Shown in pieces: positions 1-64,000 of a stretch of 64,000 bases of DNA. The notes beneath the pieces were generated by a model that was not told where the DNA came from, did no database searches, and saw nothing but the letters and a program-made list of their open reading frames with translations. This DNA is from Rhizobiaceae bacterium CPCC 101076. GTDB lineage: Bacteria > Pseudomonadota > Alphaproteobacteria > Rhizobiales > Methylopilaceae. Location of the stretch: positions 124,001 to 188,000 of the forward strand of contig QDFX01000004.1 in assembly GCA_003347645.1 (NCBI GenBank). The letters run 5' to 3'. Each line of letters begins with the position of its first letter. Within the stretch, counting starts at the first letter, position 1. Position numbers and translations under genes: made by a program.

Positions 1-119
1 TGTATCAGGCGAAATACGGATTTCGTAGCGAACCTTCCGGGGGAATGGGCGTTGGTGGAACGAGGCGTGAAATCGGCGCGCAGCCGCCCGCGCATCACCC
101 CTATCAACGGAGGCAATGC

Positions 120-929
120 ATGTTGAAGCGACTTCTTCTGACGAGTGCCGCGCTCTCGGCGCTGGCCACCGCTGCTGTAGCCCAGGCTCAGTCCCCGGCC
201 CCCGCCGACACCAGCACTCCCCCGGCGGTCACGAGTCCCGCCGCTCCAGCCGACAACTCCCCCGCCGGCGTGGCCGCGGACGCCCAGACCCAGGAGGATC
301 CGAACCTCTTCACCTCGATGCAGGGCGCCGATGTCCTCGGCGAGAACGATGCATCGATCGGCAGCCTGGCCGACGTGCTCCTGAGCCCGGATGGCACCGC
401 GCGTCAGCTCGTGATCGCCCATGGCGGCATTGTCGGCATCGGCCAGACCTATCGTCTCTACGACGTGTCGGAGCTTCCGGCACTCGATGACGGCAAGGTG
501 AAGATCACCCAGCTTTCGACGGCCTCGCTGGAAGGCCTGCCGGAATACGAATATCCGTCGGCAACCGAGACAGGCCGCGCGTCCACCACGGGCGCCGCGA
601 GCACGTCGGCGCCGGCTGAACCGGCCACGCCCGCTCCGGCGCCGTCCGCCGCAGCTGCGTCTGACGCATGGCCAGCAAGCTCAATCGTGGGCGCCAATCT
701 GACGAACACCGACAGCGCGGCCGAGATTCAGGATCTCCGCTTCGAGGGCAACAAGATCTCGAAGGTCCTCATCGACAAGGGCGCCACGAGCTCCGAAGTC
801 GCCGAAGTGGCATTCGCCGACCTCGATCTTGGCGGCTCGCCAGGCGATCCGCAGATCGGCCTGAAATCGGCGGCCGGCGGCCTCAACCTCAAGGCCCCGG
901 ATGCGGCGGCACCCACCGCGGCGAAGTAA
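120..929 (+). CDS. Periplasmic PRC-barrel domain protein
   Basis: Secreted protein of 269 aa. The first 24 residues form a typical Sec signal peptide (KR, a hydrophobic Leu/Ala core, then AQA). Two PRC-barrel-like segments follow: one around residues 65-145, with the pattern 'GADVLGENDASIGSLADVLL', and one near the C-terminus starting at 'SIVGANLTNTDSAAEIQDL'. They are joined by a Pro/Ala/Ser-rich linker. I chose the ATG at 120 because GGAGG lies six bases upstream and the signal peptide begins there; the longer in-frame start at 45 adds an implausible Arg-rich stretch. PRC barrels in alphaproteobacteria often sit in stress-induced envelope proteins, but the role here is unknown. The gene ends at a strong shared terminator facing phyR. 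Confidence 0.8.
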   Translation: MLKRLLLTSAALSALATAAVAQAQSPAPADTSTPPAVTSPAAPADNSPAGVAADAQTQEDPNLFTSMQGADVLGENDASIGSLADVLLSPDGTARQLVIAHGGIVGIGQTYRLYDVSELPALDDGKVKITQLSTASLEGLPEYEYPSATETGRASTTGAASTSAPAEPATPAPAPSAAAASDAWPASSIVGANLTNTDSAAEIQDLRFEGNKISKVLIDKGATSSEVAEVAFADLDLGGSPGDPQIGLKSAAGGLNLKAPDAAAPTAAK

Positions 930-945
930 CAGGCAGAACAAAAAT

Positions 946-976
946 GAAAAAGCCGGGCGAAAGCCCGGCTTTTTTG
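946..976. terminator. Bidirectional intrinsic terminator
   Basis: An 8-bp GC stem (AGCCGGGC/GCCCGGCT) with a GAAA loop is flanked by AAAAA on the left and TTTTTT on the right. It can therefore end transcripts from both sides. It lies between the PRC-barrel gene and the convergent phyR. Confidence 0.9.
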
Positions 977-993
977 GTCTGAAGAACAACGGA

Positions 994-1797
994 TCAGGCG
1001 GTAGCGCGAGCCCGCTTTCTGGCACGGGTCCCGAAGAACAGCGCCTGGCTGACGATCGCCTTCACCGTCTGAGTCTGGAAAGGCTTGGAGATCAGGAACA
1101 CCGGCTCAGGGCGCTCGCCGGTCAACAGACGCTCCGGGTAGGCGGTGATGAAGATCACCGGCACGTCGAAGAGCGTGAGGATGTCGTTGACGGCATCGAG
1201 ACCGGACGAGCCGTCGGCGAGCTGGATATCTGCCAGGACGAGACCGGGTTTCGTCTTGTTGGCAAGCGCGACAGCTTCGGTCTGCGTGCGGGCAACGCCG
1301 CAAACCCGATGACCGAGGCTTTCGACCAGAGCTTCCAGATCCATCGCGATAATCGGCTCGTCCTCGATGATGAGGACGTCGGTCGCAACCAGATCGGCCA
1401 GTTCGCGCCCGGCTTCATCGATCGCGAGCGTGACTTCCGTCTCGGAGATACCGAGAATGCGCGCGGTATCCTCGACGGAGAAACCTTCGACGGAGACGAG
1501 CAGGAAGACCTGACGCGACAACGGCGCGAGAGCCTCGAGTGTGCGGTTGGCGGTCGCAAGATGCCCGCCGGAGCTCTCGTCCTCGAGATTGACCCGGATC
1601 GACGACCAGATGAGGGAGAAGACCTGGTAAAGCGCGATGCGGGGTTCGATATCGCGAGGGAACAGCGACGGGTCTTGAACCAAGGTTTCCAAAGCGGCCG
1701 TCACATAAGTATCGCCGCTGTGCTGACTGCCCGTGAGGGCGCGCGCGTAACGGCGCAGAAACGGCAACTGAGCCGCTACGATGGGTGTGATCTGCAT
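994..1797 (-). CDS. phyR: General stress response anti-anti-sigma response regulator PhyR
   Basis: PhyR controls the alphaproteobacterial general stress response: when phosphorylated it binds the anti-sigma factor NepR and frees EcfG. The 267-aa product has a sigma-like N-terminal half (about residues 1-135, 'LPFLRRYARALTGSQ' near the start and a sigma-4-like 'RQVFLLVSVEGFSVEDTARI'). A receiver domain follows (about 140-260) with acidic residues at 'IIEDEP' and the phosphoacceptor Asp190 in 'LVLADIQL'. I prefer the ATG at 1797 over an upstream in-frame start at 1866, because known PhyR proteins begin just before the LPFLRRYARALTG motif, an AGGGGG stretch precedes 1797, and the probable promoter lies between the two positions. 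It is divergent from nepR-ecfG, the standard arrangement. Confidence 0.97.
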   Translation of the reverse strand: MQITPIVAAQLPFLRRYARALTGSQHSGDTYVTAALETLVQDPSLFPRDIEPRIALYQVFSLIWSSIRVNLEDESSGGHLATANRTLEALAPLSRQVFLLVSVEGFSVEDTARILGISETEVTLAIDEAGRELADLVATDVLIIEDEPIIAMDLEALVESLGHRVCGVARTQTEAVALANKTKPGLVLADIQLADGSSGLDAVNDILTLFDVPVIFITAYPERLLTGERPEPVFLISKPFQTQTVKAIVSQALFFGTRARKRARATA

Positions 1798-1830
1798 ACG
1801 TACAAAACCCCCTATTCGCCGCGTGACCGC

Positions 1831-1856
1831 GACGGTATCACCCCCCAGAACGTTCC
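1831..1856 (-). promoter_or_regulatory. EcfG-type promoter candidate for phyR
   Basis: On the minus strand the sequence reads GGAAC, 17 bases, then CGTC. This is one base from the EcfG consensus GGAAC-N16/17-CGTT. It ends about 34 bases before the phyR ATG at 1797, a good spacing for a transcript start. Autoregulation of phyR by EcfG is known in related bacteria; the match here is imperfect. Confidence 0.55.
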
Positions 1857-1883
1857 GGCGAGCCAAAAAGTTTCACTCAGTTC

Positions 1884-1908
1884 GGAACTACTTTCGTAAA
1901 CTCGCGTT
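1884..1908 (+). promoter_or_regulatory. EcfG-dependent promoter of nepR-ecfG
   Basis: GGAAC (1884-1888) and CGTT (1905-1908) are separated by exactly 16 bases, a perfect match to the EcfG promoter consensus. The site lies about 60 bases upstream of the nepR ATG and points at it, which indicates positive autoregulation of the stress sigma factor operon. Confidence 0.88.
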
Positions 1909-1966
1909 CTCACATGATGTTTTTACGCGCTCGTGCTGGGATCACGGCGCGAAAGGGTTGGTAGTT

Positions 1967-2209
1967 ATGCAGCATCGGCCGGGGGCAGGAAGCGGCAATA
2001 AAGCGAAAGTCGAGGGGAATGTGCAGAACATTCAGGAGCCAAAGCCGGGTGCGGAGCTCGACTCCGAGCTCCAGGCCCATATCGGTCGCCACCTCAAAGC
2101 CGCTTACGAAGACATTCTCGATCAGAGCGTTCCGGACCGTTTCATCGATCTGCTGAAGGCTCTCGAAGCAAAGGAGAGCGGCCAGTCCGGCTCGAAAGGC
2201 GGCGCTTGA
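1967..2209 (+). CDS. nepR: Anti-sigma factor NepR
   Basis: NepR sequesters EcfG in unstressed cells and is itself captured by phosphorylated PhyR. The 80-aa product has the conserved NepR core 'IGRHLKAAYEDILDQSVPDR' followed by 'FIDLLKAL', with a disordered charged N-terminus. The ATG at 1967 has AAAGGG upstream and gives the usual family length; longer in-frame extensions would run through the EcfG promoter. The stop overlaps the ecfG ATG by one base (TGATG), so the two are translationally coupled. Confidence 0.95.
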   Translation: MQHRPGAGSGNKAKVEGNVQNIQEPKPGAELDSELQAHIGRHLKAAYEDILDQSVPDRFIDLLKALEAKESGQSGSKGGA

Positions 2210-2766
2210 TGAGCGGCAGCCCGTCGGTTCGTGACGAACTTCTAGCGCAGATTCCAAGTCTCCGCGCTTTCGCAGTTTCGCTGTGCGGCCAAATGGACAA
2301 GGCGGACGATCTTGTTCAGGAAGCGCTGGTCAAAGCCTGGTCGAGCCTTGGCAGTTTCACCGAGGGCACGAACATGCGTGCCTGGCTCTTCACCATCCTG
2401 CGCAACGTTTATTATTCCGAGCATCGCAAGCGCCGCCGCGAGGTGCAGGACGTCGACGGCGTCTTCTCTGGACGTCTGGTCGTCCACCCATCGCAGATCG
2501 GCCACATGGATCTTCAGGATTTCCGGGAAGCGCTTGCAAATCTCCCCCCGGATCAACGCGAGGCCTTGATCCTGGTCGGCGCCTCGGGTTTCTCTTATGA
2601 GGAAGCTGCGAGTATCTGTGGCGTTGCGGTTGGCACGATCAAGAGCCGCGTCAATCGCGCACGCAGCGCACTTACCCGTGCACTTTCCGTTCAAGGGACA
2701 GGCGAATTCGGCCCCGAACCCACGCTTCAGGCCGCGATGATCACCACCGCCGGCTCCGGCAGTTGA
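2209..2766 (+). CDS. ecfG: General stress response ECF sigma factor EcfG
   Basis: ECF sigma factor of the EcfG group, 185 aa. Region 2 is visible as 'DDLVQEALVKAWSSLGSF' followed by 'MRAWLFTILRNVYYSEHRKR', and region 4 as 'FSYEEAASICGVAVGTIKSR'. It directs RNA polymerase to GGAAC/CGTT promoters such as the one found upstream of its own operon. The ATG at 2209 overlaps the nepR stop; an adjacent TTG at 2206 is in frame but less likely. A kinase-like gene follows 25 bases downstream, probably in the same transcript. Confidence 0.95.
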   Translation: MSGSPSVRDELLAQIPSLRAFAVSLCGQMDKADDLVQEALVKAWSSLGSFTEGTNMRAWLFTILRNVYYSEHRKRRREVQDVDGVFSGRLVVHPSQIGHMDLQDFREALANLPPDQREALILVGASGFSYEEAASICGVAVGTIKSRVNRARSALTRALSVQGTGEFGPEPTLQAAMITTAGSGS

Positions 2767-2791
2767 GGGGCAGGACCAGACGAGAGGACCT

Positions 2792-4474
2792 GTGACCCGC
2801 AGTCTCAGAAGCCGCCTCGCAATCCTGCTTATCCTGGCGAACCTGCCCGCGGCCGCCCTCGCCGTCGGAGCGGCCTGGAGGAGCCACGGCGCCACCACCG
2901 AAGCTCGCGTTCATTCAGTCGTCCAGAGAGCGGAACTGATCGCCACGCGAGCGGGACTGACGCTCGGCATCGCGGAAGGGGTGGCCGATACGCTGGCGAC
3001 CAATGTCGAGGTTGCAAGCGCCGGTCCCAACTGCTCGACGCTGCTTGGAGCGGCGCTGTCGATGCGCCCGGACTATGACGGCATCATCGTTTCGGACGCC
3101 ACCGGGCAGACCATTTGCTCCGCCGGCGATGCCGATATCACATCCTCGATCCGCACGTCGCTGACCCGCGCCATCGCCAGTACCGGCGTTACGGGCGACA
3201 CCGTCTTCCTGCCTGAACAGATCCAGCCCAGCGATAAGGTGGTCCTCATATCGCGGCCGTTCCAGGTCTCCGACGGTTCGCGGCGCGCGGTGGGCTTGCT
3301 GCTCCGCCGCCATGCCTTCGACGCGATATTCAGTCCGCAAGGCGAGGTGCATGAGGCTACGCTTGCCTTGATCCGAAGCGGCGGGCAGATCGTTTCCGAG
3401 TTCACCCGTGGCAGTCTCGACTGGAAGCCAACGATCCCACTTCCCGTAGGTAATCAGAATGACCCCCCGGAAAGCCTCATTTTTGCAAATGCCGAGGGCA
3501 TGAAATTTCACTATGCCGTGGCACCGGTGCGCGGAACGCTCTCAACCGTCGTTCTGGCGACCCCGCTCGCGACGCTCGACGAAACGGACTGGCCGCGTTT
3601 CGTGACCGCCGTCGGGGCACCCCTGCTGATGCTGATTTTCGGCATCCTCGCGATCTATTCCGGCGTCGAGCGCCTCGTCCTGCGCTGGATCACGAGGCTT
3701 CGTGCGGTCAGCGCCGCCTATACGATCGGCAATTATGCACCGCGCCTCGAACATCTCGACCGCGCGCCGTCTGAACTCGCCGACCTCGGCGCGAGTTTCA
3801 ACACGATGGCCGAGCGCATCCAAGAACGCTCGCATGCGCTCGAAGTGGCGTTGTCGGGGAAAAACGCGCTGCTGAAAGAACTTCATCACAGGGTGAAGAA
3901 CAATTTCCAGATGATCGCGAGCCTGCTCGCCATGCAGCGGCGCGAACTGCCCACGAGGCTCCGCACGCTGCTCCGGGTTCCGGAAGATCGTGTCCTGGCG
4001 ATGGCGTCGGCCTATAAGGCATCCTACGCGACGGGCGAAATCGGACGCGTCGGTATGGCCGAGCTTCTTCGCGACATCGCCGGCCAGCTCCGCCAGAGCT
4101 TCGGCCTCGGCGCACCGGTGATCCAACTCACCGCGGAAGGCGAACTGGTCCGACTCGATCTCGACCGCGCGGTCCCACTCGGCCTTCTGTTTTCCGAGAT
4201 CATCAGTTCGGCGCTCGACCGCGCCGACGCGGCCACGGGACCGATCGACGTCCGCATTCTTCACACCGGGCCGGGCCGCGTGAAGCTGGAGATGATCAGC
4301 CCCAACCTCGCAGAAGCCGTTCCGGTCATGGGCCTCGCGGCACGCCTGACCAAGGCGTACAAGGCGCAGCTTTCCGCTGATTTTGACACGCCGAACGACG
4401 ACACCGTTTGCATCGCGTTCGCCATCGAGGCCGCGAGCCAGGACCATCCAGGCCGAGTCGAGCTCGGCGCCTGA
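2792..4474 (+). CDS. HisKA_2/HWE-type histidine-kinase-like membrane protein with a degenerate ATPase domain (PhyP/PhyK-like)
   Basis: The 560-aa protein has one N-terminal membrane helix (about residues 8-28), a periplasmic sensor domain, a second helix (about 268-290), a HAMP-like linker and an intact dimerisation/phosphoacceptor motif HHRVKNNFQM (His366). The following ATP-binding domain looks dead: the N-box reads 'SEIISSALDRA', with Ser473 where the Mg-binding Asn should be, and the DxGxG loop is replaced by 'ISPNLAEA'. PhyP of Sphingomonas, next to the same stress genes, is a kinase-like protein with a degenerate ATPase domain that acts as a PhyR phosphatase, so that role is plausible here. 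The GTG start has GAGAGGA upstream. It follows ecfG directly. Confidence 0.85.
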   Translation: MTRSLRSRLAILLILANLPAAALAVGAAWRSHGATTEARVHSVVQRAELIATRAGLTLGIAEGVADTLATNVEVASAGPNCSTLLGAALSMRPDYDGIIVSDATGQTICSAGDADITSSIRTSLTRAIASTGVTGDTVFLPEQIQPSDKVVLISRPFQVSDGSRRAVGLLLRRHAFDAIFSPQGEVHEATLALIRSGGQIVSEFTRGSLDWKPTIPLPVGNQNDPPESLIFANAEGMKFHYAVAPVRGTLSTVVLATPLATLDETDWPRFVTAVGAPLLMLIFGILAIYSGVERLVLRWITRLRAVSAAYTIGNYAPRLEHLDRAPSELADLGASFNTMAERIQERSHALEVALSGKNALLKELHHRVKNNFQMIASLLAMQRRELPTRLRTLLRVPEDRVLAMASAYKASYATGEIGRVGMAELLRDIAGQLRQSFGLGAPVIQLTAEGELVRLDLDRAVPLGLLFSEIISSALDRADAATGPIDVRILHTGPGRVKLEMISPNLAEAVPVMGLAARLTKAYKAQLSADFDTPNDDTVCIAFAIEAASQDHPGRVELGA

Positions 4475-4476
4475 CT

Positions 4477-5367
4477 TTAGGCGCTCCTTGGCGTCAACAT
4501 CGATATCTTCGCCTTCTCGATCCGGAAGTGCAGCGGCGTGGGCTCTCGCCAGAGCTCGCCGTCGACGGCAAGCCAGACCCGGGGGCGCGACATCCTGATG
4601 TCGATCTCCTTCGCGACGATCGACTCGATCGAGTCGCCTTCTCGCCACCGGCCCGAAATGAGTTCGAGTCCCGCCTTTGCCCGTCCGGCAAGATGGGTCT
4701 GCCGCATCAGGTGCAGCTCCAGCAGGCCTTCATCGAGATGCGGGCGTCTCCAGTCATTGCCGATCCGGTTCGATGTTACGAGCGCGGCGTAGGCGTGCGC
4801 TTGCATCTCCTTGCCGTCTAACGTGATGTCCATCGAGATGCGGCCCGTCTGCGTCACCGATCTCCAGACAGAGAGCATCACGCTGATCAGGCGGCCGAGC
4901 GGGATGCTCAGCCGCGTCCGTTCACGGTTGCGCGCCACCCTGCTGAAATAGCCGATACCAGCAAGCGTGTGGAAAGGCCGGCCGTTGATCGTGGCGAGAT
5001 CGATCTTGCGGACTTCGCCATGAGCCAGGGCCTCCGCCATGATCTCAAGATCGTCTGCGGGAAAGCCGAGATCGCGACCGAGCAGGTTCATCGTACCGAG
5101 AGGCAGAAGGCCCAAGGTCTTGCCGCTGTCCGCGAGCTTGCCCAGAGCATTGGAGAACGTGCCGTCACCGCCGCCAACGATCACGGTCTCGTGCCTCGAC
5201 TCGCGCGCTCGTTCGAGTTCCTGATCGAGTTCTTTGGGTTCGATCAGCGCGACCTCAGCATCTTGGCCAGCGGTCGCAAAAGCCCTTTCGACGATACCGG
5301 CCGGATCGGTAATGCCGCCCGAATAAAGTGCGCCCGCGCGCGAATTCAGCAGGATCAGCACACTCAT
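4477..5367 (-). CDS. Diacylglycerol/lipid kinase family protein (YegS-like)
   Basis: A 296-aa member of the DAGK catalytic family. The nucleotide-binding motif GGDGTFSNALGKL is present, followed by 'LPLGTMNLLGRDLGFP', and the C-terminal half contains 'LEGLLELHL'-like strands. Such enzymes phosphorylate diacylglycerol or related lipids at the cytoplasmic membrane. The start at 5367 ('MSVLILLNSRAG') has AGAAGG upstream and matches the usual N-terminus; the longer open frame to 5697 is antisense to glk. Its stop lies two bases from the stop of the convergent kinase-like gene. The exact lipid substrate cannot be read from sequence. Confidence 0.85.
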   Translation of the reverse strand: MSVLILLNSRAGALYSGGITDPAGIVERAFATAGQDAEVALIEPKELDQELERARESRHETVIVGGGDGTFSNALGKLADSGKTLGLLPLGTMNLLGRDLGFPADDLEIMAEALAHGEVRKIDLATINGRPFHTLAGIGYFSRVARNRERTRLSIPLGRLISVMLSVWRSVTQTGRISMDITLDGKEMQAHAYAALVTSNRIGNDWRRPHLDEGLLELHLMRQTHLAGRAKAGLELISGRWREGDSIESIVAKEIDIRMSRPRVWLAVDGELWREPTPLHFRIEKAKISMLTPRSA

Positions 5368-5472
5368 TAAAAGGCCTTCTGTGAACAGGAACCTTCGGCA
5401 TAACGCACGACTTACTGATTTGGCCGACTCAAATGTAACGTCGCTGTGATCTTTCCGCGCGAGACAATTTTC

Positions 5473-6432
5473 ATGAGCAATTCCGACTTCGTTCTGGTGG
5501 CAGATATCGGCGGCACCAACAGCCGCTTCGGGATTGTCCGGGCGGGCAGTATGACGCCCGAAGCGGTGTCGACGCTCGACAACGACAATTTCAACGGCCT
5601 CGGCGAGGCGATCCCGGGCTATCTCGAACATGTCGGCGTCAAGCCGAACCGCGCGGTTCTCGCGATCGCCGGTCCGATCAAGGACGGCACGGTCCATCTC
5701 ACCAATCGACGGGGCTGGTCGTTCAAGCCCGAGGAGTTGGCGCGTGATCTCGGGATGTCGCGCGTCGAGGTCGTCAACGACTTCGCCGGAATCGCATGGG
5801 CCCTACCCCATCTGCGGGCCGACGAACTCGAGCCCCTCGGCGAAGGCGAGGCGCGATCCGACGCCACCAAGGTCGTGCTCGGCCCCGGAACCGGACTCGG
5901 CGTTGCTGCGCTGCTCTACGACAACGGGCGCTGGGTCATCGTTCCTAGCGAAGCGGGCCATGTCGAGCTTGCAGCCACCACAGCGCGAGAAGAGGCGATC
6001 TTCGCCGCCGTGCGTGCGGATTTCGGACGCGTCTCCGCGGAATCTGTGCTTTCTGGGCCAGGCCTCGCGCGGCTCGATCAGGCGATCTCGCTGATCGACG
6101 GCGTCCCGACCGAAACCCGCAAGGGTCAGGATGTCTCGATCGCCGCCCGCGAGGGCGACGTCACGGCAAAGGAGGCGGTCGACATCTTCTTCACCGCACT
6201 TGCCCGTTTCGCCGGCGATATGGCGCTCTCCTTCCTCGCACAGGGTGGCGTCTACATTTATGGAGGCGTGGCACAGAAGAACGCCGACCTGATGGATGTT
6301 GTGAAATTTCGAGACGCCTTCTCCAACAAGGCGCCGCATCAGAAGCTCGTATCGAACATCTCGACGAAGCTGATCACCTCACCGCAGCCCGCGCTGACCG
6401 GATGCGCCGCGATCGCCGCCGAAAAGGCTTAG
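5473..6432 (+). CDS. glk: Glucokinase
   Basis: ATP-dependent glucose phosphorylation to glucose-6-phosphate, in the cytoplasm. The 319-aa protein has the N-terminal phosphate-binding motif 'VADIGGTNSRFG', the conserved 'VVNDFAGIAWALPHL', 'LGPGTGLGVAALL' and 'SEAGHVELA' segments, and the C-terminal 'GGVYIYGGVAQKN', as expected for bacterial Glk of the ROK-unrelated family. I chose ATG 5473 because it places the ADIGGTN motif near the N-terminus as in homologues; a GTG at 5446 is in frame. Divergent from the lipid kinase across a 105-base gap. Confidence 0.92.
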   Translation: MSNSDFVLVADIGGTNSRFGIVRAGSMTPEAVSTLDNDNFNGLGEAIPGYLEHVGVKPNRAVLAIAGPIKDGTVHLTNRRGWSFKPEELARDLGMSRVEVVNDFAGIAWALPHLRADELEPLGEGEARSDATKVVLGPGTGLGVAALLYDNGRWVIVPSEAGHVELAATTAREEAIFAAVRADFGRVSAESVLSGPGLARLDQAISLIDGVPTETRKGQDVSIAAREGDVTAKEAVDIFFTALARFAGDMALSFLAQGGVYIYGGVAQKNADLMDVVKFRDAFSNKAPHQKLVSNISTKLITSPQPALTGCAAIAAEKA

Positions 6433-6484
6433 AGAATCCCGGGGTGGCAAACCCCCGCCAGCATTGTTAAATGTCGCCTATCAC

Positions 6485-6970
6485 ATGGCTGAGCACGCGC
6501 CCCATCACGCCCATTCGCACGAGCCCGCCCCGGCGCGCGCTGTCGCCCGGGCCGAGCATCTCTGCGCCGAGCGAGGCGTTAAACTGACGCCTATGCGCGC
6601 GCAGGTGCTGTCATTGCTCGCCGCGAGCCAGCAGCCGCTCGGCGCCTATGATCTCATCGAGAAGATCGGCTCCGAGGGCGACCGCCCGGCTCCCATCACA
6701 GTCTACCGTGCTCTCGACTTCCTGCTCGGTCAGGGTCTCGCCCATCGTATCGAGAGCAAGAACGCCTTTGTCGCCTGCGATCATGCGCATAGCCACGCCG
6801 ATGTCGTAGTTTTCCTGCTATGTGAGCGTTGCGGTGCGGCCGTCGAGGCCTCCGGGGCCGATGTCGGCGCCAACATCGCGGCGCTCGCGGCGGATGCCGG
6901 CTTCGTCCCGCGCGGCCAGTTCGTCGAGGTCGCCGGCGAATGTGCCGCCTGTCGGGCGACGCAAACATGA
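6485..6970 (+). CDS. zur: Fur-family zinc regulator, Zur-like
   Basis: A 161-aa Fur-superfamily repressor. The winged-helix region ('LTPMRAQVLSLLAASQQPLG' and 'ITVYRALDFLLGQGLAHRIE') is followed by the metal-binding half with a His-rich 'CDHAHSHADVVVFLLCERCG' and a second CxxC near the C-terminus (ECAAC), the two structural zinc pairs. The histidine-rich N-terminus (HAPHHAHSHE) and the VVVFLLCERCG segment fit Zur better than Fur, Irr or PerR. The ATG at 6485 is preferred over a TTG at 6464. No convincing Zur operator could be identified upstream. A 67-base gap leads to ispG. Confidence 0.82.
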   Translation: MAEHAPHHAHSHEPAPARAVARAEHLCAERGVKLTPMRAQVLSLLAASQQPLGAYDLIEKIGSEGDRPAPITVYRALDFLLGQGLAHRIESKNAFVACDHAHSHADVVVFLLCERCGAAVEASGADVGANIAALAADAGFVPRGQFVEVAGECAACRATQT

Positions 6971-7037
6971 TTGTCTGCTATAGGCTTTTCGAAACTCTGG
7001 GCGGTGTACCGTCCGACAAGACTTCTATGAGGACGTG

Positions 7038-8285
7038 ATGGACTTGGGTCTGAGAGATCGTCGCCGCCGCTCGGTGGCGGTTCGGGTCGGCAATGTGACG
7101 GTCGGCGGCGGTGCCCCGGTCGTCGTCCAGTCGATGACCAACACCGACACCGCCGACATCGCCGGCACGGTCAAGCAGGTCGCAGATCTCGCCCGCGCTG
7201 GCTCCGAGATCGTCCGCATTACCGTCGACCGTGACGAGGCCGCTGCCGCCGTCCCGCATATCCGCGAGAAGCTCGACCGGATGGGCGTGGACGTCCCGCT
7301 CGTCGGAGACTTCCACTACATCGGCCACAAGCTGCTTGCCGACCATCCAGGCTGCGCCGAGGCGCTGTCGAAGTACCGGATCAATCCGGGCAATGTCGGT
7401 TTCAAGGACAAGAAGGACAAGCAGTTCTCGCAGATCATCGAAATGGCGCTGAAGCACGACAAGCCTGTGCGCATCGGCGGCAATTGGGGATCGCTCGACG
7501 GTGAGATGCTCACCGCGATGATGGACGAGAACAATCTGAGCCCGAACCCGCTGGACGCCCGCGCGGTCACCCGCGAGGCGCTGATCCGCTCGGTTCTGTT
7601 CTCCGCCGCCCGCGCCGAGGAACTCGGCATGGGCGCCGACAAGATCATCATCTCGACCAAGATCTCGAACGTCCAGGACGTGATCGCGGTCTATGAAGAC
7701 CTCGCCGCCCGCACACCCTACGCGCTCCACGTCGGCCTGACCGAGGCCGGCATGGGCTCCAAGGGCATCGTCGCCTCGGCGGCCGCTCTCGGCGTCATCC
7801 TGCAGCAAGGCATCGGCGACACGATCCGCATCTCGCTGACCCCGGAGCCGGGCGGAGACCGCACCCGCGAGGTGAAGGTCGGCCAGGAAATTCTGCAGAC
7901 GATGGGCTTCCGGACGTTCGTGCCGCTCGTCGCGGCCTGCCCGGGCTGCGGCCGCACCACGTCGACGACGTTCCAGGAGCTCGCCCAGGAGATCCAGGGC
8001 TACATCCACACCCGCATGCCGGAGTGGAAGAAAAGCTATCCCGGCGCCGAGACGCTGAACGTCGCGGTGATGGGCTGCATCGTCAACGGACCGGGCGAGT
8101 CCAAGCATGCCGATATCGGCATCTCGCTGCCCGGCACCGGCGAAAGCCCGACGGCTCCCGTCTTCGTCGACGGCCAGAAGGTCACCACCCTGCGCGGCCC
8201 GACGCTCGCGGCCGATTTCACGCAGATGGTCGAGGACTACGTCCAGCGCCGCTTCGGCGTCGCCCCGAACCAGGCCGCCGAGTAA
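7038..8285 (+). CDS. ispG: 4-hydroxy-3-methylbut-2-enyl diphosphate synthase (flavodoxin)
   Basis: [4Fe-4S] enzyme of the MEP isoprenoid pathway that converts MEcPP to HMBPP. The 415-aa protein opens with the typical '[13 protein letters not shown]' and '[14 protein letters not shown]', carries a TIM-barrel core, and has the cluster ligands CPGCG (around residue 300) and '[17 protein letters not shown]' near the C-terminus. ATG 7038 has GAGGA four bases upstream; a GTG three bases earlier is in frame. Same direction as the Zur-like gene but probably its own unit. Confidence 0.96.
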
Positions 8286-8352
8286 GCACTTCCGACTTCG
8301 CCCGACGGGCATCGCTGGTTATGGTGTCCCGCATGTGTGCGGGGCGTTGTTG

Positions 8353-9111
8353 ATGTCACTCGATTTCGGACTGGAGCGGGAAGAGGCGCGGACGGAGCCC
8401 TCGCCCTATAGCCCCTTGCCGCCCGCCGAGCCGGAGCCCGCGCCAGACATGCGAAAGCGCCGGCGTCGCCAGATCGTCCGCATCATCGCGGCGATCATCG
8501 CCCTGCCCTTTGTCCTGACGGTCGTCTACACCGTCGTCCCGCCGGTCTCGACGCTGATGCTTGGCCGCTGGCTGACCCTGCAGCCCGTCGAGCGCGACTG
8601 GGTGTCGTTCGAGCGCATCAACCCGTCCCTCGCGCGCGCCGTCATCTCGTCCGAGGACGCCCGGTTCTGCAGCCATTGGGGCGTCGACTGGGACGCGCTT
8701 TGGCTCGTCATCGAGGAAGCGGGAGAAGACGGCCCGTCGCGCGGCGCCTCGACGATCACGATGCAGGTGGCGAAGAACCTGTTTCTCTGGCCGGGAGGCG
8801 GCTACCTCCGCAAGCCGTTCGAGATCGTGCTCGCGACATGGATCGACCTCGTCTGGTCGAAGCGCCGGACGATGGAGGTCTATCTCAACATCGTCGAATG
8901 GGGCCCGAACGGCGTCTTCGGCGCCGAGGCGATCGCCCGCAAGGCGTTCCGGAAGCCCGCCGCGAACCTCAACGCGGGCGAGTCCGCCATCCTCGCAGCC
9001 GCGCTGCCGAACCCGATCGTGCGCAATTCAGCGAAGCCGACGCGCCTGCAGATGCGCCGCGCCGCGGGCATTTCCTCACGCGGGGCTGATACCTCCTGCC
9101 TCTCGCGCTGA
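8353..9111 (+). CDS. mtgA: Monofunctional biosynthetic peptidoglycan transglycosylase
   Basis: GT51 glycosyltransferase that polymerises lipid II into glycan strands at the inner membrane. The 252-aa protein has a short cytoplasmic tail with an RKRRRR stop-transfer patch, one membrane helix (about residues 40-60), and the GT51 motifs: catalytic 'SSEDARFCSHWGVDW', then 'GASTITMQVAKNLFLW', 'KRRTMEVYLNIVEWGPNGVF' and 'GAEAIARKAFRKPA'. There is no transpeptidase domain. The start is the ATG at 8353; the long upstream extension overlaps ispG in another frame and is spurious. Confidence 0.93.
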   Translation: MSLDFGLEREEARTEPSPYSPLPPAEPEPAPDMRKRRRRQIVRIIAAIIALPFVLTVVYTVVPPVSTLMLGRWLTLQPVERDWVSFERINPSLARAVISSEDARFCSHWGVDWDALWLVIEEAGEDGPSRGASTITMQVAKNLFLWPGGGYLRKPFEIVLATWIDLVWSKRRTMEVYLNIVEWGPNGVFGAEAIARKAFRKPAANLNAGESAILAAALPNPIVRNSAKPTRLQMRRAAGISSRGADTSCLSR

Positions 9112-9166
9112 TAGCCTCTGGCGTTTCTCGGCAACCGGTGCTATCAGCACCGCCAATCTTTTCGCC

Positions 9167-9190
9167 GACGCGACTGGAAACGGTCGCGTC
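9167..9190 (+). promoter_or_regulatory. Stem-loop in the rpmF leader
   Basis: GACGCGAC (9167-9174) pairs perfectly with GTCGCGTC (9183-9190) around an 8-base loop, followed five bases later by TTTTT. It lies just upstream of the rpmF ribosome-binding site. It could end the mtgA transcript or act as a leader structure of rpmF; the sequence does not decide. Confidence 0.45.
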
Positions 9191-9213
9191 GCAGCTTTTT
9201 GAGGTATCCGCAA

Positions 9214-9399
9214 ATGGCCGTTCCGAAACGAAAGACCTCGCCGTCCAAGCGCGGCATGCGCCGCTCCGCAGACGCGATCAAGGCTCCGACCTATATCGAG
9301 GACAAGGACTCGGGCGAGCTGCGCCGTCCGCACCACCTCGACCTCAAGACCGGCATGTATCGCGGTCGCCAGGTTCTGACGCCGAAGGCCGAAGCCTGA
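9214..9399 (+). CDS. rpmF: 50S ribosomal protein L32
   Basis: The 61-aa product begins '[20 protein letters not shown]', the canonical L32 N-terminus, and ends with the basic tail seen in alphaproteobacterial L32. There is no zinc-ribbon CxxC pair, as in the C-minus L32 type. ATG 9214 has GAGG about nine bases upstream. A strong terminator follows the stop. Confidence 0.97.
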
Positions 9400-9420
9400 C
9401 CCAGGCCAACGGTTTGAATC

Positions 9421-9450
9421 AAAAAGCCGGCCCTCGTGGCCGGCTTTTTT
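9421..9450 (+). terminator. Intrinsic terminator after rpmF
   Basis: AGCCGGCC (9425-9432) and GGCCGGCT (9438-9445) form an 8-bp GC stem with a CTCGT loop, preceded by AAAA and followed by TTTTT. It serves rpmF, and the A-run allows it to work for the convergent small gene as well. Confidence 0.92.
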
Positions 9451-9468
9451 GTTGCCCGTGACCGAGCT

Positions 9469-9777
9469 TCAGGCGACCCAGCTCAGGCCCGGCTCGCGGT
9501 GGCCGGCGCGGATGATGTCCGACGCCGCGCCGTAGGCGGAAAAACCCTCTGAACCCGCGATGCGGCGGCGAGCCCGCGTCTGCGGCATGTCGAGCCGCGT
9601 GGCGATGAGCTGCGCGATCAGCGGAGCGCTGGTCAACGTCGCCGTCCCAGCATGTTCGGACGGCGCGGCATCGAGCACGACAAGCGCCGTGCCGCCGCCG
9701 CTCCACGAATTGTCCTGATACGCATCGTTCGACACTGGCACCGACGTCCCATTTCGGGACGCTCCTGCTCCCGACAA
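9469..9777 (-). CDS. Small conserved hypothetical protein
   Basis: A 102-aa protein without a known domain. The segment 'LIAQLIATRLDMPQTRARRR' followed by 'FSAYGAASDI' resembles small hypothetical proteins I have seen in other Hyphomicrobiales, so I regard it as a real gene. The N-terminal third is low complexity (Gly/Ser/Asn). No signal peptide or membrane helix is visible. The start is uncertain: TTG 9777 gives the longest form and in-frame GTG codons about 12 residues in would shorten it. It is divergent from the GGDEF/EAL gene across 70 bases. Confidence 0.55.
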   Translation of the reverse strand: MSGAGASRNGTSVPVSNDAYQDNSWSGGGTALVVLDAAPSEHAGTATLTSAPLIAQLIATRLDMPQTRARRRIAGSEGFSAYGAASDIIRAGHREPGLSWVA

Positions 9778-9847
9778 CCCGATTCACGCAAGTTCAATGC
9801 CAGAATAGGCGGGAAAGGTCCGGTTTGGTAAGTTTTCGTTAACGGTC

Positions 9848-11560
9848 TTGCGCTACGCTCGGTGCGCGGGGCAAGCTCGGCCCGGAATCTGGTTGGGAAC
9901 CCGTCGCTTGGCCGAACTCGCCGCCCCGGAACTTCTCAGCGAGATCGAGGCCGCGGTCTACGAATGGACCGTATCTTCCGACACCCTGACCTGGTTCCCG
10001 AAACCTCCGCCCGCCCTCTCGGGACGCGATCTCTCGAGCGGCCAGGCCTGGGCCGCCTCCACCGACCCCGATGCCATGACGTCCCGTCACACCGCGATCT
10101 TCGGTTCGACCGCTCGCGACGAGGGCGAGGGCGTTGCGTATGAACTGGAATATCCGGTCCGCATCGACGGCCGGGACGGTCCACGGCATGTCTGGATCGA
10201 GGATGTCGGCCATTGGTATGCTGGCGCCGACGGCTTGCCTGCGCGCGCCCGCGGCATGATCCGTGTCGTAACGGGACGGCACGAGGCGGAGCAGCGCCTC
10301 GCGATCCAGACCCGGTTCGACCCGCTCACGGGTACGCTGAACCGGCTGAAACTGCTCGACGTGCTGGAAAGCATGCTGGCCGACGGCAAGCGCTATCGGA
10401 CCTCCTGTTCCTTCCTCCTTCTCGCCGTCGAGAACATCGGCGCGCTGAACGAGGCGTACGGAGACACGACTCCGGACGAGATCATCGCGGGCGTCGCCAA
10501 GCGCCTCCGGTCCAGGATGCGCACCGGCGACGCGCTCGGCCGCTTCTCGACCACGATCTTCGGCCTCGCGCTTGCCAATTGCGGGCTGACGGAACTCGGC
10601 GTCGCCGCCCGCCGCTTCATGGATGCGGTCCACGAGGAGCCCATCGAAACCTCCGCCGGTCCGGTCGGCGTCCGCGTCACCGGAGCCGGCATCGTCGGTC
10701 CTCGCCACGCCCAGAGCCAGGTCGAAATGGTCGCCCGGGTCTCGGAAACGCTCGCCGAGGCCCGTCGCAAGAGGCGCGGCGCATTCATGCCTTTCGCGCC
10801 CAGTCAGGCTCGAGACGACCGCCGCCGTCGCTACGTCCAACTCGCGGACGAGTTGATGGCCGCGCTGAACACAAACAAGGTGTCTCTGGTTTTTCAACCG
10901 GTGGTTCGCGCCAGGGACGGCGCCGTCATCTGGCATGAAGCCCTTGCCCGCCTCGAAGTAGCCGGAGACCAGGCCTCTCTCAGCGCTCATATCGAGGCGG
11001 CGGAGAAGCTCGGCCTCGTCCATCTTCTCGACCGTCGCGTTCTCGACCTCGTCGTCGCCGCGCTCGAGGCCAACCCCCACGCCGTCATCGCGGTAAATGT
11101 CTCCGCGGACACCGCCGTCGATCCGGAATGGCGCGATCGCGTTCTTCACCTGCTCAAGGTGAAGCCGGCAATTGCGGGCCGGCTTCACGTCGAGATCACG
11201 GAGACCGCGGCGCTCGGCGATTTCGAAGAGACGACCGAGTTCGTCAAGACGCTACGCGAGGCCGGCGTCCAGGTCGCGATAGACGATTTCGGCGCCGGTC
11301 AGACCTCGTTCCGTACCCTGCGTGGCCTGGGCGTCGATCTGGTCAAGATCGACGGCGCGTTCGTCAGGGGCCTAGCCAATTCGACGGAAGACCGCGCCTT
11401 CGTCCGCGCGATCGTCGAACTGGCGCGCGAAATCGGTTTCGAAACGGTCGCCGAGAGCGTCGAGACTGAGGAGATCGCCAAGGTCCTCACGGAGCTCGGC
11501 GCCAGCTACCTGCAGGGCGACTTCTACGGATCCCCGGGTCCGCTGCTCGCCACAGGTTGA
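9848..11560 (+). CDS. PAS-like/GGDEF(degenerate)/EAL cyclic-di-GMP phosphodiesterase
   Basis: A 570-aa soluble protein. Residues about 25-145 look like a PAS-type input domain. Residues 150-310 form a GGDEF fold with the normal entry motif DPLTGTLNR, but the active-site GGDEF is replaced by STTIF (residues 234-238), so cyclase activity is unlikely. The EAL domain (about 330-565) keeps EAL at 364-366, 'HVEITET', 'AIDDFGAGQTSFRTLRGLGV', 'LVKIDGAFV', 'ESVETEE' and 'LQGDFYGSPGPL', and should be able to hydrolyse c-di-GMP. The TTG at 9848 has no clear ribosome-binding site; a TTG at 9908 is an alternative. Confidence 0.87.
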   Translation: MRYARCAGQARPGIWLGTRRLAELAAPELLSEIEAAVYEWTVSSDTLTWFPKPPPALSGRDLSSGQAWAASTDPDAMTSRHTAIFGSTARDEGEGVAYELEYPVRIDGRDGPRHVWIEDVGHWYAGADGLPARARGMIRVVTGRHEAEQRLAIQTRFDPLTGTLNRLKLLDVLESMLADGKRYRTSCSFLLLAVENIGALNEAYGDTTPDEIIAGVAKRLRSRMRTGDALGRFSTTIFGLALANCGLTELGVAARRFMDAVHEEPIETSAGPVGVRVTGAGIVGPRHAQSQVEMVARVSETLAEARRKRRGAFMPFAPSQARDDRRRRYVQLADELMAALNTNKVSLVFQPVVRARDGAVIWHEALARLEVAGDQASLSAHIEAAEKLGLVHLLDRRVLDLVVAALEANPHAVIAVNVSADTAVDPEWRDRVLHLLKVKPAIAGRLHVEITETAALGDFEETTEFVKTLREAGVQVAIDDFGAGQTSFRTLRGLGVDLVKIDGAFVRGLANSTEDRAFVRAIVELAREIGFETVAESVETEEIAKVLTELGASYLQGDFYGSPGPLLATG

Positions 11561-11598
11561 GAACGATCACTGCTGCTTGACGAAGAGGCGGATTATGA

Positions 11599-11613
11599 GA
11601 ACAAATATAGAAC
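11599..11613 (+). promoter_or_regulatory. LexA (SOS) box upstream of imuA
   Basis: GAAC-AAATATA-GAAC matches the alphaproteobacterial LexA consensus GAAC-N7-GAAC exactly. It abuts the first ATG of imuA, which suggests the LexA site overlaps the promoter or transcript start. imuA is a classic SOS gene, so site and gene support each other. Confidence 0.85.
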
Positions 11614-12396
11614 ATGATCCGCAGATCAAACGCCGCATTGCGCGAAGTCTCACAACCCGATGAGGAGCCTCGCTCTCTCACCGCCGAGACGCGTCCACGA
11701 CTTCCGCTGGCTTTCGGCGTTTCGGCTCTCGATTCACATCTGGCAGACGGCGGACTGGCTCGCGGCGCGCTGCACGAGATTGCAGACAATGGCGACAACG
11801 TCGTTGATGGCGCCGCTGCCACGTTGTTCGCCGAGGGAATCGTGGCGAGGGCCGGAGGCGCAGTTTTGTGGTGCGTCGGCAAGCCGGACCTCTTCGCGCC
11901 GGCCACGGGGCAGGCGGGGCTCGCCACGTCGCGCCTGAGCTATGTCGAGGCCGGCAGCCACAAGGAATTGGTCAGCCGCGCGGAAGCCGCCCTTTCGTCC
12001 GGCGCGTTCGGTTCGGTCGTTATTGAAACGGCGGCGCTGACCACGACGGCGTTGCGACGGTTGCAGCGGTCGGCGGAAAGCACAGGCGCCCTCGGCATCA
12101 TCATCCGTCGCGGGCCCCCAGGGAAAGCAACCGCGCTTCTCGCAACCCAATGGCGGATAGGCTCGCTGCAGGTGACTTCGACGCGCTCGCGCTGGAACGT
12201 CGAACTCGTCCACGCGACCAATGGCGCAACGACGAACGTCGTCATCGAGGCCTGCGACGAGCAGGGCCGCGTCGCGATCCCGACGCTCGTGTCCGACGGG
12301 CATGCCGGATCGAATATCGCGCGGCGCTTCGCCGCTACCCAGGCGGCGCGGGCAACGCCCGTCCGCGCTCCGTTATCGATGGTCAGGGGTGACTGA
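11614..12396 (+). CDS. imuA: ImuA-like RecA-fold accessory protein of the mutasome
   Basis: ImuA normally works with the Y-family-like ImuB and the polymerase DnaE2 in SOS mutagenesis. The 260-aa product has the ImuA layout: 'LAFGVSALDSHLADGGLARG' with 'ALHEIAD', then 'GGAVLWCVGKPDLFAPATGQ', 'SGAFGSVVIETAALTTTALR', 'TQWRIGSL' and 'RSRWNVELVHATNG'. The Walker A region is degenerate, as in other ImuA proteins. The ATG at 11614 lies directly after the LexA box, so either the message is leaderless or a downstream start is used. Unusually, imuB and dnaE2 do not follow: the next DNA is a tctA remnant on the other strand. Confidence 0.82.
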   Translation: MIRRSNAALREVSQPDEEPRSLTAETRPRLPLAFGVSALDSHLADGGLARGALHEIADNGDNVVDGAAATLFAEGIVARAGGAVLWCVGKPDLFAPATGQAGLATSRLSYVEAGSHKELVSRAEAALSSGAFGSVVIETAALTTTALRRLQRSAESTGALGIIIRRGPPGKATALLATQWRIGSLQVTSTRSRWNVELVHATNGATTNVVIEACDEQGRVAIPTLVSDGHAGSNIARRFAATQAARATPVRAPLSMVRGD

Positions 12397-12617
12397 CCGC
12401 CTGCCCGTTCATGTCCTGCAAACGGGGCGTTCTCCTCAGCCTCGATCCGTGCCTGACGACGCTTTCCGATGAACGTCATCGCCAGCGAGAACACCATCAT
12501 CGCGATGATCGCCAATGCCGCCGGCCTATGAATGATGTAGAGGAGATTGCCGCCCGAAAGCTGGTTCGAGCGCAGCAGCTCCGTCTTGAGCATCCGCCCC
12601 AGTAGGCCGATGACGAC
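12397..12617 (-). pseudogene. Remnant of a TctA-type tricarboxylate transporter permease (C-terminal fragment)
   Basis: One minus-strand frame encodes 'GLLGRMLKTELLRSNQLSGG' and then 'IIHRPAALAIIAMMVFSLAM', which resembles the C-terminal end of TctA large permease subunits (GRmlEteLRrSllLSgGd, then RPia and the last membrane helix). Only about 70 of some 500 residues remain. There is no start codon, and the frame runs on without its own stop into the antisense of imuA. No tctB or tctC is nearby. I read it as a decayed scrap left by a rearrangement. Confidence 0.6.
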
Positions 12618-12651
12618 CGCGGCTCGTCTGACGCCGGAATCCGAAGCGGGA

Positions 12652-13254
12652 TCAGGGGTCCAGGTGGCGCATCGCCTCAAGATCGTTCGGCTCATCGACG
12701 TCGAGGAGCACGCCCGGATCGTCGGTATCGACGACCGCTAGGTTCGTGCCCAAAGCTTTCAGGATGGCCCGGGCTCCAATGTCGCCGCTTAGCGATGCGA
12801 CCTCGTCGAACAGGGAACGGCGAAGAAGCACAGGGTGCCCCCATTGCCCTTGGAAAGCCGGGACGGCGGCCGGGCGCGACCCGATGGTCGACAGCAGATC
12901 GGCGGCCATCGAGTGAGGCACTCGCGGCATATCTCCCAGGAACACGAAAACCGCGTCGGCCGATGCCGGCAAAGCCTTGATGCCGGCCCTCAGGCTGGCG
13001 GACAGGCCGTGCCCATGGTCCGCGGCGTGGATGGCTGAGATACGGCCTCCATGACGCTTGGCGGCGCGCTCCACCTCTTTACGATTCGCTCCCGTGACGA
13101 GAACGATCGTTAGCGCGGGAGAGGCCAGCGCCGCATCGATGGCTCCGTCGAGGAGCACGCCTTGCTGCCAAGGCGCGAGCAACTTGCGTCCACCGAAGCG
13201 TGTCGCAGCCCCACCCGCGAGGACGAGGGCGTGGACGTCCCTCGCAGTGGTCAT
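12652..13254 (-). CDS. MobA/MocA-like molybdopterin nucleotidyltransferase
   Basis: A 200-aa NTP transferase with the N-terminal motif 'ALVLAGGAATRFGGRKLLAP', the central 'FVFLGDMPRVP' and 'PAFQGQWGHPVLLRRSLFDE'. This family attaches CMP or GMP to molybdopterin or is otherwise used in cofactor maturation. Next to xdhC and a xanthine dehydrogenase-family enzyme, a MocA-type role (molybdopterin cytosine dinucleotide) is most likely. The ATG at 13254 gives the usual N-terminus; the in-frame extension to 13389 lies over xdhC. It is the last gene of the eleven-gene minus-strand operon, four bases after xdhC. Confidence 0.85.
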   Translation of the reverse strand: MTTARDVHALVLAGGAATRFGGRKLLAPWQQGVLLDGAIDAALASPALTIVLVTGANRKEVERAAKRHGGRISAIHAADHGHGLSASLRAGIKALPASADAVFVFLGDMPRVPHSMAADLLSTIGSRPAAVPAFQGQWGHPVLLRRSLFDEVASLSGDIGARAILKALGTNLAVVDTDDPGVLLDVDEPNDLEAMRHLDP

Positions 13255-13258
13255 AGGC

Positions 13259-14299
13259 TCAGGCCGACACCGCCGGCACCGTGTCGATCCGATTGGCAGG
13301 CTCGGAACGGACAGTCCGCTGGTGCTGCGCGGCATGCGCTGTGGCGATGATCTCCGCATAGATCGCCGTCGCGATCTCCCACGGGGCACGACCGCCGAGC
13401 GACAGGCCGATCGGGGCTTTCAGGCGGGCGATATTGTCGTCCGACAATCCCGCCATGCGCAGACGCTCCAGTTTCCCCGGCAGGCGGCGCGAGCTTCCGA
13501 GCAGTCCGACATAACCGGCGGCGGAGGGAAGCGCCGCCATCAGCGATGCGTGATCGTGGATTTCGTCGTGGAGCGCAATGACGACGGCGGTCCAGGGATC
13601 GAGGCCGATCGTGGCCAGCGCCTCGGAAGGCGACGAGCGATGATAGGCTATGCCCGCCACCGGCGGCGGCGAGAGCGGACCGTTCGGCCGAACGAGCATG
13701 ACTTCCGCGCCAGCCTGGGTCGCCAGCGCGCACAGAGCCAGCGACATCGGATCGGCGCCGAGAACGACGACGCGCTGGCGCGGGTCGAACCGGCGGACGA
13801 CGACATCGTCGTCTCCCGTCGCCGGCCGCTGGCCCTGCTCGGTCAGGCACATGCGCTCGCGCCCATTGGTCAGCCACAGCGCGGGCTGCCGGGCTTCGGT
13901 GAGAGTGATGAGCCGGGCCGCCGCCGGGTCGTCGGGCAATACGCGCTCGATCAGGACCTCGATCCGTCCGCCGCATGGCAGGCGGATATCGATCGGGCCG
14001 CCCTGGCCGTAGACCAGCCAGCGCGGCTGGCCGTCGGCGATGACGGCGCGGCCGTGAAGCACGATATCGGCCTCGACGCAGCCGCCGGACAGATAGCCGG
14101 ACGCGCCGTCCGAGGTGACGAGCATCTGGGCGCCGACGCCACGAGGAGCGCCGCCCTGGGCCGCGAACAAAGTGACGAGCGCCACCGCGCGATTGCGATC
14201 CAGCTCGGCCCGGAGCGCCGGGCGGATGTCGTCGACCAGACCGAACAGGGGCCAGTCATCCTGCGGACTTCCGATGACGGGACCGGTTTCTTCCATCAT
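13259..14299 (-). CDS. xdhC: XdhC/CoxI family molybdenum-cofactor insertion protein
   Basis: The 346-aa product has an N-terminal XdhC/CoxI domain ('ALVTLFAAQGGAPRGVGAQM', 'GYLSGGCVEADI', 'RLPCGGRIEVLIE') and a C-terminal Rossmann domain ('RVVVLGADPMSLALCALA', 'ALHDEIHDHASLMAALPSAA', 'YVGLLGSSRR', 'LKAPIGLSLGGRAPWEIA'). XdhC proteins bind and sulfurate the cofactor before insertion into xanthine dehydrogenase-type enzymes. The obvious client is the Mo subunit encoded at 17889-20060 in the same operon. Its start overlaps the soxA stop (ATGA type), indicating coupling with the sulfur genes. Confidence 0.9.
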   Translation of the reverse strand: MMEETGPVIGSPQDDWPLFGLVDDIRPALRAELDRNRAVALVTLFAAQGGAPRGVGAQMLVTSDGASGYLSGGCVEADIVLHGRAVIADGQPRWLVYGQGGPIDIRLPCGGRIEVLIERVLPDDPAAARLITLTEARQPALWLTNGRERMCLTEQGQRPATGDDDVVVRRFDPRQRVVVLGADPMSLALCALATQAGAEVMLVRPNGPLSPPPVAGIAYHRSSPSEALATIGLDPWTAVVIALHDEIHDHASLMAALPSAAGYVGLLGSSRRLPGKLERLRMAGLSDDNIARLKAPIGLSLGGRAPWEIATAIYAEIIATAHAAQHQRTVRSEPANRIDTVPAVSA

Positions 14300-15072
14300 G
14301 GCCTTACTCCCGGCGTCTCGACCGCAAGGCCGGACGCGCGCGTATTAAGATAAGCTTCGAGATCGATGAATTCCTGCGAACCGAATTCGTAAGGCTCGGC
14401 CCTGACGCCGACCATGCAATTACGCATGCGGCGCTGGAGCGAGCCGACCGACTGCCATTCCAGGCGATAGATCGGATAGCCCGTCGGATGGGCCTGCGTG
14501 ATCGGGCTGCCGCCGAGGCGCTTGTCCCAATTGTCGTCATGACAGGACGCGCAGGAGAGATCGAGCTGGCCGATCCTCGCCTCGAACAGGCGTTTGCCAT
14601 TTTCCCGCGACGGCGTCAGCCGCTCGTCGACGGGCGGCGCGACGGGCATTCCGCGCGATTGAGTGCCGACATAGGTGGTGAGCGCGAGAAGTTCCTCGCT
14701 TCCGCGCGGAAACGGTTCGGCCGTTTGCTTGTCCCGGCGGCAAAGCTTGATGCGGCCCGCGAGATCGATCGCCTTGCCGGACGTCTCGTCAAACGCCGGA
14801 TGACGGGCGGCGGCGCCTCGCATGCTGACCTCGGCATCGCCGTGGCAGGAGGCGCAACTTTTCATCGCGGGACCGACCGGCTCCCGCCACAGACGTTCGC
14901 CGTCGAGCACCGAGAACATCCCCGGATTGCTCGTATCGTCCGCCTGCATCGCCTGTGTCTCCCTCGACATGAATCCGCTTCCTGACTTCTTTTCTTCTCC
15001 CGCGATCTCCGCCATCGCACCGCCACCAAAAATGATCGCGAAAACCGCGAGGCCAGGCTTTCGCCACACCAT
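14296..15072 (-). CDS. soxA: Sulfur-oxidation cytochrome c subunit SoxA-like
   Basis: A 258-aa periplasmic c-type cytochrome. A signal peptide covers about residues 1-21. Two heme motifs CASCH are present (Cys73/Cys76/His77 and Cys174/Cys177/His178), so it is a diheme type. The conserved SoxA segment 'QRRMRNCMVGVRAEPYEFGS' supplies Cys219, the cysteine that ligates the active-site heme and carries the persulfide in known SoxA. With SoxX it oxidatively couples sulfur compounds to the SoxY arm. It overlaps soxZ upstream and xdhC downstream by a few bases. Confidence 0.92.
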   Translation of the reverse strand: MVWRKPGLAVFAIIFGGGAMAEIAGEEKKSGSGFMSRETQAMQADDTSNPGMFSVLDGERLWREPVGPAMKSCASCHGDAEVSMRGAAARHPAFDETSGKAIDLAGRIKLCRRDKQTAEPFPRGSEELLALTTYVGTQSRGMPVAPPVDERLTPSRENGKRLFEARIGQLDLSCASCHDDNWDKRLGGSPITQAHPTGYPIYRLEWQSVGSLQRRMRNCMVGVRAEPYEFGSQEFIDLEAYLNTRASGLAVETPGVRP

Positions 15073-15395
15073 CAGTTCACCGCGATTTCGGCCGTCGCCG
15101 TCTGCGTCTGGCCGTCGTCACCAGTCCAGGCGAAGGTGATCGTGCCGCTCTCGGTCGCGACCGTCGAGAAGGCGATGAACGGATTGGCCGATACGGCAGG
15201 GAACAGATCTGCGGAGAAAATCTCCGCGCCGCCATAGGTGCAGACGAAGCGGTTGATGATGTCGCGCGGGATCATCTGGCCGTTCGGGCCTTGCCGGTAG
15301 CCGGTCTCCATCTTGTGCGCGATCATCGCCCTGATCTCGATGATGTCGCCCTTGCGCGCCGTCTTCGGCGCATTGATGAGCGCGCGGGCGGTCAT
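15072..15395 (-). CDS. soxZ: Sulfur-oxidation carrier partner SoxZ-like
   Basis: The 107-aa product has the SoxZ pattern: 'INAPKTARKGDIIEIRAMIA' with 'HKMETGYRQGPNG', 'INRFVCTYGGAEIFSADLFP', 'FIAFSTVATESGTITFAWT' and a final 'AEIAV'. SoxZ is an immunoglobulin-like protein that dimerises with SoxY in the periplasm; it has no signal peptide itself and is exported with its partner. Start and stop overlap soxY and soxA. Confidence 0.92.
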   Translation of the reverse strand: MTARALINAPKTARKGDIIEIRAMIAHKMETGYRQGPNGQMIPRDIINRFVCTYGGAEIFSADLFPAVSANPFIAFSTVATESGTITFAWTGDDGQTQTATAEIAVN

Positions 15396-15865
15396 GACAA
15401 GTCCTCAATGCAGGCGGCGAGCGTGACGATGACGCTTGCCCGGCTCGACCAGAAACTGCCGTCCGTCAGCTCGGCGATCGCGACGACCGTCTGCGACGTG
15501 GCGAGGCGGATGCGCGACGAGACGCGGGCCCGGCCGGAGCGCGGACCAAGGTGGAAGATGGCGATGTCGGCCTGCGGATTCTTCTCGTTGAACAGCGCGA
15601 TGCGACGGACATGATCCTCGGCCGTCATCGGGCTCTCGACATCGATCGTGACGCCCACCGCGTTGCCGTTTTCGAGCAACGGCGGAATGTCGAGCTTCAC
15701 CCGGCCGTCGTTCAGAGCCTTGCCGCCGGTGAAACCCCGGATCGCGTCATCCAGCGTCGGGCGGGCAAGGACCGCTCGGGGCAACGTGAGCACGACGAGC
15801 CCGGCACCCGCACCGAAGATGAGGTCGCGCCTTGCGAGACGGATGCTGGTCGGACCGGACATCAT
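15392..15865 (-). CDS. SoxY-related protein with an AACIE arm
   Basis: A 157-aa Tat-exported protein: an RR motif (ARRDLIF) precedes a hydrophobic core, then the SoxY domain ('DDAIRGFTGG', 'GRVKLDIPPLLENGNAVGVT', 'HVRRIALFNEKNP', 'TSQTVVAIAELTDGSFWSS'). In genuine SoxY the chain ends in GGCGG, whose cysteine carries the sulfur substrate. Here it ends VTLAACIEDLS: Cys152 is kept but its context is AACIE with five residues after the cysteine. I recall that such proteins are set apart in protein-family databases as SoxY-related AACIE-arm proteins with unproven cargo. Stop overlaps soxZ, start overlaps soxX. Confidence 0.88.
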   Translation of the reverse strand: MMSGPTSIRLARRDLIFGAGAGLVVLTLPRAVLARPTLDDAIRGFTGGKALNDGRVKLDIPPLLENGNAVGVTIDVESPMTAEDHVRRIALFNEKNPQADIAIFHLGPRSGRARVSSRIRLATSQTVVAIAELTDGSFWSSRASVIVTLAACIEDLS

Positions 15866-16302
15866 TAATCCTTCAACGTCACGAGATAGGCGACGATATC
15901 CTCGATTTCAGCGGGGTCGAGGATGGTTTTGCCGCGCCATGCCGGCGCCGTGCCCGGATTGTCGGTGGTCTTGAGATAGGACGGCATCAGGCTGGCCGGG
16001 TTGAGCGCCTTCGCATCGACGACACGAAGGCGGATCTGTGCCTCCGAAAGTCGCGACCCCACGCCGGTCAGATCTGGCGCGAGATTTCCCTGTAGATGCG
16101 GTTCGGGGAACGGACCCATATGGCAGAGAACGCAAAGCGAGCGGTGGCGATCCATGATCAGCCGCAAGCCGTTGGCCGGATCGCCAGGCCGGCCGGTGAG
16201 CGAGACCGGGATCGTGTCGCCGCTGACGGCATACGGCACCGGACCATTCTGCGCCGCGGCAGGCGTGACGCCCAGCATAGCGGCGAGGACAAGGGTCTTC
16301 AC
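15865..16302 (-). CDS. soxX: Sulfur-oxidation monoheme cytochrome SoxX-like
   Basis: A 145-aa cytochrome with an N-terminal signal peptide ending at AAAQ. The heme site is Cys57/Cys60/His61 (CVLCH), and Met106 in 'NPASLMPSYL' is the likely axial ligand. The 'GNLAPDLTGVGSRLSEAQIR' segment and the spacing are typical of SoxX, the electron-accepting partner of SoxA. The gene lies between the flavoprotein gene and soxY, overlapping both by one to four bases. Confidence 0.92.
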   Translation of the reverse strand: MKTLVLAAMLGVTPAAAQNGPVPYAVSGDTIPVSLTGRPGDPANGLRLIMDRHRSLCVLCHMGPFPEPHLQGNLAPDLTGVGSRLSEAQIRLRVVDAKALNPASLMPSYLKTTDNPGTAPAWRGKTILDPAEIEDIVAYLVTLKD

Positions 16303-17573
16303 GCGAAAACCTCGCCCGTGATCGTGCGGAACCAGCTGTCCGCGTAGACCGCCTCGGCGGCCCGCACGGATGCGGGAGCGCTGAGCGGGCTCGTGCCGCC
16401 CGCCCCTTCGACCTCCGCCAGCAGACCGTCCTTCGGCCGATACACGCCTGCAATGGAAATACCGTAGTCCGGCGCGACGAGACTATAGCAGGTGTTGATC
16501 AGCTTCGGCTCGGCCGGCTTCCGGTCACGCAGGAGCGAGATCACGGCCGCGGCGCAGACCTTCGCCTGGGCGTTGGCGGTGAAGGCCGATTTGGGCATCG
16601 CGCCACCAATGGCGGCATCGCCAATGACATGAATTCCCGGCTGGAGCTTCGATTCGAACGTCACCGGATCGATCGGGCACCAGCCGGTCTGGTCGGCGAC
16701 GCCGGCCATCGCGGCGATGGCTCCGGCACGCTGCGGCGGGATGACGTTCGCGACATCGGCCTCGTGGTTGCCGAACTCCGTGATGAGCGTCTTCGTCGAC
16801 GGGTCGACCTCGGTGACGCGCCCGCCCATGGACAGCGACACCCATTCGATTAAACCGGGATAGAGCTCCTGCCATGCAGCCTGGAACAGGCGCTGCTTCG
16901 AGAACTGGTCCTTGGCGTCGAGGATGATCAGCTTCGACTTCGGCTTCGAGAGCTTGAGGTAGTGCGCGATCAGGCTGGCGCGCTCGTAGGGTCCCGGCGG
17001 ACAGCGGAACGGGTTCGGCGGCGATGAGATGACCACTGTGCCGCCGTCCGCCATCTCCGCGAGCTGGCGGCGCAGGAGCACGGTCTGGCCACCGGCCTTC
17101 CAGGCATGCGGCATCGCCTCGACAGCGGTTTCGGAATAGCCGGGGATGGCGTCGAACCGGAGATCGACGCCCGGCGCCACGACGAGGCGCGCATACTCGA
17201 TCTCGGCTCCGTCGGCGAGACGAACCCTGCGGGCAGCATGGTCGACGCCGGTTGCGGCCTGATGCACGACCTCGATGCCGTCGCGGCGCACGCCGTCATA
17301 GGTGAACTGCTGCGCCTCGATCTCGCGCAGGCCGGCGATCACCTCATTGCTGAACGGACAGGCCGTATAGAGCGTCTGCGGCTCGACCAGGGTCACCGCG
17401 AGATTGTGATCCTCCTGTTTCAGCGCGCGGGCGCAGCTCGCGCCGGCGAAACCGCCGCCGATGACGACCACGCGGCTCTGCGCCTGTCCGATGGCTGGCG
17501 GAGCGCCGAGCGCGGCGACCGCGCCGGAGGCGGCGACGCCCTGAAGGACCGTCCTACGGCTTGGCTGACGCAT
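16299..17573 (-). CDS. fccB: Flavocytochrome c sulfide dehydrogenase, flavoprotein subunit (FccB/SoxF-like)
   Basis: A 424-aa Tat-exported FAD enzyme. The N-terminus has SRRTVLQG and a hydrophobic core, then a Rossmann fold 'RVVVIGGGFAGASCARALKQ'. The two redox-active cysteines of the FccB/SoxF family are present in 'LYTACPFSN' (Cys72) and 'NPFRCPPGPYERAS' (Cys191), with 'IHVIGDAAIGGAMPKSAFTA' near the end. It should oxidise sulfide or a related sulfane species and pass electrons to the small cytochrome encoded immediately upstream, with which it overlaps by 20 bases. Confidence 0.9.
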   Translation of the reverse strand: MRQPSRRTVLQGVAASGAVAALGAPPAIGQAQSRVVVIGGGFAGASCARALKQEDHNLAVTLVEPQTLYTACPFSNEVIAGLREIEAQQFTYDGVRRDGIEVVHQAATGVDHAARRVRLADGAEIEYARLVVAPGVDLRFDAIPGYSETAVEAMPHAWKAGGQTVLLRRQLAEMADGGTVVISSPPNPFRCPPGPYERASLIAHYLKLSKPKSKLIILDAKDQFSKQRLFQAAWQELYPGLIEWVSLSMGGRVTEVDPSTKTLITEFGNHEADVANVIPPQRAGAIAAMAGVADQTGWCPIDPVTFESKLQPGIHVIGDAAIGGAMPKSAFTANAQAKVCAAAVISLLRDRKPAEPKLINTCYSLVAPDYGISIAGVYRPKDGLLAEVEGAGGTSPLSAPASVRAAEAVYADSWFRTITGEVFA

Positions 17574-17856
17574 GGTCTTTACTCGCGAGCCAGTTGGCGA
17601 TGGCGCGCGTCTCCCCGTCCGAGAAACCCTTGGCGATGCGGTCCATCACCGTCGCAGGACGGCTGCCGGACCGGAACGCCTGCATGTCGGCGACGATCGA
17701 TTCCGGCGTCCGGCCCGAAAGGGTCGGAACGGGCAGGTCACGACCGGCCGGCGCATGGCATCCTGCACATGCTGTTGCACCGGCCGGCGCTTCGGCGGCT
17801 ACAGGCATCGCTGCAACGACGCCGAGCACCGCGAGCAGGAGAAGCTCGCGGCGCAT
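17554..17856 (-). CDS. fccA: Small c-type cytochrome, FccA-like subunit
   Basis: A 100-aa monoheme cytochrome with a signal peptide (about residues 1-22) and the heme motif Cys30/Cys33/His34 (CAGCH), followed by 'PVPTLSGRTPESIVADMQAF' and 'IAKGFSDGETRAIANWLAS', the pattern of FccA/class I sulfide dehydrogenase cytochromes. I placed the start at ATG 17856; the in-frame extension to 18120 is antisense-like Arg-rich sequence. It overlaps fccB by 20 bases, so the two are almost certainly subunits of one enzyme. Confidence 0.87.
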   Translation of the reverse strand: MRRELLLLAVLGVVAAMPVAAEAPAGATACAGCHAPAGRDLPVPTLSGRTPESIVADMQAFRSGSRPATVMDRIAKGFSDGETRAIANWLASKDHASAKP

Positions 17857-17888
17857 CGATCTGCCGCCTGGACTCGCCACGATCCCGC

Positions 17889-20060
17889 TCAGGCCAGATC
17901 GTGGTTCTTCAGCGGCAGGGTGCGGATACGCTTGCCCGTCGCCGCGAAGAGCGCATTGAGAACCGCCGGAGCCGCGACCGCGATCGTCGGCTCGCCAACG
18001 CCGCCCCAGAAACCGCCCGACGGCAGGATGATCGTCTCGACCGCCGGCATCTCGGCCATGCGGAGCACGTCGTAGGTGTCGAAATTCTCCTGCTCGATCC
18101 GGCCGTTCTTGACCGTGCATTCGCCATAGAGGCTGGCGGAAAGGCCGTAGACGAACGAGCCCTCGACCTGCCGTTCAATCTGCGCCGGATTGACCATGTG
18201 GCCCGGATCGGTGGCCGCGACGATGCGGTGGATCTTGAGACGCCCGTCGGTCACCGACACTTCGGCGGCGGCGGCGACATAGCTGCCGAAGCCCATGATC
18301 TGGGCGAGGCCGCGATGAACGCCCTGCGGCGGGGCCTTGTCCCAGCCGACGCCCTCGGCGACCGCGTTCAGCACCGCGAGGTGCTTCGGGTGCTTCGCCA
18401 TCAGCTTGCGCCGGAATTCCAGCGGATCGACGCCGGCCGCATGGGCCAGTTCGTCCATGAAGGATTCCACGTAGATCGCATTCTGGTTGAGGTTGACGCC
18501 GCGCCAGAAGCCCGGCGGGATCGGCGGATTGCGCATCGCATGGTCGATCACGAGGTTCGGGATCGTGTAGCCGAGATGGCCTTCCGGACTGCTCGCGGTG
18601 AGGCCCTGGAAGACGACCGGATCCATGCCGCCCTGCATGCCTTCCGGCCGCACCGTCGCAAGGATCGACTGGCCGGAAATCCGCATATGCAGCGCCGTCA
18701 GATTGCCCTGCGCGTCGAGCGCGCCGGTCATCTTGCACTGCGTCGTCGGATGGTAGGCGCCGTGGAGCATGTCTTCCTCACGCGTCCAGAGCAGCTTCAC
18801 ATGCGTGCCGGGAACCTCCTTGGCGAGGAGCACGGCCTGCCGGACATAGTCCTGGAAATTGCCGCGCCGACCGAAGCCGCCGCCAAGATGCACTTTGTGG
18901 ACGTCGCACTTCTGCACCGGCAGGCCGGCGGCTTCGGCCGCAACTGCGAGGCTCGATTCACCGTTCTGCGTCGGCACCCAGACTTCGCAGCGATCGGGCG
19001 TATAGAGCGCCGTGGCGTTCATCGGCTCCATCGTGGCGTGGTTCTGGTACGGAAAGGCGTAGGTCGCGGTGACCACCTTGCCGCCACCGGAGAATTGCGC
19101 CTGCACGTCGCCCACCTTGGTCGACACGAAGGCGTCGTTGGCATCGAGACCGGCCTTGAGCATTTCGGCGATAGAAGCGGTCGAGACATCCTTGTTCGGA
19201 CCCTCGTCCCAGGTCACCGGGAGGGCATCGAGCGCGGTCTTCGCCCGCCACCAGGTATCGGCAATGACCGCGACCGTGGTGTCGTCGATCTTCACGATTT
19301 TCTTCACGCCGGGCATGCCGGAGACGGCAGCCGCATCGAAACTCGCGACCTTGCCGCCGAAATGCGGGCAGGCCCGAACGGCAGCGTTCAGCATCCCGGG
19401 GAATTTCAGGTCGGCGCCATAGACCTGCTTACCCGTCAACTTGTCGGCCGTATCGAGGCGGGGCAGCGGCTTGCCCGCGATCGTCCAGTTCTTCGGATCC
19501 TTCAGCGCGATATTACCGGGAGGCGTCTGCTTCGCGGCAGCTTCGGCGACCTTGCCGTAGGTCGTGGTGCGCTTGCTCGGATTGTGAGTGATCACACCCT
19601 TTGAGACCGAGCACTCCGAGCGCGGAACCTTCCACTCGGCAGCGGCGGCGGCGACCAGCATTTCACGCGCGGCGGCTCCGCCCTGGCGCACGTAGTCGTG
19701 CGACTCCCGGATACCGCGGCTGCCGCCTGTCGAATAATTGCCCCAGACACGGTTGCGGGCGAGATTCTGGCCGGGCGACGGATATTCCGTCGTGACCTTC
19801 GACCAGTCGCATTCCAGTTCCTCGGCGACGAGCTGGGCGAGACCGGTCAACGTGCCCTGCCCCATTTCCGAGCGGGCGATGCGGATGACCACCGTCTCAT
19901 CCGGCTTGATGACCACCCAGGCATTCACTTCCGGAATGGTCGCGCCCTGGGCCAGGGCCTCAGGCGTGAACGGGATGTGGAAGCCGAGCGAGAAGCCGCC
20001 GACTGCGGCGGCGGAGCCGACAATGAAATTGCGGCGCGAAACCTTGGTTGCGATCGTCAT
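17889..20060 (-). CDS. Xanthine dehydrogenase-family molybdopterin-binding subunit (IorB-like)
   Basis: A 723-aa molybdenum hydroxylase large subunit. A Tat signal ('SRRNFIVGSAAAVGG') shows export to the periplasm, typical of the isoquinoline 1-oxidoreductase beta/aldehyde oxidoreductase group. Cofactor-contact regions include 'ARSEMGQGTLTGLAQLVAEE', 'VHLGGGFGRRGNFQDYVRQA' and the C-terminal 'GFWGGVGEPTIAVAAPAVLN'. The group is often annotated isoquinoline oxidoreductase, but the substrate cannot be predicted. Its 2Fe-2S partner and a cytochrome c are encoded directly upstream and maturation factors downstream. The start ATG 20060 was chosen for the Tat signal; the longer frame to 20414 is antisense to the small subunit. 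Confidence 0.9.
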   Translation of the reverse strand: MTIATKVSRRNFIVGSAAAVGGFSLGFHIPFTPEALAQGATIPEVNAWVVIKPDETVVIRIARSEMGQGTLTGLAQLVAEELECDWSKVTTEYPSPGQNLARNRVWGNYSTGGSRGIRESHDYVRQGGAAAREMLVAAAAAEWKVPRSECSVSKGVITHNPSKRTTTYGKVAEAAAKQTPPGNIALKDPKNWTIAGKPLPRLDTADKLTGKQVYGADLKFPGMLNAAVRACPHFGGKVASFDAAAVSGMPGVKKIVKIDDTTVAVIADTWWRAKTALDALPVTWDEGPNKDVSTASIAEMLKAGLDANDAFVSTKVGDVQAQFSGGGKVVTATYAFPYQNHATMEPMNATALYTPDRCEVWVPTQNGESSLAVAAEAAGLPVQKCDVHKVHLGGGFGRRGNFQDYVRQAVLLAKEVPGTHVKLLWTREEDMLHGAYHPTTQCKMTGALDAQGNLTALHMRISGQSILATVRPEGMQGGMDPVVFQGLTASSPEGHLGYTIPNLVIDHAMRNPPIPPGFWRGVNLNQNAIYVESFMDELAHAAGVDPLEFRRKLMAKHPKHLAVLNAVAEGVGWDKAPPQGVHRGLAQIMGFGSYVAAAAEVSVTDGRLKIHRIVAATDPGHMVNPAQIERQVEGSFVYGLSASLYGECTVKNGRIEQENFDTYDVLRMAEMPAVETIILPSGGFWGGVGEPTIAVAAPAVLNALFAATGKRIRTLPLKNHDLA

Positions 20061-20071
20061 GTCCGCCTCCC

Positions 20072-20539
20072 TCAACCGGCTTGGGTGGAGCCGCCCTTGG
20101 CGGCCTCTTTGATCGCGGCGCGGACACGATTGTACGTCCCGCAGCGGCAGATATTGGTGATCTCGGCGCTGATATCCTCGTCGTTCGGATTCGGATTCTG
20201 CTGAAGCAGACCGGCCGCCGCCATGATCATGCCGGGCTGACAATAGCCGCACTGCGGCACGTCGAGCGCGAGCCAGGCCTTCTGCACCGGATGGGAGCCG
20301 TCCGGCGACAGGCCCTCGATGGTGACGATCTTCTGCTCCGGAGCGATTGCGTTGATGGGCATCGCGCAAGAGCGCGTCGCGATTCCGTCGATGTGAACCG
20401 TGCAAGCGCCGCACTGAGCGATGCCGCAGCCGAACTTGGTGCCGGTCAACCCGGCCTGCTCGCGGATCACCCAGAGTAGCGGCGTTTCGGGATCGACATC
20501 GAAGTCGCGTGCCTCGCCATTAATCGTCAGTCGAGCCAT
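20072..20539 (-). CDS. (2Fe-2S)-binding small subunit of the molybdenum hydroxylase (IorA-like)
   Basis: The 155-aa subunit carries two 2Fe-2S clusters. The plant-type ferredoxin cluster is bound by Cys38, Cys43, Cys46 and Cys58 ('[17 protein letters not shown]', 'RSC'), and the second by Cys97, Cys100, Cys131 and Cys133 ('[12 protein letters not shown]', 'CRCGTY'). It transfers electrons from the Mo centre to an acceptor, here probably the neighbouring cytochrome c. It has no signal peptide and would leave the cell folded with the Tat-targeted large subunit. Eleven bases separate it from that gene. Confidence 0.95.
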
Positions 20540-20564
20540 GTTGATCTCCTCCTGAGTTCGGCTG

Positions 20565-20957
20565 TCACTGGGCTGCTGGTGTTTGCGAGGAAAGACCGCG
20601 CAGATAGGCGACGATCGCGCCGCGCTGCGTCTGGTCGCGCAGGCTGATCGTCATCGTGGTGTTGGGAACGAGCTTGCGGGGATCATCGAGATAGGCGTTC
20701 AGCGTCTCGTCGCTCCACACGATGCCTGCATTCTTCAGAGCATCGGAGTAGCGGGCGCCTTCAACGGTGCCAGCTTTCCGGCCGAACACGCCCGACAGGT
20801 TTGGGCCGACCCGGGTCTGGCCGGGCTGGACGCTGTGGCATGTCCCGCAGCGCTGCTGGAAAAGACGCTGGCCGTCAGCCGAGGCGTCCTGCGCCTGCGC
20901 CGAGCCGATACTGAAACTTGAGACGACTAGAGCTGAAGCGAAAAGCCTGAGGCTCAT
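20565..20957 (-). CDS. Class I cytochrome c (c2-like)
   Basis: A 130-aa periplasmic cytochrome: signal peptide to about residue 22 (AQA), heme motif Cys37/Cys40/His41 (CGTCH), '[20 protein letters not shown]' and '[20 protein letters not shown]' containing the axial methionine, the pattern of cytochrome c2/c-550. As first gene of the minus-strand operon it is the natural electron acceptor for the molybdenum hydroxylase and perhaps for the FccAB and SoxXA proteins encoded after it. It lies 131 bases from the end of the histidine kinase gene, the only gap large enough for the operon promoter. Confidence 0.93.
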
Positions 20958-21088
20958 TTGGACACTCCGATAACCGGCGCGGAGTGTGCACTTGGAAGGC
21001 CTCTAAACTTTGCCACCTGGATCGCGAAGTGTCAGCGAATGTCGCGGAAAGAAGCTTCGGCCAAACTTTGATACAAATAACGGTCGGA

Positions 21089-22597
21089 TCATTCGGCCGG
21101 CGAATTACCCCAGGCAAGCGGCTGGTTAGGAACGGGTTCCGCCTTTGAAGCCTTGCGGGCTTTATCGACGGGCTGCGTCTGCGGCAGCGTGATGGTCGCG
21201 CGGAGTCCGGTGCCGGTATTGGCGAGAACGATATCGCCGCCATGGTGCCGGACGATATCGCGTGCGATCGACAGGCCGAGCCCGATACCACCAGTCTCGC
21301 GGTTGCGGGAATCCTCCAACCGGAAGAACGGGGCGAAGACGCGCTCGACCGTATCGACCGGAATTCCCGGGCCGTCATCCTCGATCATGATGTTGATCGC
21401 GGCCGCGTTCGCCCGGAGACTGACGCGCGCACGCTCGCCATAGCGGACAGCGTTCTCGATCAGATTGCGCACGGCGCGCTTCAGCGAGTCCGCGCGGCAG
21501 CGATAGCCGATCTTCGGCGCCTCGGTGAACGTCACGTCGTGGCCGATTTCGGCGATGTCGTCGCAGAGGCTGCCGACGAGCGCCGTCAGATCGACGTTTC
21601 GCGTTTCTTCCTCGACCGCCTCGTCGCGGGAGAAGGCGAGCGTCGCCTCCGTCATCTGCCGAAGCTCGTCGAGCGTGCTCAGCATCTTCTCGCGCGTCTC
21701 GTCGTCGGAGACGAACTCGGCGCGCAGGCGCAGCGATGTCAGCGGCGTGCGCAGATCATGACCTATGGCGGCGAGCATGCGCGTGCGGTCCTCGACGAAG
21801 CGCTGCAGACGCGCTTGCATCAGGTTGAACGCTTCCGTCGTCTGGCGGATGTCGTCCGGCCCGCGCTCGGGCAAAGGTGGCACGCTTTCGCCGCGCCCAA
21901 GCGCTTCGGCGGCAACCGCGAGGCGGCGCATCGGGCCGGTCATGCCGCGCGCGATCAAAGCGGCGCAGATGGAAAGGATGATCGCGGTTACGGTCAGCGA
22001 GATCAGGGACCGCGACGTCCACATCCCGTTGATGATCTTCTTGGAAAAGGCGGTGTTCAGCCAAGTTCCGTCAGCGAGCTGGACGGTGAGACCCATGCCC
22101 ATGCCTTGGGGCTGGTTCAGATAGAGAAACTTCGCCGAACGGGAGAGCGGCCACGCATGAGCTGGCAGGTCGCCCCATGCAGGAAGCTGTTCGGTCGCAA
22201 CGCTGGTGGGACCGGCCGTTTCCGGCGCATGAGGTGGTACGGGCTCGCTCACGCCATTGGCGATCTTCTGCACAGTTGGCAGGGGTTCGGCGAGACGAGC
22301 CTTGGCGTCCCGGCGCCAGGACGCCGCATCCTCGGGAAAGTCATGCGAGATCCAAAATCGCGAATAGGTCGTGCCGCTGGCGAGAAGGACATCCGCGTGC
22401 ACATCGGATGGCGTCGATTCCAGGACCTTGGCCACAGAGGCGCAGCGGCTAAGAAATTCGGCCTTCGCCGATCTGAACAGAGCCTCGTCGCGCTCGGTGC
22501 TGAACAGCAGCAGGCTGATGCCCTGCGACAAAGCGAGCGCGAACAGCATCACCGCGATGAAGCGGGCGGCGAGGCTCTTGTTCCAGAGGCTGATCAT
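21089..22597 (-). CDS. EnvZ-type sensor histidine kinase
   Basis: A 502-aa inner-membrane kinase. A first membrane helix (about residues 12-32) and a second (about 200-222) enclose a roughly 165-residue periplasmic sensor domain. HAMP sequence follows, then the H-box 'LAAIGHDLRTPLTSLRLRAE', N-box 'NLIENAVRYG', 'EDDGPGIP' and 'GGIGLGLSIARDI', all intact. The response regulator stop overlaps its ATG at 22597 (ATGA), so they are co-translated. It lies immediately upstream of and in the same direction as the sulfur/molybdenum operon, a possible target. The stimulus is unknown. Confidence 0.92.
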   Translation of the reverse strand: MISLWNKSLAARFIAVMLFALALSQGISLLLFSTERDEALFRSAKAEFLSRCASVAKVLESTPSDVHADVLLASGTTYSRFWISHDFPEDAASWRRDAKARLAEPLPTVQKIANGVSEPVPPHAPETAGPTSVATEQLPAWGDLPAHAWPLSRSAKFLYLNQPQGMGMGLTVQLADGTWLNTAFSKKIINGMWTSRSLISLTVTAIILSICAALIARGMTGPMRRLAVAAEALGRGESVPPLPERGPDDIRQTTEAFNLMQARLQRFVEDRTRMLAAIGHDLRTPLTSLRLRAEFVSDDETREKMLSTLDELRQMTEATLAFSRDEAVEEETRNVDLTALVGSLCDDIAEIGHDVTFTEAPKIGYRCRADSLKRAVRNLIENAVRYGERARVSLRANAAAINIMIEDDGPGIPVDTVERVFAPFFRLEDSRNRETGGIGLGLSIARDIVRHHGGDIVLANTGTGLRATITLPQTQPVDKARKASKAEPVPNQPLAWGNSPAE

Positions 22598-23313
22598 GCG
22601 GACGAAATCTCCGCGGAGAAGCTGTAGCCGCCACCCCAATGCGTCTTGATCAGCGCTGGAGTCTTCGGATCGGCCTCGATCTTCTTGCGAAGTCGGCTGA
22701 CCTGATTGTCGATACTGCGATCGAACGGATCGGCGGTGCGGCCCACCGTCAGATCGAGAAGCTGGTCGCGGCTGAGGACTAGGCCGCCGTGATCGAGGAA
22801 TACGCTGAGAAGTCGGAATTCGGCCGTGCTCAGCGGCACGATCATGCCGTCCTGGTCGGTCAGTTCGCGCCGGCCGACATTGAGCGACCAGCGGTCGAAC
22901 GCAACCTCCTTGGCTTTGATCTGGCCGCGCTGCGGCGGCAGGCTCTGCACGCGGCGAAGCACGGCCTTGATGCGAGCGAGAAGTTCCCGGGGATTGAACG
23001 GCTTGGAAAGATAGTCGTCCGCTCCGAGCTCGAGCCCGACGATGCGGTCAGTCTCCTCCGCCATCGCGGTCAGCATGATGACCGGAAGGCTGGTCGATTC
23101 ACGGATATACCGGCACAGGGAGAGCCCGTCCTCTCCGGGCATCATGACGTCGAGCACGACGAGATCGATGCCGTTGCGCTCGATCAGCTTACGGCACGCG
23201 GCCGCGCTGTCGGCGAGGCTGGTCCGATAGCCATGCTTGCTGAGGTATTTGCCGACTAGGTCGCGGATGTCGCGATGGTCGTCGACAATGGCGATGTGTG
23301 GCACCGCATCCAT
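22594..23313 (-). CDS. OmpR-family response regulator
   Basis: The 239-aa regulator has a receiver domain (residues 1-120; Asp11/Asp12, phosphoacceptor Asp55 in 'VVLDVMMPGEDG', the conserved 'PVIMLTA' and Lys in 'DDYLSKPFNP') and a winged-helix DNA-binding domain ('LSTAEFRLLSVFLDHGGLVL', 'DRSIDNQVSRLRKKIEADPK', 'HWGGGYSF'). It is coupled to the downstream EnvZ-type kinase. Targets are not evident; the cytochrome/Mo hydroxylase/sox operon beyond the kinase is the first candidate by position. Confidence 0.93.
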   Translation of the reverse strand: MDAVPHIAIVDDHRDIRDLVGKYLSKHGYRTSLADSAAACRKLIERNGIDLVVLDVMMPGEDGLSLCRYIRESTSLPVIMLTAMAEETDRIVGLELGADDYLSKPFNPRELLARIKAVLRRVQSLPPQRGQIKAKEVAFDRWSLNVGRRELTDQDGMIVPLSTAEFRLLSVFLDHGGLVLSRDQLLDLTVGRTADPFDRSIDNQVSRLRKKIEADPKTPALIKTHWGGGYSFSAEISSA

Positions 23314-23511
23314 GAGAGAGCTCCTGAAAGGTTCTCTACCCCCGTCTCTCCGAGTGTACAGGGGAAAATTGTATCAAAACGTCCCCCGTTCGTGCAGCGC
23401 GACAACCAACGACAAAGTGGGCTTCCGGCGGGAAGTCTCTGCGACATTGGCCGCCTAGATTAGCGGCGTTCGGGCGGTCACGGTTCCCGCCGCCCGGGCT
23501 GTCCCCCGTCG

Positions 23512-23541
23512 ACGCCGCCGGCCCAGCCGGCGGCGTTTTCT
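23512..23541 (+). terminator. Orphan intrinsic terminator
   Basis: ACGCCGCCGGC (23512-23522) and GCCGGCGGCGT (23526-23536) form an 11-bp GC stem with a CCA loop, followed by TTTTCTTC on the plus strand. No plus-strand gene lies upstream of it; the nearest upstream plus-strand coding sequence is imuA, more than 11 kb away. The gap 23314-23758 otherwise holds no gene I can support. A second hairpin (CGGGCGG with CCGCCCG, about 23471-23495) precedes the terminator, so an unannotated small RNA is possible. Confidence 0.7.
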
Positions 23542-23758
23542 TCGAGTCCCGGCAAATGGATCGCGCCGCGGGCGAACTTGTAACGAAATATCGCTCATTG
23601 GGCGGTGGTCAACAAAGGATATCAAACCGCCTGCTCGCCGGCGAATTTCTGCGACATCCCTGCATTAGCCTCGGCATCAGTTCGGAAAGCGTGAAATCAG
23701 AAGCTCTGTTGCTTCGCCCAGCGACGCCTTGCGTCGGCTTCTCACAAGGAGATCGGCC

Positions 23759-23845
23759 ATGACGAAAATTCAGTACGTCTATGTTGCGACCGTACTCGCG
23801 AGCTTTCTGGTCGCGTTCGGCCTCGCCTATATTCAGACCGCCTGA
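23759..23845 (+). CDS. 28-residue single-span membrane microprotein
   Basis: The ORF starts at ATG 23759 with a strong AAGGAG ribosome-binding site seven bases upstream and encodes 28 residues: a short charged N-terminus (MTKIQ), then an uninterrupted hydrophobic stretch ('[18 protein letters not shown]') and a short tail, IQTA. That is exactly one membrane helix. Its size places it below usual gene-calling limits. The strong ribosome-binding site, clean composition and position in a 570-base gene gap support translation. I do not recognise a family. A tRNA gene on the other strand follows 39 bases downstream. Confidence 0.55.
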
Positions 23846-23884
23846 ACCGCGCAGATCACAAGACAGATTTGATTTTGGGAAGAT

Positions 23885-23960
<76 letters not shown>

Positions 23961-24076
23961 ACGAAGGGCGTCATTTACGGTGCGGCGTCGAAGAGTGTCA
24001 AGGCGAAGGACACGGGCTTGAAGCGCGGATGAACGGCCGGTACAACTCGGCCTCCTTCCGGGGCGGGATCTTCTCC

Positions 24077-24379
24077 ATGAGCGCGATCGTCTGGCTACTG
24101 CTTACGATCATCAACATCTACTTCTGGATCGTCATCGCATCAGCCGTTCTGAGCTGGTTGATCGCGTTCAACGTCGTCAATCCCCGTAACCAGATCGTCG
24201 GCACGATCTGGGACACGCTGGTCAGGCTCACCGAGCCGGCCCTGGCGCCGATCCGTCGTATCCTGCCCAATCTCGGCGGCATCGACCTTTCGCCGGTCGT
24301 GCTCCTGCTTCTGCTCGGCTTCCTCAGCCGACTGATCATCGAGCTCTACGCCAGCCTGGCGGTCTCTCCGACTCTATGA
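24077..24379 (+). CDS. YggT family membrane protein
   Basis: A 100-aa integral membrane protein with the YggT pattern: helix one '[20 protein letters not shown]', the conserved '[15 protein letters not shown]', then '[20 protein letters not shown]', '[16 protein letters not shown]'. YggT proteins are linked to cell division or osmotic functions but poorly defined. ATG 24077 is preferred over the upstream frame to 24029 because family members start at the first hydrophobic helix. The stop overlaps the next start by four bases. Confidence 0.88.
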
Positions 24380-24696
24380 CGGGCGAAGCGTGGTCGGTCA
24401 CGCCGACCGGGCTGCGAGTCGCGGTCAGGCTGACGCCGAAGGGCGGACGTGATGCCTTCGACGGCATCGACGCTTTGGCGGACGGAACGATTGCCGTGAA
24501 AGCGCGAGTCCGCGCCGCGCCCGAAAATGGCGAGGCCAATGCCGCGATCCTGGCCCTGCTCGCGGAAATCGCCGGCATTCCGAGATCGAGAGCCGTGCTC
24601 GTGTCGGGACATACCGCCCGTCTCAAAACCATCGACCTTGCCGGCGACGGCGCGGCTCTCGCCGCGAAATTCACTCAGGCGCTCGCCGCGCTCTAG
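24376..24696 (+). CDS. DUF167 family protein (YggU-like)
   Basis: The 106-aa product matches DUF167: '[20 protein letters not shown]', '[20 protein letters not shown]' and '[20 protein letters not shown]'. The function is unknown; these genes commonly follow yggT, as here, with a four-base overlap (ATGA). folD starts 19 bases downstream and is probably in the same transcript. Confidence 0.9.
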
Positions 24697-24715
24697 ACAT
24701 TTGAGGAGTTCGCGC

Positions 24716-25600
24716 ATGAGCGCCAAAGTGATCGACGGAAAGGCCATCGCCGAAACCCTTCGCGCCCGGATCGCCATCGAAGCCGCCAAGCTGATCAAGG
24801 ATCATGGGGTGACCCCCGGCCTGACCGTCGTCATCGTCGGAGACGATCCGGCAAGCCAGGTCTACGTCCGGTCCAAGGTCAAGCAAACCGCCGAGGCCGG
24901 CCTGAACAGCACCGAGCACAAACTTCCGGCGGATACGTCGGAGGCCGATCTCCTTGCGTTGATCGCCAAGCTCAATGCCGACCCCTCGGTGCACGGCATC
25001 CTCGTTCAGCTGCCGCTGCCGAAGCAGATCGATGCAGAGCGCGTGATCCAGGCGATCGATCCCGCCAAAGACGTCGACGGCTTTCACCCGATCAATGTCG
25101 GTCGGCTGAATGCGGGACTGGACTCGCTGGTCCCCTGCACCCCGCAAGGTTGCGTGCTCCTCGCCAAGACGATCCATCCGGATCTCACCGGCATGAACGC
25201 CGTCGTGCTCGGTCGCTCGAACATCGTCGGCAAGCCAGTGGCGGCTCTCCTCATCCAGGAAAGTGCGACCGTCACCATCGCACATTCAAAAACGCGCGAT
25301 CTGAAGCAGGTCTGCCGCGCCGCCGACCTCCTGGTGGTGGCAGTCGGCCGTCCGGAGATGGTGAAGGGCGACTGGATCAAGCCGGGCGCGACCGTGATCG
25401 ATGTTGGCATCAATCGGGTGCCGGGCGCCGAAGGCAAGACCAGGCTCGTCGGCGATGTCGATTATGCGGAAGCAGCGGAAGTCGCCGGTGCGATCACGCC
25501 GGTACCTGGCGGCGTCGGACCCATGACGATCGCATGCCTCCTGGCGAATACGCTGAAAGCGGCGGCTCTTGCCGCCGGCCACGAGCCGCCGAAATTCTAA
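24716..25600 (+). CDS. folD: Bifunctional methylenetetrahydrofolate dehydrogenase/cyclohydrolase
   Basis: FolD interconverts 5,10-methylene- and 10-formyl-tetrahydrofolate with NADP. The 294-aa protein has the catalytic '[20 protein letters not shown]' region (active-site Lys in YVRSKVK), '[14 protein letters not shown]', '[16 protein letters not shown]', 'PCTPQGCV', and the NADP site '[14 protein letters not shown]', ending in '[20 protein letters not shown]'. ATG 24716 has GAGGAG eight bases upstream. It is followed by a shared terminator with the convergent ppa. Confidence 0.97.
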
Positions 25601-25609
25601 AGAATAACG

Positions 25610-25633
25610 CTCGGGGCGCCCAGGCGCCCCGAG
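25610..25633. terminator. Hairpin between convergent folD and ppa
   Basis: CTCGGGGCG (25610-25618) pairs with CGCCCCGAG (25625-25633) across a six-base loop. T-runs on either side are weak (ATTCTTT on the minus side). The position between two convergent genes makes a bidirectional terminator the simplest reading. Confidence 0.65.
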
Positions 25634-25641
25634 TTCGAAAA

Positions 25642-26190
25642 TCAAACCGCGACGGCCTTGCCGACCTTGCTCGCGCGGGTAATCGCTTCCGAAATCAGCT
25701 GCTTGGCCTCGTCTGCCTGACCCCAGCCCACCAAGCGCGACCACTTCGTCGATTCCAGATCCTTGTAGTGCTGGAAGAAATGGGCGATCTGCTCGAGCGT
25801 GATCTCCGGCATGTCGGAGACGGTGTGGATCTTCTCGTAGCGACGGGTCAGCTGCGAGGACGGCACCGCTATGATCTTCTCGTCGCCGCCGCTTTCGTCT
25901 TCCATCTTCAGGACACCGACAGGACGGCAGTTCATCACGCCGCCCGGCACAATCGCGCGGGTGTTGGCGACGAGAACGTCGATCGGATCGCCATCATCGC
26001 TGAGCGTGTGAGGAACGAAGCCGTAGTTCCCCGGGTAACGCATGGATGTGTAGAGGAAGCGATCAACGAACAGCGCACCCGACGCCTTGTCGAGCTCATA
26101 TTTGATCGGCTCGCCGCCAATCGGAATTTCGATCACGACATTGACGTCGTCTGGCGGGTTGAAACCGATCGGGATGGCGTCAAGACGCAT
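25642..26190 (-). CDS. ppa: Inorganic pyrophosphatase
   Basis: Family I soluble pyrophosphatase, 182 aa. The conserved Mg-binding signature '[10 protein letters not shown]' is present with '[20 protein letters not shown]', '[15 protein letters not shown]' and '[13 protein letters not shown]'. It drives biosynthetic reactions by hydrolysing PPi. The length is normal for bacterial PPases. Confidence 0.97.
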
Positions 26191-26302
26191 GGCTTTTCCT
26201 TATGTTACACACTCGCACTAGACCGAGAGGCGCCTGGCTGCAAGGCGCGCGCCACGAAGCCTCGCTGCGGCGGAAAGCCTCAACAGACGGGCTTCGGTTC
26301 CG

Positions 26303-26812
26303 TCAGACCCAGGTAAAGGCGATCTTCTCCAGCGTCACGCCGCCGAAATTCTCGGTGCCGCGCGCAACCGTTGTGCCGCCCATCGCGCGATAGAAGTCGC
26401 ATGCGATGTCATTGTCCGACAGTGCCCAGACTGCCATACCAACGACACCGTTCGCGGCGATCTCGCGCCGGCAAGCGACAAAAAGCTGCTTCCCGAAACC
26501 GAGACCGTGGAACGCCGGACGCACATAGAGCTCATAGATTTCGCCGGCAACCGGCAGGGCGCTCGACCGGTTCCGCCCATAGCTGGCGTAACCGACGATC
26601 TCCTCTCCACCGGCGACCAGGACGAGGATGCGACTGCCCTTCCCGATCGCCGATTCCCACCATTTCGCGCCACGGCGGCTGACCATGCGCTCAAGCTGGC
26701 TGCCGGGAATGATCCCCCGATAGGCGTAAAGCCATGCCTCGTCATGAACCTCCGCGATCGCACCACCGTCTCCGGTGCGGGCAGGGCGGACATCGATCGC
26801 GAGCGTGCTCAT
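26303..26812 (-). CDS. GNAT family N-acetyltransferase
   Basis: A 169-aa acetyltransferase with the acetyl-CoA-binding A motif 'LYVRPAFHGLGFGKQLFVAC' and 'VGYASYGRNR', ending 'WALSDNDIACDFYRAMGG'. The substrate is not predictable. ATG 26812 ('MSTLAIDVRPAR') is favoured because the GNAT fold begins there; an in-frame TTG at 26881 would add an Arg/Ala-rich leader. No clear ribosome-binding site precedes either. It stands alone in a region with short gaps on both sides. Confidence 0.85.
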   Translation of the reverse strand: MSTLAIDVRPARTGDGGAIAEVHDEAWLYAYRGIIPGSQLERMVSRRGAKWWESAIGKGSRILVLVAGGEEIVGYASYGRNRSSALPVAGEIYELYVRPAFHGLGFGKQLFVACRREIAANGVVGMAVWALSDNDIACDFYRAMGGTTVARGTENFGGVTLEKIAFTWV

Positions 26813-26996
26813 GGCCAAAGCGTAAGCCCGCTTCGACGCGCTTGCCAAGACCTTGACAAGCCTCGCCTTGCCGCATGCCACACAGGCGCGTATTGATCCC
26901 GGCTACCCGCGATTGTCACACATTGCGGAACACGGCCATCGCCCCATTTACTGAGCGGTAGCGCACCGTCAGCGAACGGCCCGTCGGAGACTTTTC

Positions 26997-27899
26997 ATGC
27001 TTGCCAGCGACCTCACCCCGCCTTCGGCGAACGGTCTGGTAAAGGACACCTCCACCAAGGATTTCATGGTCGACGTGATCCAGGAATCGCGCAATCAGCC
27101 GGTCCTGGTGGACTTCTGGGCGCCGTGGTGCGGCCCCTGCAAGCAGCTCGGCCCGGTCATCGAGCGCGTCGTCACCGAGGCCGGCGGCAAGGTGAAGCTG
27201 GTCAAGATGAACACGGATGAGCATCCGTCGATCGCGGGCCAGCTCGGGATCAAGAGCATCCCAGCGGTCATCGCCTTCATCGACGGCCAGCCCGTGGACG
27301 GCTTCGTCGGCGCGCAGCCCGATTCCAAGATCCGCGAATTCATCGACCGCCTCACCAAGCCGATGGAAGCGGCCGATGCCGCGGCCCTGCTCGACGAGGC
27401 CGAGAAGCTGCTCGCGGCCGGCGACCTGCCCGGCGCGGCCGAGCTCTTCGGCGGGCTGCTGGCCCACAAGCCCGACGAACTGCGCGCCATGGCCGGCATG
27501 ATCAAGGTCCAGCTCGCGGCCGGGGACGTCGAGAATGCGAGGAATCTCCTCGCCTCCGTTCCGGCGGACAAGGCCGCTGACCCGGCGTTCGCCGCCGTTC
27601 GCGCCCAGATCGAACTCGCGGAGAGCGCGCCCGATCAGGGCGAACTCGCGGCGCTTGAGGCAGCCGTCGCCCGCGACCCGGCCGATCACCAGAGCCGGCA
27701 CGACCTCGCGGTCGCGCTCGCCGCGGACGGCCGCAAGGAAGAGGCCGTCGACCACCTTCTCTCGATCGTCCGCAAGGACCGCGAATGGAACGAGGACGGC
27801 GCGCGCAAGCAGCTCGTCCAGCTGTTCGAGGCCTGGGGGCCGATGGATTCGGCGACGATAGCCGGCCGCCGCAAACTGTCGTCAGTCCTGTTCTCATAG
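26997..27899 (+). CDS. Thioredoxin-domain protein with TPR-like C-terminal half (TrxA/CnoX-like)
   Basis: A 300-aa fusion. Residues 15-120 form a thioredoxin domain with active site Cys45/Cys48 (WCGPC) and the cis-proline 'GIKSIPAVIAF'. Residues 130-290 are Ala/Leu-rich helical repeats of the co-chaperedoxin type ('EAEKLLAAGDLPGAAELFGG', 'LAAGDVENARNLLASVPADK', 'HQSRHDLAVALAADGRKEEA'), ending 'RRKLSSVLFS'. This architecture matches YbbN/CnoX, a protector of substrates for the GroEL chaperonin. The next gene starts 12 bases after the stop, so an operon is likely. Confidence 0.92.
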   Translation: MLASDLTPPSANGLVKDTSTKDFMVDVIQESRNQPVLVDFWAPWCGPCKQLGPVIERVVTEAGGKVKLVKMNTDEHPSIAGQLGIKSIPAVIAFIDGQPVDGFVGAQPDSKIREFIDRLTKPMEAADAAALLDEAEKLLAAGDLPGAAELFGGLLAHKPDELRAMAGMIKVQLAAGDVENARNLLASVPADKAADPAFAAVRAQIELAESAPDQGELAALEAAVARDPADHQSRHDLAVALAADGRKEEAVDHLLSIVRKDREWNEDGARKQLVQLFEAWGPMDSATIAGRRKLSSVLFS

Positions 27900-27911
27900 A
27901 GGCTCAAGACC

Positions 27912-28583
27912 ATGCCCATCAACATGGTCTATCGCTCGCCGTCCGATCTGCCGGACGCGCTGCCGCTGTTTCCGCTGCCGGCCGTCCTGTTGCTGCCGCG
28001 CGGTGAGATGCCGCTCAACATCTTCGAGCCGCGCTACCTGGCGATGTTCGACGATGCACTCGCTGGCAGCAGGCTGATCGGCATGATCCAGCCGGAATTC
28101 GACGCCGATGAGGATGCAGCCCATCCGACGCTCGTCGATGTCGGCTGCGCCGGCCGCATCACCGGCTATCAGGAGACCGGCGACGGCCGTTATCTCGTGA
28201 CGCTCACCGGCGTCTGCCGCTTCCGCATTTCACGGGAATTGCCGGTCAAGACGCCGTATCGGCAGTGCCAGCCATCGTTCAATGAGTTCACGCAGGATCT
28301 CATCCCCGGCTCAGGGGAGGACGCGGTCGATCGCGATGCCCTGATGAAAACGCTGAGGGCCTACCTTGAGGCCAACCAGCTTGAAGCGGATTGGTCCGGC
28401 ATTCGTGGCGCCTCGAACGAGGCCCTCGTGAACGCGCTGTCGATGATGAGCCCTTACGGCGCCCGCGAGAAACAGGCTCTTCTTGAAGCGCCCGATCTCC
28501 GCAACCGCGCCGAAATCCTCGTTGCGGTCACCGAGATGGAGCTCGCCAAGACCCGAAGCGACACCGAATCCTCATTGCAGTGA
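27912..28583 (+). CDS. LON peptidase substrate-binding domain protein
   Basis: A 223-aa protein consisting of a Lon N-terminal (substrate-binding) domain alone: '[20 protein letters not shown]' followed by '[14 protein letters not shown]', and '[20 protein letters not shown]'. There is no ATPase or peptidase part. Such free-standing domains are common in alphaproteobacteria next to a thioredoxin-TPR gene, and their role is unknown. The Trm112-like gene starts seven bases after its stop. Confidence 0.93.
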
Positions 28584-28590
28584 GAGCGCG

Positions 28591-28785
28591 ATGCCGACTG
28601 TAAATCCGCCCGCCCAGATTGATCCGAAGCTGCTCGAAATCCTGGTCTGCCCGCTGACCAAGGCCTCGCTGGAATACGACGCGGAGAAGCAGGAACTCAT
28701 CTCCCGGCCGGCCAAGCTCGCCTATCCGATCCGCGACGGCATCCCGATCATGCTGCCGGAAGAGGCCCGTTCAATCGAGGGCTAA
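28591..28785 (+). CDS. Trm112 family protein
   Basis: A 64-aa protein with the Trm112/YcaR pattern '[20 protein letters not shown]', '[18 protein letters not shown]'. In other organisms Trm112-type proteins bind and activate methyltransferases. Only one cysteine of the zinc site is kept, as in many bacterial members. ATG 28591 gives the family length; the longer frame starting at 28483 overlaps the previous gene. It ends tail-to-tail with holA with a few bases of overlap. Confidence 0.9.
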
Positions 28786-29807
28786 CGCCTGCGTGCTTCC
28801 TCGGCGATACTGGCGAGAAGACGGGACGCCAGGGTCTCGCCGATCAGGGTCGACCTTCGGCCCTCCAGAACCGCATCACCGAGCCGCTGGACGGCCGAGC
28901 TCAATCGGGAGAGCGTCCACCGCGACAGCGCGCCCTCCACGGCCGCACGACGGCGGAAGTGGAGATTGGCCCAGCTTCGGTCCAAAACCTGCGCGGCGCC
29001 CATCCCACCTTCGACCTGCGCTCTCAAGCGGTGAAGCTGCAACGCATGCCGGAGCGTCGCCGCAACGACCGCCGATGGCGGAATGCCGGACGCATCCAGC
29101 ACCGCCAGTCCGCGCTCCACGCCCCGAGCATTTCCAGAGAAGGCCGCATCCACCGCGTCGTCCATGGCCAGAACCGAGGCATCGGCCACCGCCATGTCGA
29201 CGTCTCCGAGCGTGATCCGCCCTCCGCCGTGAGCGTAGAGGACAAGCTTCTCGATCTCCTGGCGTGTTGCCAGCCGGTCGGCACCGAGCACGCCAACGAG
29301 CGCCTTCTTCGCGTCGGGATCGATCGAAAGGCCTGCTTTGGAGATCTCCTGATCGATCAGTCTCGCGATCGCGCCTTCATTGTCGGCAAAGCAGGGCAGG
29401 GCCGCAGCCTTGTCACTTTTCTCGCAAAGAGCTCTCAGCGGAGCTCCTTTCCTGAGATCGCCCGCCTCGATGACGATCCGGGCTTCGGGAACGGGCCCGG
29501 CCAGAAGCCTCTCCACCGCAGCATTGATCGGCCGGCCCCCGACGCGCACCCAGATCGCGCGGCGTCCGCCGAACATCGGGATCGTGTGCGCCTCGTCGAG
29601 CAGTCTTTCAGGATCGGAGGCGATGTCATCGCCTTCCATCTTCACGAGCGCGAACGCGTCGTCGGGATCATCCACCGCCGCACGGGCCAGAGCGCCGGCT
29701 CGCTCGTTCACAAGGCCAAGGTCGGGCCCATACACAAGAATGCAGAACGTCTTGGGGTCCGGTCGCGCGAGAAAGGCGTCGACCCCGGCCGCCTTGACCG
29801 CAACCAT
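28782..29807 (-). CDS. holA: DNA polymerase III subunit delta
   Basis: The 341-aa protein is the clamp-loader subunit that opens the beta clamp. '[20 protein letters not shown]' at the N-terminus, '[20 protein letters not shown]' and '[17 protein letters not shown]' fit HolA. It starts seven bases after the lptE stop, and lptE overlaps leuS, so leuS-lptE-holA is one operon, the usual order in many alphaproteobacteria. Confidence 0.93.
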
Positions 29808-29813
29808 GTCGGA

Positions 29814-30357
29814 TCAGCTTGCGCCGGCGGTGGCCAGCCGGCTCGCGATATTGGCCCGGATCTGCTCCACGACGGGGCGAACCGAACGGTCTTCCGCGTC
29901 GCGCTTGGCGCGCTCGCTCGCATAACGCTGTCTCGTCCGGGTATAGGTGGCGCGCCCGATCGCATTGCCCTGCGCCACAGCCCGGCCCGTCGCGATCTCG
30001 GTGAGCGTATAGACAGCGTCGATGCCGACGGTCTCAAGCTCGGGCCGGTCGGTGACCGGATCAACGACCGCCGTCTGCGCTCCAACCACGTTGGCGATCA
30101 CGTCGAGCCGATAGACCGGCGGCGTCAACGGCGAACCGCCGCCCGTCATGGCGAAGACCAGATCGTTGCGGAGACGCTGGCCGACGCGTTCGTCACCATA
30201 GGTCTGGACCGGCAGAATATCGACCGACGCCATCGCGGACGACACCGTGCCGCCTGCCACCGCCGTCGCCGGACTCTGGGCGGCATACATCGGCTGAAAG
30301 CAACCGCCCAGGCCTAGCGCCAGCAGAACGGCAAGTACCGGGCGTCCAAAACCGCGA

Positions 30358-30371
<14 letters not shown>
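29814..30371 (-). CDS. lptE: LPS-assembly lipoprotein LptE
   Basis: A 185-aa outer-membrane lipoprotein: signal sequence '[19 protein letters not shown]' with lipobox LGGC. The mature part contains '[15 protein letters not shown]' and '[20 protein letters not shown]', the alphaproteobacterial LptE pattern. LptE plugs the LptD barrel for LPS export. The start ATG 30371 overlaps the 3' end of leuS by 14 bases; I preferred it because the N-region ([10 protein letters not shown]) then precedes the lipobox at the usual distance. Confidence 0.9.
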
Positions 30372-32979
<2,608 letters not shown>

Positions 32980-33110
32980 CTGCGCTCAATACCTTCGGGA
33001 AAGAGATGCGGGCATAGCCGCGAAAATCGGGTGGAAAGTGACGATTTAGGTGACCGGGGTCAATGCTGGAACCCCTTCGCAAAGCTCGCGGAAGATGCTT
33101 TAGCGAAGCC

Positions 33111-33788
33111 ATGACGAATGACAATGGACAGAACGGCGCGGCCGAACGCCTGAACGACGTGCGGAACGCTATCGCAAGAGCTGCGAAATCGGCGCGTCGT
33201 GAGGCTACGGATGTAATCCTGGTGGCTGTCTCCAAGACGTTCGATGCCGAGCACATCGAACCGGTACTGCAAGCCGGTCAGACCGTTTTTGGAGAAAACC
33301 GGGTTCAGGAGGCCGCCGAAAAGTGGCCGGCGCTTCGAGCGAAATATCCGGATACCAAGGTGCATCTCATCGGCCCCCTGCAGTCCAATAAGGCCAGGGA
33401 AGCCGTCACGCTTTTCGACGTCATACATTCGGTCGACCGGCGGAAGATCGCCGAGACACTGATGGCAGAGATGGAGAAGCAGAAGCGTTTCCTGCCCGTC
33501 TTCCTTCAGATCAACACCGGCGAGGAACCGCAGAAAGCGGGCGTAGCGCCTTTGGAGGCCGATGCCTTCATCGCATTCTGTCGCGATCTGGGGCTGACCG
33601 TAGAAGGCCTGATGTGCATTCCGCCGGCCGAAGAGAACCCCGCCCCGCATTTTGCATTGCTAGAGAAAATCGCCCGTCGGAACGGCCTCAAGGGCCTATC
33701 CATGGGCATGAGCGGCGACTTCGAAACGGCGATCGCACATGGCGCGACATATGTCCGGGTTGGCAGCGCCATCTTCGGAGCGCGGTGA
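33111..33788 (+). CDS. YggS family pyridoxal phosphate homeostasis protein
   Basis: The 225-aa protein binds PLP on a lysine in 'VILVAVSKTFDAEHI' and contains 'VFGENRVQEAAEKWPALR', 'KVHLIGPLQSNKAREAVTLF', 'HSVDRRKIAETL' and 'LSMGMSGDFETAIAHGATYV' with 'RVGSAIFG'. These are all signatures of the YggS/PROSC family, which buffers vitamin B6 and amino-acid pools. ATG 33111 is chosen over an upstream in-frame start at 33063. Divergent from leuS. Confidence 0.95.
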   Translation: MTNDNGQNGAAERLNDVRNAIARAAKSARREATDVILVAVSKTFDAEHIEPVLQAGQTVFGENRVQEAAEKWPALRAKYPDTKVHLIGPLQSNKAREAVTLFDVIHSVDRRKIAETLMAEMEKQKRFLPVFLQINTGEEPQKAGVAPLEADAFIAFCRDLGLTVEGLMCIPPAEENPAPHFALLEKIARRNGLKGLSMGMSGDFETAIAHGATYVRVGSAIFGAR

Positions 33789-33793
33789 GGCGC

Positions 33794-34321
33794 TCATTCG
33801 ACCACGACCCGGGTTTCTGGCCCGATCCAGGGAAGCAGTTTTTCAAGATCCGTCCGCCGCAGCGCGACGCATCCCTCGGTTGGCCTAAATCCCGGCCGGG
33901 CGACGTGCAGGAAGATCGCGCTGCCGCGCCCTTTGATGCACGGCCGTTCGTTCCACCCCAATTCCAACACGAGATCGTACATATCGTCGGCGCGTCGCAT
34001 TTTTTCGTGCGAGGCTTGGTAAGGTGATCGGATGTGGCGATTGTAGTTTCGGTCGGCCGGCGCATCGCACCACAGGTCGTGCTCCGAGATCGGCCGCATC
34101 GGCAGGGAAGTCCGTGGCCGCTTCACCTTGTCCGCGCGCCACCACAGGCGGCGGACCGGCATGCTGCCGATGGGCGTTGCACCGTCCCCTTCCCGCTTGC
34201 TCCAGGACCGGCCCGCACGGCCCAACACGCAAGGAAATCGCAGCGATCCCGCAAAAAGATACGCCCGCCGGGCATCCATTCCCACACGACGTACGTATAT
34301 TTCCGGAAGGACGTGCGGCAT
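33794..34321 (-). CDS. L,D-transpeptidase family (YkuD-type) protein
   Basis: A 175-aa protein with a YkuD-type catalytic region: 'GSAIFLHVARPGFRPTEGCV' followed by 'ALRRTDLEKLLPWI', giving the His and Cys pair of the HxxGxxxxxGC motif. Upstream, 'KREGDGATPIGSMPVRRLWW' and 'HDLWCDAPADRNYNR' are typical of the short single-domain family found in many proteobacteria. No signal peptide is evident. It would link or edit peptidoglycan peptides if exported; the activity of this subgroup is unproven. Its stop lies six bases from the stop of the convergent YggS gene. Confidence 0.8.
   Translation of the reverse strand: MPHVLPEIYVRRVGMDARRAYLFAGSLRFPCVLGRAGRSWSKREGDGATPIGSMPVRRLWWRADKVKRPRTSLPMRPISEHDLWCDAPADRNYNRHIRSPYQASHEKMRRADDMYDLVLELGWNERPCIKGRGSAIFLHVARPGFRPTEGCVALRRTDLEKLLPWIGPETRVVVE
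34289..34296. repeat. ACGTACGT palindrome, upstream copy
   Basis: This perfect 8-bp palindrome lies within the 5' coding end of the L,D-transpeptidase gene (its frame extends to 34321) in the region before the response regulator gene. A second, extended copy is at 34409-34418. Together they may be operator sites; chance occurrence of the 8-mer is possible. Confidence 0.3.
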
Positions 34322-34399
34322 CTGTGTGACTATTCCCGTGATTCTCTAACGGAATTCTATCGGCAGCTTGCGCCGTTGCGGACCCGTGTCTAGGTGGAA

Positions 34400-34419
34400 G
34401 AACGTTACAACGTACGTTC
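34400..34419. promoter_or_regulatory. Inverted repeat upstream of the response regulator gene
   Basis: GAACGT (34400-34405) and ACGTTC (34414-34419) form an inverted repeat with an 8-base spacer, and the inner bases 34409-34418 read AACGTACGTT, a perfect 10-bp palindrome. It ends about 20 bases before the ATG at 34440, a good place for an autoregulatory operator. Confidence 0.4.
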
Positions 34420-34439
34420 GGCAATGCAGGAGGCATAGT

Positions 34440-35126
34440 ATGGCGACGGCACGCAAGATCCTCTTGGTGGAGGATGATGCGGACATCCGTCAGACCTTGG
34501 CTGAACAGATCGCCATGCATGACGAGTTCCAGCCCATCACCGTGGATATGGCGGCTGATGCCATCAGAGCGGTCAAGGATAACCAGATTGACCTTGTGCT
34601 GATGGATGTCGGTCTGCCGGACATGGACGGCCGTGAGGCGGTCCGGGTACTCCGCGAGCAGGGTTATCGCGGTCCCGTCATCGTATTGACCGGACACGAT
34701 TCCGAGGCCGATACGATCATGGGCCTCGATGCGGGCGCCAACGACTATGTGACGAAGCCCTTTCGGTTTGCGGTTCTCCTAGCCCGCATCCGCGCCCAGC
34801 TCCGCAGTCATGAGGCGAGCGAGGATGCCGTTTTCTCCATCGGCACCTTCACCTTCCGGCCGTCGACCAAGCTTCTGACCAACGAACGGGGCTCGAAGGT
34901 TCGCCTCACCGAGAAGGAAACCTCGATCCTTCGTTACCTCTATCGAGCGGGCGGCAAAGTCATCGGCCGCGAGGAGCTTCTGCAGGAAGTCTGGGGATAT
35001 AATGCGGAAGTGACAACGCACACGCTGGAAACGCATATTTATCGTCTGAGGCAAAAAATCGAGAAGAACCCTTCCAATGCGGCGCTCCTCGTGACAGAGG
35101 CCGGTGGCTACAAACTGGTGCCCTAA
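34440..35126 (+). CDS. OmpR-family response regulator transcription factor
   Basis: A 228-aa regulator. Receiver residues are present (Glu11/Asp12/Asp13, Asp56 in 'LVLMDVGLPDMDG', 'PVIVLTGHD', Lys in 'NDYVTKPFRF') and the winged helix is well formed ('LTEKETSILRYLYRAGGKVI', 'LETHIYRLRQKIEKNPSNAA', 'TEAGGYKLVP'). ATG 34440 has a strong AGGAGG. No kinase is adjacent; a small cyclic-nucleotide-domain gene follows after 24 bases. The protein resembles orphan essential-type regulators of Hyphomicrobiales (CenR-like) but I cannot assign it firmly. Confidence 0.92.
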   Translation: MATARKILLVEDDADIRQTLAEQIAMHDEFQPITVDMAADAIRAVKDNQIDLVLMDVGLPDMDGREAVRVLREQGYRGPVIVLTGHDSEADTIMGLDAGANDYVTKPFRFAVLLARIRAQLRSHEASEDAVFSIGTFTFRPSTKLLTNERGSKVRLTEKETSILRYLYRAGGKVIGREELLQEVWGYNAEVTTHTLETHIYRLRQKIEKNPSNAALLVTEAGGYKLVP

Positions 35127-35150
35127 GACCATCGGGGCCGGGGGGCCTGA

Positions 35151-35612
35151 TTGAGTATCGAGGCGAATATTCGTGCGCTAGAGCGCGCTCCGATGATTGC
35201 GGAGATCGGCGGCGAGGCGTTGCGGTTGCTGGCCTTCTCCGTGGAAACGGTTTCGGTGCGCCCGGGCGAGGTGTTGTTCGAACGAGGTGCCCCGGCAGAA
35301 GGCGCCTATGTCGTCGTCAACGGCAAGATCGCGCTGAAGGCCGGCGATACCGACCGCGAGCGCACGGTAGGTGCAGGAACGCTGATCGGCGAGATGGCGC
35401 TGATCGTCCCGACGGAGCGGCCATGCGATGCCGTCGCGCTCGAACCCACCCGTTTGATCGCAATTCCTCGACCGCTTTTTCGCCGTGTGCTGACGGAATT
35501 CCCTGAGATCGCCGAGACGATCCGCCAGAAGCTGGTCACCCGCGTCCGCGCCGAACAGGCGGCGCTCGACCGCGTGCGGGCCACGCTCAACTCGCTCGAC
35601 CAGCGCGATTGA
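35151..35612 (+). CDS. Cyclic nucleotide-binding domain protein
   Basis: A 153-aa protein made of a single cNMP-binding fold: 'VSVRPGEVLFERGAPAEGAY', 'VVNGKIALKAG', 'GAGTLIGEMALIVPTERPCD' and 'AVALEPTRLIAIPRPLFRRV', then a charged C-terminal helix. There is no DNA-binding domain, so it is not a Crp-type regulator; it may modulate a partner protein. The TTG start at 35151 has only a weak GGGGG sequence upstream. Its position after the response regulator suggests an operon. It ends tail-to-tail with xth. Confidence 0.85.
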   Translation: MSIEANIRALERAPMIAEIGGEALRLLAFSVETVSVRPGEVLFERGAPAEGAYVVVNGKIALKAGDTDRERTVGAGTLIGEMALIVPTERPCDAVALEPTRLIAIPRPLFRRVLTEFPEIAETIRQKLVTRVRAEQAALDRVRATLNSLDQRD

Positions 35613-35615
35613 CCT

Positions 35616-36419
35616 TCAGAGATCGAAGTTCGCGATCAGCGGTACGTGATCAGACGGCCGTTCCCAGGATCTTGCGCCCTTGAGGATGGAGGTCTCCCCC
35701 ACCGTCGCGTCGAGGTCGCCTGTGACCCAGACATGGTCCAGTCGACGGCCGCGATCCGAAAGCTCCCAATTCGGCGAGCGATAGCTCCACCAGGTGTAGA
35801 CCCGTTCCGGCTCCGGCTTGTTCTTGCGAACGGCATCGACCCAGCCGCCCCGCTCCTGGATCGCGAGCAGCCGGTCCGTTTCAGCCGGCGTATGACTGAC
35901 GACGCCCAGCATCTGCTTGTGACTCCAGACGTCATCCGGCAGCGGCGCCACGTTGAGATCCCCGACGAGGATCGTCTGGGCGCCAGGCTTCGCCGCCGTC
36001 CAGCTTCTCATCTCGTCGAGATAGGCGAGCTTATGCGCGAATTTCGGATTGAGATCCGGATCAGGTATATCGCCGCCGGCCGGGACGTAGAAATTATGCA
36101 ATGTGATGCCTTTGGCCGGCCCCTCGCCGAACACCACCGCGATATGCCGCGCATCTTCCTTGCCGCCGAACCGGTAGCGATCGATCTCGGCGAATGGCTG
36201 GCGCGAAAGGATGGCGACGCCGTGATAGCCTTTCTGGCAGGTCATCGCCGCGTTCGTGTAGCCGCGCGCGTTAAAGGCCGAGAGCGGGAACTGGCCCTCC
36301 AGGCACTTCGTCTCCTGCAGACAGATCACGTCTGGCCGCTCCTCGTCGAGGAGTCGTGAAACCAGATCGATGCGCAGGCGGACGGAATTGATGTTCCAGG
36401 AGGCAATTTTCAGCGGCAT
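35616..36419 (-). CDS. xth: Exodeoxyribonuclease III
   Basis: A 267-aa AP endonuclease/3' exonuclease. The EEP fold motifs are present: 'KIASWNINSVRLRIDLVSRL' at the N-terminus, 'VICLQETKCLEGQFP' (metal-binding Glu), 'GDLNVAPLPDDVW', 'TWWSYRSPNWELSDRGRRLD' with 'HVWVTGDL', and the terminal catalytic His in 'SDHVPLIANF'. It repairs abasic sites in DNA. Confidence 0.96.
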   Translation of the reverse strand: MPLKIASWNINSVRLRIDLVSRLLDEERPDVICLQETKCLEGQFPLSAFNARGYTNAAMTCQKGYHGVAILSRQPFAEIDRYRFGGKEDARHIAVVFGEGPAKGITLHNFYVPAGGDIPDPDLNPKFAHKLAYLDEMRSWTAAKPGAQTILVGDLNVAPLPDDVWSHKQMLGVVSHTPAETDRLLAIQERGGWVDAVRKNKPEPERVYTWWSYRSPNWELSDRGRRLDHVWVTGDLDATVGETSILKGARSWERPSDHVPLIANFDL

Positions 36420-36485
36420 GTCACTGCAAGGTTTGAGGCGAGGCGGCGAGGAATAGACCCTGTTCGCGCGGCCTACAAACGCAAA

Positions 36486-36514
36486 GCGCCCGATCCTGGG
36501 GGAAGATCGGGCGC
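36486..36514 (-). terminator. Terminator downstream of the lolA gene
   Basis: GCGCCCGATC (36486-36495) pairs perfectly with GATCGGGCGC (36505-36514) over a nine-base loop. In the minus direction, the direction of lolA, the hairpin is followed by TTTGCGTTT. The gap 36420-36671 holds nothing else I can support. Confidence 0.82.
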
Positions 36515-36671
36515 CGACGCTTTAGTTCGCGTGCCGCCGGGAGGGTAGGCCGGCGGGTGCAGGAGCGTCCTGTGGAGACGGGGGCACCACTGGGGATCGG
36601 GCGTCCTGCTTGCTGGTAAGGTGGGTGGTATCGCTAGGTGATTCAACGAATTGCGAATCACGACCGCGTGA

Positions 36672-37685
36672 TCAGTTGCGATAGCGCGTGTAATCCACTT
36701 TGAAGAGCTTCTCGTCCGGCTTGGTCTTCGGATCAAGCTCCGACACGGCGATCGTCGTATCGAGCCCCTGGGCATCGGTGATCGTCCACTGTTTCAGCTC
36801 GTAGTTCTTTTGGTCCTCGGTGGCGAAGACGATGAGGACGCGCGCTTTTCCGCCGAAGGTCGTCTCTTCCTCGATCTGGACGCTGATCACGCCCTTGTCC
36901 TCGTTGACGCCGACAACCTTGGAGTCGCGCGAGAGATCGAGATTCGGATCCAGAAGGAATTTCAGAGGTGTCTGCGAGAGTGGATAAATGTCCTGGGTCG
37001 CGAGACTGCGATCGCGGACCACGACCGAACTGCCGTCAGCGATGATGTCGGTGTTGCTCGGGCGCTGATAATAGAAGCGCGCCTTGCCTGGCTTCGACAG
37101 AAAGAACTTGCCGTTCGAGCGACTGCCGTCCGGCCCGACCTGCGTGAAGCTGCCGACCAGGGTGCGGATCGAATTGAAGTAGTCGTTGACCTTGCGGATG
37201 GTCGCCTGCTGTCCGCTGGACTCTGGTGCCGTCGCATCGACAGCTGCCAGCTTGGTTCCGGCAGCAGCCTCAGATGGCATGAGATCGACTGGCGGCGGCG
37301 GTTCGACCGGCGCGGCCGCGACTTCGTGGGATCGCGTAGCCTCCGCCGGCACCGGTGCTGGCTGGGCGACGACAGGCTTCGCCTCGACAGGGGCGGGGGG
37401 CGCTGGCGCCGCTACAGTTGGGACATTCGCAGGCGCCACCGGCGTCTTCTGGCCCAACAGCGAGGAAATCGAATCGGCCGGCGCGACCGGTTCAGCCGCC
37501 GCGACCGGAATCGCGGCAGGAGTCGGAGCGGCGACCGGCGCCTGAAGCGCGGCCGGGGCATGCACTGTCAGCCGCGCCGGCCTTGGCTGCGGCATCGGCA
37601 CGCTCGTCTGCGCCGCTACGGGCATAGCCACGCTCGCGAGAAGAACAACTGCACAGGAAAGGCGAAGGGCACCGCCGAACATCAT
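36672..37685 (-). CDS. lolA: LolA-like outer-membrane lipoprotein carrier with a Pro/Ala-rich N-terminal linker
   Basis: A 337-aa periplasmic protein. After a signal peptide (about residues 1-26, ending VAAQ) come about 120 residues very rich in Pro and Ala, then the LolA domain (about 165-337): 'VNDYFNSIRTLVGSFTQVGP', 'GKFFLSKPGKARFYYQRPSN', 'DIIADGSSVVVRDRSLATQD', 'LSQTPLKFLLDPNLDL'. LolA ferries lipoproteins from LolCDE to the outer membrane. The long linker is unlike E. coli LolA. The ATG at 37685 (second ATG at 37682) has AGGGGGA upstream. The gene follows ftsK by 67 bases on the same strand. Confidence 0.9.
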   Translation of the reverse strand: MMFGGALRLSCAVVLLASVAMPVAAQTSVPMPQPRPARLTVHAPAALQAPVAAPTPAAIPVAAAEPVAPADSISSLLGQKTPVAPANVPTVAAPAPPAPVEAKPVVAQPAPVPAEATRSHEVAAAPVEPPPPVDLMPSEAAAGTKLAAVDATAPESSGQQATIRKVNDYFNSIRTLVGSFTQVGPDGSRSNGKFFLSKPGKARFYYQRPSNTDIIADGSSVVVRDRSLATQDIYPLSQTPLKFLLDPNLDLSRDSKVVGVNEDKGVISVQIEEETTFGGKARVLIVFATEDQKNYELKQWTITDAQGLDTTIAVSELDPKTKPDEKLFKVDYTRYRN

Positions 37686-37752
37686 CAAGGAAATCCCCCT
37701 GCCCGTCCGCATAGAGCAGGTCTGTGGCGACAAAACGGTGCCGCCTCCGGCC

Positions 37753-40260
37753 TCAGTAATTCTGCGCCCGTTCGTCCGATTCGAGGAGGATCTCCCGCTT
37801 GCCGGCGTGGTTGGCCGGACCGACGATGCCCTCTCTCTCCATTCTTTCGACGAGCGATGCCGCACGATTATAGCCGATCTGCAGCCGCCGCTGGATGTAG
37901 CTCGTCGAGCACTTTTTGTCCCGAAGAACGATCTGCACGGCCTGGTCGAACAGCTCACCGCCCGGTTCGCCGAAAGAACCCTTGTCGAAGACCGACTCGT
38001 CTCCGCCCTCGGCTTCTTCATCGTCCGTGGTGACGGCCTCGAGATAGTCGGGTGCTCCCTGCGCTTTCAGATGCTGGACGACCTTTTCGACTTCGGCGTC
38101 GGAGCAGAATGGGCCGTGGACGCGGCTAATCCTGCCGCCGCCCGCCATATGCAGCATGTCGCCCTGGCCAAGCAGCTGTTCCGCGCCCTGCTCCCCCAGG
38201 ATGGTGCGACTGTCGATCTTCGATGTCACCTGGAAGGAGATGCGGGTCGGGAAATTCGCCTTGATCGTACCGGTGATCACGTCGACCGACGGACGCTGCG
38301 TCGCCATCACGATATGGATACCGGCGGCGCGGGCCATTTGGGCGAGACGCTGGATCGCGCCCTCGATCTCCTTGCCGGCGACCATCATCAGGTCGGCCAT
38401 CTCGTCGACGATGACGACGATATAGGGCAGACGCTGGAGGTCCATCTCCTCGCGCTCGTAGATCGCCTCGCCGGTCTGCTTGTCGAAGCCCGTCTGGACG
38501 GTACGATGGATGACCTCGCCCTTTGCCTTGGCCTCCTCGACGCGGGCATTGAAGCCGTCGACGTTGCGGACGCCGACCTTCGACATCTTCTTGTAACGCT
38601 CCTCCATCTCGCGCACGGCCCATTTGAGCGCGACGACCGCTTTCTTGGGATCCGTCACGACAGGCGCGAGAAGATGCGGAATACCGTCGTAGACACTGAG
38701 TTCCAGCATCTTCGGGTCGATCATGATCAACCGGCAATCCTCCGGCTTCAGCCGGTAGAGCAGCGACAGGATCATGGTGTTGATCGCGACGGATTTGCCC
38801 GAGCCGGTAGTGCCCGCGATCAGGAGGTGGGGCATGCGCGCGAGCTCTGCGATGACCGGCTCGCCGCCGATCGTCTTGCCGAGGCAGAGCGGCAGCTTCA
38901 TCTTCGAGTTCTCGAAGTCGGCGGAGGCCATCAGTTCGCGCAGATAGACCGTCTCGCGCTTGGCGTTCGGCAGTTCGATACCGATGACGTTGCGGCCGGG
39001 GATGACGGCGACGCGCGCCGACACCGCGCTCATTGAGCGTGCGATATCGTCCGCGAGGCCAACCACGCGCGAGGACTTGATGCCAGGGGCGGGTTCGAGC
39101 TCGTAGAGCGTGACGACCGGACCGGGGCGGACATCGATGATCTCGCCTTTGACGCCGAAGTCCTCCAGAACGCCCTCCAGCAGGCGGGCGTTCTGCTCCA
39201 GCGCCTCCTTGCTGACCATCGCGGAGCCGGGCTTCTTCTGCGGAGCGGCGAGAAGCGCGAGCGGCGGCATCTCGTAGGCTTCTGACCTGAACAACGAGGT
39301 CTGCGCCTCCGCGGCGAGGCGGCGGCCGGGCTTGGGAGGCCTTGCCGGTTCGGCGATGCGGCGAATCGGTTCGACGGGGCCATCGAGTTCCGCCTCGGAA
39401 CGGCGATGAGTCACGAAGGGCGGATCCTCGTCGTCTTCCTCGTCGAGACGGCGCAGGACCTCGCGCAGACCGGCGCGCCCGGCTTCCTTCTCGCCCTGGA
39501 AGAAAGATCCGCCCCGCAGCTTGCGGGCCAGACCAGCCCGCATCGTGAACCAATAATGGGTCACGAGTCCGAGCGGCAGGAAACTGCTGCCCTCATCTTC
39601 CTCGAAATCGAAATCGTCCTCTTCTTCCACGACCGGGGCGGCCGTCGGCTTTTTCCTGGCGACCGGGCGAACGGGCGCGGTCTCACGGAAGCCGATGCCG
39701 GAAGCGAGCAGCATGCCGCCCATCGCCATAACACCGAGCACAGAGGTAAGGAGCGGGTCGAGCCATGATAGGCTGATCGGAAGAAAGAGCGAGGCAAAGC
39801 CGAATACCGCATCGCCGGCGATGCCGCCCAGGCCGGCAGGAAGCGGCCAGTACAAAGGGCGGGAGAATGATGCGGCAAATCCCGCCGCGAGCAATGTGGC
39901 GACGAGCCAGGCGCTCAGGCGGAGCTTTTCGCGATCGAGGCGACGATGGGTGATCAACCGCCATCCCCACGCGGCCACAGGAAAGAGAAAGCCGATCGCG
40001 CCAAGACCAACCGTCTGCATGAAGACGTCGGACATGAAGGCGCCGGGGCGACCGAGAAGGTTGCGGACATCGCCTTCGGCGGCATTGTTGATCGAGGGAT
40101 CAAGCGCGGACCATGTCGCGAGCGAAAGAGTCGCCGCCACCGCGAATGTGAGCAGCGCGAGGCCGCCGAGTTCCAGCGCGCGTCGGCCCAGCGCATCGCG
40201 GACCTCATCGGGGACCGCGCGCCTGCTTCGAACACCGCCGCGATAAACGAGAGCTCGCAA
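37753..40260 (-). CDS. ftsK: DNA translocase FtsK
   Basis: An 835-aa membrane-anchored translocase that resolves chromosome dimers at the septum. Four or so N-terminal membrane helices (residues about 25-190) are followed by an acidic linker and the motor: Walker A '[20 protein letters not shown]', '[20 protein letters not shown]', Walker B '[19 protein letters not shown]', and the winged-helix gamma domain '[20 protein letters not shown]' at the C-terminus. I placed the start at TTG 40260 because GGGAGG lies about nine bases upstream; the frame remains open to 40461 without a ribosome-binding site, so the start is uncertain. Confidence 0.93.
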
Positions 40261-40380
40261 CCCAAACACCTCCCGCCGGAACGCATAACGATCCGCCGAA
40301 CGGACGGACCCTTGTCGTCTATCGGTATCGAAAGCGGGTAAAGGGCCGATTAACCACGGACCTGACGGGTCGCCGGAACG

Positions 40381-40409
40381 AAAAGGCCCGGGCGACGAGC
40401 GCCCGGGCC
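40381..40409 (-). terminator. Intrinsic terminator after amtB
   Basis: GGCCCGGGCG (40385-40394) pairs with CGCCCGGGCC (40400-40409) over a five-base loop; in the minus direction it is followed by TTTT. It lies 27 bases after the amtB stop. Confidence 0.88.
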
Positions 40410-40435
40410 AGTTTGGGAGGAGTACGCTACAGAAC

Positions 40436-41881
40436 TTAGATGTTGTAGGCGCGCTCGCCATGCGAGTTGATGTCGAGACCCTCGCGCTCGCTCTCGGCGG
40501 AAACGCGGAGACCCATCACCAGGTCGACGATCTTGTAGAGGACGAAGCTGCCGATGCCCGACCACAGGATCGTAACGCCGACGCCCTTGAGCTGAGCCAT
40601 GACCTGCGTCGCGAAGACGTAGGCGCCGGCTGTGCCCGCGCCGTTGTCGAGCGTGTAGTCGACAACGCCCGCGCCACCCAGAGCCGGGTTGACGAGGATG
40701 CCTGTGCCGATGGCGCCGATGATGCCGCCGACGCAGTGCACGCCGAAGACGTCGAGCGAGTCGTCGTAGCCGAGAGCATTCTTCACTGCCGAGCAGAAGA
40801 AGAAGCAGACGACGCCGGCAACCAGGCCGAGAACGATCGAGCCCATCGGGCCGGCGAAGCCGGCGGCCGGGGTGATCGCGACGAGACCGGCAACCGCGCC
40901 AGAAGCCGCGCCGAGCAGGCTCGGCTTGCCCTTGGCGATCCATTCAATGAACAACCAGCCGAGCATCGCACCCGCGGTCGCAACGAACGTGTTCACCGAA
41001 GCAAGAGCCGCGTAGGCGTTGGCTTCGAGGTTCGAACCGGCGTTGAAGCCGAACCAACCGACCCACAGGAGCGAGGCACCGACCATGGTCAGCGTCAGCG
41101 AGTGCGGGGCGAGTACCTCTCGGCCGTAGCCGATACGCGGTCCGAGCAGAAGCGCGCCGATCAGGCCGGCGATACCGGCGTTGATGTGAACGACGGTGCC
41201 ACCCGCGAAGTCGATCGCGCCGAAGCTCCAGATCAGGCCCGCGCCGGCGACCGTCGCGTCAGCCGGGTTGGTCGAGGCGAACTCCGGTCCCGGCCACCAC
41301 CAAACCATGTGGGCCATCGGGAAGTAGACGAACGTAACCCAGAGGACGACGAACACCAGCAGTGAGGAGAACTTGATGCGCTCCGCGATAGCACCGACGA
41401 TCAGTGCCGGGGTGATGCAGGCGAAGGTCATCTGGAACAGCACGAAGACGAGTTCCGGAATGACCACGCCGCGCGAGAAGGTCTCGACAACCGTGGTCAC
41501 GTCGACGCCGGCGAGGAAGGCCTTCGAGAAGCCGCCGACATAGGAATTGAGAGCGCCGCCATCGGTGAAGGCGAGGCTGTAGCCGTAGGTGACCCAGATG
41601 ATGGCGACGACGCCGACGATCACGAGAACCTGCGACAGGACCGAGAGCATGTTCTTCGAGCGAACGAGACCGCCATAGAACAACGCGAGGCCCGGGACGG
41701 TCATGAGCAGCACGATGACGCTCGAGATGAGCATCCAGGTCGTGTCGCCCTTGTTCGGGACCGGAGGCGTGGGAGCCGCCGCGGCGGGCGCCGCGGCTTC
41801 CTGCGCAAATGCTGGCGCTACCGCCAGCAGTCCGAGCAGCGCCACGGGCGCCGCCAGACGAGCAATTTTAGAAAGGTTCAT
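40436..41881 (-). CDS. amtB: Ammonium transporter
   Basis: A 481-aa Amt/MEP channel with a signal-like N-terminus (to about residue 27), an Ala/Pro-rich lead-in and eleven membrane helices. Diagnostic segments are '[20 protein letters not shown]', '[20 protein letters not shown]' (the Amt signature with the pore His), and '[20 protein letters not shown]'-like sequence ('[20 protein letters not shown]') with the second pore His. It follows glnK in an operon, so GlnK can block the pore when nitrogen is sufficient. ATG 41881 is the start; the frame to 41968 overlaps glnK. Confidence 0.97.
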
Positions 41882-41921
41882 GGACGGAACTCCAAAGAAG
41901 GATTGTTCGGTGGAAAGGGCG

Positions 41922-42395
<474 letters not shown>

Positions 42396-42509
42396 TTAAC
42401 GCGTCTTCACCAATTATGTTTGCACTGTGACAAACCGAGGCTAACCGCCCCGTGGGCGGGCATTTGCATGCATTGTGTGCACGAATCAGGGTGGCTTGCT
42501 GCCTAATTT

Positions 42510-43385
42510 CTAAGCAGATGCCGGATTTTCACGGCGAATCCGGATCAAGCCTTCCTGAACGACGGATGCGACCAGCGTTCCATCCAGGCCGAAAATAAGT
42601 CCCCGGGTGAACCCGCGTCCCGCACCTGCAGACGGACTGTCCTGACTGAAAAGCAGCCATTCATCGGCTTTGACCGGCCGGTGAAACCACAAGGCGTGGT
42701 CGAGGCTGGCGGCCATGATGTCAGGCGAGAAAATAGTTTTTCCATGCGCCACCAGCGACGTGTCCAGCAGTGTCATATCCGATGCGTAGGCGAGAACGAT
42801 CCGATGCAGCATCGGATCGTCCGGCAGAACTCCTCTTGCCCGGAACCAAATCGACTGCTTCGGCGGACGGGGCGGATTTCCTTGATATCGGGTGAGATCT
42901 ACCGGTCTGAGCTCTATTGGTCGCTCGCGCTCAAAATACGCGCGCACCGCCGGTGGCATCTGGGGCAGAAGCTTCTGCTTGATCTCGGCCTCGCTCGGCA
43001 GCTGCTCGGGCAGAGGAACGTCCGGCATATCGAGCTGGTGCTCGTAGCCTTCTTCATCGCGATGGAATGACGCCGTGAGGGCGAAGATCGCCTGCCCCCG
43101 CTGGATCGCCTTGACCCGCCGTGTGGTGAAGCTCGACCCATCCCGGATGCGGTCAACTTCGAACAGAATGGGGATCGTCGGGTCGCCGGCCAGCAGGAAA
43201 TAGGCATGCAGCGAGTGAGGCAGATGGCCGTTCGCTGTTCTGCCCGCCGCGACGAGCGACTGCGCAACCACTTGTCCGCCGAAGACTCGCCCCCAGCTCC
43301 CCTCGAGACTCGTGCCGCGATAAAGATTCTCCTCGATCCGTTCGAGATCAAGAATGCCCAGAAGATTTGCGAGCGCGTTCGACAT
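42510..43385 (-). CDS. tesB: Acyl-CoA thioesterase II
   Basis: A 291-aa double-hotdog thioesterase. Family motifs are 'LERIEENLYRGTSLEGSWGR' with 'VFGGQVVAQSLVAA', 'SLHAYFLLAGDPTIPILFEV', 'GSSFTTRRVKAIQRGQAIFA' and, in the second hotdog, 'MAASLDHALWFHRPVKADEW', containing the catalytic-triad Asp. It hydrolyses acyl-CoAs to free acids. ATG 43385 is used; the longer open frame lies over the divergent hydroxylase. Confidence 0.95.
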   Translation of the reverse strand: MSNALANLLGILDLERIEENLYRGTSLEGSWGRVFGGQVVAQSLVAAGRTANGHLPHSLHAYFLLAGDPTIPILFEVDRIRDGSSFTTRRVKAIQRGQAIFALTASFHRDEEGYEHQLDMPDVPLPEQLPSEAEIKQKLLPQMPPAVRAYFERERPIELRPVDLTRYQGNPPRPPKQSIWFRARGVLPDDPMLHRIVLAYASDMTLLDTSLVAHGKTIFSPDIMAASLDHALWFHRPVKADEWLLFSQDSPSAGAGRGFTRGLIFGLDGTLVASVVQEGLIRIRRENPASA

Positions 43386-43451
43386 GTGGTCTCTCGGAGG
43401 CGGGGCGCCACGAGACCTCCCCGCGCGGGCGGCGTCAAGCGAGGAATAATA

Positions 43452-44681
43452 ATGGCTGCAAAAGGCAAAGCGCGCCGGTTCGACGTCGTCATCGGCGGCG
43501 GAGGCTATGCCGGACTTGCTCTCGCAGGGGCTCTCTCGCAAGCGGGCCTCGACGTCGCCGTAGCCGACCCCGCCTTCGGGTCCGTGGGACAATTCCGCGA
43601 CCCCCGCGCCTCGACGATCGTTGCCGGCGCGCGCCGCCTGTTCGAGACCATAGGGGCTTGGGATGCAATTTCGGGCGAAGCAGAGCCCGTACACGGAATG
43701 CGTATCACCGACAGCCGGTTGGCCGATATCATGCGGCCGGTGCTGCTCCGCTTTGACAACGAGGCAGCGCCTGGAGAGCCTTTTGCCCATGTGGCACCGA
43801 ACGGGACAATTCGCATCGGCCTTTTGGACGCCGCGAAAGTCGCTGGCTCAACACTTGTGCCTACCGGAATAGCCGGATTCGAGCAGTCCGCTGGAAAGAT
43901 AGCGATCTCGCTGTCAGATGGTTCGAAGATCGCAGCAACGCTTCTGGTCGCCGCCGATGGAGTCACGTCGAACATCCGAGGCCTTGCCCGGATCCCGTTC
44001 CGAGGCTGGAACTATGACCATGCCGCCATCGTCAGCAATGTCCGGCTGGAGCAGCCGCATGATGGGATTGCCATCCAGCATTTCGTCGACCGGGGAACGC
44101 TCGCTTTCCTGCCCTTGCCCAACCAACACGCCTCTATCGTCTGGGCCGAGCCGCGCCTGCAGGCGGAGCGTCTGGCCGCTCTGTCGGGCGACGAATTCCA
44201 AGCAGCGCTCCAACAGCGCGCCGGCTATGATTTCGGCGAGATCACGCCAATTGGCCCTCGCGCCGTCAGGCCTTTGAAGCTCGGCCTTGCCCAGCACTTT
44301 CACGGCCACCGAATCGCGCTGATTGGCGATGCTGCCCACGCAATGCATCCCATTGCCGGGCAGGGAATGAATTTCGGTCTTCGCGATGTTGCGGCCCTGG
44401 CCGAAGCCGTCGTCGATGCGGCCAGGCTTGGCCTCGACATCGGTTCGGAACCAATTTTGCAAGGTTACGATTCGTGGCGACGACTCGACACGGTCGCGAT
44501 GCTCGCCGCGACCGACGGCCTGATCAATCTCTTCGGCTCGTCCGCACCCGCGGCCCGAATGGTCCGAGACACCGGAATGGGCCTCGTCGATCGTGCGCCT
44601 CGATTCAAATCTGCGGTAATCAAATCCGCCGCCGCCCTGACCGGAAATGCTCCCCGGCTCCTTCGAGGCGAGGCTCTTTAG
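43452..44681 (+). CDS. UbiH/UbiF/VisC/COQ6 family FAD-dependent hydroxylase (ubiquinone biosynthesis)
   Basis: A 409-aa flavoprotein monooxygenase. It shows the FAD-binding start 'FDVVIGGGGYAGLALAGALS', the DG motif 'LVAADGVTSNIRGLARIP' and the GD motif 'ALIGDAAHAMHPIAGQGMNF' followed by 'GLRDVAALAEAV', typical of ring hydroxylases of ubiquinone synthesis. Which ring position it hydroxylates cannot be decided from sequence. ATG 43452 has GAGGAA upstream. It is divergent from tesB over 66 bases. Confidence 0.92.
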   Translation: MAAKGKARRFDVVIGGGGYAGLALAGALSQAGLDVAVADPAFGSVGQFRDPRASTIVAGARRLFETIGAWDAISGEAEPVHGMRITDSRLADIMRPVLLRFDNEAAPGEPFAHVAPNGTIRIGLLDAAKVAGSTLVPTGIAGFEQSAGKIAISLSDGSKIAATLLVAADGVTSNIRGLARIPFRGWNYDHAAIVSNVRLEQPHDGIAIQHFVDRGTLAFLPLPNQHASIVWAEPRLQAERLAALSGDEFQAALQQRAGYDFGEITPIGPRAVRPLKLGLAQHFHGHRIALIGDAAHAMHPIAGQGMNFGLRDVAALAEAVVDAARLGLDIGSEPILQGYDSWRRLDTVAMLAATDGLINLFGSSAPAARMVRDTGMGLVDRAPRFKSAVIKSAAALTGNAPRLLRGEAL

Positions 44682-44797
44682 ATCGCAACGCGCCGACACA
44701 ACCGAAGATAGTGAAGTTATCATCTGTGGTTGCTGCATACGAAGCCCGCTGGCAGCCGTTTCGGGCATCGCTGGACCTCGGAGACCCAGAAACGAAA

Positions 44798-44846
44798 ATG
44801 CCCGCCAGCGACTCTCCTAGAGTCTTTGACGGGCATCGATATTTTT
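44798..44846. terminator. Hairpin terminator between convergent ubiH-type gene and parB
   Basis: ATGCCCG (44798-44804) pairs with CGGGCAT (44830-44836), and an inner stem GACTC/GAGTC (44810-44814, 44820-44824) stacks inside. On the plus side TATTTTT follows; on the minus side TTTTCG follows, so it can serve both genes. A second CGGGCATCG copy at 44762 could compete for the left arm. Confidence 0.65.
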
Positions 44847-44894
44847 CGATCGCGTTTTTCTGAAGTTTCTCGATCTTTTCCGGCCGGCCGTACC

Positions 44895-45764
44895 TCAGTT
44901 GCGAAGTTTTCGGCAAACTTCGTCGAGTTGTTCAAGGTTTCGGTACCGTATCGAAATCTGGCCGCCCGGATTTTTATGGTCGATCGAAACCACGAGCCCA
45001 AGTGCATCGCCAAGCGCCTTTTCCAACGCAACGGTATCGGCGTCCTTGGCAGCCTTGGCCTTGGCTGGCCTCTTCTCGACCGCAGCCTCCTGGCCGATCG
45101 CTTCGGCATCGCGAACGCTCAGACCTTGGTCAATGATCTTCTTCGCTGCGGCTGAAGGATCATCAAGCGAGAGAAGCGCGCGGGCATGACCCGCCGTCAG
45201 CTGACCTTCAAGGACCGATTGCCGAACGTCGTCCGGAAGCTTCAGGAGCCGCATCGTATTCGCGATGTGGCTGCGGCTCTTGCCGATGATCTTGGCGAGG
45301 TCAGCCTGGGTGTAGTTGTAGGTCGCGACCAGGTTTTCGTAGCCCGCCGCCTCTTCAATCGCATTGAGGTCCGCGCGCTGGACGTTCTCTATGATCGCCA
45401 GCTCGAGAGCCTCGCGATCAGAAACTTCGAGAACCACGATCGGAACGTCGTGCAGGCCGGCCATCTGAGCCGCCCGCCAGCGACGTTCGCCGGCGATAAT
45501 CTCGAAACGATCCGTCTCCTTCGCCACCGAGCGGACCAGAACCGGTTGGACGATGCCCTTCTCCCGGACTGAGTTCGCCAGATCCTCGAGATCCGCCTCG
45601 GCGAAGTTCTTGCGCGGATTGCGTGCGTTCGGCCGCAGAAACTCGATCGGAACCCGGCGCTGGCCGGCTTTCGGCTTGTCGAAATTCTGCTCTTCGTCGC
45701 CGATATCACCGATCAGCGCCGCAAGGCCACGGCCTAACCGCGGCCGGGAGGCCTCTTCCGCCAT
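44895..45764 (-). CDS. parB: Chromosome partitioning protein ParB
   Basis: A 289-aa CTP-dependent DNA clamp that loads at parS. The N-terminal CTPase region has 'FEIIAGERRWRAAQMAGLHD' (the GERRxRA motif), and the helix-turn-helix is 'YTQADLAKIIGKSRSHIANT' with 'MRLLKLPDDVR'. A C-terminal dimerisation domain ends the protein ('ISIRYRNLEQLDEVCRKL'). TAGGAGAGAG precedes the start. It follows parA by 19 bases, and its cognate sites occur at 47188 and 49093. Confidence 0.97.
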   Translation of the reverse strand: MAEEASRPRLGRGLAALIGDIGDEEQNFDKPKAGQRRVPIEFLRPNARNPRKNFAEADLEDLANSVREKGIVQPVLVRSVAKETDRFEIIAGERRWRAAQMAGLHDVPIVVLEVSDREALELAIIENVQRADLNAIEEAAGYENLVATYNYTQADLAKIIGKSRSHIANTMRLLKLPDDVRQSVLEGQLTAGHARALLSLDDPSAAAKKIIDQGLSVRDAEAIGQEAAVEKRPAKAKAAKDADTVALEKALGDALGLVVSIDHKNPGGQISIRYRNLEQLDEVCRKLRN

Positions 45765-45783
45765 CTCTCTCTCCTAGAATTTG

Positions 45784-46590
45784 TCAGGCGGCTTTCAGCG
45801 CGCGCTCGCGCTGGATGATCTCGGACGCCAGCTTCAGATAGGCTTGGCTGCCTGAGCAATTGAGATCGTACAGAAGCACCGGCTTGCCATGCGACGGCGC
45901 CTCCGACACGCGAACGTTCCGCGGAATGATCGTGTCGAACACCTTGTCGCCCATGAACTGGCGGACATCGGCGACGACCTGGCCGGAGAGATTGTTGCGG
46001 GCATCGAACATGGTCAAGACGACGCCCTGGATGGTCAGAGCCGGATTCAACGTCGCGCGGACCTGGTCCACGGTGCGCAACAGCTGCGAAAGGCCTTCAA
46101 GGGCAAAGAATTCGCACTGCAACGGAACCAGGATGGCCTGGGCCGCGGCAAGCGAGTTGATCGTCAGGATATTGAATGAAGGCGGGCAATCGACGAGCAC
46201 ATAGGAGTATGGGTCATCGCCATCCTGCTGGAGTTGGGAGAGCGCATCGCGGAGACGATAGGCGCGCTGTTTGTCGGACGCGATCTCGACCTCGACGCCG
46301 AGCAGATCCATGGTAGACGGCGCGATATCGAGGCCCGGGACGGCCGTCGGCAGGATAACCTGACGGAAACGCGCCTCGCCGACGAGAACGTCATAGGTGG
46401 AGCGCTTGCGTGCCTTGCGGTCGATGCCGAGACCCGTGGAGGCATTGCCCTGCGGATCAAGATCTACGATCAGGACTTTCTCGCCGATCGCCGCCAAGGC
46501 CGTGCCGAGGTTGATGGCCGTCGTCGTCTTGCCCACCCCGCCCTTCTGGTTGGCGACAGCAAGAATGCGGGCTTTGGAAAGGTCGGCCAT
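45784..46590 (-). CDS. parA: Chromosome partitioning ATPase ParA
   Basis: A 268-aa deviant Walker ATPase: 'ILAVANQKGGVGKTTTAINL' (signature Lys plus P-loop), 'VLIVDLDPQGNASTGLGID' and 'DDPYSYVLVDCPPSFNILTI'. It forms the nucleoid gradient that pulls ParB-parS complexes apart. The chromosomal type is indicated by its linkage to parB, rsmG, mnmG and mnmE. Confidence 0.97.
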   Translation of the reverse strand: MADLSKARILAVANQKGGVGKTTTAINLGTALAAIGEKVLIVDLDPQGNASTGLGIDRKARKRSTYDVLVGEARFRQVILPTAVPGLDIAPSTMDLLGVEVEIASDKQRAYRLRDALSQLQQDGDDPYSYVLVDCPPSFNILTINSLAAAQAILVPLQCEFFALEGLSQLLRTVDQVRATLNPALTIQGVVLTMFDARNNLSGQVVADVRQFMGDKVFDTIIPRNVRVSEAPSHGKPVLLYDLNCSGSQAYLKLASEIIQRERALKAA

Positions 46591-46599
46591 GGCGATTTC

Positions 46600-47238
46600 C
46601 TATCTCTGGTCCTCGCGCGGCACGGCCTTTGAGACGACGACGATACGTCCGTCGGGATCTGTCAGGCTCTGCGCAAGCTCAGCCTCAATGTGCCAATCTT
46701 TGGCGGTCTGGGTCAATTCTGCGACAGCGTCCCGACCCTTTGAAAACAGGCCTATGGCACCGGTTTTCAACAGAGGAAACGCGAGCTCGACGAGACGCGG
46801 CAGCGGCGCTAACGCGCGGGCGGTAATCACCTCCGCCGGCTCGACCCAATTGCCAAGAACCGCCTCGATCCGACCATTGTGGATTGTCGCTGGAAGGACG
46901 GCATGACGAACCGCCTCGCGCAGGAAGGCGCACTTTCGCTGGTCGCTCTCGATTAAATGGACTCTGGCGCCAAGCCTATCCACCAACGCGGCAGCAATAA
47001 CCAAGGCAGGAAACCCGCCTCCCGAGCCAAGATCCACCCAAATCTTCGCTGCAGGCGCCATCTGCAGAAGCTGAAGGCTGTCGGCGACATGCCGGGTCCA
47101 GATCGCCGGCACAGTCGAGGGAGAGATCAGATTGACGGTCTTCTGCCATTTCAGCAGGAGGCCGACAAAAATCTCTAGGCGATCCCATGTTTCACGTGAA
47201 ACATTGGGAAAAGCGCCCCGAATTTCCTCCAAGCTCAT
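46600..47238 (-). CDS. rsmG: 16S rRNA (guanine527-N7)-methyltransferase
   Basis: The 212-aa SAM-dependent methyltransferase has '[20 protein letters not shown]' (motif I), '[20 protein letters not shown]' and '[20 protein letters not shown]'. Near the N-terminus '[20 protein letters not shown]' is conserved in the family, and the codons for NVSRET coincide with a perfect parS site. The start overlaps the mnmG stop (ATGA). Confidence 0.96.
47188..47203. promoter_or_regulatory. parS: parS partition site within rsmG
   Basis: TGTTTCACGTGAAACA is the perfect 16-bp universal parS palindrome bound by ParB. It lies inside the rsmG coding sequence, encoding part of the NVSRET motif, 1.4 kb from parB. 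Confidence 0.97.
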
Positions 47239-49109
47239 CCGCGTGCCGCACGCTTTGCATGAGCCATGATCAGAGTCAGCGCGGCCGGCGTAACGCCCTC
47301 TATTCGAGACGCCTGGCCTATCGTTGCCGGGCGGATGCGAACCAGCTTCTGCCGGACCTCATTGGAGAGCCCAGGCATCGAGTCGTAATCCACGGCATCC
47401 GGGATCGAGCGCCCCTCGTCCCGCTCGAACGCCTCGATGTCGGCGCGCTGACGATCGAGATAGACATTGTAGGCAGCGTCTATCTTGATCTGCTCGGCAA
47501 TAACCGGGCTGACGCGATCCATTTCGGGCCAAATGCGGATGAGATTGGCGAACTCGACATCCGGTCGGCTGAGGAGATCGAAGGCCGTCCGGCGCTGTCC
47601 ATCCTGATTGAGCGCCAGTCCAGCCCTCTGAGCCTGCGCCGGGGTTGCAGTCAGGGACGCCGTCAATGCGCGGGCGTCGGCGAGCGCCGCCGCTTTTTTG
47701 CTCCAGGCTTCCTCTCGCCCGCTGCCGACCGCCCCGATCTCGATCCCCCGCTTCGTAAGCCGCTGATCAGCGTTGTCCGCCCGGAGCGTTAGCCGATATT
47801 CAGCGCGCGATGTGAACATGCGGTACGGCTCGGAGACGCCCTTGGTCACGAGATCGTCGATCATCACACCGAGATAGGCTTCGGATCGCGAGAAGATCAC
47901 CGCTTCCCCACCGCTAGCGAGGCGCGCGGCATTGATGCCGGCGACCAAGCCCTGCCCCGCGGCTTCCTCGTATCCGGTTGTACCGTTGATCTGACCCGCG
48001 AAGAACAGGCCCGCGACCCGCTTGGTTTCCAGACTCGGCTTTAACTCCCGCGGATCGACGTAGTCATACTCGATGGCATACCCAGGCCGGAGCATCCGGA
48101 CCCGTTCGAGACCGGGGATGGTGGCCAGAAAGGCGAGTTGTACCTCCTCCGGCATCGAGGTCGAAATACCATTGGGGTAGACCGTCGGATCGTCGAGGCC
48201 CTCGGGTTCAAGGAAGATCTGATGCCCGTCGCGATCGCCGAAGCGAATGACCTTGTCCTCGATCGACGGGCAATAGCGCGGCCCGAGACCACCGATTTGG
48301 CCGTTGAAGATCGGCGCGGCGTCGACATTGGAGGTGATGACTTTATGGCCGGCCTGGGTCGTGCGGGTGATGTGACACGACACCTGCGGCGTGGAGATCA
48401 TCGACGTCATCGCGGAGAAAGGTTCGGGTACATCGTCGCCGCGTTGTTCCTCAAGAGCGGCATAGTCGATCGTTGTCCCATCAAGCCGCGGCGGGGTCCC
48501 GGTCTTCAGACGGCCGAGCGAGAAGCCTGCATCACGAAGTGTTTTTGAGAGCGCGATAGAGGGTGCTTCGCCCATACGGCCGGCAGGCGTGGTCTTCGGT
48601 CCGATATGAATCAGGCCGGAGAGGAATGTGCCCGTCGTGAGAACCACTGTGCCCGTCGTGAACTTTCGCCCGTCCGCGAGAGTCAGCCCGCGAATCCGGC
48701 GGTCGCGTATGTCGAAATCAGCGACCTCGCCTTCCACGGTGTCCAGAAGCGGCTGCTCGGCCAGGATCGCCTGGACGGCGGCGGCGTAAAGACGGCGGTC
48801 CGCCTGAGCGCGAGGCCCACGAACGGCCGGGCCCTTTCGACGATTGAGAACGCGGAACTGAATGCCGCCCGCATCGGCCGCGCGGCCCATGACGCCATCG
48901 AGCGCGTCAATCTCGCGGACGAGGTGCCCCTTGCCGAGACCGCCGATCGCGGGGTTGCAGGACATCGCGCCGATCGTGTTTCGGCTCAGCGTGACGAGCG
49001 CTGTCCTTGCGCCCATACGGGCAGCCGCCGATGCAGCCTCGGTGCCGGCGTGTCCGCCGCCGACAACGATCACATCGTATGAACTGACACCATGTTTCAC
49101 GTGAAACAT
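47235..49109 (-). CDS. mnmG: tRNA uridine-5-carboxymethylaminomethyl modification enzyme MnmG
   Basis: A 624-aa FAD protein that, with MnmE, modifies U34 of several tRNAs. The N-terminal dinucleotide fold is '[20 protein letters not shown]', followed by '[20 protein letters not shown]' and '[10 protein letters not shown]', and the C-terminal helical domain ends in a basic tail. The start is ATG 49109, whose first six codons (MFHVKH) are the parS site; the alternative start at 49163 lies inside mnmE. mnmE ends two bases away. Confidence 0.96.
49093..49108. promoter_or_regulatory. parS: parS partition site at the 5' end of mnmG
   Basis: A second perfect TGTTTCACGTGAAACA occupies the first codons of mnmG (MFHVKH). 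ParB bound here would cover the mnmG translation start region. It is 1.9 kb from the rsmG copy. Confidence 0.97.
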
Positions 49110-49110
49110 C

Positions 49111-50424
49111 TCATTTACCGACGCAGAATTCGCTGAAAATCCCGCCGAGCACGTCCTCGACATCGACCCGCCCCGAGATACGCCCTAGCTCGCGTGCCGA
49201 CAAGCGCAGCTCCTCCGCACGCAACTCCGGTTCTTTCGCCAGCAGCGCACGGCGGAGCGCGTCGACCGCCGAACCCAAACATAGTCGATGCCGCTCGCGG
49301 GTCACGAGCGCGGATTCCGACGGCGCAAACGCGGTCTTCGCCCATTCGCCGAGATCGGACAACAACCGATCGATCCCAGCGCCTGTCTTTGCCGAGACTG
49401 GGTAAACGCCATCTTCGCTGTCCAAACTTCCAGACAGATCGATCTTATTCACGACCGACCACATCCGATCACTTGAGGTCGGCGAAATCCCGCTCTCGCC
49501 AGCATCGCTAAACCAGAGCACGAGATCGGCGTTTTCGCTCCGCTTCCGAGCTCGCGCCAAGGCCTCCTGCTCTATCGGATCGTTCGTCTCTCGGATGCCG
49601 GCCGTGTCGATCATCGTCACGGGATAGCCTCCGAGATCCAGGTGGACTTCAAGCATGTCCCGGGTCGTCCCGGCGTAGGCCGACACGATCGCGACATCGC
49701 GGCCGGCGACACGGTTAAGAAAACTTGACTTACCGACGTTCGGCGGACCCGAAAGGACCACGACCGCGCCCTCTCTCAAGCGCTCTCCCGATCGACCCTT
49801 GGTCAGGAGCGCCTCAATGTCGTCGATCAGACGAACGATGATCGGCTCCGCCCGGCGCCACAGGCCATCGCCGACATCGCCTTCATCGGAGAAATCGATT
49901 TCGGCCTCGACGAAGCTCATCGCCCGGATCAGATCCGCCCTCCACGCATCCGCGACCAGGCCGATCCCGGCCGAAAGTCCGCGCAGTGCCTGTCGCCGCT
50001 GAGCCGCGGTATCGGCAGCGATCAAATCGGCCAAGGCTTCGGCTTCGACGAGATCGAGTTTACCGGACTCGAACGCTCGTCGGGAAAACTCCCCGGGCTC
50101 TGCGATCCGGCAGCCCTCGATCTTCCCGAGCGCCTGAAGAAGTCCGGAAACGCTCGCCCGCCCACCGTGAATGTGGAACTCCGCGACGTCCTCACCCGTG
50201 AAAGAACCTGGCGCCGGAAACCAGAGGACGAGGCCCTGATCCAAATCCTCGCTGCTCGCTGGATCCCGGAGCACAACAAAAGTCGCGCGGCGAGGCACTG
50301 GCAGCTTTCCTGCCAGGGTAATCAGAACATCCGACGACCGCGGACCGGACACGCGCACCACTGCTATTCCAGCCAGGCCAGTACCGCTTGCCAGCGCATA
50401 GATCGTTGAAGAGCTCTCCGGCAT
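49111..50424 (-). CDS. mnmE: tRNA modification GTPase MnmE
   Basis: A 437-aa GTPase partner of MnmG. The N-terminal tetrahydrofolate-binding domain starts '[20 protein letters not shown]'. The G domain has '[20 protein letters not shown]', '[20 protein letters not shown]' and 'VVNKIDL', and the protein ends FCVGK, equivalent to the C-terminal C(I/V)GK that binds the folate formyl donor. ATG 50424 is the start. A strong hairpin separates it from rho upstream. Confidence 0.96.
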
Positions 50425-50439
50425 CTCAGGTTCCAAAAC

Positions 50440-50477
50440 GAATTTGGCTCCGCATACAATCATGCGGAGCCAAATTC
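50440..50477 (-). terminator. 16-bp perfect stem-loop between rho and mnmE
   Basis: Bases 50440-50455 (start GAATTTGG, end CCGCAT) are the exact reverse complement of 50462-50477, with a six-base loop. In the minus direction the hairpin comes about 30 bases after the rho stop and is followed by CGTTTTGG before the mnmE start. It probably ends the rho transcript, perhaps partially. Confidence 0.75.
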
Positions 50478-50507
50478 ACCGTCTATCGAGGGTCGGCCGG
50501 CGTTGGA

Positions 50508-51773
50508 TCAGGTGTTCATCGAGTCGAAGAAGTCCGAATTGGTCTTCGTCTGACGCATCTTGTCCATCAGGAACTCGATCGCATCGACCGTACCCATCGG
50601 ATTCAGGATGCGGCGCAGCACATACATCTTCTTGAGGATGTCCTGCGGGACGAGGAGTTCTTCCTTACGCGTGCCCGACCGAGTGATGTCCATCGCCGGG
50701 AAGACGCGCTTGTCGGAGACCTTGCGGTCGAGGATGAGCTCGGAGTTACCCGTGCCCTTGAACTCCTCGAAGATCACTTCGTCCATACGCGAGCCGGTGT
50801 CGATCAACGCGGTCGCGATGATGGTGAGCGAACCGCCCTCTTCGATATTTCGCGCTGCGCCGAAGAAGCGCTTCGGACGCTGCAGTGCATTGGCGTCGAC
50901 GCCGCCGGTGAGCACCTTGCCTGACGACGGAACGACCGTGTTATATGCGCGACCTAGGCGCGTGATCGAATCGAGCAGGATGACCACGTCGCGGCCGTGC
51001 TCGACGAGACGCTTGGCCTTCTCGATCACCATTTCGGCAACCTGTACGTGGCGGACGGCGGGCTCGTCGAAGGTCGAGGATACGACCTCGCCATCCACCG
51101 TGCGCTGCATGTCCGTCACCTCTTCCGGACGCTCGTCGATCAAGAGAACGATGAGATAGCACTCGGGATGATTGGTGGTGATCGACCGGGCGATGTTCTG
51201 CAGCAGCATCGTCTTACCGGTGCGCGGCGGCGCGACAATCAGACCGCGCTGGCCTTTGCCGATCGGGGCAACGATGTCGATGATACGGCCGGACTGGTCC
51301 TTGATGGTCGGATCTTCGAGCTCCATGCGGAGCCGTTCGTCGGGATAGAGCGGAGTGAGATTGTCGAAGTGAACCTTGTGCCGGGCCTTGTCCGGATCCT
51401 CGAAGTTGAGGGTGTTCACCTTCAGGAGCGCGAAGTAGCGCTCGCCTTCCTTGGGGCTCCGGATATGCCCTTCGACCGTATCGCCGGTGCGCAGCGAGAA
51501 GCGGCGGATCTGCGAGGGTGAAACATAGATGTCGTCGGGGCCCGGAAGGTAATTCGCATCAGGTGAGCGAAGGAAACCGAATCCGTCCTGAAGAACCTCG
51601 ACAACACCGCCGCCGATGATCTCGACGTCGCGGGCAGCGTGCTGCTTCAGGATTGCAAACAGCAGTTCCTGCTTGCGAAGGGTGGAGGCATTTTCGACCT
51701 CGAGCTCTTCAGCGAGCGCGAGCAATTCCTGGGGAGATTTAGTCTTGAGGTCCTGAAGTCTGATTTCCCGCAT
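50508..51773 (-). CDS. rho: Transcription termination factor Rho
   Basis: A 421-aa hexameric RNA helicase. It has the N-terminal helical domain ('[20 protein letters not shown]'), the RNA-binding cold-shock-like domain ('[20 protein letters not shown]'), Walker A '[20 protein letters not shown]', Walker B '[19 protein letters not shown]' and the C-terminal '[20 protein letters not shown]'. Length is standard. The 207-base gap 51774-51980 between it and hemJ holds no ORF I can support and may be an untranslated leader. Confidence 0.98.
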
Positions 51774-51980
51774 GGGGAACCTTCACTAAGTCGGTCGCCG
51801 GCATAGGTTCGGGCGACATAGGGGGAAGAGAGAGGTGCAGCCGTCGGGCAAGGCCAGGCACTTGGCCCAACTCGCTCGGTGACGGGACGTTCCAACAACG
51901 GCGCGGAGATGACCGCCTGCGGAGGAGATGTATCAGCAATACGGATTCGCGGCGCGCCCCGCAAGGGGTACGACGAAAAC

Positions 51981-52406
51981 TTAGAAGGGCTTCAACACGG
52001 CCAGGATGACGATCGCGACCATGAACAGGGCAGGCACCTCGTTGATCGCGCGATAGAATTTGCTCGACCGCGTGTTCTTGTCGGCGGCGAATGTCCGCAC
52101 CGTCTTGGCGCAAAATCCATGATAGCCGGAGAGCAGCAGGACGAAGAGAAGCTTGGCGTGAAGCCAGCCCTGGCTCCACGCATCGGCGTAATAGGCGACC
52201 GCGAGACCGAATATCCAGGTCGCGATCATCGCCGGCGTCGCGATGCCCTTCAGCAGCCGGCGCTCCATGATCTTGAACGTCTCGGAGGTGTCCGAACCGG
52301 GCTTCGCATCAGCGTGATAGACGAACAGCCGCGGCAGATAGAGCATCGCAGCCATCCAGGAGATCACAGCAATGATGTGAATGGCCTTGAGCCAGAGATA
52401 GGTCAT
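51981..52406 (-). CDS. hemJ: Protoporphyrinogen IX oxidase HemJ
   Basis: A 141-aa membrane protein with four helices. 'WLKAIHIIAVISWMAAMLYL' with 'PRLFVYHADA' carries the conserved heme-ligand His, and 'GWLHAKLLFVLLLSGYHGFC' the second conserved His/Lys pair. HemJ catalyses the penultimate aromatisation step of heme synthesis. Its start overlaps the hemE stop (ATGA type), and both act in heme synthesis. Confidence 0.94.
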   Translation of the reverse strand: MTYLWLKAIHIIAVISWMAAMLYLPRLFVYHADAKPGSDTSETFKIMERRLLKGIATPAMIATWIFGLAVAYYADAWSQGWLHAKLLFVLLLSGYHGFCAKTVRTFAADKNTRSSKFYRAINEVPALFMVAIVILAVLKPF

Positions 52407-53416
52407 CGGGTCCGTCCGTTTCCGCGCACGCGTTCGACAAGGCGTTCGACATGGGCGATCGGCGTTTCCGGCCTGATGCCATGCCCGAGATTGAAGATAT
52501 GCGGCCGATCGCCGGCCGAGGCGACGATGCGATCCACCGAACGGTCGAGCGCCTCACCGCCCGCGATCAGGACCAGGGGATCGAGATTACCCTGGATCGG
52601 CGTTCCCTTGGGAAGCGACTGATCCATCAGCGCCATGTCCTCGCTCGTATCCAGTCCGATGGCGACGCCCAGGATGGAGGCAAGCTTGCCGCCCTTCGGA
52701 CCGGCGCCGCGAGGAAACGCGATCACCGGCACATCCGGATGACGTTTGCGAACGCCCTCGATGACCCGAACCACCGGCCGGACGCACCAGCGGTCGAATT
52801 CATCCGGCGGCAGCTCGCCCGCCCAACTATCGAAGATCTGTACCACCTCGGCGCCGGCCTCGATCTGCCCTGAGAGATGTTCGATCGACGCATCGACCAG
52901 CCGGTCGATCAACGAGGCGAAGCCTTCCGGATCACGCAGTGCGAACAGACGGGTTTCCGCATGATCCTTCGAACCCTTGCCGGCGACGACATAGGTCGCA
53001 ACGGTCCATGGCGCACCGACAAAACCGATCAGGGTCGTTTCATCCGGAAGCTGCGACCGGATCATCCCGATTGCCTCATAGACCTTCCCGGTCTTTGCGG
53101 CGTCGAGTGTCCGATGGAGCTTGCCGATTTCATCCGCCGAGGAAATCGTCTCGACGCGCGGGCCCTCGCCTTCGAGGAATTCGACCTTGAGGCCCAGGGC
53201 GTGGGGAATGATCAGGATGTCCGAGAACAGGATCGCCGCATCGAAGCCGAACCGGCGGATCGGCTGAAGCGTGACCTCCGCTGCGAAATCGGGGCGATAG
53301 CAGAGGTCGAGGAACGATCCGGCCCTGGCGCGAAGCTCCCGATATTCCGGGAGATAGCGACCGGCCTGGCGCATCAGCCATATCGGAGGCCTGTCGAGCT
53401 TCTCACCGCCAAGCAC
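52403..53416 (-). CDS. hemE: Uroporphyrinogen decarboxylase
   Basis: HemE turns uroporphyrinogen III into coproporphyrinogen III. Core motifs are 'RPPIWLMRQAGRYLPEYREL', 'RFGFDAAILFSDILIIPHAL', 'LIGFVGAPWTVATYVVAGKG' and 'PHIFNLGHGIRPETPIAHVE'. The first conventional start is GTG 53416, giving 337 aa, but the frame upstream encodes SEKPILK directly before VLGGEK, which looks like the genuine family N-terminus. A ribosome-binding sequence AAAGAAGGA lies at 53459-53467, followed only by ACG, ATC and CTG codons. The true start may therefore be noncanonical, about 11-13 residues upstream. The start region borders the putative origin. Confidence 0.93.
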   Translation of the reverse strand: MLGGEKLDRPPIWLMRQAGRYLPEYRELRARAGSFLDLCYRPDFAAEVTLQPIRRFGFDAAILFSDILIIPHALGLKVEFLEGEGPRVETISSADEIGKLHRTLDAAKTGKVYEAIGMIRSQLPDETTLIGFVGAPWTVATYVVAGKGSKDHAETRLFALRDPEGFASLIDRLVDASIEHLSGQIEAGAEVVQIFDSWAGELPPDEFDRWCVRPVVRVIEGVRKRHPDVPVIAFPRGAGPKGGKLASILGVAIGLDTSEDMALMDQSLPKGTPIQGNLDPLVLIAGGEALDRSVDRIVASAGDRPHIFNLGHGIRPETPIAHVERLVERVRGNGRTR

Positions 53417-53454
53417 CTTCAGGATGGGCTTCTCACTGATCGAAGGCAGGATCG

Positions 53455-53469
53455 TTAATCCTTCTTTAA
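53455..53469. promoter_or_regulatory. CtrA binding site 1 (hemE-proximal)
   Basis: TTAA-TCCTTCT-TTAA followed by C is a perfect full CtrA site (TTAA-N7-TTAAC). In Caulobacter such sites in Cori let CtrA repress initiation. Confidence 0.75.
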
Positions 53470-53482
53470 CTAGTTCTCTGTT

Positions 53483-53497
53483 TTAAGATTCTGTTAT
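53483..53497. promoter_or_regulatory. CtrA-like site 2 (one mismatch)
   Basis: TTAA-GATTCTG-TTAT has the right seven-base spacing with one mismatch in the second half-site. It lies between the two perfect sites. Confidence 0.5.
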
Positions 53498-53500
53498 TGC

Positions 53501-53515
53501 TTAATGGGTCATTAA
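53501..53515. promoter_or_regulatory. CtrA binding site 3
   Basis: TTAA-TGGGTCA-TTAA followed by C is a second perfect TTAA-N7-TTAAC, 46 bases from the first. Confidence 0.75.
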
Positions 53516-53750
53516 CGGGGTTCTGGAAGCTCCACAAGGAAACCACCGCGAGCTTCGATATTGGTCTCGTCGGACTCCAGAGCGTGCGGACCCGATTCGT
53601 CCCCAGACATCACAGGAGCTCGGTTAGACCGCTCCAGCGCGCGACGCCTGTTGATCGTTTTGCGACATACCCCCAATGTGTTGGCCGGGTTGGCGATCTC
53701 GCCGATCTTTGCACAGTCTTCCACACGGCCTGTGGGTTCCGTCTGACGCC

Positions 53751-54380
53751 ATGAGCGACCTAGCCCACCCACTCTGGATCGAGCCTTGGCCGCTCGTCCT
53801 CGCATCCGGCAGCGCCTCGCGTGCCGAGATGCTTCGTAACGCCGGCATCCCGATCGAGGTTTCGCCCGCCGATCTCGATGAGCGGACGATCGAGGCGCCG
53901 CTGATCGAAGCGAAGGCGTCTCCGGGAGACGTTGCGCTTGCTCTTGCCATGGCGAAGGCGGAAGCGATCAGTCTCCGTTTTCCCAACCGGCTGGTTCTGG
54001 GAGCCGATCAGGTTCTCGCGGCAGGGCATGAATATTTTGTGAAGCCGTCCGGCCTCGCCGCGGCCCGCACACAATTGTTACGGCTCCGAGACCGCGAGCA
54101 CGGGCTCTTCTCGGCGGGGGCGCTCGCGGTCAACGGCAGGACCGAGGAAACGGTCGTCAGCGAGGCGCGGCTGACCATGCGGCCGTTTTCGGAAGAGTTC
54201 CTCGACCGCTACCTCGCGGTCGCTGGGAACAAGGTCACGACCACGGTCGGCGGCTACATGCTGGAACAGGAAGGCATCCATCTCTTCGATTCCATCAAGG
54301 GCGACTTCCATGTCATTCTCGGCCTGCCCTTGTTGCCGCTGCTCGCCGTTCTGAGGCGTCGCGGTCTTTTGCTCGAGTAG
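53751..54380 (+). CDS. maf: Maf family nucleotide pyrophosphatase
   Basis: A 209-aa house-cleaning nucleotide pyrophosphatase. 'LVLASGSASRAEMLRNAGIP' is the phosphate-binding start, with 'DLDERTIEAP', 'RLVLGADQVLA', and 'TTTVGGYMLEQEGIHLFDSI'. Maf hydrolyses modified or noncanonical NTPs. The ATG 53751 comes right after the candidate origin. Two bases separate its stop from aroE, the first step of an aroE-coaE-dnaQ chain. Confidence 0.93.
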   Translation: MSDLAHPLWIEPWPLVLASGSASRAEMLRNAGIPIEVSPADLDERTIEAPLIEAKASPGDVALALAMAKAEAISLRFPNRLVLGADQVLAAGHEYFVKPSGLAAARTQLLRLRDREHGLFSAGALAVNGRTEETVVSEARLTMRPFSEEFLDRYLAVAGNKVTTTVGGYMLEQEGIHLFDSIKGDFHVILGLPLLPLLAVLRRRGLLLE

Positions 54381-54382
54381 AG

Positions 54383-55234
54383 ATGTCCCAGAAAGCCTGC
54401 GTGATCGGCTGGCCGATCCGCCATTCCCGCTCCCCGCTGATCCATGGCTACTGGCTCCGCCAGCACGGCATTGCCGGTTCCTATGAGAAGGTCGCGGTCG
54501 AGCCCGAGACGCTCGACCAATTCGTTCGGTCGATCGCGGCTGGCGAGTATCTCGGCTGCAATGTCACCGTACCCCACAAGGAGGCCGTGATGGGACTTCT
54601 CGACGAGGTCGACGAGACGGCCCGGGCAATCGGCGCGGTCAATACGATCTGGCGAGACGCGGGCCGGCTTAAGGGGACGAACACCGATGTCATCGGTTTC
54701 ATGGCCAATCTCGATGATCGCGCTCCGGGCTGGGATGCCGGCAATGTCAACACTTTGATTCTCGGTGCTGGCGGAGCGGCGCGCGCCGTGATCCATGGAT
54801 TGCAGACCCGCGGCGTCTCGAAAATCCGGCTGGCGAACCGCACTCCACAGCGGGCGCAGCAACTCGCCAGAGAATTCGGAAATCCGGTCGAGGCCGTGGC
54901 CTGGCGCGAGATCGATCGTTTGCTCCCCGAAACAAATCTCCTGATCAATACGACCAGCCTTGGAATGGCGGGTTCCGAACCGCTTCCGGATTGCCGGGGA
55001 ATATGCGGCCGGCTTCCGAAAACCGCCGTAGTGTCCGATATCGTCTACGTGCCGCTGCAAACCGAACTCCTTGTCGAGGCCAGGAAGGCCGGACTCCGAA
55101 CGGTCGACGGGCTCGGAATGCTACTCCATCAGGCCGTGCCCGGATTCGAGAAGTGGTTCGGCGTTCGGCCGACGGTCACGCCCGAGCTTCGGCGCCTGAT
55201 CGAAGCCGACATCGAAGCGCCGAGCCACGCGTGA
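54383..55234 (+). CDS. aroE: Shikimate dehydrogenase
   Basis: A 283-aa NADP enzyme of the shikimate pathway. It has the substrate site 'WPIRHSRSPLIHGYWLRQHG', catalytic Lys in 'GCNVTVPHKEAVMGLLDEVD', the NADP fold 'TLILGAGGAARAVIHGLQ' and 'VYVPLQTELLVEARKAGLRT'. It starts two bases after maf, and its stop overlaps the coaE GTG by three bases, so translation is coupled. Confidence 0.96.
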   Translation: MSQKACVIGWPIRHSRSPLIHGYWLRQHGIAGSYEKVAVEPETLDQFVRSIAAGEYLGCNVTVPHKEAVMGLLDEVDETARAIGAVNTIWRDAGRLKGTNTDVIGFMANLDDRAPGWDAGNVNTLILGAGGAARAVIHGLQTRGVSKIRLANRTPQRAQQLAREFGNPVEAVAWREIDRLLPETNLLINTTSLGMAGSEPLPDCRGICGRLPKTAVVSDIVYVPLQTELLVEARKAGLRTVDGLGMLLHQAVPGFEKWFGVRPTVTPELRRLIEADIEAPSHA

Positions 55235-55836
55235 TCATCCTCGGTCTCACCGGCTCCATCGGCATGGGCAAATCGACCGTCGCCGGCCTGTTCGCCGCCG
55301 AAGGAGTGCCGGTGTTCGAAGCGGATCCTGTCGTCCATGCCCTCTATCAAGGTGCAGCGGTCCCGCTGATCGAGGAAGTGTTTCCCGGCACCACGAAGGA
55401 TGGCGTGGTCGATCGCCAAGCCTTGTCCAAAGCGGTTTTGGGCGATCCTGCTGCGATCAAGAGGCTCGAGGCGATCGTCCATCCTCTCGTCCGCCAGGCG
55501 GAACAGGTTTTCATCGCCGCTGCCCGGAAAGCCAACGCCCCCATCGTCGTCCTCGATATTCCGCTTCTGTTCGAAACGGGAGGCGCGGACCGGTGCAACG
55601 TGATCGTCGTCGTTTCGGCTCCGGAAGAAGTCCAGCGTGAGCGAGTGCTGGCGCGTCCGGGAATGACACCGGAAAAACTCTCGGCGATTCTCGCTCGGCA
55701 AATGCCCGATTCGGAGAAGCGACAGCAGGCCAATGTCGTCATCGATACGTCCGGAGACATCGCCCACACGGCCAAAGCTGTGAAGGACGTGATCCGCCGT
55801 TTCGGCGGTTCGGCCGCGCGTGGTACGAACTCCTAG
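55231..55836 (+). CDS. coaE: Dephospho-CoA kinase
   Basis: A 201-aa P-loop kinase for the last step of coenzyme A synthesis: 'ILGLTGSIGMGKSTVAGLFA', 'VPVFEADPVVHALYQG', 'PIVVLDIPLLFETGGADRCN', 'RVLARPGMTPEKLSAILARQ'. GTG 55231 overlaps the aroE stop (GTGA), and the longer in-frame extension lies within aroE. dnaQ begins two bases after its stop. Confidence 0.96.
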   Translation: MIILGLTGSIGMGKSTVAGLFAAEGVPVFEADPVVHALYQGAAVPLIEEVFPGTTKDGVVDRQALSKAVLGDPAAIKRLEAIVHPLVRQAEQVFIAAARKANAPIVVLDIPLLFETGGADRCNVIVVVSAPEEVQRERVLARPGMTPEKLSAILARQMPDSEKRQQANVVIDTSGDIAHTAKAVKDVIRRFGGSAARGTNS

Positions 55837-55838
55837 CG

Positions 55839-56549
55839 ATGCGCGAGATCATTTTCGATACTGAAACGACGGGACTTGATCCCAACAAGGGTGATCGGGT
55901 GGTCGAGATCGGCTGCGTCGAGATCCTCAATTACATCCCGACCGGGCAGACCTTCCACGTCTACATCAATCCCGAACGGGATATGCCCGACGAGGCCTTC
56001 CGCGTTCACGGCCTGTCGACCGAGTTCCTGTCCGAGCACAAATGCTTCCATGAGATCGTCGAGGATTTCATCGCCTTCGTCGGCGATGACGCGAAGCTCG
56101 TCGCGCACAATGCAAGCTTCGATTTTGCGTTCCTGAACGCAGAACTGATCCGTTGCGGAAAGCCGATTCTGTTGCCGGAGCGGATGGTCGATACTCTGGC
56201 GCTGGCCCGCCGGCGCCACGGTTTCGCATCGAACAGGCTCGACGACCTCTGCGCGCGCTACGGCATCGATAATTCCAAGCGCACCAAGCACGGCGCCCTG
56301 CTCGACGCGGAACTCCTCGCGGAAGTCTATGCGGAGCTTATGGGCGGCCGGCAGGCGACTCTCGGACTGAGTCTGCAGTCCGGTGGTAGGGCGATCGTTC
56401 GCCGCCAGACGGTGAAGCCGCGTCCCGTGCCGCTCGAACCGCGGTTGACGCCGGACGAGCTTGCGGCCCATCGAGCCTTCGTCGCAACCCTCGGCCAAAC
56501 CCCGATCTGGGCGGTCTATAACGCGCCAACGGCCGAAGCGGCCGAATGA
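55839..56549 (+). CDS. dnaQ: DNA polymerase III epsilon subunit
   Basis: A 236-aa 3'-5' proofreading exonuclease. Exo I is 'EIIFDTETTGLDPNKGDRVV', Exo II lies in 'AKLVAHNASFDFAFLNAELI', and Exo III-epsilon is 'SKRTKHGALLDAELLAEVYA', with the catalytic His and Asp present. A clamp-binding-like 'GLSLQSGGR' follows. It ends one base from the secB stop, tail-to-tail. Confidence 0.96.
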   Translation: MREIIFDTETTGLDPNKGDRVVEIGCVEILNYIPTGQTFHVYINPERDMPDEAFRVHGLSTEFLSEHKCFHEIVEDFIAFVGDDAKLVAHNASFDFAFLNAELIRCGKPILLPERMVDTLALARRRHGFASNRLDDLCARYGIDNSKRTKHGALLDAELLAEVYAELMGGRQATLGLSLQSGGRAIVRRQTVKPRPVPLEPRLTPDELAAHRAFVATLGQTPIWAVYNAPTAEAAE

Positions 56550-56550
56550 T

Positions 56551-57021
56551 TCAGGCGGTGCCTTCGGTCGCCTGCGTCATGCGCTGACGATAGAGCGCCG
56601 CGAAATCGATCGGATCGATCATCAGGGGCGGGAAGCCGCCATTGCGGACAGCGTCGGCGATGATCTGGCGGGCGAACGGGAACAGCAGGCGCGGGCACTC
56701 GATCAGGGCGACCGCCTGGCGGCTTCCGGCGTCGATGTTCTGGATCCGGAACAGACCCGCATAGACGATGTCGAATCGGAACACGGTCTCGGAGCCGGTT
56801 CCGGCCTTGCCCTCGATCTGCAGCTCGACCTCGATATCGGTCTCGCTAACGCCGCGGGCATTGACGTTGACGCCGATCTCGATGTTCGGCGAGCCGCCCT
56901 GCTGGACGAGCGAGCGCGGAGCCTGAGGGTTCTCGAACGAGAGATCCTTCACATACTGCGCAAGCACGCCGAGCGCGGGACCAGTGCCGGGGGCTTCAGG
57001 AGTAACATCCGCGGTCGTCAT
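56551..57021 (-). CDS. secB: Protein-export chaperone SecB
   Basis: A 156-aa tetrameric chaperone that keeps preproteins unfolded for SecA. 'ALGVLAQYVKDLSFENPQAP', 'VFRFDIVYAGLFRIQNI' and 'CPRLLFPFARQIIADAVRNG' followed by 'GFPPLMIDPIDFAALY' are the SecB hallmarks. ATG 57021 is preferred to the preceding in-frame TTG. It is divergent from the Tim44-domain gene, another export-related factor. Confidence 0.96.
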   Translation of the reverse strand: MTTADVTPEAPGTGPALGVLAQYVKDLSFENPQAPRSLVQQGGSPNIEIGVNVNARGVSETDIEVELQIEGKAGTGSETVFRFDIVYAGLFRIQNIDAGSRQAVALIECPRLLFPFARQIIADAVRNGGFPPLMIDPIDFAALYRQRMTQATEGTA

Positions 57022-57127
57022 CAACTCAACCCTCTTCGGCCCAAGCGGCCGGGCGGTGGGCTAGCACGGCGGGTCACGCGGCCGCAAGGCATGGGGTAGT
57101 ATGCTCCCCACAGCCTGAGATAAATTG

Positions 57128-57139
57128 TCATCCGGATGA
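57128..57139. repeat. 12-bp perfect palindrome between secB and the Tim44 gene
   Basis: TCATCCGGATGA reads the same on both strands and lies in the 197-base divergent promoter gap (57022-57218). It could be an operator for one or both genes. No regulator is suggested by the sequence. Confidence 0.35.
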
Positions 57140-57218
57140 ACCCGCTGGCGCGTCAGCGCGGATAGGCCCATATAGTTCTTTCGCCGGGCAGCAGTGCGCG
57201 GCCTCGCCAAAGGTGAAA

Positions 57219-57908
57219 ATGAGCGACGTGTTCGATATCTACACGGTCATCTTTCTAGTTCTCGCCGTCTTTATCCTCGTTCGGCTTCGTTCCGTTCTCG
57301 GAACCCGGACCGGAAACGAACGGCCGCGCGATTACGCCCGGGATACCGCGCCTCAGACCGCTAATGAGAACGTGATTCCCATGCCCCCGCGGCCCGATGC
57401 TGCGGCCGAGCCGGTCGATCCCGCACTTCGCTGGAAGGGATTCGCCGAGGACGGAACTCCCGTTGCGAAGGGCCTCGACGACATCGTCGCCGCCGATCCG
57501 ACGTTCGAGCCTGCCTCTTTCGTCCAGGGCGCGCGCGCTGCCTACGAGATGATCGTGCAGGCATTCGCCGCCGGCGACACCCGGACTCTGAAGGGTCTTC
57601 TGGCGAAGGACGTGTTCGACAGCTTCGCCGCGACGATCGCCGATCGCGAACGGCGGGGCGAAACGGTCGAATCGCGCTTCGTATCGATCGACAAGGCTGA
57701 TATCCGCGACGCCGAAATGCGCGGCGGAAGCGCCCAGATCGAGGTCCGCTTCGCGTCCCAGCTCGTCACGGCGACGCGGGACAAGGACGGCAATGTCATT
57801 GACGGCAACGCCGACGCGGTGACCGAGGTCATCGACATCTGGACCTTCGCGCGCGACGCGCACTCCCGCGACCCGAACTGGAAGCTCGTCTCGACCGAGG
57901 CAGCCTGA
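57219..57908 (+). CDS. Tim44/TimA domain membrane-associated protein
   Basis: A 229-aa protein with one N-terminal membrane helix ('IYTVIFLVLAVFILVRLRSV') and a C-terminal Tim44-like domain ('FVQGARAAYEMIVQAFAAGD', 'LKGLLAKDVFDSFAATIADR', 'VIDIWTFARDAHSRDPNWKL'). In alphaproteobacteria such proteins are relatives of mitochondrial Tim44 and act at the inner membrane. ATG 57219 has AAAGGTG upstream. mltA begins two bases after its stop. Confidence 0.92.
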   Translation: MSDVFDIYTVIFLVLAVFILVRLRSVLGTRTGNERPRDYARDTAPQTANENVIPMPPRPDAAAEPVDPALRWKGFAEDGTPVAKGLDDIVAADPTFEPASFVQGARAAYEMIVQAFAAGDTRTLKGLLAKDVFDSFAATIADRERRGETVESRFVSIDKADIRDAEMRGGSAQIEVRFASQLVTATRDKDGNVIDGNADAVTEVIDIWTFARDAHSRDPNWKLVSTEAA

Positions 57909-57910
57909 AG

Positions 57911-58963
57911 GTGGCCGCCGCTCGCGCGGCGGGCGCCGCCCTGGCGATCTTGATCGCTTCGGTCACAGCCGCCGGCGCGCAACCTTCTGGGGTTTCGCTC
58001 GCGCCGGTCAGCTTCGCGGCTCTGCCCGGCTGGGCGGCGGACGACCAGTCCGCCGCTTTTGCAACCTTCGTGTCTTCCTGCAGGAAACCGAAGCCCGGTC
58101 CGGTCCTGCCTGCCGGGCGATCGCTCAAGGCGGCTTGTTTGGCCGCTCTGCACGAAAATATCCGAAATCCGGCGGCAACCCGTACGTTCTTCGAGCGCCA
58201 TTTCGAGCCGTTTGTCGTCAACGGAGCGGATAACGGCTTCTATACGGGCTATTTCGAACCGGAGTTCACCGGTTCGCCGCGCCGGAACGCCGTACATTCC
58301 GAGCCGCTGCTGGCTCTGCCCCGCAAAATGCGAAATCCGGCTCCGGATCGTGCCGCCATCGAGGGCGGCGCGTTTTCCGGCCAAAAGCTCGAACTGGTCT
58401 GGCTCGATCCCGTCGATGCCTTCTTCGTCCATATCCAGGGTTCGGCCCGCATCAGGCTTGATGACGGCAAGGTCATCCGGGTGCGCTTCGCCGGCAGGAA
58501 CGGCCTTCCCTTCACGCCGATCGGGCGCGTCCTGGTTCAACGCGGAGAGCTGACGCTTGAGCAGGCCGATATGGCCGGCATCCGCGCCTGGCTTGCTGCC
58601 CACCCGGATCAGGCCCGCGCGCTGATGCGGGAGAACAAATCCTACATCTTCTTCAGGCCGGATACGGGACGCGCGGCGGAGGCCGGGCCGATCGGCGGAT
58701 CGGGTCTCGCTTTGACGGCCGGGCGAAGCATCGCGATCGACGACCAGATCTGGCCGTACGGGATTCCGGTCTGGATCGACGCGCCTTTGCCGTCGGGCGA
58801 TTTTCGTCGGCTGACCGTCGCGCAGGATACGGGCGCCGCGATCAAGGGAGCCGCCCGGGCCGACATCTTCCTCGGCGCGGGCGTCGAGGCGGGCGCGGAA
58901 GCGGGCCAACTCAAGCATTCGGGGACGTTCGTCGTTCTGTTGCCGCGAAGGGCCGGGCGATGA
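57911..58963 (+). CDS. mltA: Membrane-bound lytic murein transglycosylase A
   Basis: A 350-aa peptidoglycan lyase. A signal sequence covers about residues 1-23 with no lipobox cysteine. The MltA core has 'VVNGADNGFYTGYFEPEFTG', 'LVWLDPVDAFFVHIQGSARI', and the C-terminal 3D domain 'RRLTVAQDTGAAIKGAARAD' with catalytic Asp followed by 'IFLGAG'. The GTG start is two bases after the Tim44 gene. Its stop overlaps the smr start by four bases. Confidence 0.95.
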   Translation: MAAARAAGAALAILIASVTAAGAQPSGVSLAPVSFAALPGWAADDQSAAFATFVSSCRKPKPGPVLPAGRSLKAACLAALHENIRNPAATRTFFERHFEPFVVNGADNGFYTGYFEPEFTGSPRRNAVHSEPLLALPRKMRNPAPDRAAIEGGAFSGQKLELVWLDPVDAFFVHIQGSARIRLDDGKVIRVRFAGRNGLPFTPIGRVLVQRGELTLEQADMAGIRAWLAAHPDQARALMRENKSYIFFRPDTGRAAEAGPIGGSGLALTAGRSIAIDDQIWPYGIPVWIDAPLPSGDFRRLTVAQDTGAAIKGAARADIFLGAGVEAGAEAGQLKHSGTFVVLLPRRAGR

Positions 58964-59526
58964 AGCGCGAAGGCTGGCGCTCGCGGCGTCGAAGAGACCT
59001 GACGGCGGACGAACGCACGCTCTGGGCCAAGGTCGCCGAAACGATCCAGCCTTTGCCCGGACGACGGGTGCCACCTCCTCCGACCGATCCGACACCTGAA
59101 ACGTCGGCAACGGCGCAGCCAGACAAGCAGACGCCGGTTCGGGCGGCGGCCGCCCCACCGGTCAAACCGAAAGCCCATCCCCCGCTCGCTCCGATCGAGC
59201 CTAAGATCGCTAGAAGCCTCCGGCGCGGCGGCGAGGTCGATGCACGCATCGATCTTCATGGCCTGCGGCAGGATCAGGCGCATGGCCGCCTGCGCGCCTT
59301 TCTGGTCCGCGCACAGTCGAACGGGGCGCGGGTCGTCCTGGTCATCACCGGCAAGGGTACGACCGGAGGCGGCGGTCTCTTCGACGAACGCGGCGTGCTG
59401 AAGCGGCAGGTGCCGATCTGGCTGTCGGAGCCCGCTATGCGCGCGATCGTACTCGGCTTCTCCGAGGCATCCGCCGCGCATGGCGGCTCGGGCGCGCTCT
59501 ATGTGAGGCTGCGCCGCGAGCGCTGA
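58960..59526 (+). CDS. Smr domain protein
   Basis: A 188-aa protein with a Pro/Ala-rich basic N-terminal half and a C-terminal Smr domain ('DARIDLHGLRQDQAHGRLRA', 'ARVVLVITGKGTTGGGGLFD', 'SGALYVRLRR'). Smr domains can nick branched DNA or cleave RNA, as in ribosome rescue. It overlaps mltA and ends three bases before the hslU stop (convergent). Confidence 0.92.
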   Translation: MKREGWRSRRRRDLTADERTLWAKVAETIQPLPGRRVPPPPTDPTPETSATAQPDKQTPVRAAAAPPVKPKAHPPLAPIEPKIARSLRRGGEVDARIDLHGLRQDQAHGRLRAFLVRAQSNGARVVLVITGKGTTGGGGLFDERGVLKRQVPIWLSEPAMRAIVLGFSEASAAHGGSGALYVRLRRER

Positions 59527-59529
59527 GTG

Positions 59530-60837
59530 TCAGAGCACGAAGCGCGACAGGTCCGCGTTCTTGGCCAGATCGCCGATATGCTCGCGGACATAATCTCCAT
59601 CGATCCTGAAAGCCTCGCCCGAGCGGTCGGCCGCCGTGAACGAGATCTCGTCGAGAACGCGCTCCAGAACCGTTGCAAGGCGGCGCGCGCCGATATTCTC
59701 GACCGTCGAATTCACTTCGGCCGCGATATCGGCAATGGCATCGATACCGTCGTCGGTGATCTCGAGCGTGACACCTTCGGTCGCCATCAGCGCGACGGAC
59801 TGCTTGATCAGGCTAACCTCGGTTTCGGTGAGAATCCGGCGGAAATCGGCGCGTGTCAGCGGTTCGAGTTCGACGCGGATCGGCAAACGGCCCTGAAGCT
59901 CCGGCAGAAGGTCGGAGGGCTTCGCGACATGGAACGCGCCGGAGGCTATGAACAGGATGTGATCGGTCTTCACCGATCCATACTTGGTGGCAACCGTCGT
60001 GCCTTCGATCAGAGGGAGAAGATCGCGCTGAACGCCTTCACGTGAAACATCGCCGCCGCCGCGGCCTTCGCGGACGGTGATCTTGTCGATTTCGTCGAGG
60101 AAGACGATGCCGTTCTGCTCGACCGAGCGGATCGCCTCCAGCACGACCTGTTCCTGGTCGAGCAGTTTGTCGCTCTCCTCGGCGAGAAGGACCGTGTGAC
60201 TTTCCTTGACGGTCATCCTGCGCGTCTTCTTCTGGCCGGCACCGAGTTTGCCGAACAGGTCGCCGATCGACATGACCCCGATCTGGCCGCCGGGCATTCC
60301 GGGAATGTCGAACTGCGGCATGCCTCCGCTACCTGCGGAGGTCTCGATCTCGATCTCCTTGTCGTCGAGTTCATTTGCGCGGAGCTTCTTTCGGAAGCTG
60401 TCGCGGGTGCTAGGTCCCGCGCCCGGACCAACGAGCGCGTCGAGCACGCGTTCCTCCGCCGCGTGATGGGCTTTGGCCTGAACGTCCTTCCGCTTGGATT
60501 CGCGGACCAGTGTAATACCCACTTCAAGCAGGTCGCGGACAATCTGCTCGACATCGCGGCCCACATAGCCGACCTCGGTGAACTTGGTCGCCTCGATCTT
60601 GAGGAAGGGTGCGCCGGCGAGCTTGGCAAGGCGGCGCGAGATCTCCGTCTTGCCGACGCCGGTCGGCCCGATCATCAAAATGTTCTTGGGCAGAACCTCG
60701 TCGCGCAGCTCTTCGCTGAGCTGGAGCCGGCGCCAGCGATTGCGTAACGCGATGGCGACCGCCCGTTTGGCCTTGCCTTGGCCGACGATGAACCGGTCCA
60801 GTTCGGATACGATCTCGCGGGGAGAGAAATCACTCAT
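59530..60837 (-). CDS. hslU: HslU, ATPase subunit of the HslUV protease
   Basis: A 435-aa AAA+ unfoldase. Walker A is '[20 protein letters not shown]', Walker B '[20 protein letters not shown]', and the pore region contains '[20 protein letters not shown]'. The C-terminus, '[11 protein letters not shown]', is the tail that inserts into HslV. The usual [15 protein letters not shown] segment includes a degenerate parS-like sequence. hslV lies 1.3 kb upstream, separated by two other reading frames, rather than adjacent. Confidence 0.97.
60034..60049. promoter_or_regulatory. Degenerate parS-like site in hslU
   Basis: GCCTTCACGTGAAACA matches parS at 13 of 16 positions with one perfect half. It encodes VSRE in a strictly conserved HslU segment, so coding constraint alone may explain it. 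Confidence 0.25.
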
Positions 60838-61064
60838 TCACTAAAGCCCTGACTGCCAATCCGGATCGCCTCGACCGGATGAAGAAGCATGATGACGTTG
60901 AGGGTGAGGTTGTCCCGAATGACGTAGCCGGTGCCGAGTTCGAAGACGACCGCGAGTCCGATCACGAACCATATGGGAAGCCGCCAGGCGAGCAGGAAGC
61001 CCAGGAGAATGCAGTGGTGAAGCGGAAACCGGCTGGCGCGGGCCGGATCCGCCGGGGACCGAGA
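60834..61064 (-). pseudogene. Truncated DUF2585 family gene remnant
   Basis: The minus-strand frame ending at the TGA that overlaps the hslU ATG encodes 'GFLLAWRLPIWFVIGLAVVF' then 'ELGTGYVIRDNLTLNVIMLL' and 'HPVEAIRI', which matches the C-terminal third of DUF2585 membrane proteins as I know them. The N-terminal two thirds, including the DWYT and SH.iHG motifs, are missing: the frame begins right after the stop of the DUF2157-like gene with no start codon. The ATGA overlap with hslU suggests it was once an intact gene in the hslV-hslU operon. Confidence 0.65.
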
Positions 61065-62123
61065 TCATGAAGCGGCAAGTCCGCTGGATGGAAGATGCCG
61101 GGTGAGGCTCGCGGGCATCGCGGAGAGGAGGATGCGGCGGAGCCATTGCCAGCCGGCGCTCAGCAACAGCACGAAGGCGCCAAGAGCGAGAAGCGTGAGC
61201 GGCGTGGCGGTATCGCTGACGCCGCTCTGCCGGATCAGTTCGGTGAAGGCGAAGCCCGCATAGGCCAGGCCGGACACGAGGATCGCGCGCCGGTTCACCA
61301 GAACGGCGACCAACCCCAAGACGAGGAAGAGACCGAGGATGGCCCAGGCCATTGCCGGAGTTGGTTGAATACCTTCGGACAGGCCAGAGACCAGCGAATG
61401 AACGATCAGCGGCGCGGCGAGAAGATGCAGCCAGAAGGCGATATCGGTGCGCCGGGTCAGGCGGTCCGGATCGCTGACGTCGAAGCGCATCGCCAAGGCG
61501 AAGACGATGATGCCGCAAACGAAGAGCGCGGGACGAACCAATGTCTCGAAGAGCGCGGGGATGAGCGTTCCCATGGCTCCGATGCAAGCGGCGATAAAGG
61601 CCGCGGCGCCCGCCGCCGGTGTGATCGGCACGCGGAAGCGGAGGTAATGGAGACAAGCCGCAGCAGCTCCCGCTACGCCGCCGGCGGCGAGCGCGAGCGG
61701 GTGAACGTAAGCCAGATTAAAGACCGAGGCGCGCGCTGCGAGCTCAAGTGGAAAGAACGCAAGGAACACCGCCGAGAACACCGAATATGCGAAGATGACC
61801 AGCAGGACGATGCTCGGCAGAGCCATCCGTCGTTTCCGGGTGAAGAACTCCGCGAGTCCCCAGGACGCGACTGCTGTGATCGTCCATTTTCCGCTGAAGC
61901 CGAACGCCATTCCAAAATAGCCGAGCGCAGTCAGGAAGAGTGCGAGGCCGATCGTGACGAAGATGTCGCCAAAGCCGGAAACGAAACGGAGCCGCTCCTC
62001 GTCGCGCGGTCCAAGCGCACTGGCTGACGCGAGCTCGCCCTCGATCTCGCAAAGTATCGTGACCTGGTCGGCCGTGACAACACCGCGTTCGATGGCCGTC
62101 GTCAGAGCGGTCTCGGAAATCAT
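61065..62123 (-). CDS. DUF2157-like multispanning membrane protein
   Basis: A 352-aa protein: a short cytoplasmic N-terminal helical segment ('[20 protein letters not shown]') typical of DUF2157, then about ten hydrophobic helices (e.g. '[20 protein letters not shown]', '[20 protein letters not shown]'). Function unknown. ATG 62123 overlaps the hslV stop (ATGA) and is preferred to 62171. The gene sits between hslV and hslU where such a gene is not usually found, and may have replaced the missing part of the DUF2585 gene. Confidence 0.8.
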
Positions 62124-62668
62124 GCTGCATCCAGCGTTTCGAGGACCAGCTGGTCGTTGGTGTAGACGCAAATCTCGGCCGCGATCTTCATGCTGCGGCG
62201 GACGATCTCCTCCGCGGAGAAGTCCGTATCGGCCAGCGCGCGAGCGGCAGCGAGGGCGTAATTGCCGCCCGAACCGATGGCCGCGATGCCATGTTCAGGC
62301 TCCAGCACATCGCCGGTGCCGGTCAGGACGAGGCTCGTATCGGCATCGGCGACCAGCATCATCGCTTCCAGCCGGCGTAGATAACGATCCGTCCGCCAGT
62401 CCTTGGCGAGTTCGACGGAGGCGCGGAGAAGCTGCCCGGGATATTGTTCCAGCTTGGCTTCCAGCCGCTCGAACAGCGTGAAGGCGTCGGCCGTGGCGCC
62501 AGCGAAGCCGCCGATCACCTTTCCGCCCGCTAGGCGGCGGACCTTTTTTGCGGTGTGCTTCATGACTGTCTGGCCCATCGTCACCTGGCCGTCGCCGCCG
62601 ATCGCGACCTTGCCACGCTTGCGGACATGCAGGATCGTCGTGCCGTGCCAGAGCGTATTGTCGCTCAA
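62120..62668 (-). CDS. hslV: HslV, peptidase subunit of the HslUV protease
   Basis: A 182-aa Ntn hydrolase. The N-terminal threonine nucleophile lies in '[20 protein letters not shown]' and is exposed after removal of a short leader. '[20 protein letters not shown]' and '[20 protein letters not shown]' are conserved. I chose TTG 62668 because TGGAG lies six bases before it and it gives the family N-terminus MSDN; a GTG at 62680 has no ribosome-binding site. Its stop overlaps the DUF2157-like gene. Confidence 0.94.
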
Positions 62669-62843
62669 GGGAATCTCCACTGGTTTGGGGCCATACTTAA
62701 GCGGTCAGGGATCGCGGTCAAAGAGCACCGCTGGCATACCACGGAAACGCCTGCTAAAGAGCCGCCAGCATGACGGGCCGGTGACGGGACCTTCACGCTT
62801 TTATGGTGGTATCTCACCGCCATTCCAGACGCAGAGATTAAAG

Positions 62844-63440
62844 ATGACCCGCCGCGCGACCATCGCCCGCAAGACGAGCGAAACCGACGTGACCGTGACC
62901 GTGAACCTCGACGGCGAGGGCAAGGGGACGATTTCGACCGGGGTGGGCTTCCTCGACCATATGCTGGACCTTCTCGCCCGCCATTCCCTGATCGACCTCG
63001 ACGTGAAGGCCAAGGGCGACACCCATATCGATTTTCACCACACGACCGAGGACATCGGCATCGCGCTTGGCCAGGCCGTGCGGCAGGCACTGGGCGACAT
63101 GAGAGGCATCGCCCGCTACGCCGATGTCGCAATGCCGATGGACGAAACGCTGACGCGCGTCGCGATCGATGTTTCGGGCCGGTCGTTCCTCGTCTGGCGT
63201 ACGGAGTTTCCGGCGGCGAAGGTCGGCGAGTTCGATACCGAGCTGGTGCGCGAATTCTTCCAGGGCTTCGCCACGCATGCGGCTGTGACTCTGCATGTCG
63301 AGACGTTCTATGGTGCCAATGCGCACCACGTCGCGGAGTCCTGCTTCAAGGGCCTGGCGCGCGTATTGCGGACAGCGCTCACCGTGGACCCGCGCACGGT
63401 GAACATCATTCCCTCGACCAAGGGCAGCCTCGGCGGCTGA
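62844..63440 (+). CDS. hisB: Imidazoleglycerol-phosphate dehydratase
   Basis: A 198-aa monofunctional HisB (no phosphatase domain). Mn-binding repeats are '[20 protein letters not shown]', '[20 protein letters not shown]', and '[20 protein letters not shown]'. It acts in histidine synthesis. It is divergent from hslV and followed by a DUF2628 gene and hisH, the common Hyphomicrobiales order. Confidence 0.97.
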
Positions 63441-63448
63441 GAGACATC

Positions 63449-63931
63449 ATGCGTTTGTGGACCGTTCACGAACCGGGAACCTCGGCCAGCGCGGACGAGC
63501 GGGCGGATGGCATCCTGTTCGTGAAGGATGGCTCCTCCTGGTGGGGCCTGTTCTTTCCGCTGCCCTGGCTGCTCATCCAGCGGCTCTGGGTCGGCACGCT
63601 GATCTATGTCTTGCTCTCAGTTGCCGCTGCGGCGATCGGTATGCTTCTGCCGCTGAGCGACAGCTCGGGCGTTCTGCTCGGGCTGATCGGGAATCTCTAC
63701 GTCGCATTCGAAGGCAACGACATGCGGCGACGCAAGCTCGCGCGGCTCGGCTATGTCCAGGTCGGCAGCGTCGTCGCCGACAGCCGCGTCGAGGCGGAGA
63801 TCGATTATTTCTCCTCGCTACCGGCAGAAGCGAGGTCGCGCTCGACGAGCGTCGCCTATGCTGGGCCGAAGCGCCGGGCCGAAGCGAACGACGTTCTTGG
63901 GCTCTTCCCCGAACCAGGGGGCGGGCGGTGA
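63449..63931 (+). CDS. DUF2628 domain membrane protein
   Basis: A 160-aa protein of unknown function with 'RADGILFVKDGSSWWGLFFP' and 'LPWLLIQRLWVGTLIYVLLS', then 'FEGNDMRRRKLARLGYVQVG', the DUF2628 pattern. Two or three membrane helices are predicted (about residues 35-90). It is usually located between hisB and hisH, as here; no role in histidine synthesis is known. Its stop overlaps the hisH GTG. Confidence 0.9.
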   Translation: MRLWTVHEPGTSASADERADGILFVKDGSSWWGLFFPLPWLLIQRLWVGTLIYVLLSVAAAAIGMLLPLSDSSGVLLGLIGNLYVAFEGNDMRRRKLARLGYVQVGSVVADSRVEAEIDYFSSLPAEARSRSTSVAYAGPKRRAEANDVLGLFPEPGGGR

Positions 63932-64000
63932 CCATCGCTCTCGTCGACTATGGCGCCGGCAATCTCCGCTCGGCCGCGAAGGCGTTCGAGGCCGCGGGCG
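63928..64000 (+). CDS. hisH: Imidazole glycerol phosphate synthase subunit HisH (5' end only)
   Basis: The window ends inside this gene. The first 24 codons read 'TIALVDYGAGNLRSAAKAFE' after the start, the typical HisH N-terminus with DYGAGN. The GTG start overlaps the DUF2628 stop by three bases. HisH is the glutaminase half of the HisF-HisH synthase. Confidence 0.93.
   Translation, partial: MTIALVDYGAGNLRSAAKAFEAAG

Follow-up and report, generated by a model that had tools for sequence, protein, structure and literature searches.

The genes for a molybdenum hydroxylase (iorAB) and for a Sox module with an AACIE-type SoxY almost certainly form a conserved functional unit. The combination iorAB-fccAB-soxXYZA occurs in many soil and water bacteria and points to an undescribed pathway of sulfur or carbon oxidation outside the cell membrane. 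In the window (the whole 64,000-nucleotide stretch analysed, from Rhizobiaceae bacterium CPCC 101076), eleven minus-strand genes occupy 12652-20957 in the order cytochrome c, iorA, iorB, fccA, fccB, soxX, soxY-like, soxZ, soxA, xdhC and mobA-like, neighbours overlapping or lying at most 32 bp apart (Table 1). All genes of the operon described in the first-pass annotation were present in the order given there and at nearly the same coordinates; the starts of mobA-like, fccA and iorB were re-chosen by start codon. Reading the DNA, we noted that soxY ends in codons for A A C I E D L S and that its stop overlaps the soxZ start as ATGA. A two-component system, absent from that annotation, lies 131 bp upstream of the operon on the same strand. 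A scan of 12300-23700 returned no sigma-70-like sites and eight terminator-like sites (5.8 expected).

Table 1. Genes of the iorAB-fccAB-soxXYZA operon and the adjoining two-component system, in window coordinates.
Feature	Coordinates	Strand	Evidence
mobA/mocA-like Mo cofactor nucleotidyltransferase	12652..13254	-	PF12804 113.6 bits; best NCBIfam TIGR03310 MocA 126.7 bits, below cut-off 186
xdhC-like Mo enzyme maturation (sulfuration) factor	13259..14299	-	PF13478 and PF02625 above cut-off; NCBIfam equivalogs below cut-off
soxA, diheme cytochrome, active-site Cys219	14296..15072	-	TIGR04484 225 bits, cut-off 110; closest PDB 1h31
soxZ	15072..15395	-	TIGR04490 94 bits, cut-off 76
soxY-like carrier, arm ...VTLAACIEDLS	15392..15865	-	TIGR04487 213.1 bits, cut-off 172
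soxX, monoheme cytochrome c	15865..16302	-	TIGR04485 76 bits, cut-off 61
fccB (soxF-like), flavocytochrome c sulfide dehydrogenase flavoprotein, TAT signal	16299..17573	-	PF21706, PF09242; TIGR01409 above cut-off
fccA, monoheme cytochrome c, FccB partner	17554..17856	-	one CxxCH; between iorB and fccB
iorB-like Mo hydroxylase large subunit, TAT signal, catalytic Glu695	17889..20060	-	PF02738, PF20256; TAT model above cut-off
iorA-like 2x[2Fe-2S] small subunit	20072..20539	-	PF01799, PF00111
c-type cytochrome	20565..20957	-	PF00034
sensor histidine kinase	21089..22597	-	HAMP, HisKA, HATPase_c
OmpR-type response regulator	22594..23313	-	Response_reg, Trans_reg_C

The window SoxY belongs to the NCBIfam family TIGR04487, 'SoxY-related AACIE arm protein', and scored only 95.8 bits against the GGCGG SoxY model TIGR04488, below its cut-off of 125. 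The AACIE motif at its C-terminal arm was confirmed in the DNA, and the statement in the first-pass annotation that this protein is a named family agrees with the NCBIfam entry; two plasmid records also give a relative that name. A literature search for TIGR04487 found no function for the family. The model is narrower than the system, since five [A/S]AC-arm loci that carry IorAB scored below its cut-off. At the separate SoxB locus of AAC genomes, SoxY ended in VTVGGCGG or VTLGGCGG in the four genomes that were read widely. According to the accessible part of a survey of 1,634 SoxY sequences, entries lacking the GGC motif were removed before analysis (PMC11237559), and the AAC-arm group would therefore have dropped out of it.

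Conservation was assessed over 100 loci, comprising the window, an 80-locus set and 19 [A/S]AC-arm loci, the last of which were compared with 21 loci with other arms. IorAB adjoined soxXYZA in all 19 [A/S]AC-arm loci and in none of the 21 others, so that the association between Mo hydroxylase and AACIE-type Sox genes suggested by the first-pass annotation is indeed conserved across genomes. Within the 80-locus set iorB was present in 75 loci; four of the remaining five are contig ends, and the fifth is a Methylobacterium locus. Methylobacterium sp. WSM2598 keeps both halves, with iorAB-fccAB and soxXYZA approximately 4 Mb apart, and on a Roseomonas marmotae plasmid the gene set is reordered, with fccAB after soxA. 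Of 398 genomes, all 20 with an AAC SoxY encode a close IorB (60% identity or more), compared with 3 of the 378 others. The recurrence of the same gene set in about 100 loci places this layout far from chance. The Mo-linked SoxA proteins all fell on one side of a tree branch (support 97/100); in the first IorB tree, a branch with 91 SH-aLRT separated the sox-linked sequences from the rest. Evolutionary distances of IorB correlated with those of SoxA, SoxZ and SoxY at 0.89 to 0.92 and with those of FccB at 0.77, as raw values without a background control, to which we give no weight as evidence.

Catalytic residues are kept. The window IorB has the features of a xanthine-oxidase-family Mo hydroxylase (PF02738, PF20256 and, in its small subunit, PF01799, together with the catalytic Glu), and its closest PDB entry is the large subunit of a Gluconobacter aldehyde dehydrogenase (8gy3_C; residues 4-721 of 723 aligned, 263 bits); none of the NCBIfam equivalogs for this subunit scored above cut-off. 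Glu695 is retained in 92/92 IorB sequences and eight cysteines in 91/91 IorA sequences. Cys152 of SoxY is retained in 88/88 sequences, SoxX keeps its CxxCH and Met106 (94/94), and both CxxCH motifs and Cys219 of SoxA occur in all 100 Mo-linked rows (99 genes). FccB, closest to PDB 5n1t at 474 bits, has the FCSD domains and redox cysteines of a flavocytochrome c sulfide dehydrogenase, with Cys191 and Cys362 in 88/88 sequences and Cys72 in 86/88; FccA had no Pfam match at E 1e-5. Position 205 of SoxA is Glu in 100/100 Mo-linked rows and in 0/18 of the first controls. In TsdA, the accessible part of the structural literature describes Arg109, 14 residues before the catalytic Cys, as contacting thiosulfate (PMC4423706), and Glu205 of SoxA occupies the matching site. 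We rejected Glu205 as proof of a non-thiosulfate substrate because nine Bradyrhizobium-like SoxA beside SoxB share it; at the three loci of this type for which a wider stretch was read, SoxY has the GGCGG arm.

The window genome (assembly 98.86% complete) yielded a best SoxB match of 24.8 bits against a cut-off of 550 and a best SoxC match of 28.6 bits against 420. Neither protein was above cut-off in 5 of the 20 AAC genomes (the window genome and four of the f18 group), and SoxC was below its family cut-off in 10 of the 20. Truncated Sox systems likewise lack SoxCD. The lack of both SoxB and SoxC above cut-off in these five genomes argues that the unit does not perform canonical thiosulfate oxidation there. 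At the level of sequence, the gene set, its co-inheritance, the kept catalytic residues, the export signals and the occurrence without SoxB and SoxC are in evidence.

Other neighbours are optional or bound to lineages. The first-pass annotation had asked whether FccAB goes preferentially with the AACIE SoxY and had described the Mo hydroxylase and its maturation genes as bracketing the sulfur genes; FccAB proved not to be specific, and the bracketing does not generalise. fccB was found in 14/19 AAC loci and in 11/21 others, a fccA homologue in 67 of the 80-locus set, and FccAB is also missing at two further loci (L117 and L126). xdhC was matched in 4/80 loci, three of which adjoin a different IorB, and mobA in 0/80; among the 19 AAC loci, only the four f18 loci carry xdhC and mobA after soxA. 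We clustered flanking genes over the 100 loci by a GC3-based frame choice, which does not work for the low-GC loci of g147 and overlooks some genes. The response regulator recurred in 38 loci (the window and 37 of the 80-locus set; 0/19 AAC loci), the sensor kinase in 37, and a homologue of the small cytochrome c in 22. Apart from the two-component system (38) and this cytochrome (22), the clustering gave only genes that look lineage-bound, and hence no conserved extra gene that would name the substrate. The sensor histidine kinase probably regulates the operon, and the c-type cytochrome at its head is probably the electron acceptor. A related two-component pair adjoins IorAB without sox at locus L230, suggesting that the inducing signal may follow the Mo substrate.

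A second IorB tree, to which seven sox-unlinked IorB (among them L222, a gene already present in the first tree as L201) and the split one were added, showed that linkage to sox is not perfectly monophyletic: four unlinked IorB without soxYZ were nested in the sox-linked clade, and the placement of L227 was unsure. These four keep 26 to 33 of the 34 clade-specific residues, and we therefore discarded those residues as sox-specific marks. The same result bears on the earlier proposal that both halves make one periplasmic pathway in which the carrier presents its cargo to the Mo enzyme; the conserved unit stands, and presentation of cargo is disfavoured. The Mo and Sox activities are thus separable, a point against the explanation that we prefer below. 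One of the nested loci (L226, genome G139) retains soxXA without soxYZ, and SoxXA may instead be an electron acceptor of IorAB.

For the substrate class, reaction order, electron acceptor and product of the IorAB-Sox pathway, we infer the following scheme. Our preferred, though tentative, explanation is that the substrate of IorAB is a free compound of aldehyde-like or organosulfur type, which the enzyme oxidises, while SoxXA and FccAB capture reduced sulfur on the AAC-arm SoxYZ. The operon would then be one exported oxidation system feeding cytochrome c. IorAB, with its TAT signal and its resemblance to cytochrome-linked aldehyde dehydrogenases, would oxidise a free small molecule at its carbon, the molecule being one that carries or releases reduced sulfur; the thiol or sulfide set free would be linked by SoxXA to the SoxYZ cysteine, giving a disulfide or persulfide; and FccAB, at the loci that have it, would take electrons from sulfide or persulfide. 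With SoxB and SoxCD uninvolved, sulfur would leave the carrier by another route, and no gene for its release from SoxY was seen in the operon core. It is possible, though somewhat less likely, that the eight genes iorAB-fccAB-soxXYZA encode an undescribed periplasmic organosulfur pathway independent of SoxB and SoxCD, in which the Mo hydroxylase acts on the carbon side of a small organosulfur compound, by opening or oxidation, and a dedicated Sox carrier, with its [A/S]AC arm, receives the sulfur as a mixed disulfide or persulfide. MtoX converts methanethiol to formaldehyde and sulfide, which could feed IorAB and Fcc/Sox respectively. SBP56, of the methanethiol oxidase family, occurs in 10 of the 100 locus windows, all from Bradyrhizobium or the Bradyrhizobium-like g6, and mddA lies approximately 8 kb from the operon on a Methylobacterium plasmid. 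These neighbours hint weakly at a thiol substrate; the SBP56 linkage is that of one lineage, which counts against our explanation, and a methanethiol pathway was rejected since SBP56 is present in only 6/20 AAC genomes and absent from that of the window.

Alternatively, the cargo might be carbon: the AAC-arm cysteine would bind an aldehyde or acyl group, as a thiohemiacetal or thioester, and offer it to the Mo enzyme, and SoxXA would accept the electrons. The accessible part of PMC11237559 offers a parallel, in that SoxYZ-S2 and SoxYZ-S4 adjoin alcohol, methanol and formate dehydrogenases and are proposed to act in carbon metabolism, and the window IorB is itself closest to an aldehyde dehydrogenase. 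However, the invariant SoxA cysteine (100/100) and the kept FccB redox cysteines argue for sulfur chemistry, and IorAB residues are mostly retained where soxYZ is gone; we consider this unlikely. No more probable is simple co-regulation, by which two unrelated oxidation systems are induced together and share no chemistry. Nested IorAB can lack sox, as this would predict, yet among the loci read the pairing is limited to a single SoxY group, which has an arm of its own; it is found across many genera and persists through both splitting and reordering.

Less probable again is a variant form of inorganic sulfur oxidation, in which IorAB substitutes for SoxCD and oxidises the sulfane sulfur that SoxY carries. 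The absence of SoxC, the other Sox Mo enzyme, from the operon and, at cut-off, from half of the AAC genomes would leave room for such a role; however, IorB matches the xanthine-oxidase family with its catalytic Glu and not sulfite oxidase, IorAB persists without soxYZ, and the product-releasing SoxB is below cut-off in 5 of 20 genomes. It is very doubtful that FccAB and SoxXYZA merely protect, scavenging sulfide or thiols poisonous to Mo or haem enzymes with no common substrate, although FccB looks intact and the accessible part of PMC11237559 speculates on a protective role for SoxYZ-S4. FccAB is absent more often than any other part (5/19 AAC loci, in addition to L117 and L126), and SoxXA is the part kept at L226. 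Least credible is that the Mo=S ligand is repaired in the periplasm, with a SoxYZ persulfide re-sulfurating exported desulfo IorAB: it would account for the link with a Mo hydroxylase, the dispensability of SoxB and SoxCD and the survival of IorAB without soxYZ, but we know of no precedent, cytoplasmic XdhC probably does the sulfuration already, a full cytochrome set seems beyond the needs of repair, and L226 has SoxXA without SoxYZ.

A named but unexplained family, TIGR04487, hereby gains a near-obligate partner enzyme, and the role of the AACIE SoxY becomes a testable question in common laboratory strains, among them Mesorhizobium, Ancylobacter, Xanthobacter tagetidis, Bradyrhizobium and Methylobacterium. 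Genome surveys that equate soxXYZA with thiosulfate oxidation may be wrong at IorAB-linked loci. Should the substrate be organic sulfur, a widespread link in the soil and freshwater sulfur cycle would have been missed so far.

Compared with canonical Sox, the window SoxX, SoxZ and SoxA are above their NCBIfam equivalog cut-offs and the SoxA and SoxY cysteines are kept, whereas the arm is AACIE and not GGCGG, SoxY falls below the TIGR04488 cut-off, and the operon is without soxB and soxCD, with IorAB adjoining or elsewhere in the genome. FccB shares the redox and FAD cysteines of FccAB/SoxEF (5n1t, 1fcd), but FccAB is optional in the IorAB-Sox system and the window FccA is very short. With the quinoprotein dehydrogenase-associated SoxYZ-like carrier (TIGR04557) and SoxYZ-S2 and S4, as described in the accessible part of PMC11237559, the system has in common a divergent SoxY that is associated with a carbon dehydrogenase of the periplasm. 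Those proteins are SoxY-SoxZ fusions accompanying PQQ enzymes, whereas the window SoxY and SoxZ are separate (54.3 and 38.5 bits against TIGR04557, cut-off 140), stand with SoxXA and FccAB, and have no PQQ dehydrogenase among the operon genes. The Gluconobacter membrane-bound aldehyde dehydrogenase (8gy3) aligns with the window Mo subunit, which is likewise accompanied by a cytochrome c and a 2Fe-2S subunit; the relationship is nevertheless distant, the window has only a small monoheme cytochrome at this place, and the sox-linked IorB clade has near-invariant residues of its own.

The first-pass annotation had described eleven minus-strand genes, and this observation was confirmed, with the identities backed by NCBIfam and Pfam scans. 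Within window positions 12652-20957 (-), transcription proceeds through cytochrome c, iorA, iorB (the small and large subunits of a Mo hydroxylase), fccA, fccB, soxX, soxY-like, soxZ, soxA, xdhC, and mobA/mocA-like. The fccA assignment was based on a CxxCH motif and genomic place. Against NCBIfam TIGR04487 'SoxY-related AACIE arm protein', the SoxY-like protein scored 213 bits (cut-off 172); its score against the GGCGG SoxY model, 96 bits, was below the cut-off of 125. Read from the DNA, its C-terminus is ...VTLAACIEDLS then a stop, and the start of soxZ overlaps the end of soxY. IorB and FccB of the window matched a TAT signal model, and the closest solved structure to the Mo subunit was Gluconobacter aldehyde dehydrogenase 8gy3. 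A histidine kinase (HK) and response regulator (RR) pair lies upstream of the operon on the same strand.

Neighbors of the operon in the window
Feature	Window position	Strand	Remark
Transglycosylase	8107-9111	+	
GGDEF-EAL protein	9848-11560	+	
ImuA-like-looking protein (by eye)	11614-12396	+	no Pfam match at E 1e-5
tRNA-Ala(CGC)	23885-23960	-	

A search for TIGR04487 across 398 genomes of the phylum gave matches at E 1e-3 in 120, with 15 exceeding the cut-off. We examined ~20 kb around 40 matches in other genomes, hand-picked down the score list and hence non-random. In these 40 loci, iorA and iorB stood beside soxXYZA at 19/19 loci with an [A/S]AC arm vs 0/21 others. The co-occurrence of IorAB with AACIE-type SoxY was therefore borne out, and the association is far stronger than the first-pass annotation could have known. 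The arms of 19 of the 21 non-AAC loci (L050 and L051 left out) comprised 16 GGCGG, NGCK in L045, SGCGM in L049, and one that runs on into a longer frame (L044). Since five of the 19 Mo-linked loci scored below the TIGR04487 cut-off, the Mo-linked system is wider than this model. Close IorB (at least 60% identity) occurred in 23/398 genomes, namely 20/20 AAC-SoxY genomes and 3/378 others, with AAC status assigned from family score and examined loci rather than arm by arm. Counted by genus codes, seven genera are represented among the 20 AAC genomes, one of which is the window genome.

An alignment of 16 SoxY (A1), queried against genomes of 84,980 species, returned 467 relatives. The best 80 of 467 include Mesorhizobium, Bradyrhizobium, Ancylobacter, Xanthobacter tagetidis, Chelatococcus, Azospirillum, Inquilinus, Methylobacterium, Belnapia, and Microvirga; their loci carried soxX, soxY, soxZ, and soxA (80/80 each), fccB (76/80), iorB (75/80), and iorA (73/80). 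Contig ends account for four of the five iorB misses (L081, L099, L119, and L149). In the fifth (L128, Methylobacterium sp. WSM2598), a single contig carries iorA-iorB-fccA-fccB around 1.8 Mb and soxXYZA around 5.9 Mb, the two halves together making up the eight-gene core; transposase-like pieces were seen by eye in translations of the sox side. A Roseomonas marmotae plasmid also has all eight core genes in a changed order, with fccAB 3' of soxA. SoxY arms were known for 88 of the 100 loci (window, 19 AAC-arm loci, and 80 relatives), the remaining 12 belonging to the best 80 of 467. Ends called with a GC3 gene caller at 80/100 loci showed Ala-Cys with an acidic residue at Cys+2 in 80/80; the eight further ends were SACTE... 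at four loci of taxon g147, and AACLIG or AACVIG at four of taxon f18.

We also noted several unusual settings. Two loci (L113, L114; SoxY identity 59-60%) are on contigs labelled Candidatus Marinimicrobia MAG, where misbinning or transfer is possible. Neorhizobium galegae plasmid pNgVX (L231), conjugative per PLSDB typing, carries the operon with two HK/RR pairs nearby; its iorB and fccA were matched in two pieces and are missing from the listed annotation. Past soxA in L066-L069 are a LysR-type regulator (seen from L066), xdhC, mobA, and moaD/moaE/moeA-like genes (by eye), as if Mo cofactor synthesis genes travel with the operon.

In the Sox phylogeny, one branch (support 97/100) split 31 Mo-linked SoxA, picked from 103 rows representing 102 genes (L128 and L225 being one gene), from 25 others. 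SoxB exceeded the cut-off in 15/20 AAC genomes and SoxC in 10/20; neither did so in the window genome (98.86% complete) or four f18 genomes. In AAC genomes G335, G217, G035, and G202, the SoxY at the separate SoxB locus ends in VTVGGCGG or VTLGGCGG, and GGCGG SoxY is also present at the SoxB loci of G289 and G382. Hence, in those six genomes, SoxB is paired with a GGCGG carrier and IorAB with an AAC carrier. No second SoxY was found in the window genome by protein search or TIGR04487 profile. A third SoxY kind, ending EVATNGCK, was seen in a Bradyrhizobium-like genome (L045, G217:C1:2838600-2858500) as soxY-soxZ-fccA-fccB, with no soxX or soxA match at the locus.

Catalytic residues were kept in every alignable row, counts that include close relatives and are thus non-independent: SoxY Cys152 (88/88), SoxA Cys219 and both haem motifs (100/100 rows, 99 genes, that of G139 among them), SoxX haem motif and Met (94/94), FccB Cys191 and Cys362 (88/88), the eight Cys of IorA (91/91), and IorB Glu695 (92/92).

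Moreover, we inspected the loci of the three non-AAC genomes with close IorB, as well as the second copy of IorAB in each of two g147 genomes. In G139 (L226 10961-12416), iorA-iorB is followed directly by soxX-soxA with no soxYZ beside, and this genome had no TIGR04487 profile match at E 1e-3; here SoxXA may work directly with the Mo enzyme. IorAB of G299, G187, and both second copies had no adjoining sox genes. In a quick IorB tree, supported by SH-aLRT values alone and with the G299 row flagged as long, IorB of G139, G299, G187, and the second copy of G292, all without soxYZ linkage, nested inside the sox-linked clade. They kept 33, 28, 26, and 32 of 34 clade-specific residues, respectively, and three IorB from outside the clade had 24, 22, and 10. 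The earlier idea of a carrier presenting cargo to the Mo enzyme is unproven, and this retention of 26-33 residues without soxYZ speaks against it. The retention argues instead that the substrate of IorAB seems to be a free small molecule, with SoxYZ an add-on.

In our favored reading, in which both the substrate class and the sulfur release route are inferred, IorAB would act on a free substrate carrying or releasing reduced sulfur, SoxXA would capture the sulfur onto SoxYZ, and FccAB would be an optional component. SBP56 (methanethiol oxidase family) is near the operon in 10/100 loci, all of one lineage, and mddA in one plasmid; these neighbors hint faintly at a thiol substrate. The two-component system is limited to the window's nearer relatives (37 loci among the best 80 of 467), and a related one (RR 67%, HK 48%) accompanies IorAB (45% identity) and a c-type cytochrome in L230 (8509-13952), a locus with no sox genes. 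Together, these two observations suggest that the pair follows the Mo substrate.

In the literature searched, which covered few subscription papers, no publication on the AACIE family or a Sox-IorAB operon was found. The system is not described in the accessible parts of PMC4423706, PMC5336275, PMC10708946, and PMC12815253, and a term search of the available text of PMC4003848 gave no match. Among known systems, as far as the available portions of each source go, divergent SoxYs occur near carbon enzymes in a study that deleted sequences without GGC before analysis (PMC11237559); Bradyrhizobium diazoefficiens has two soxY homologues, of which only soxY1 is required for thiosulfate oxidation (PMC5748708); and in SAR324 bins flavocytochrome c adjoins soxYZ with other sox subunits absent, these bins also having an isoquinoline 1-oxidoreductase that is not stated to be linked (PMC4782131). 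We regard the Sox-IorAB set as a new form of Sox-type system whose proposed function is tentative.
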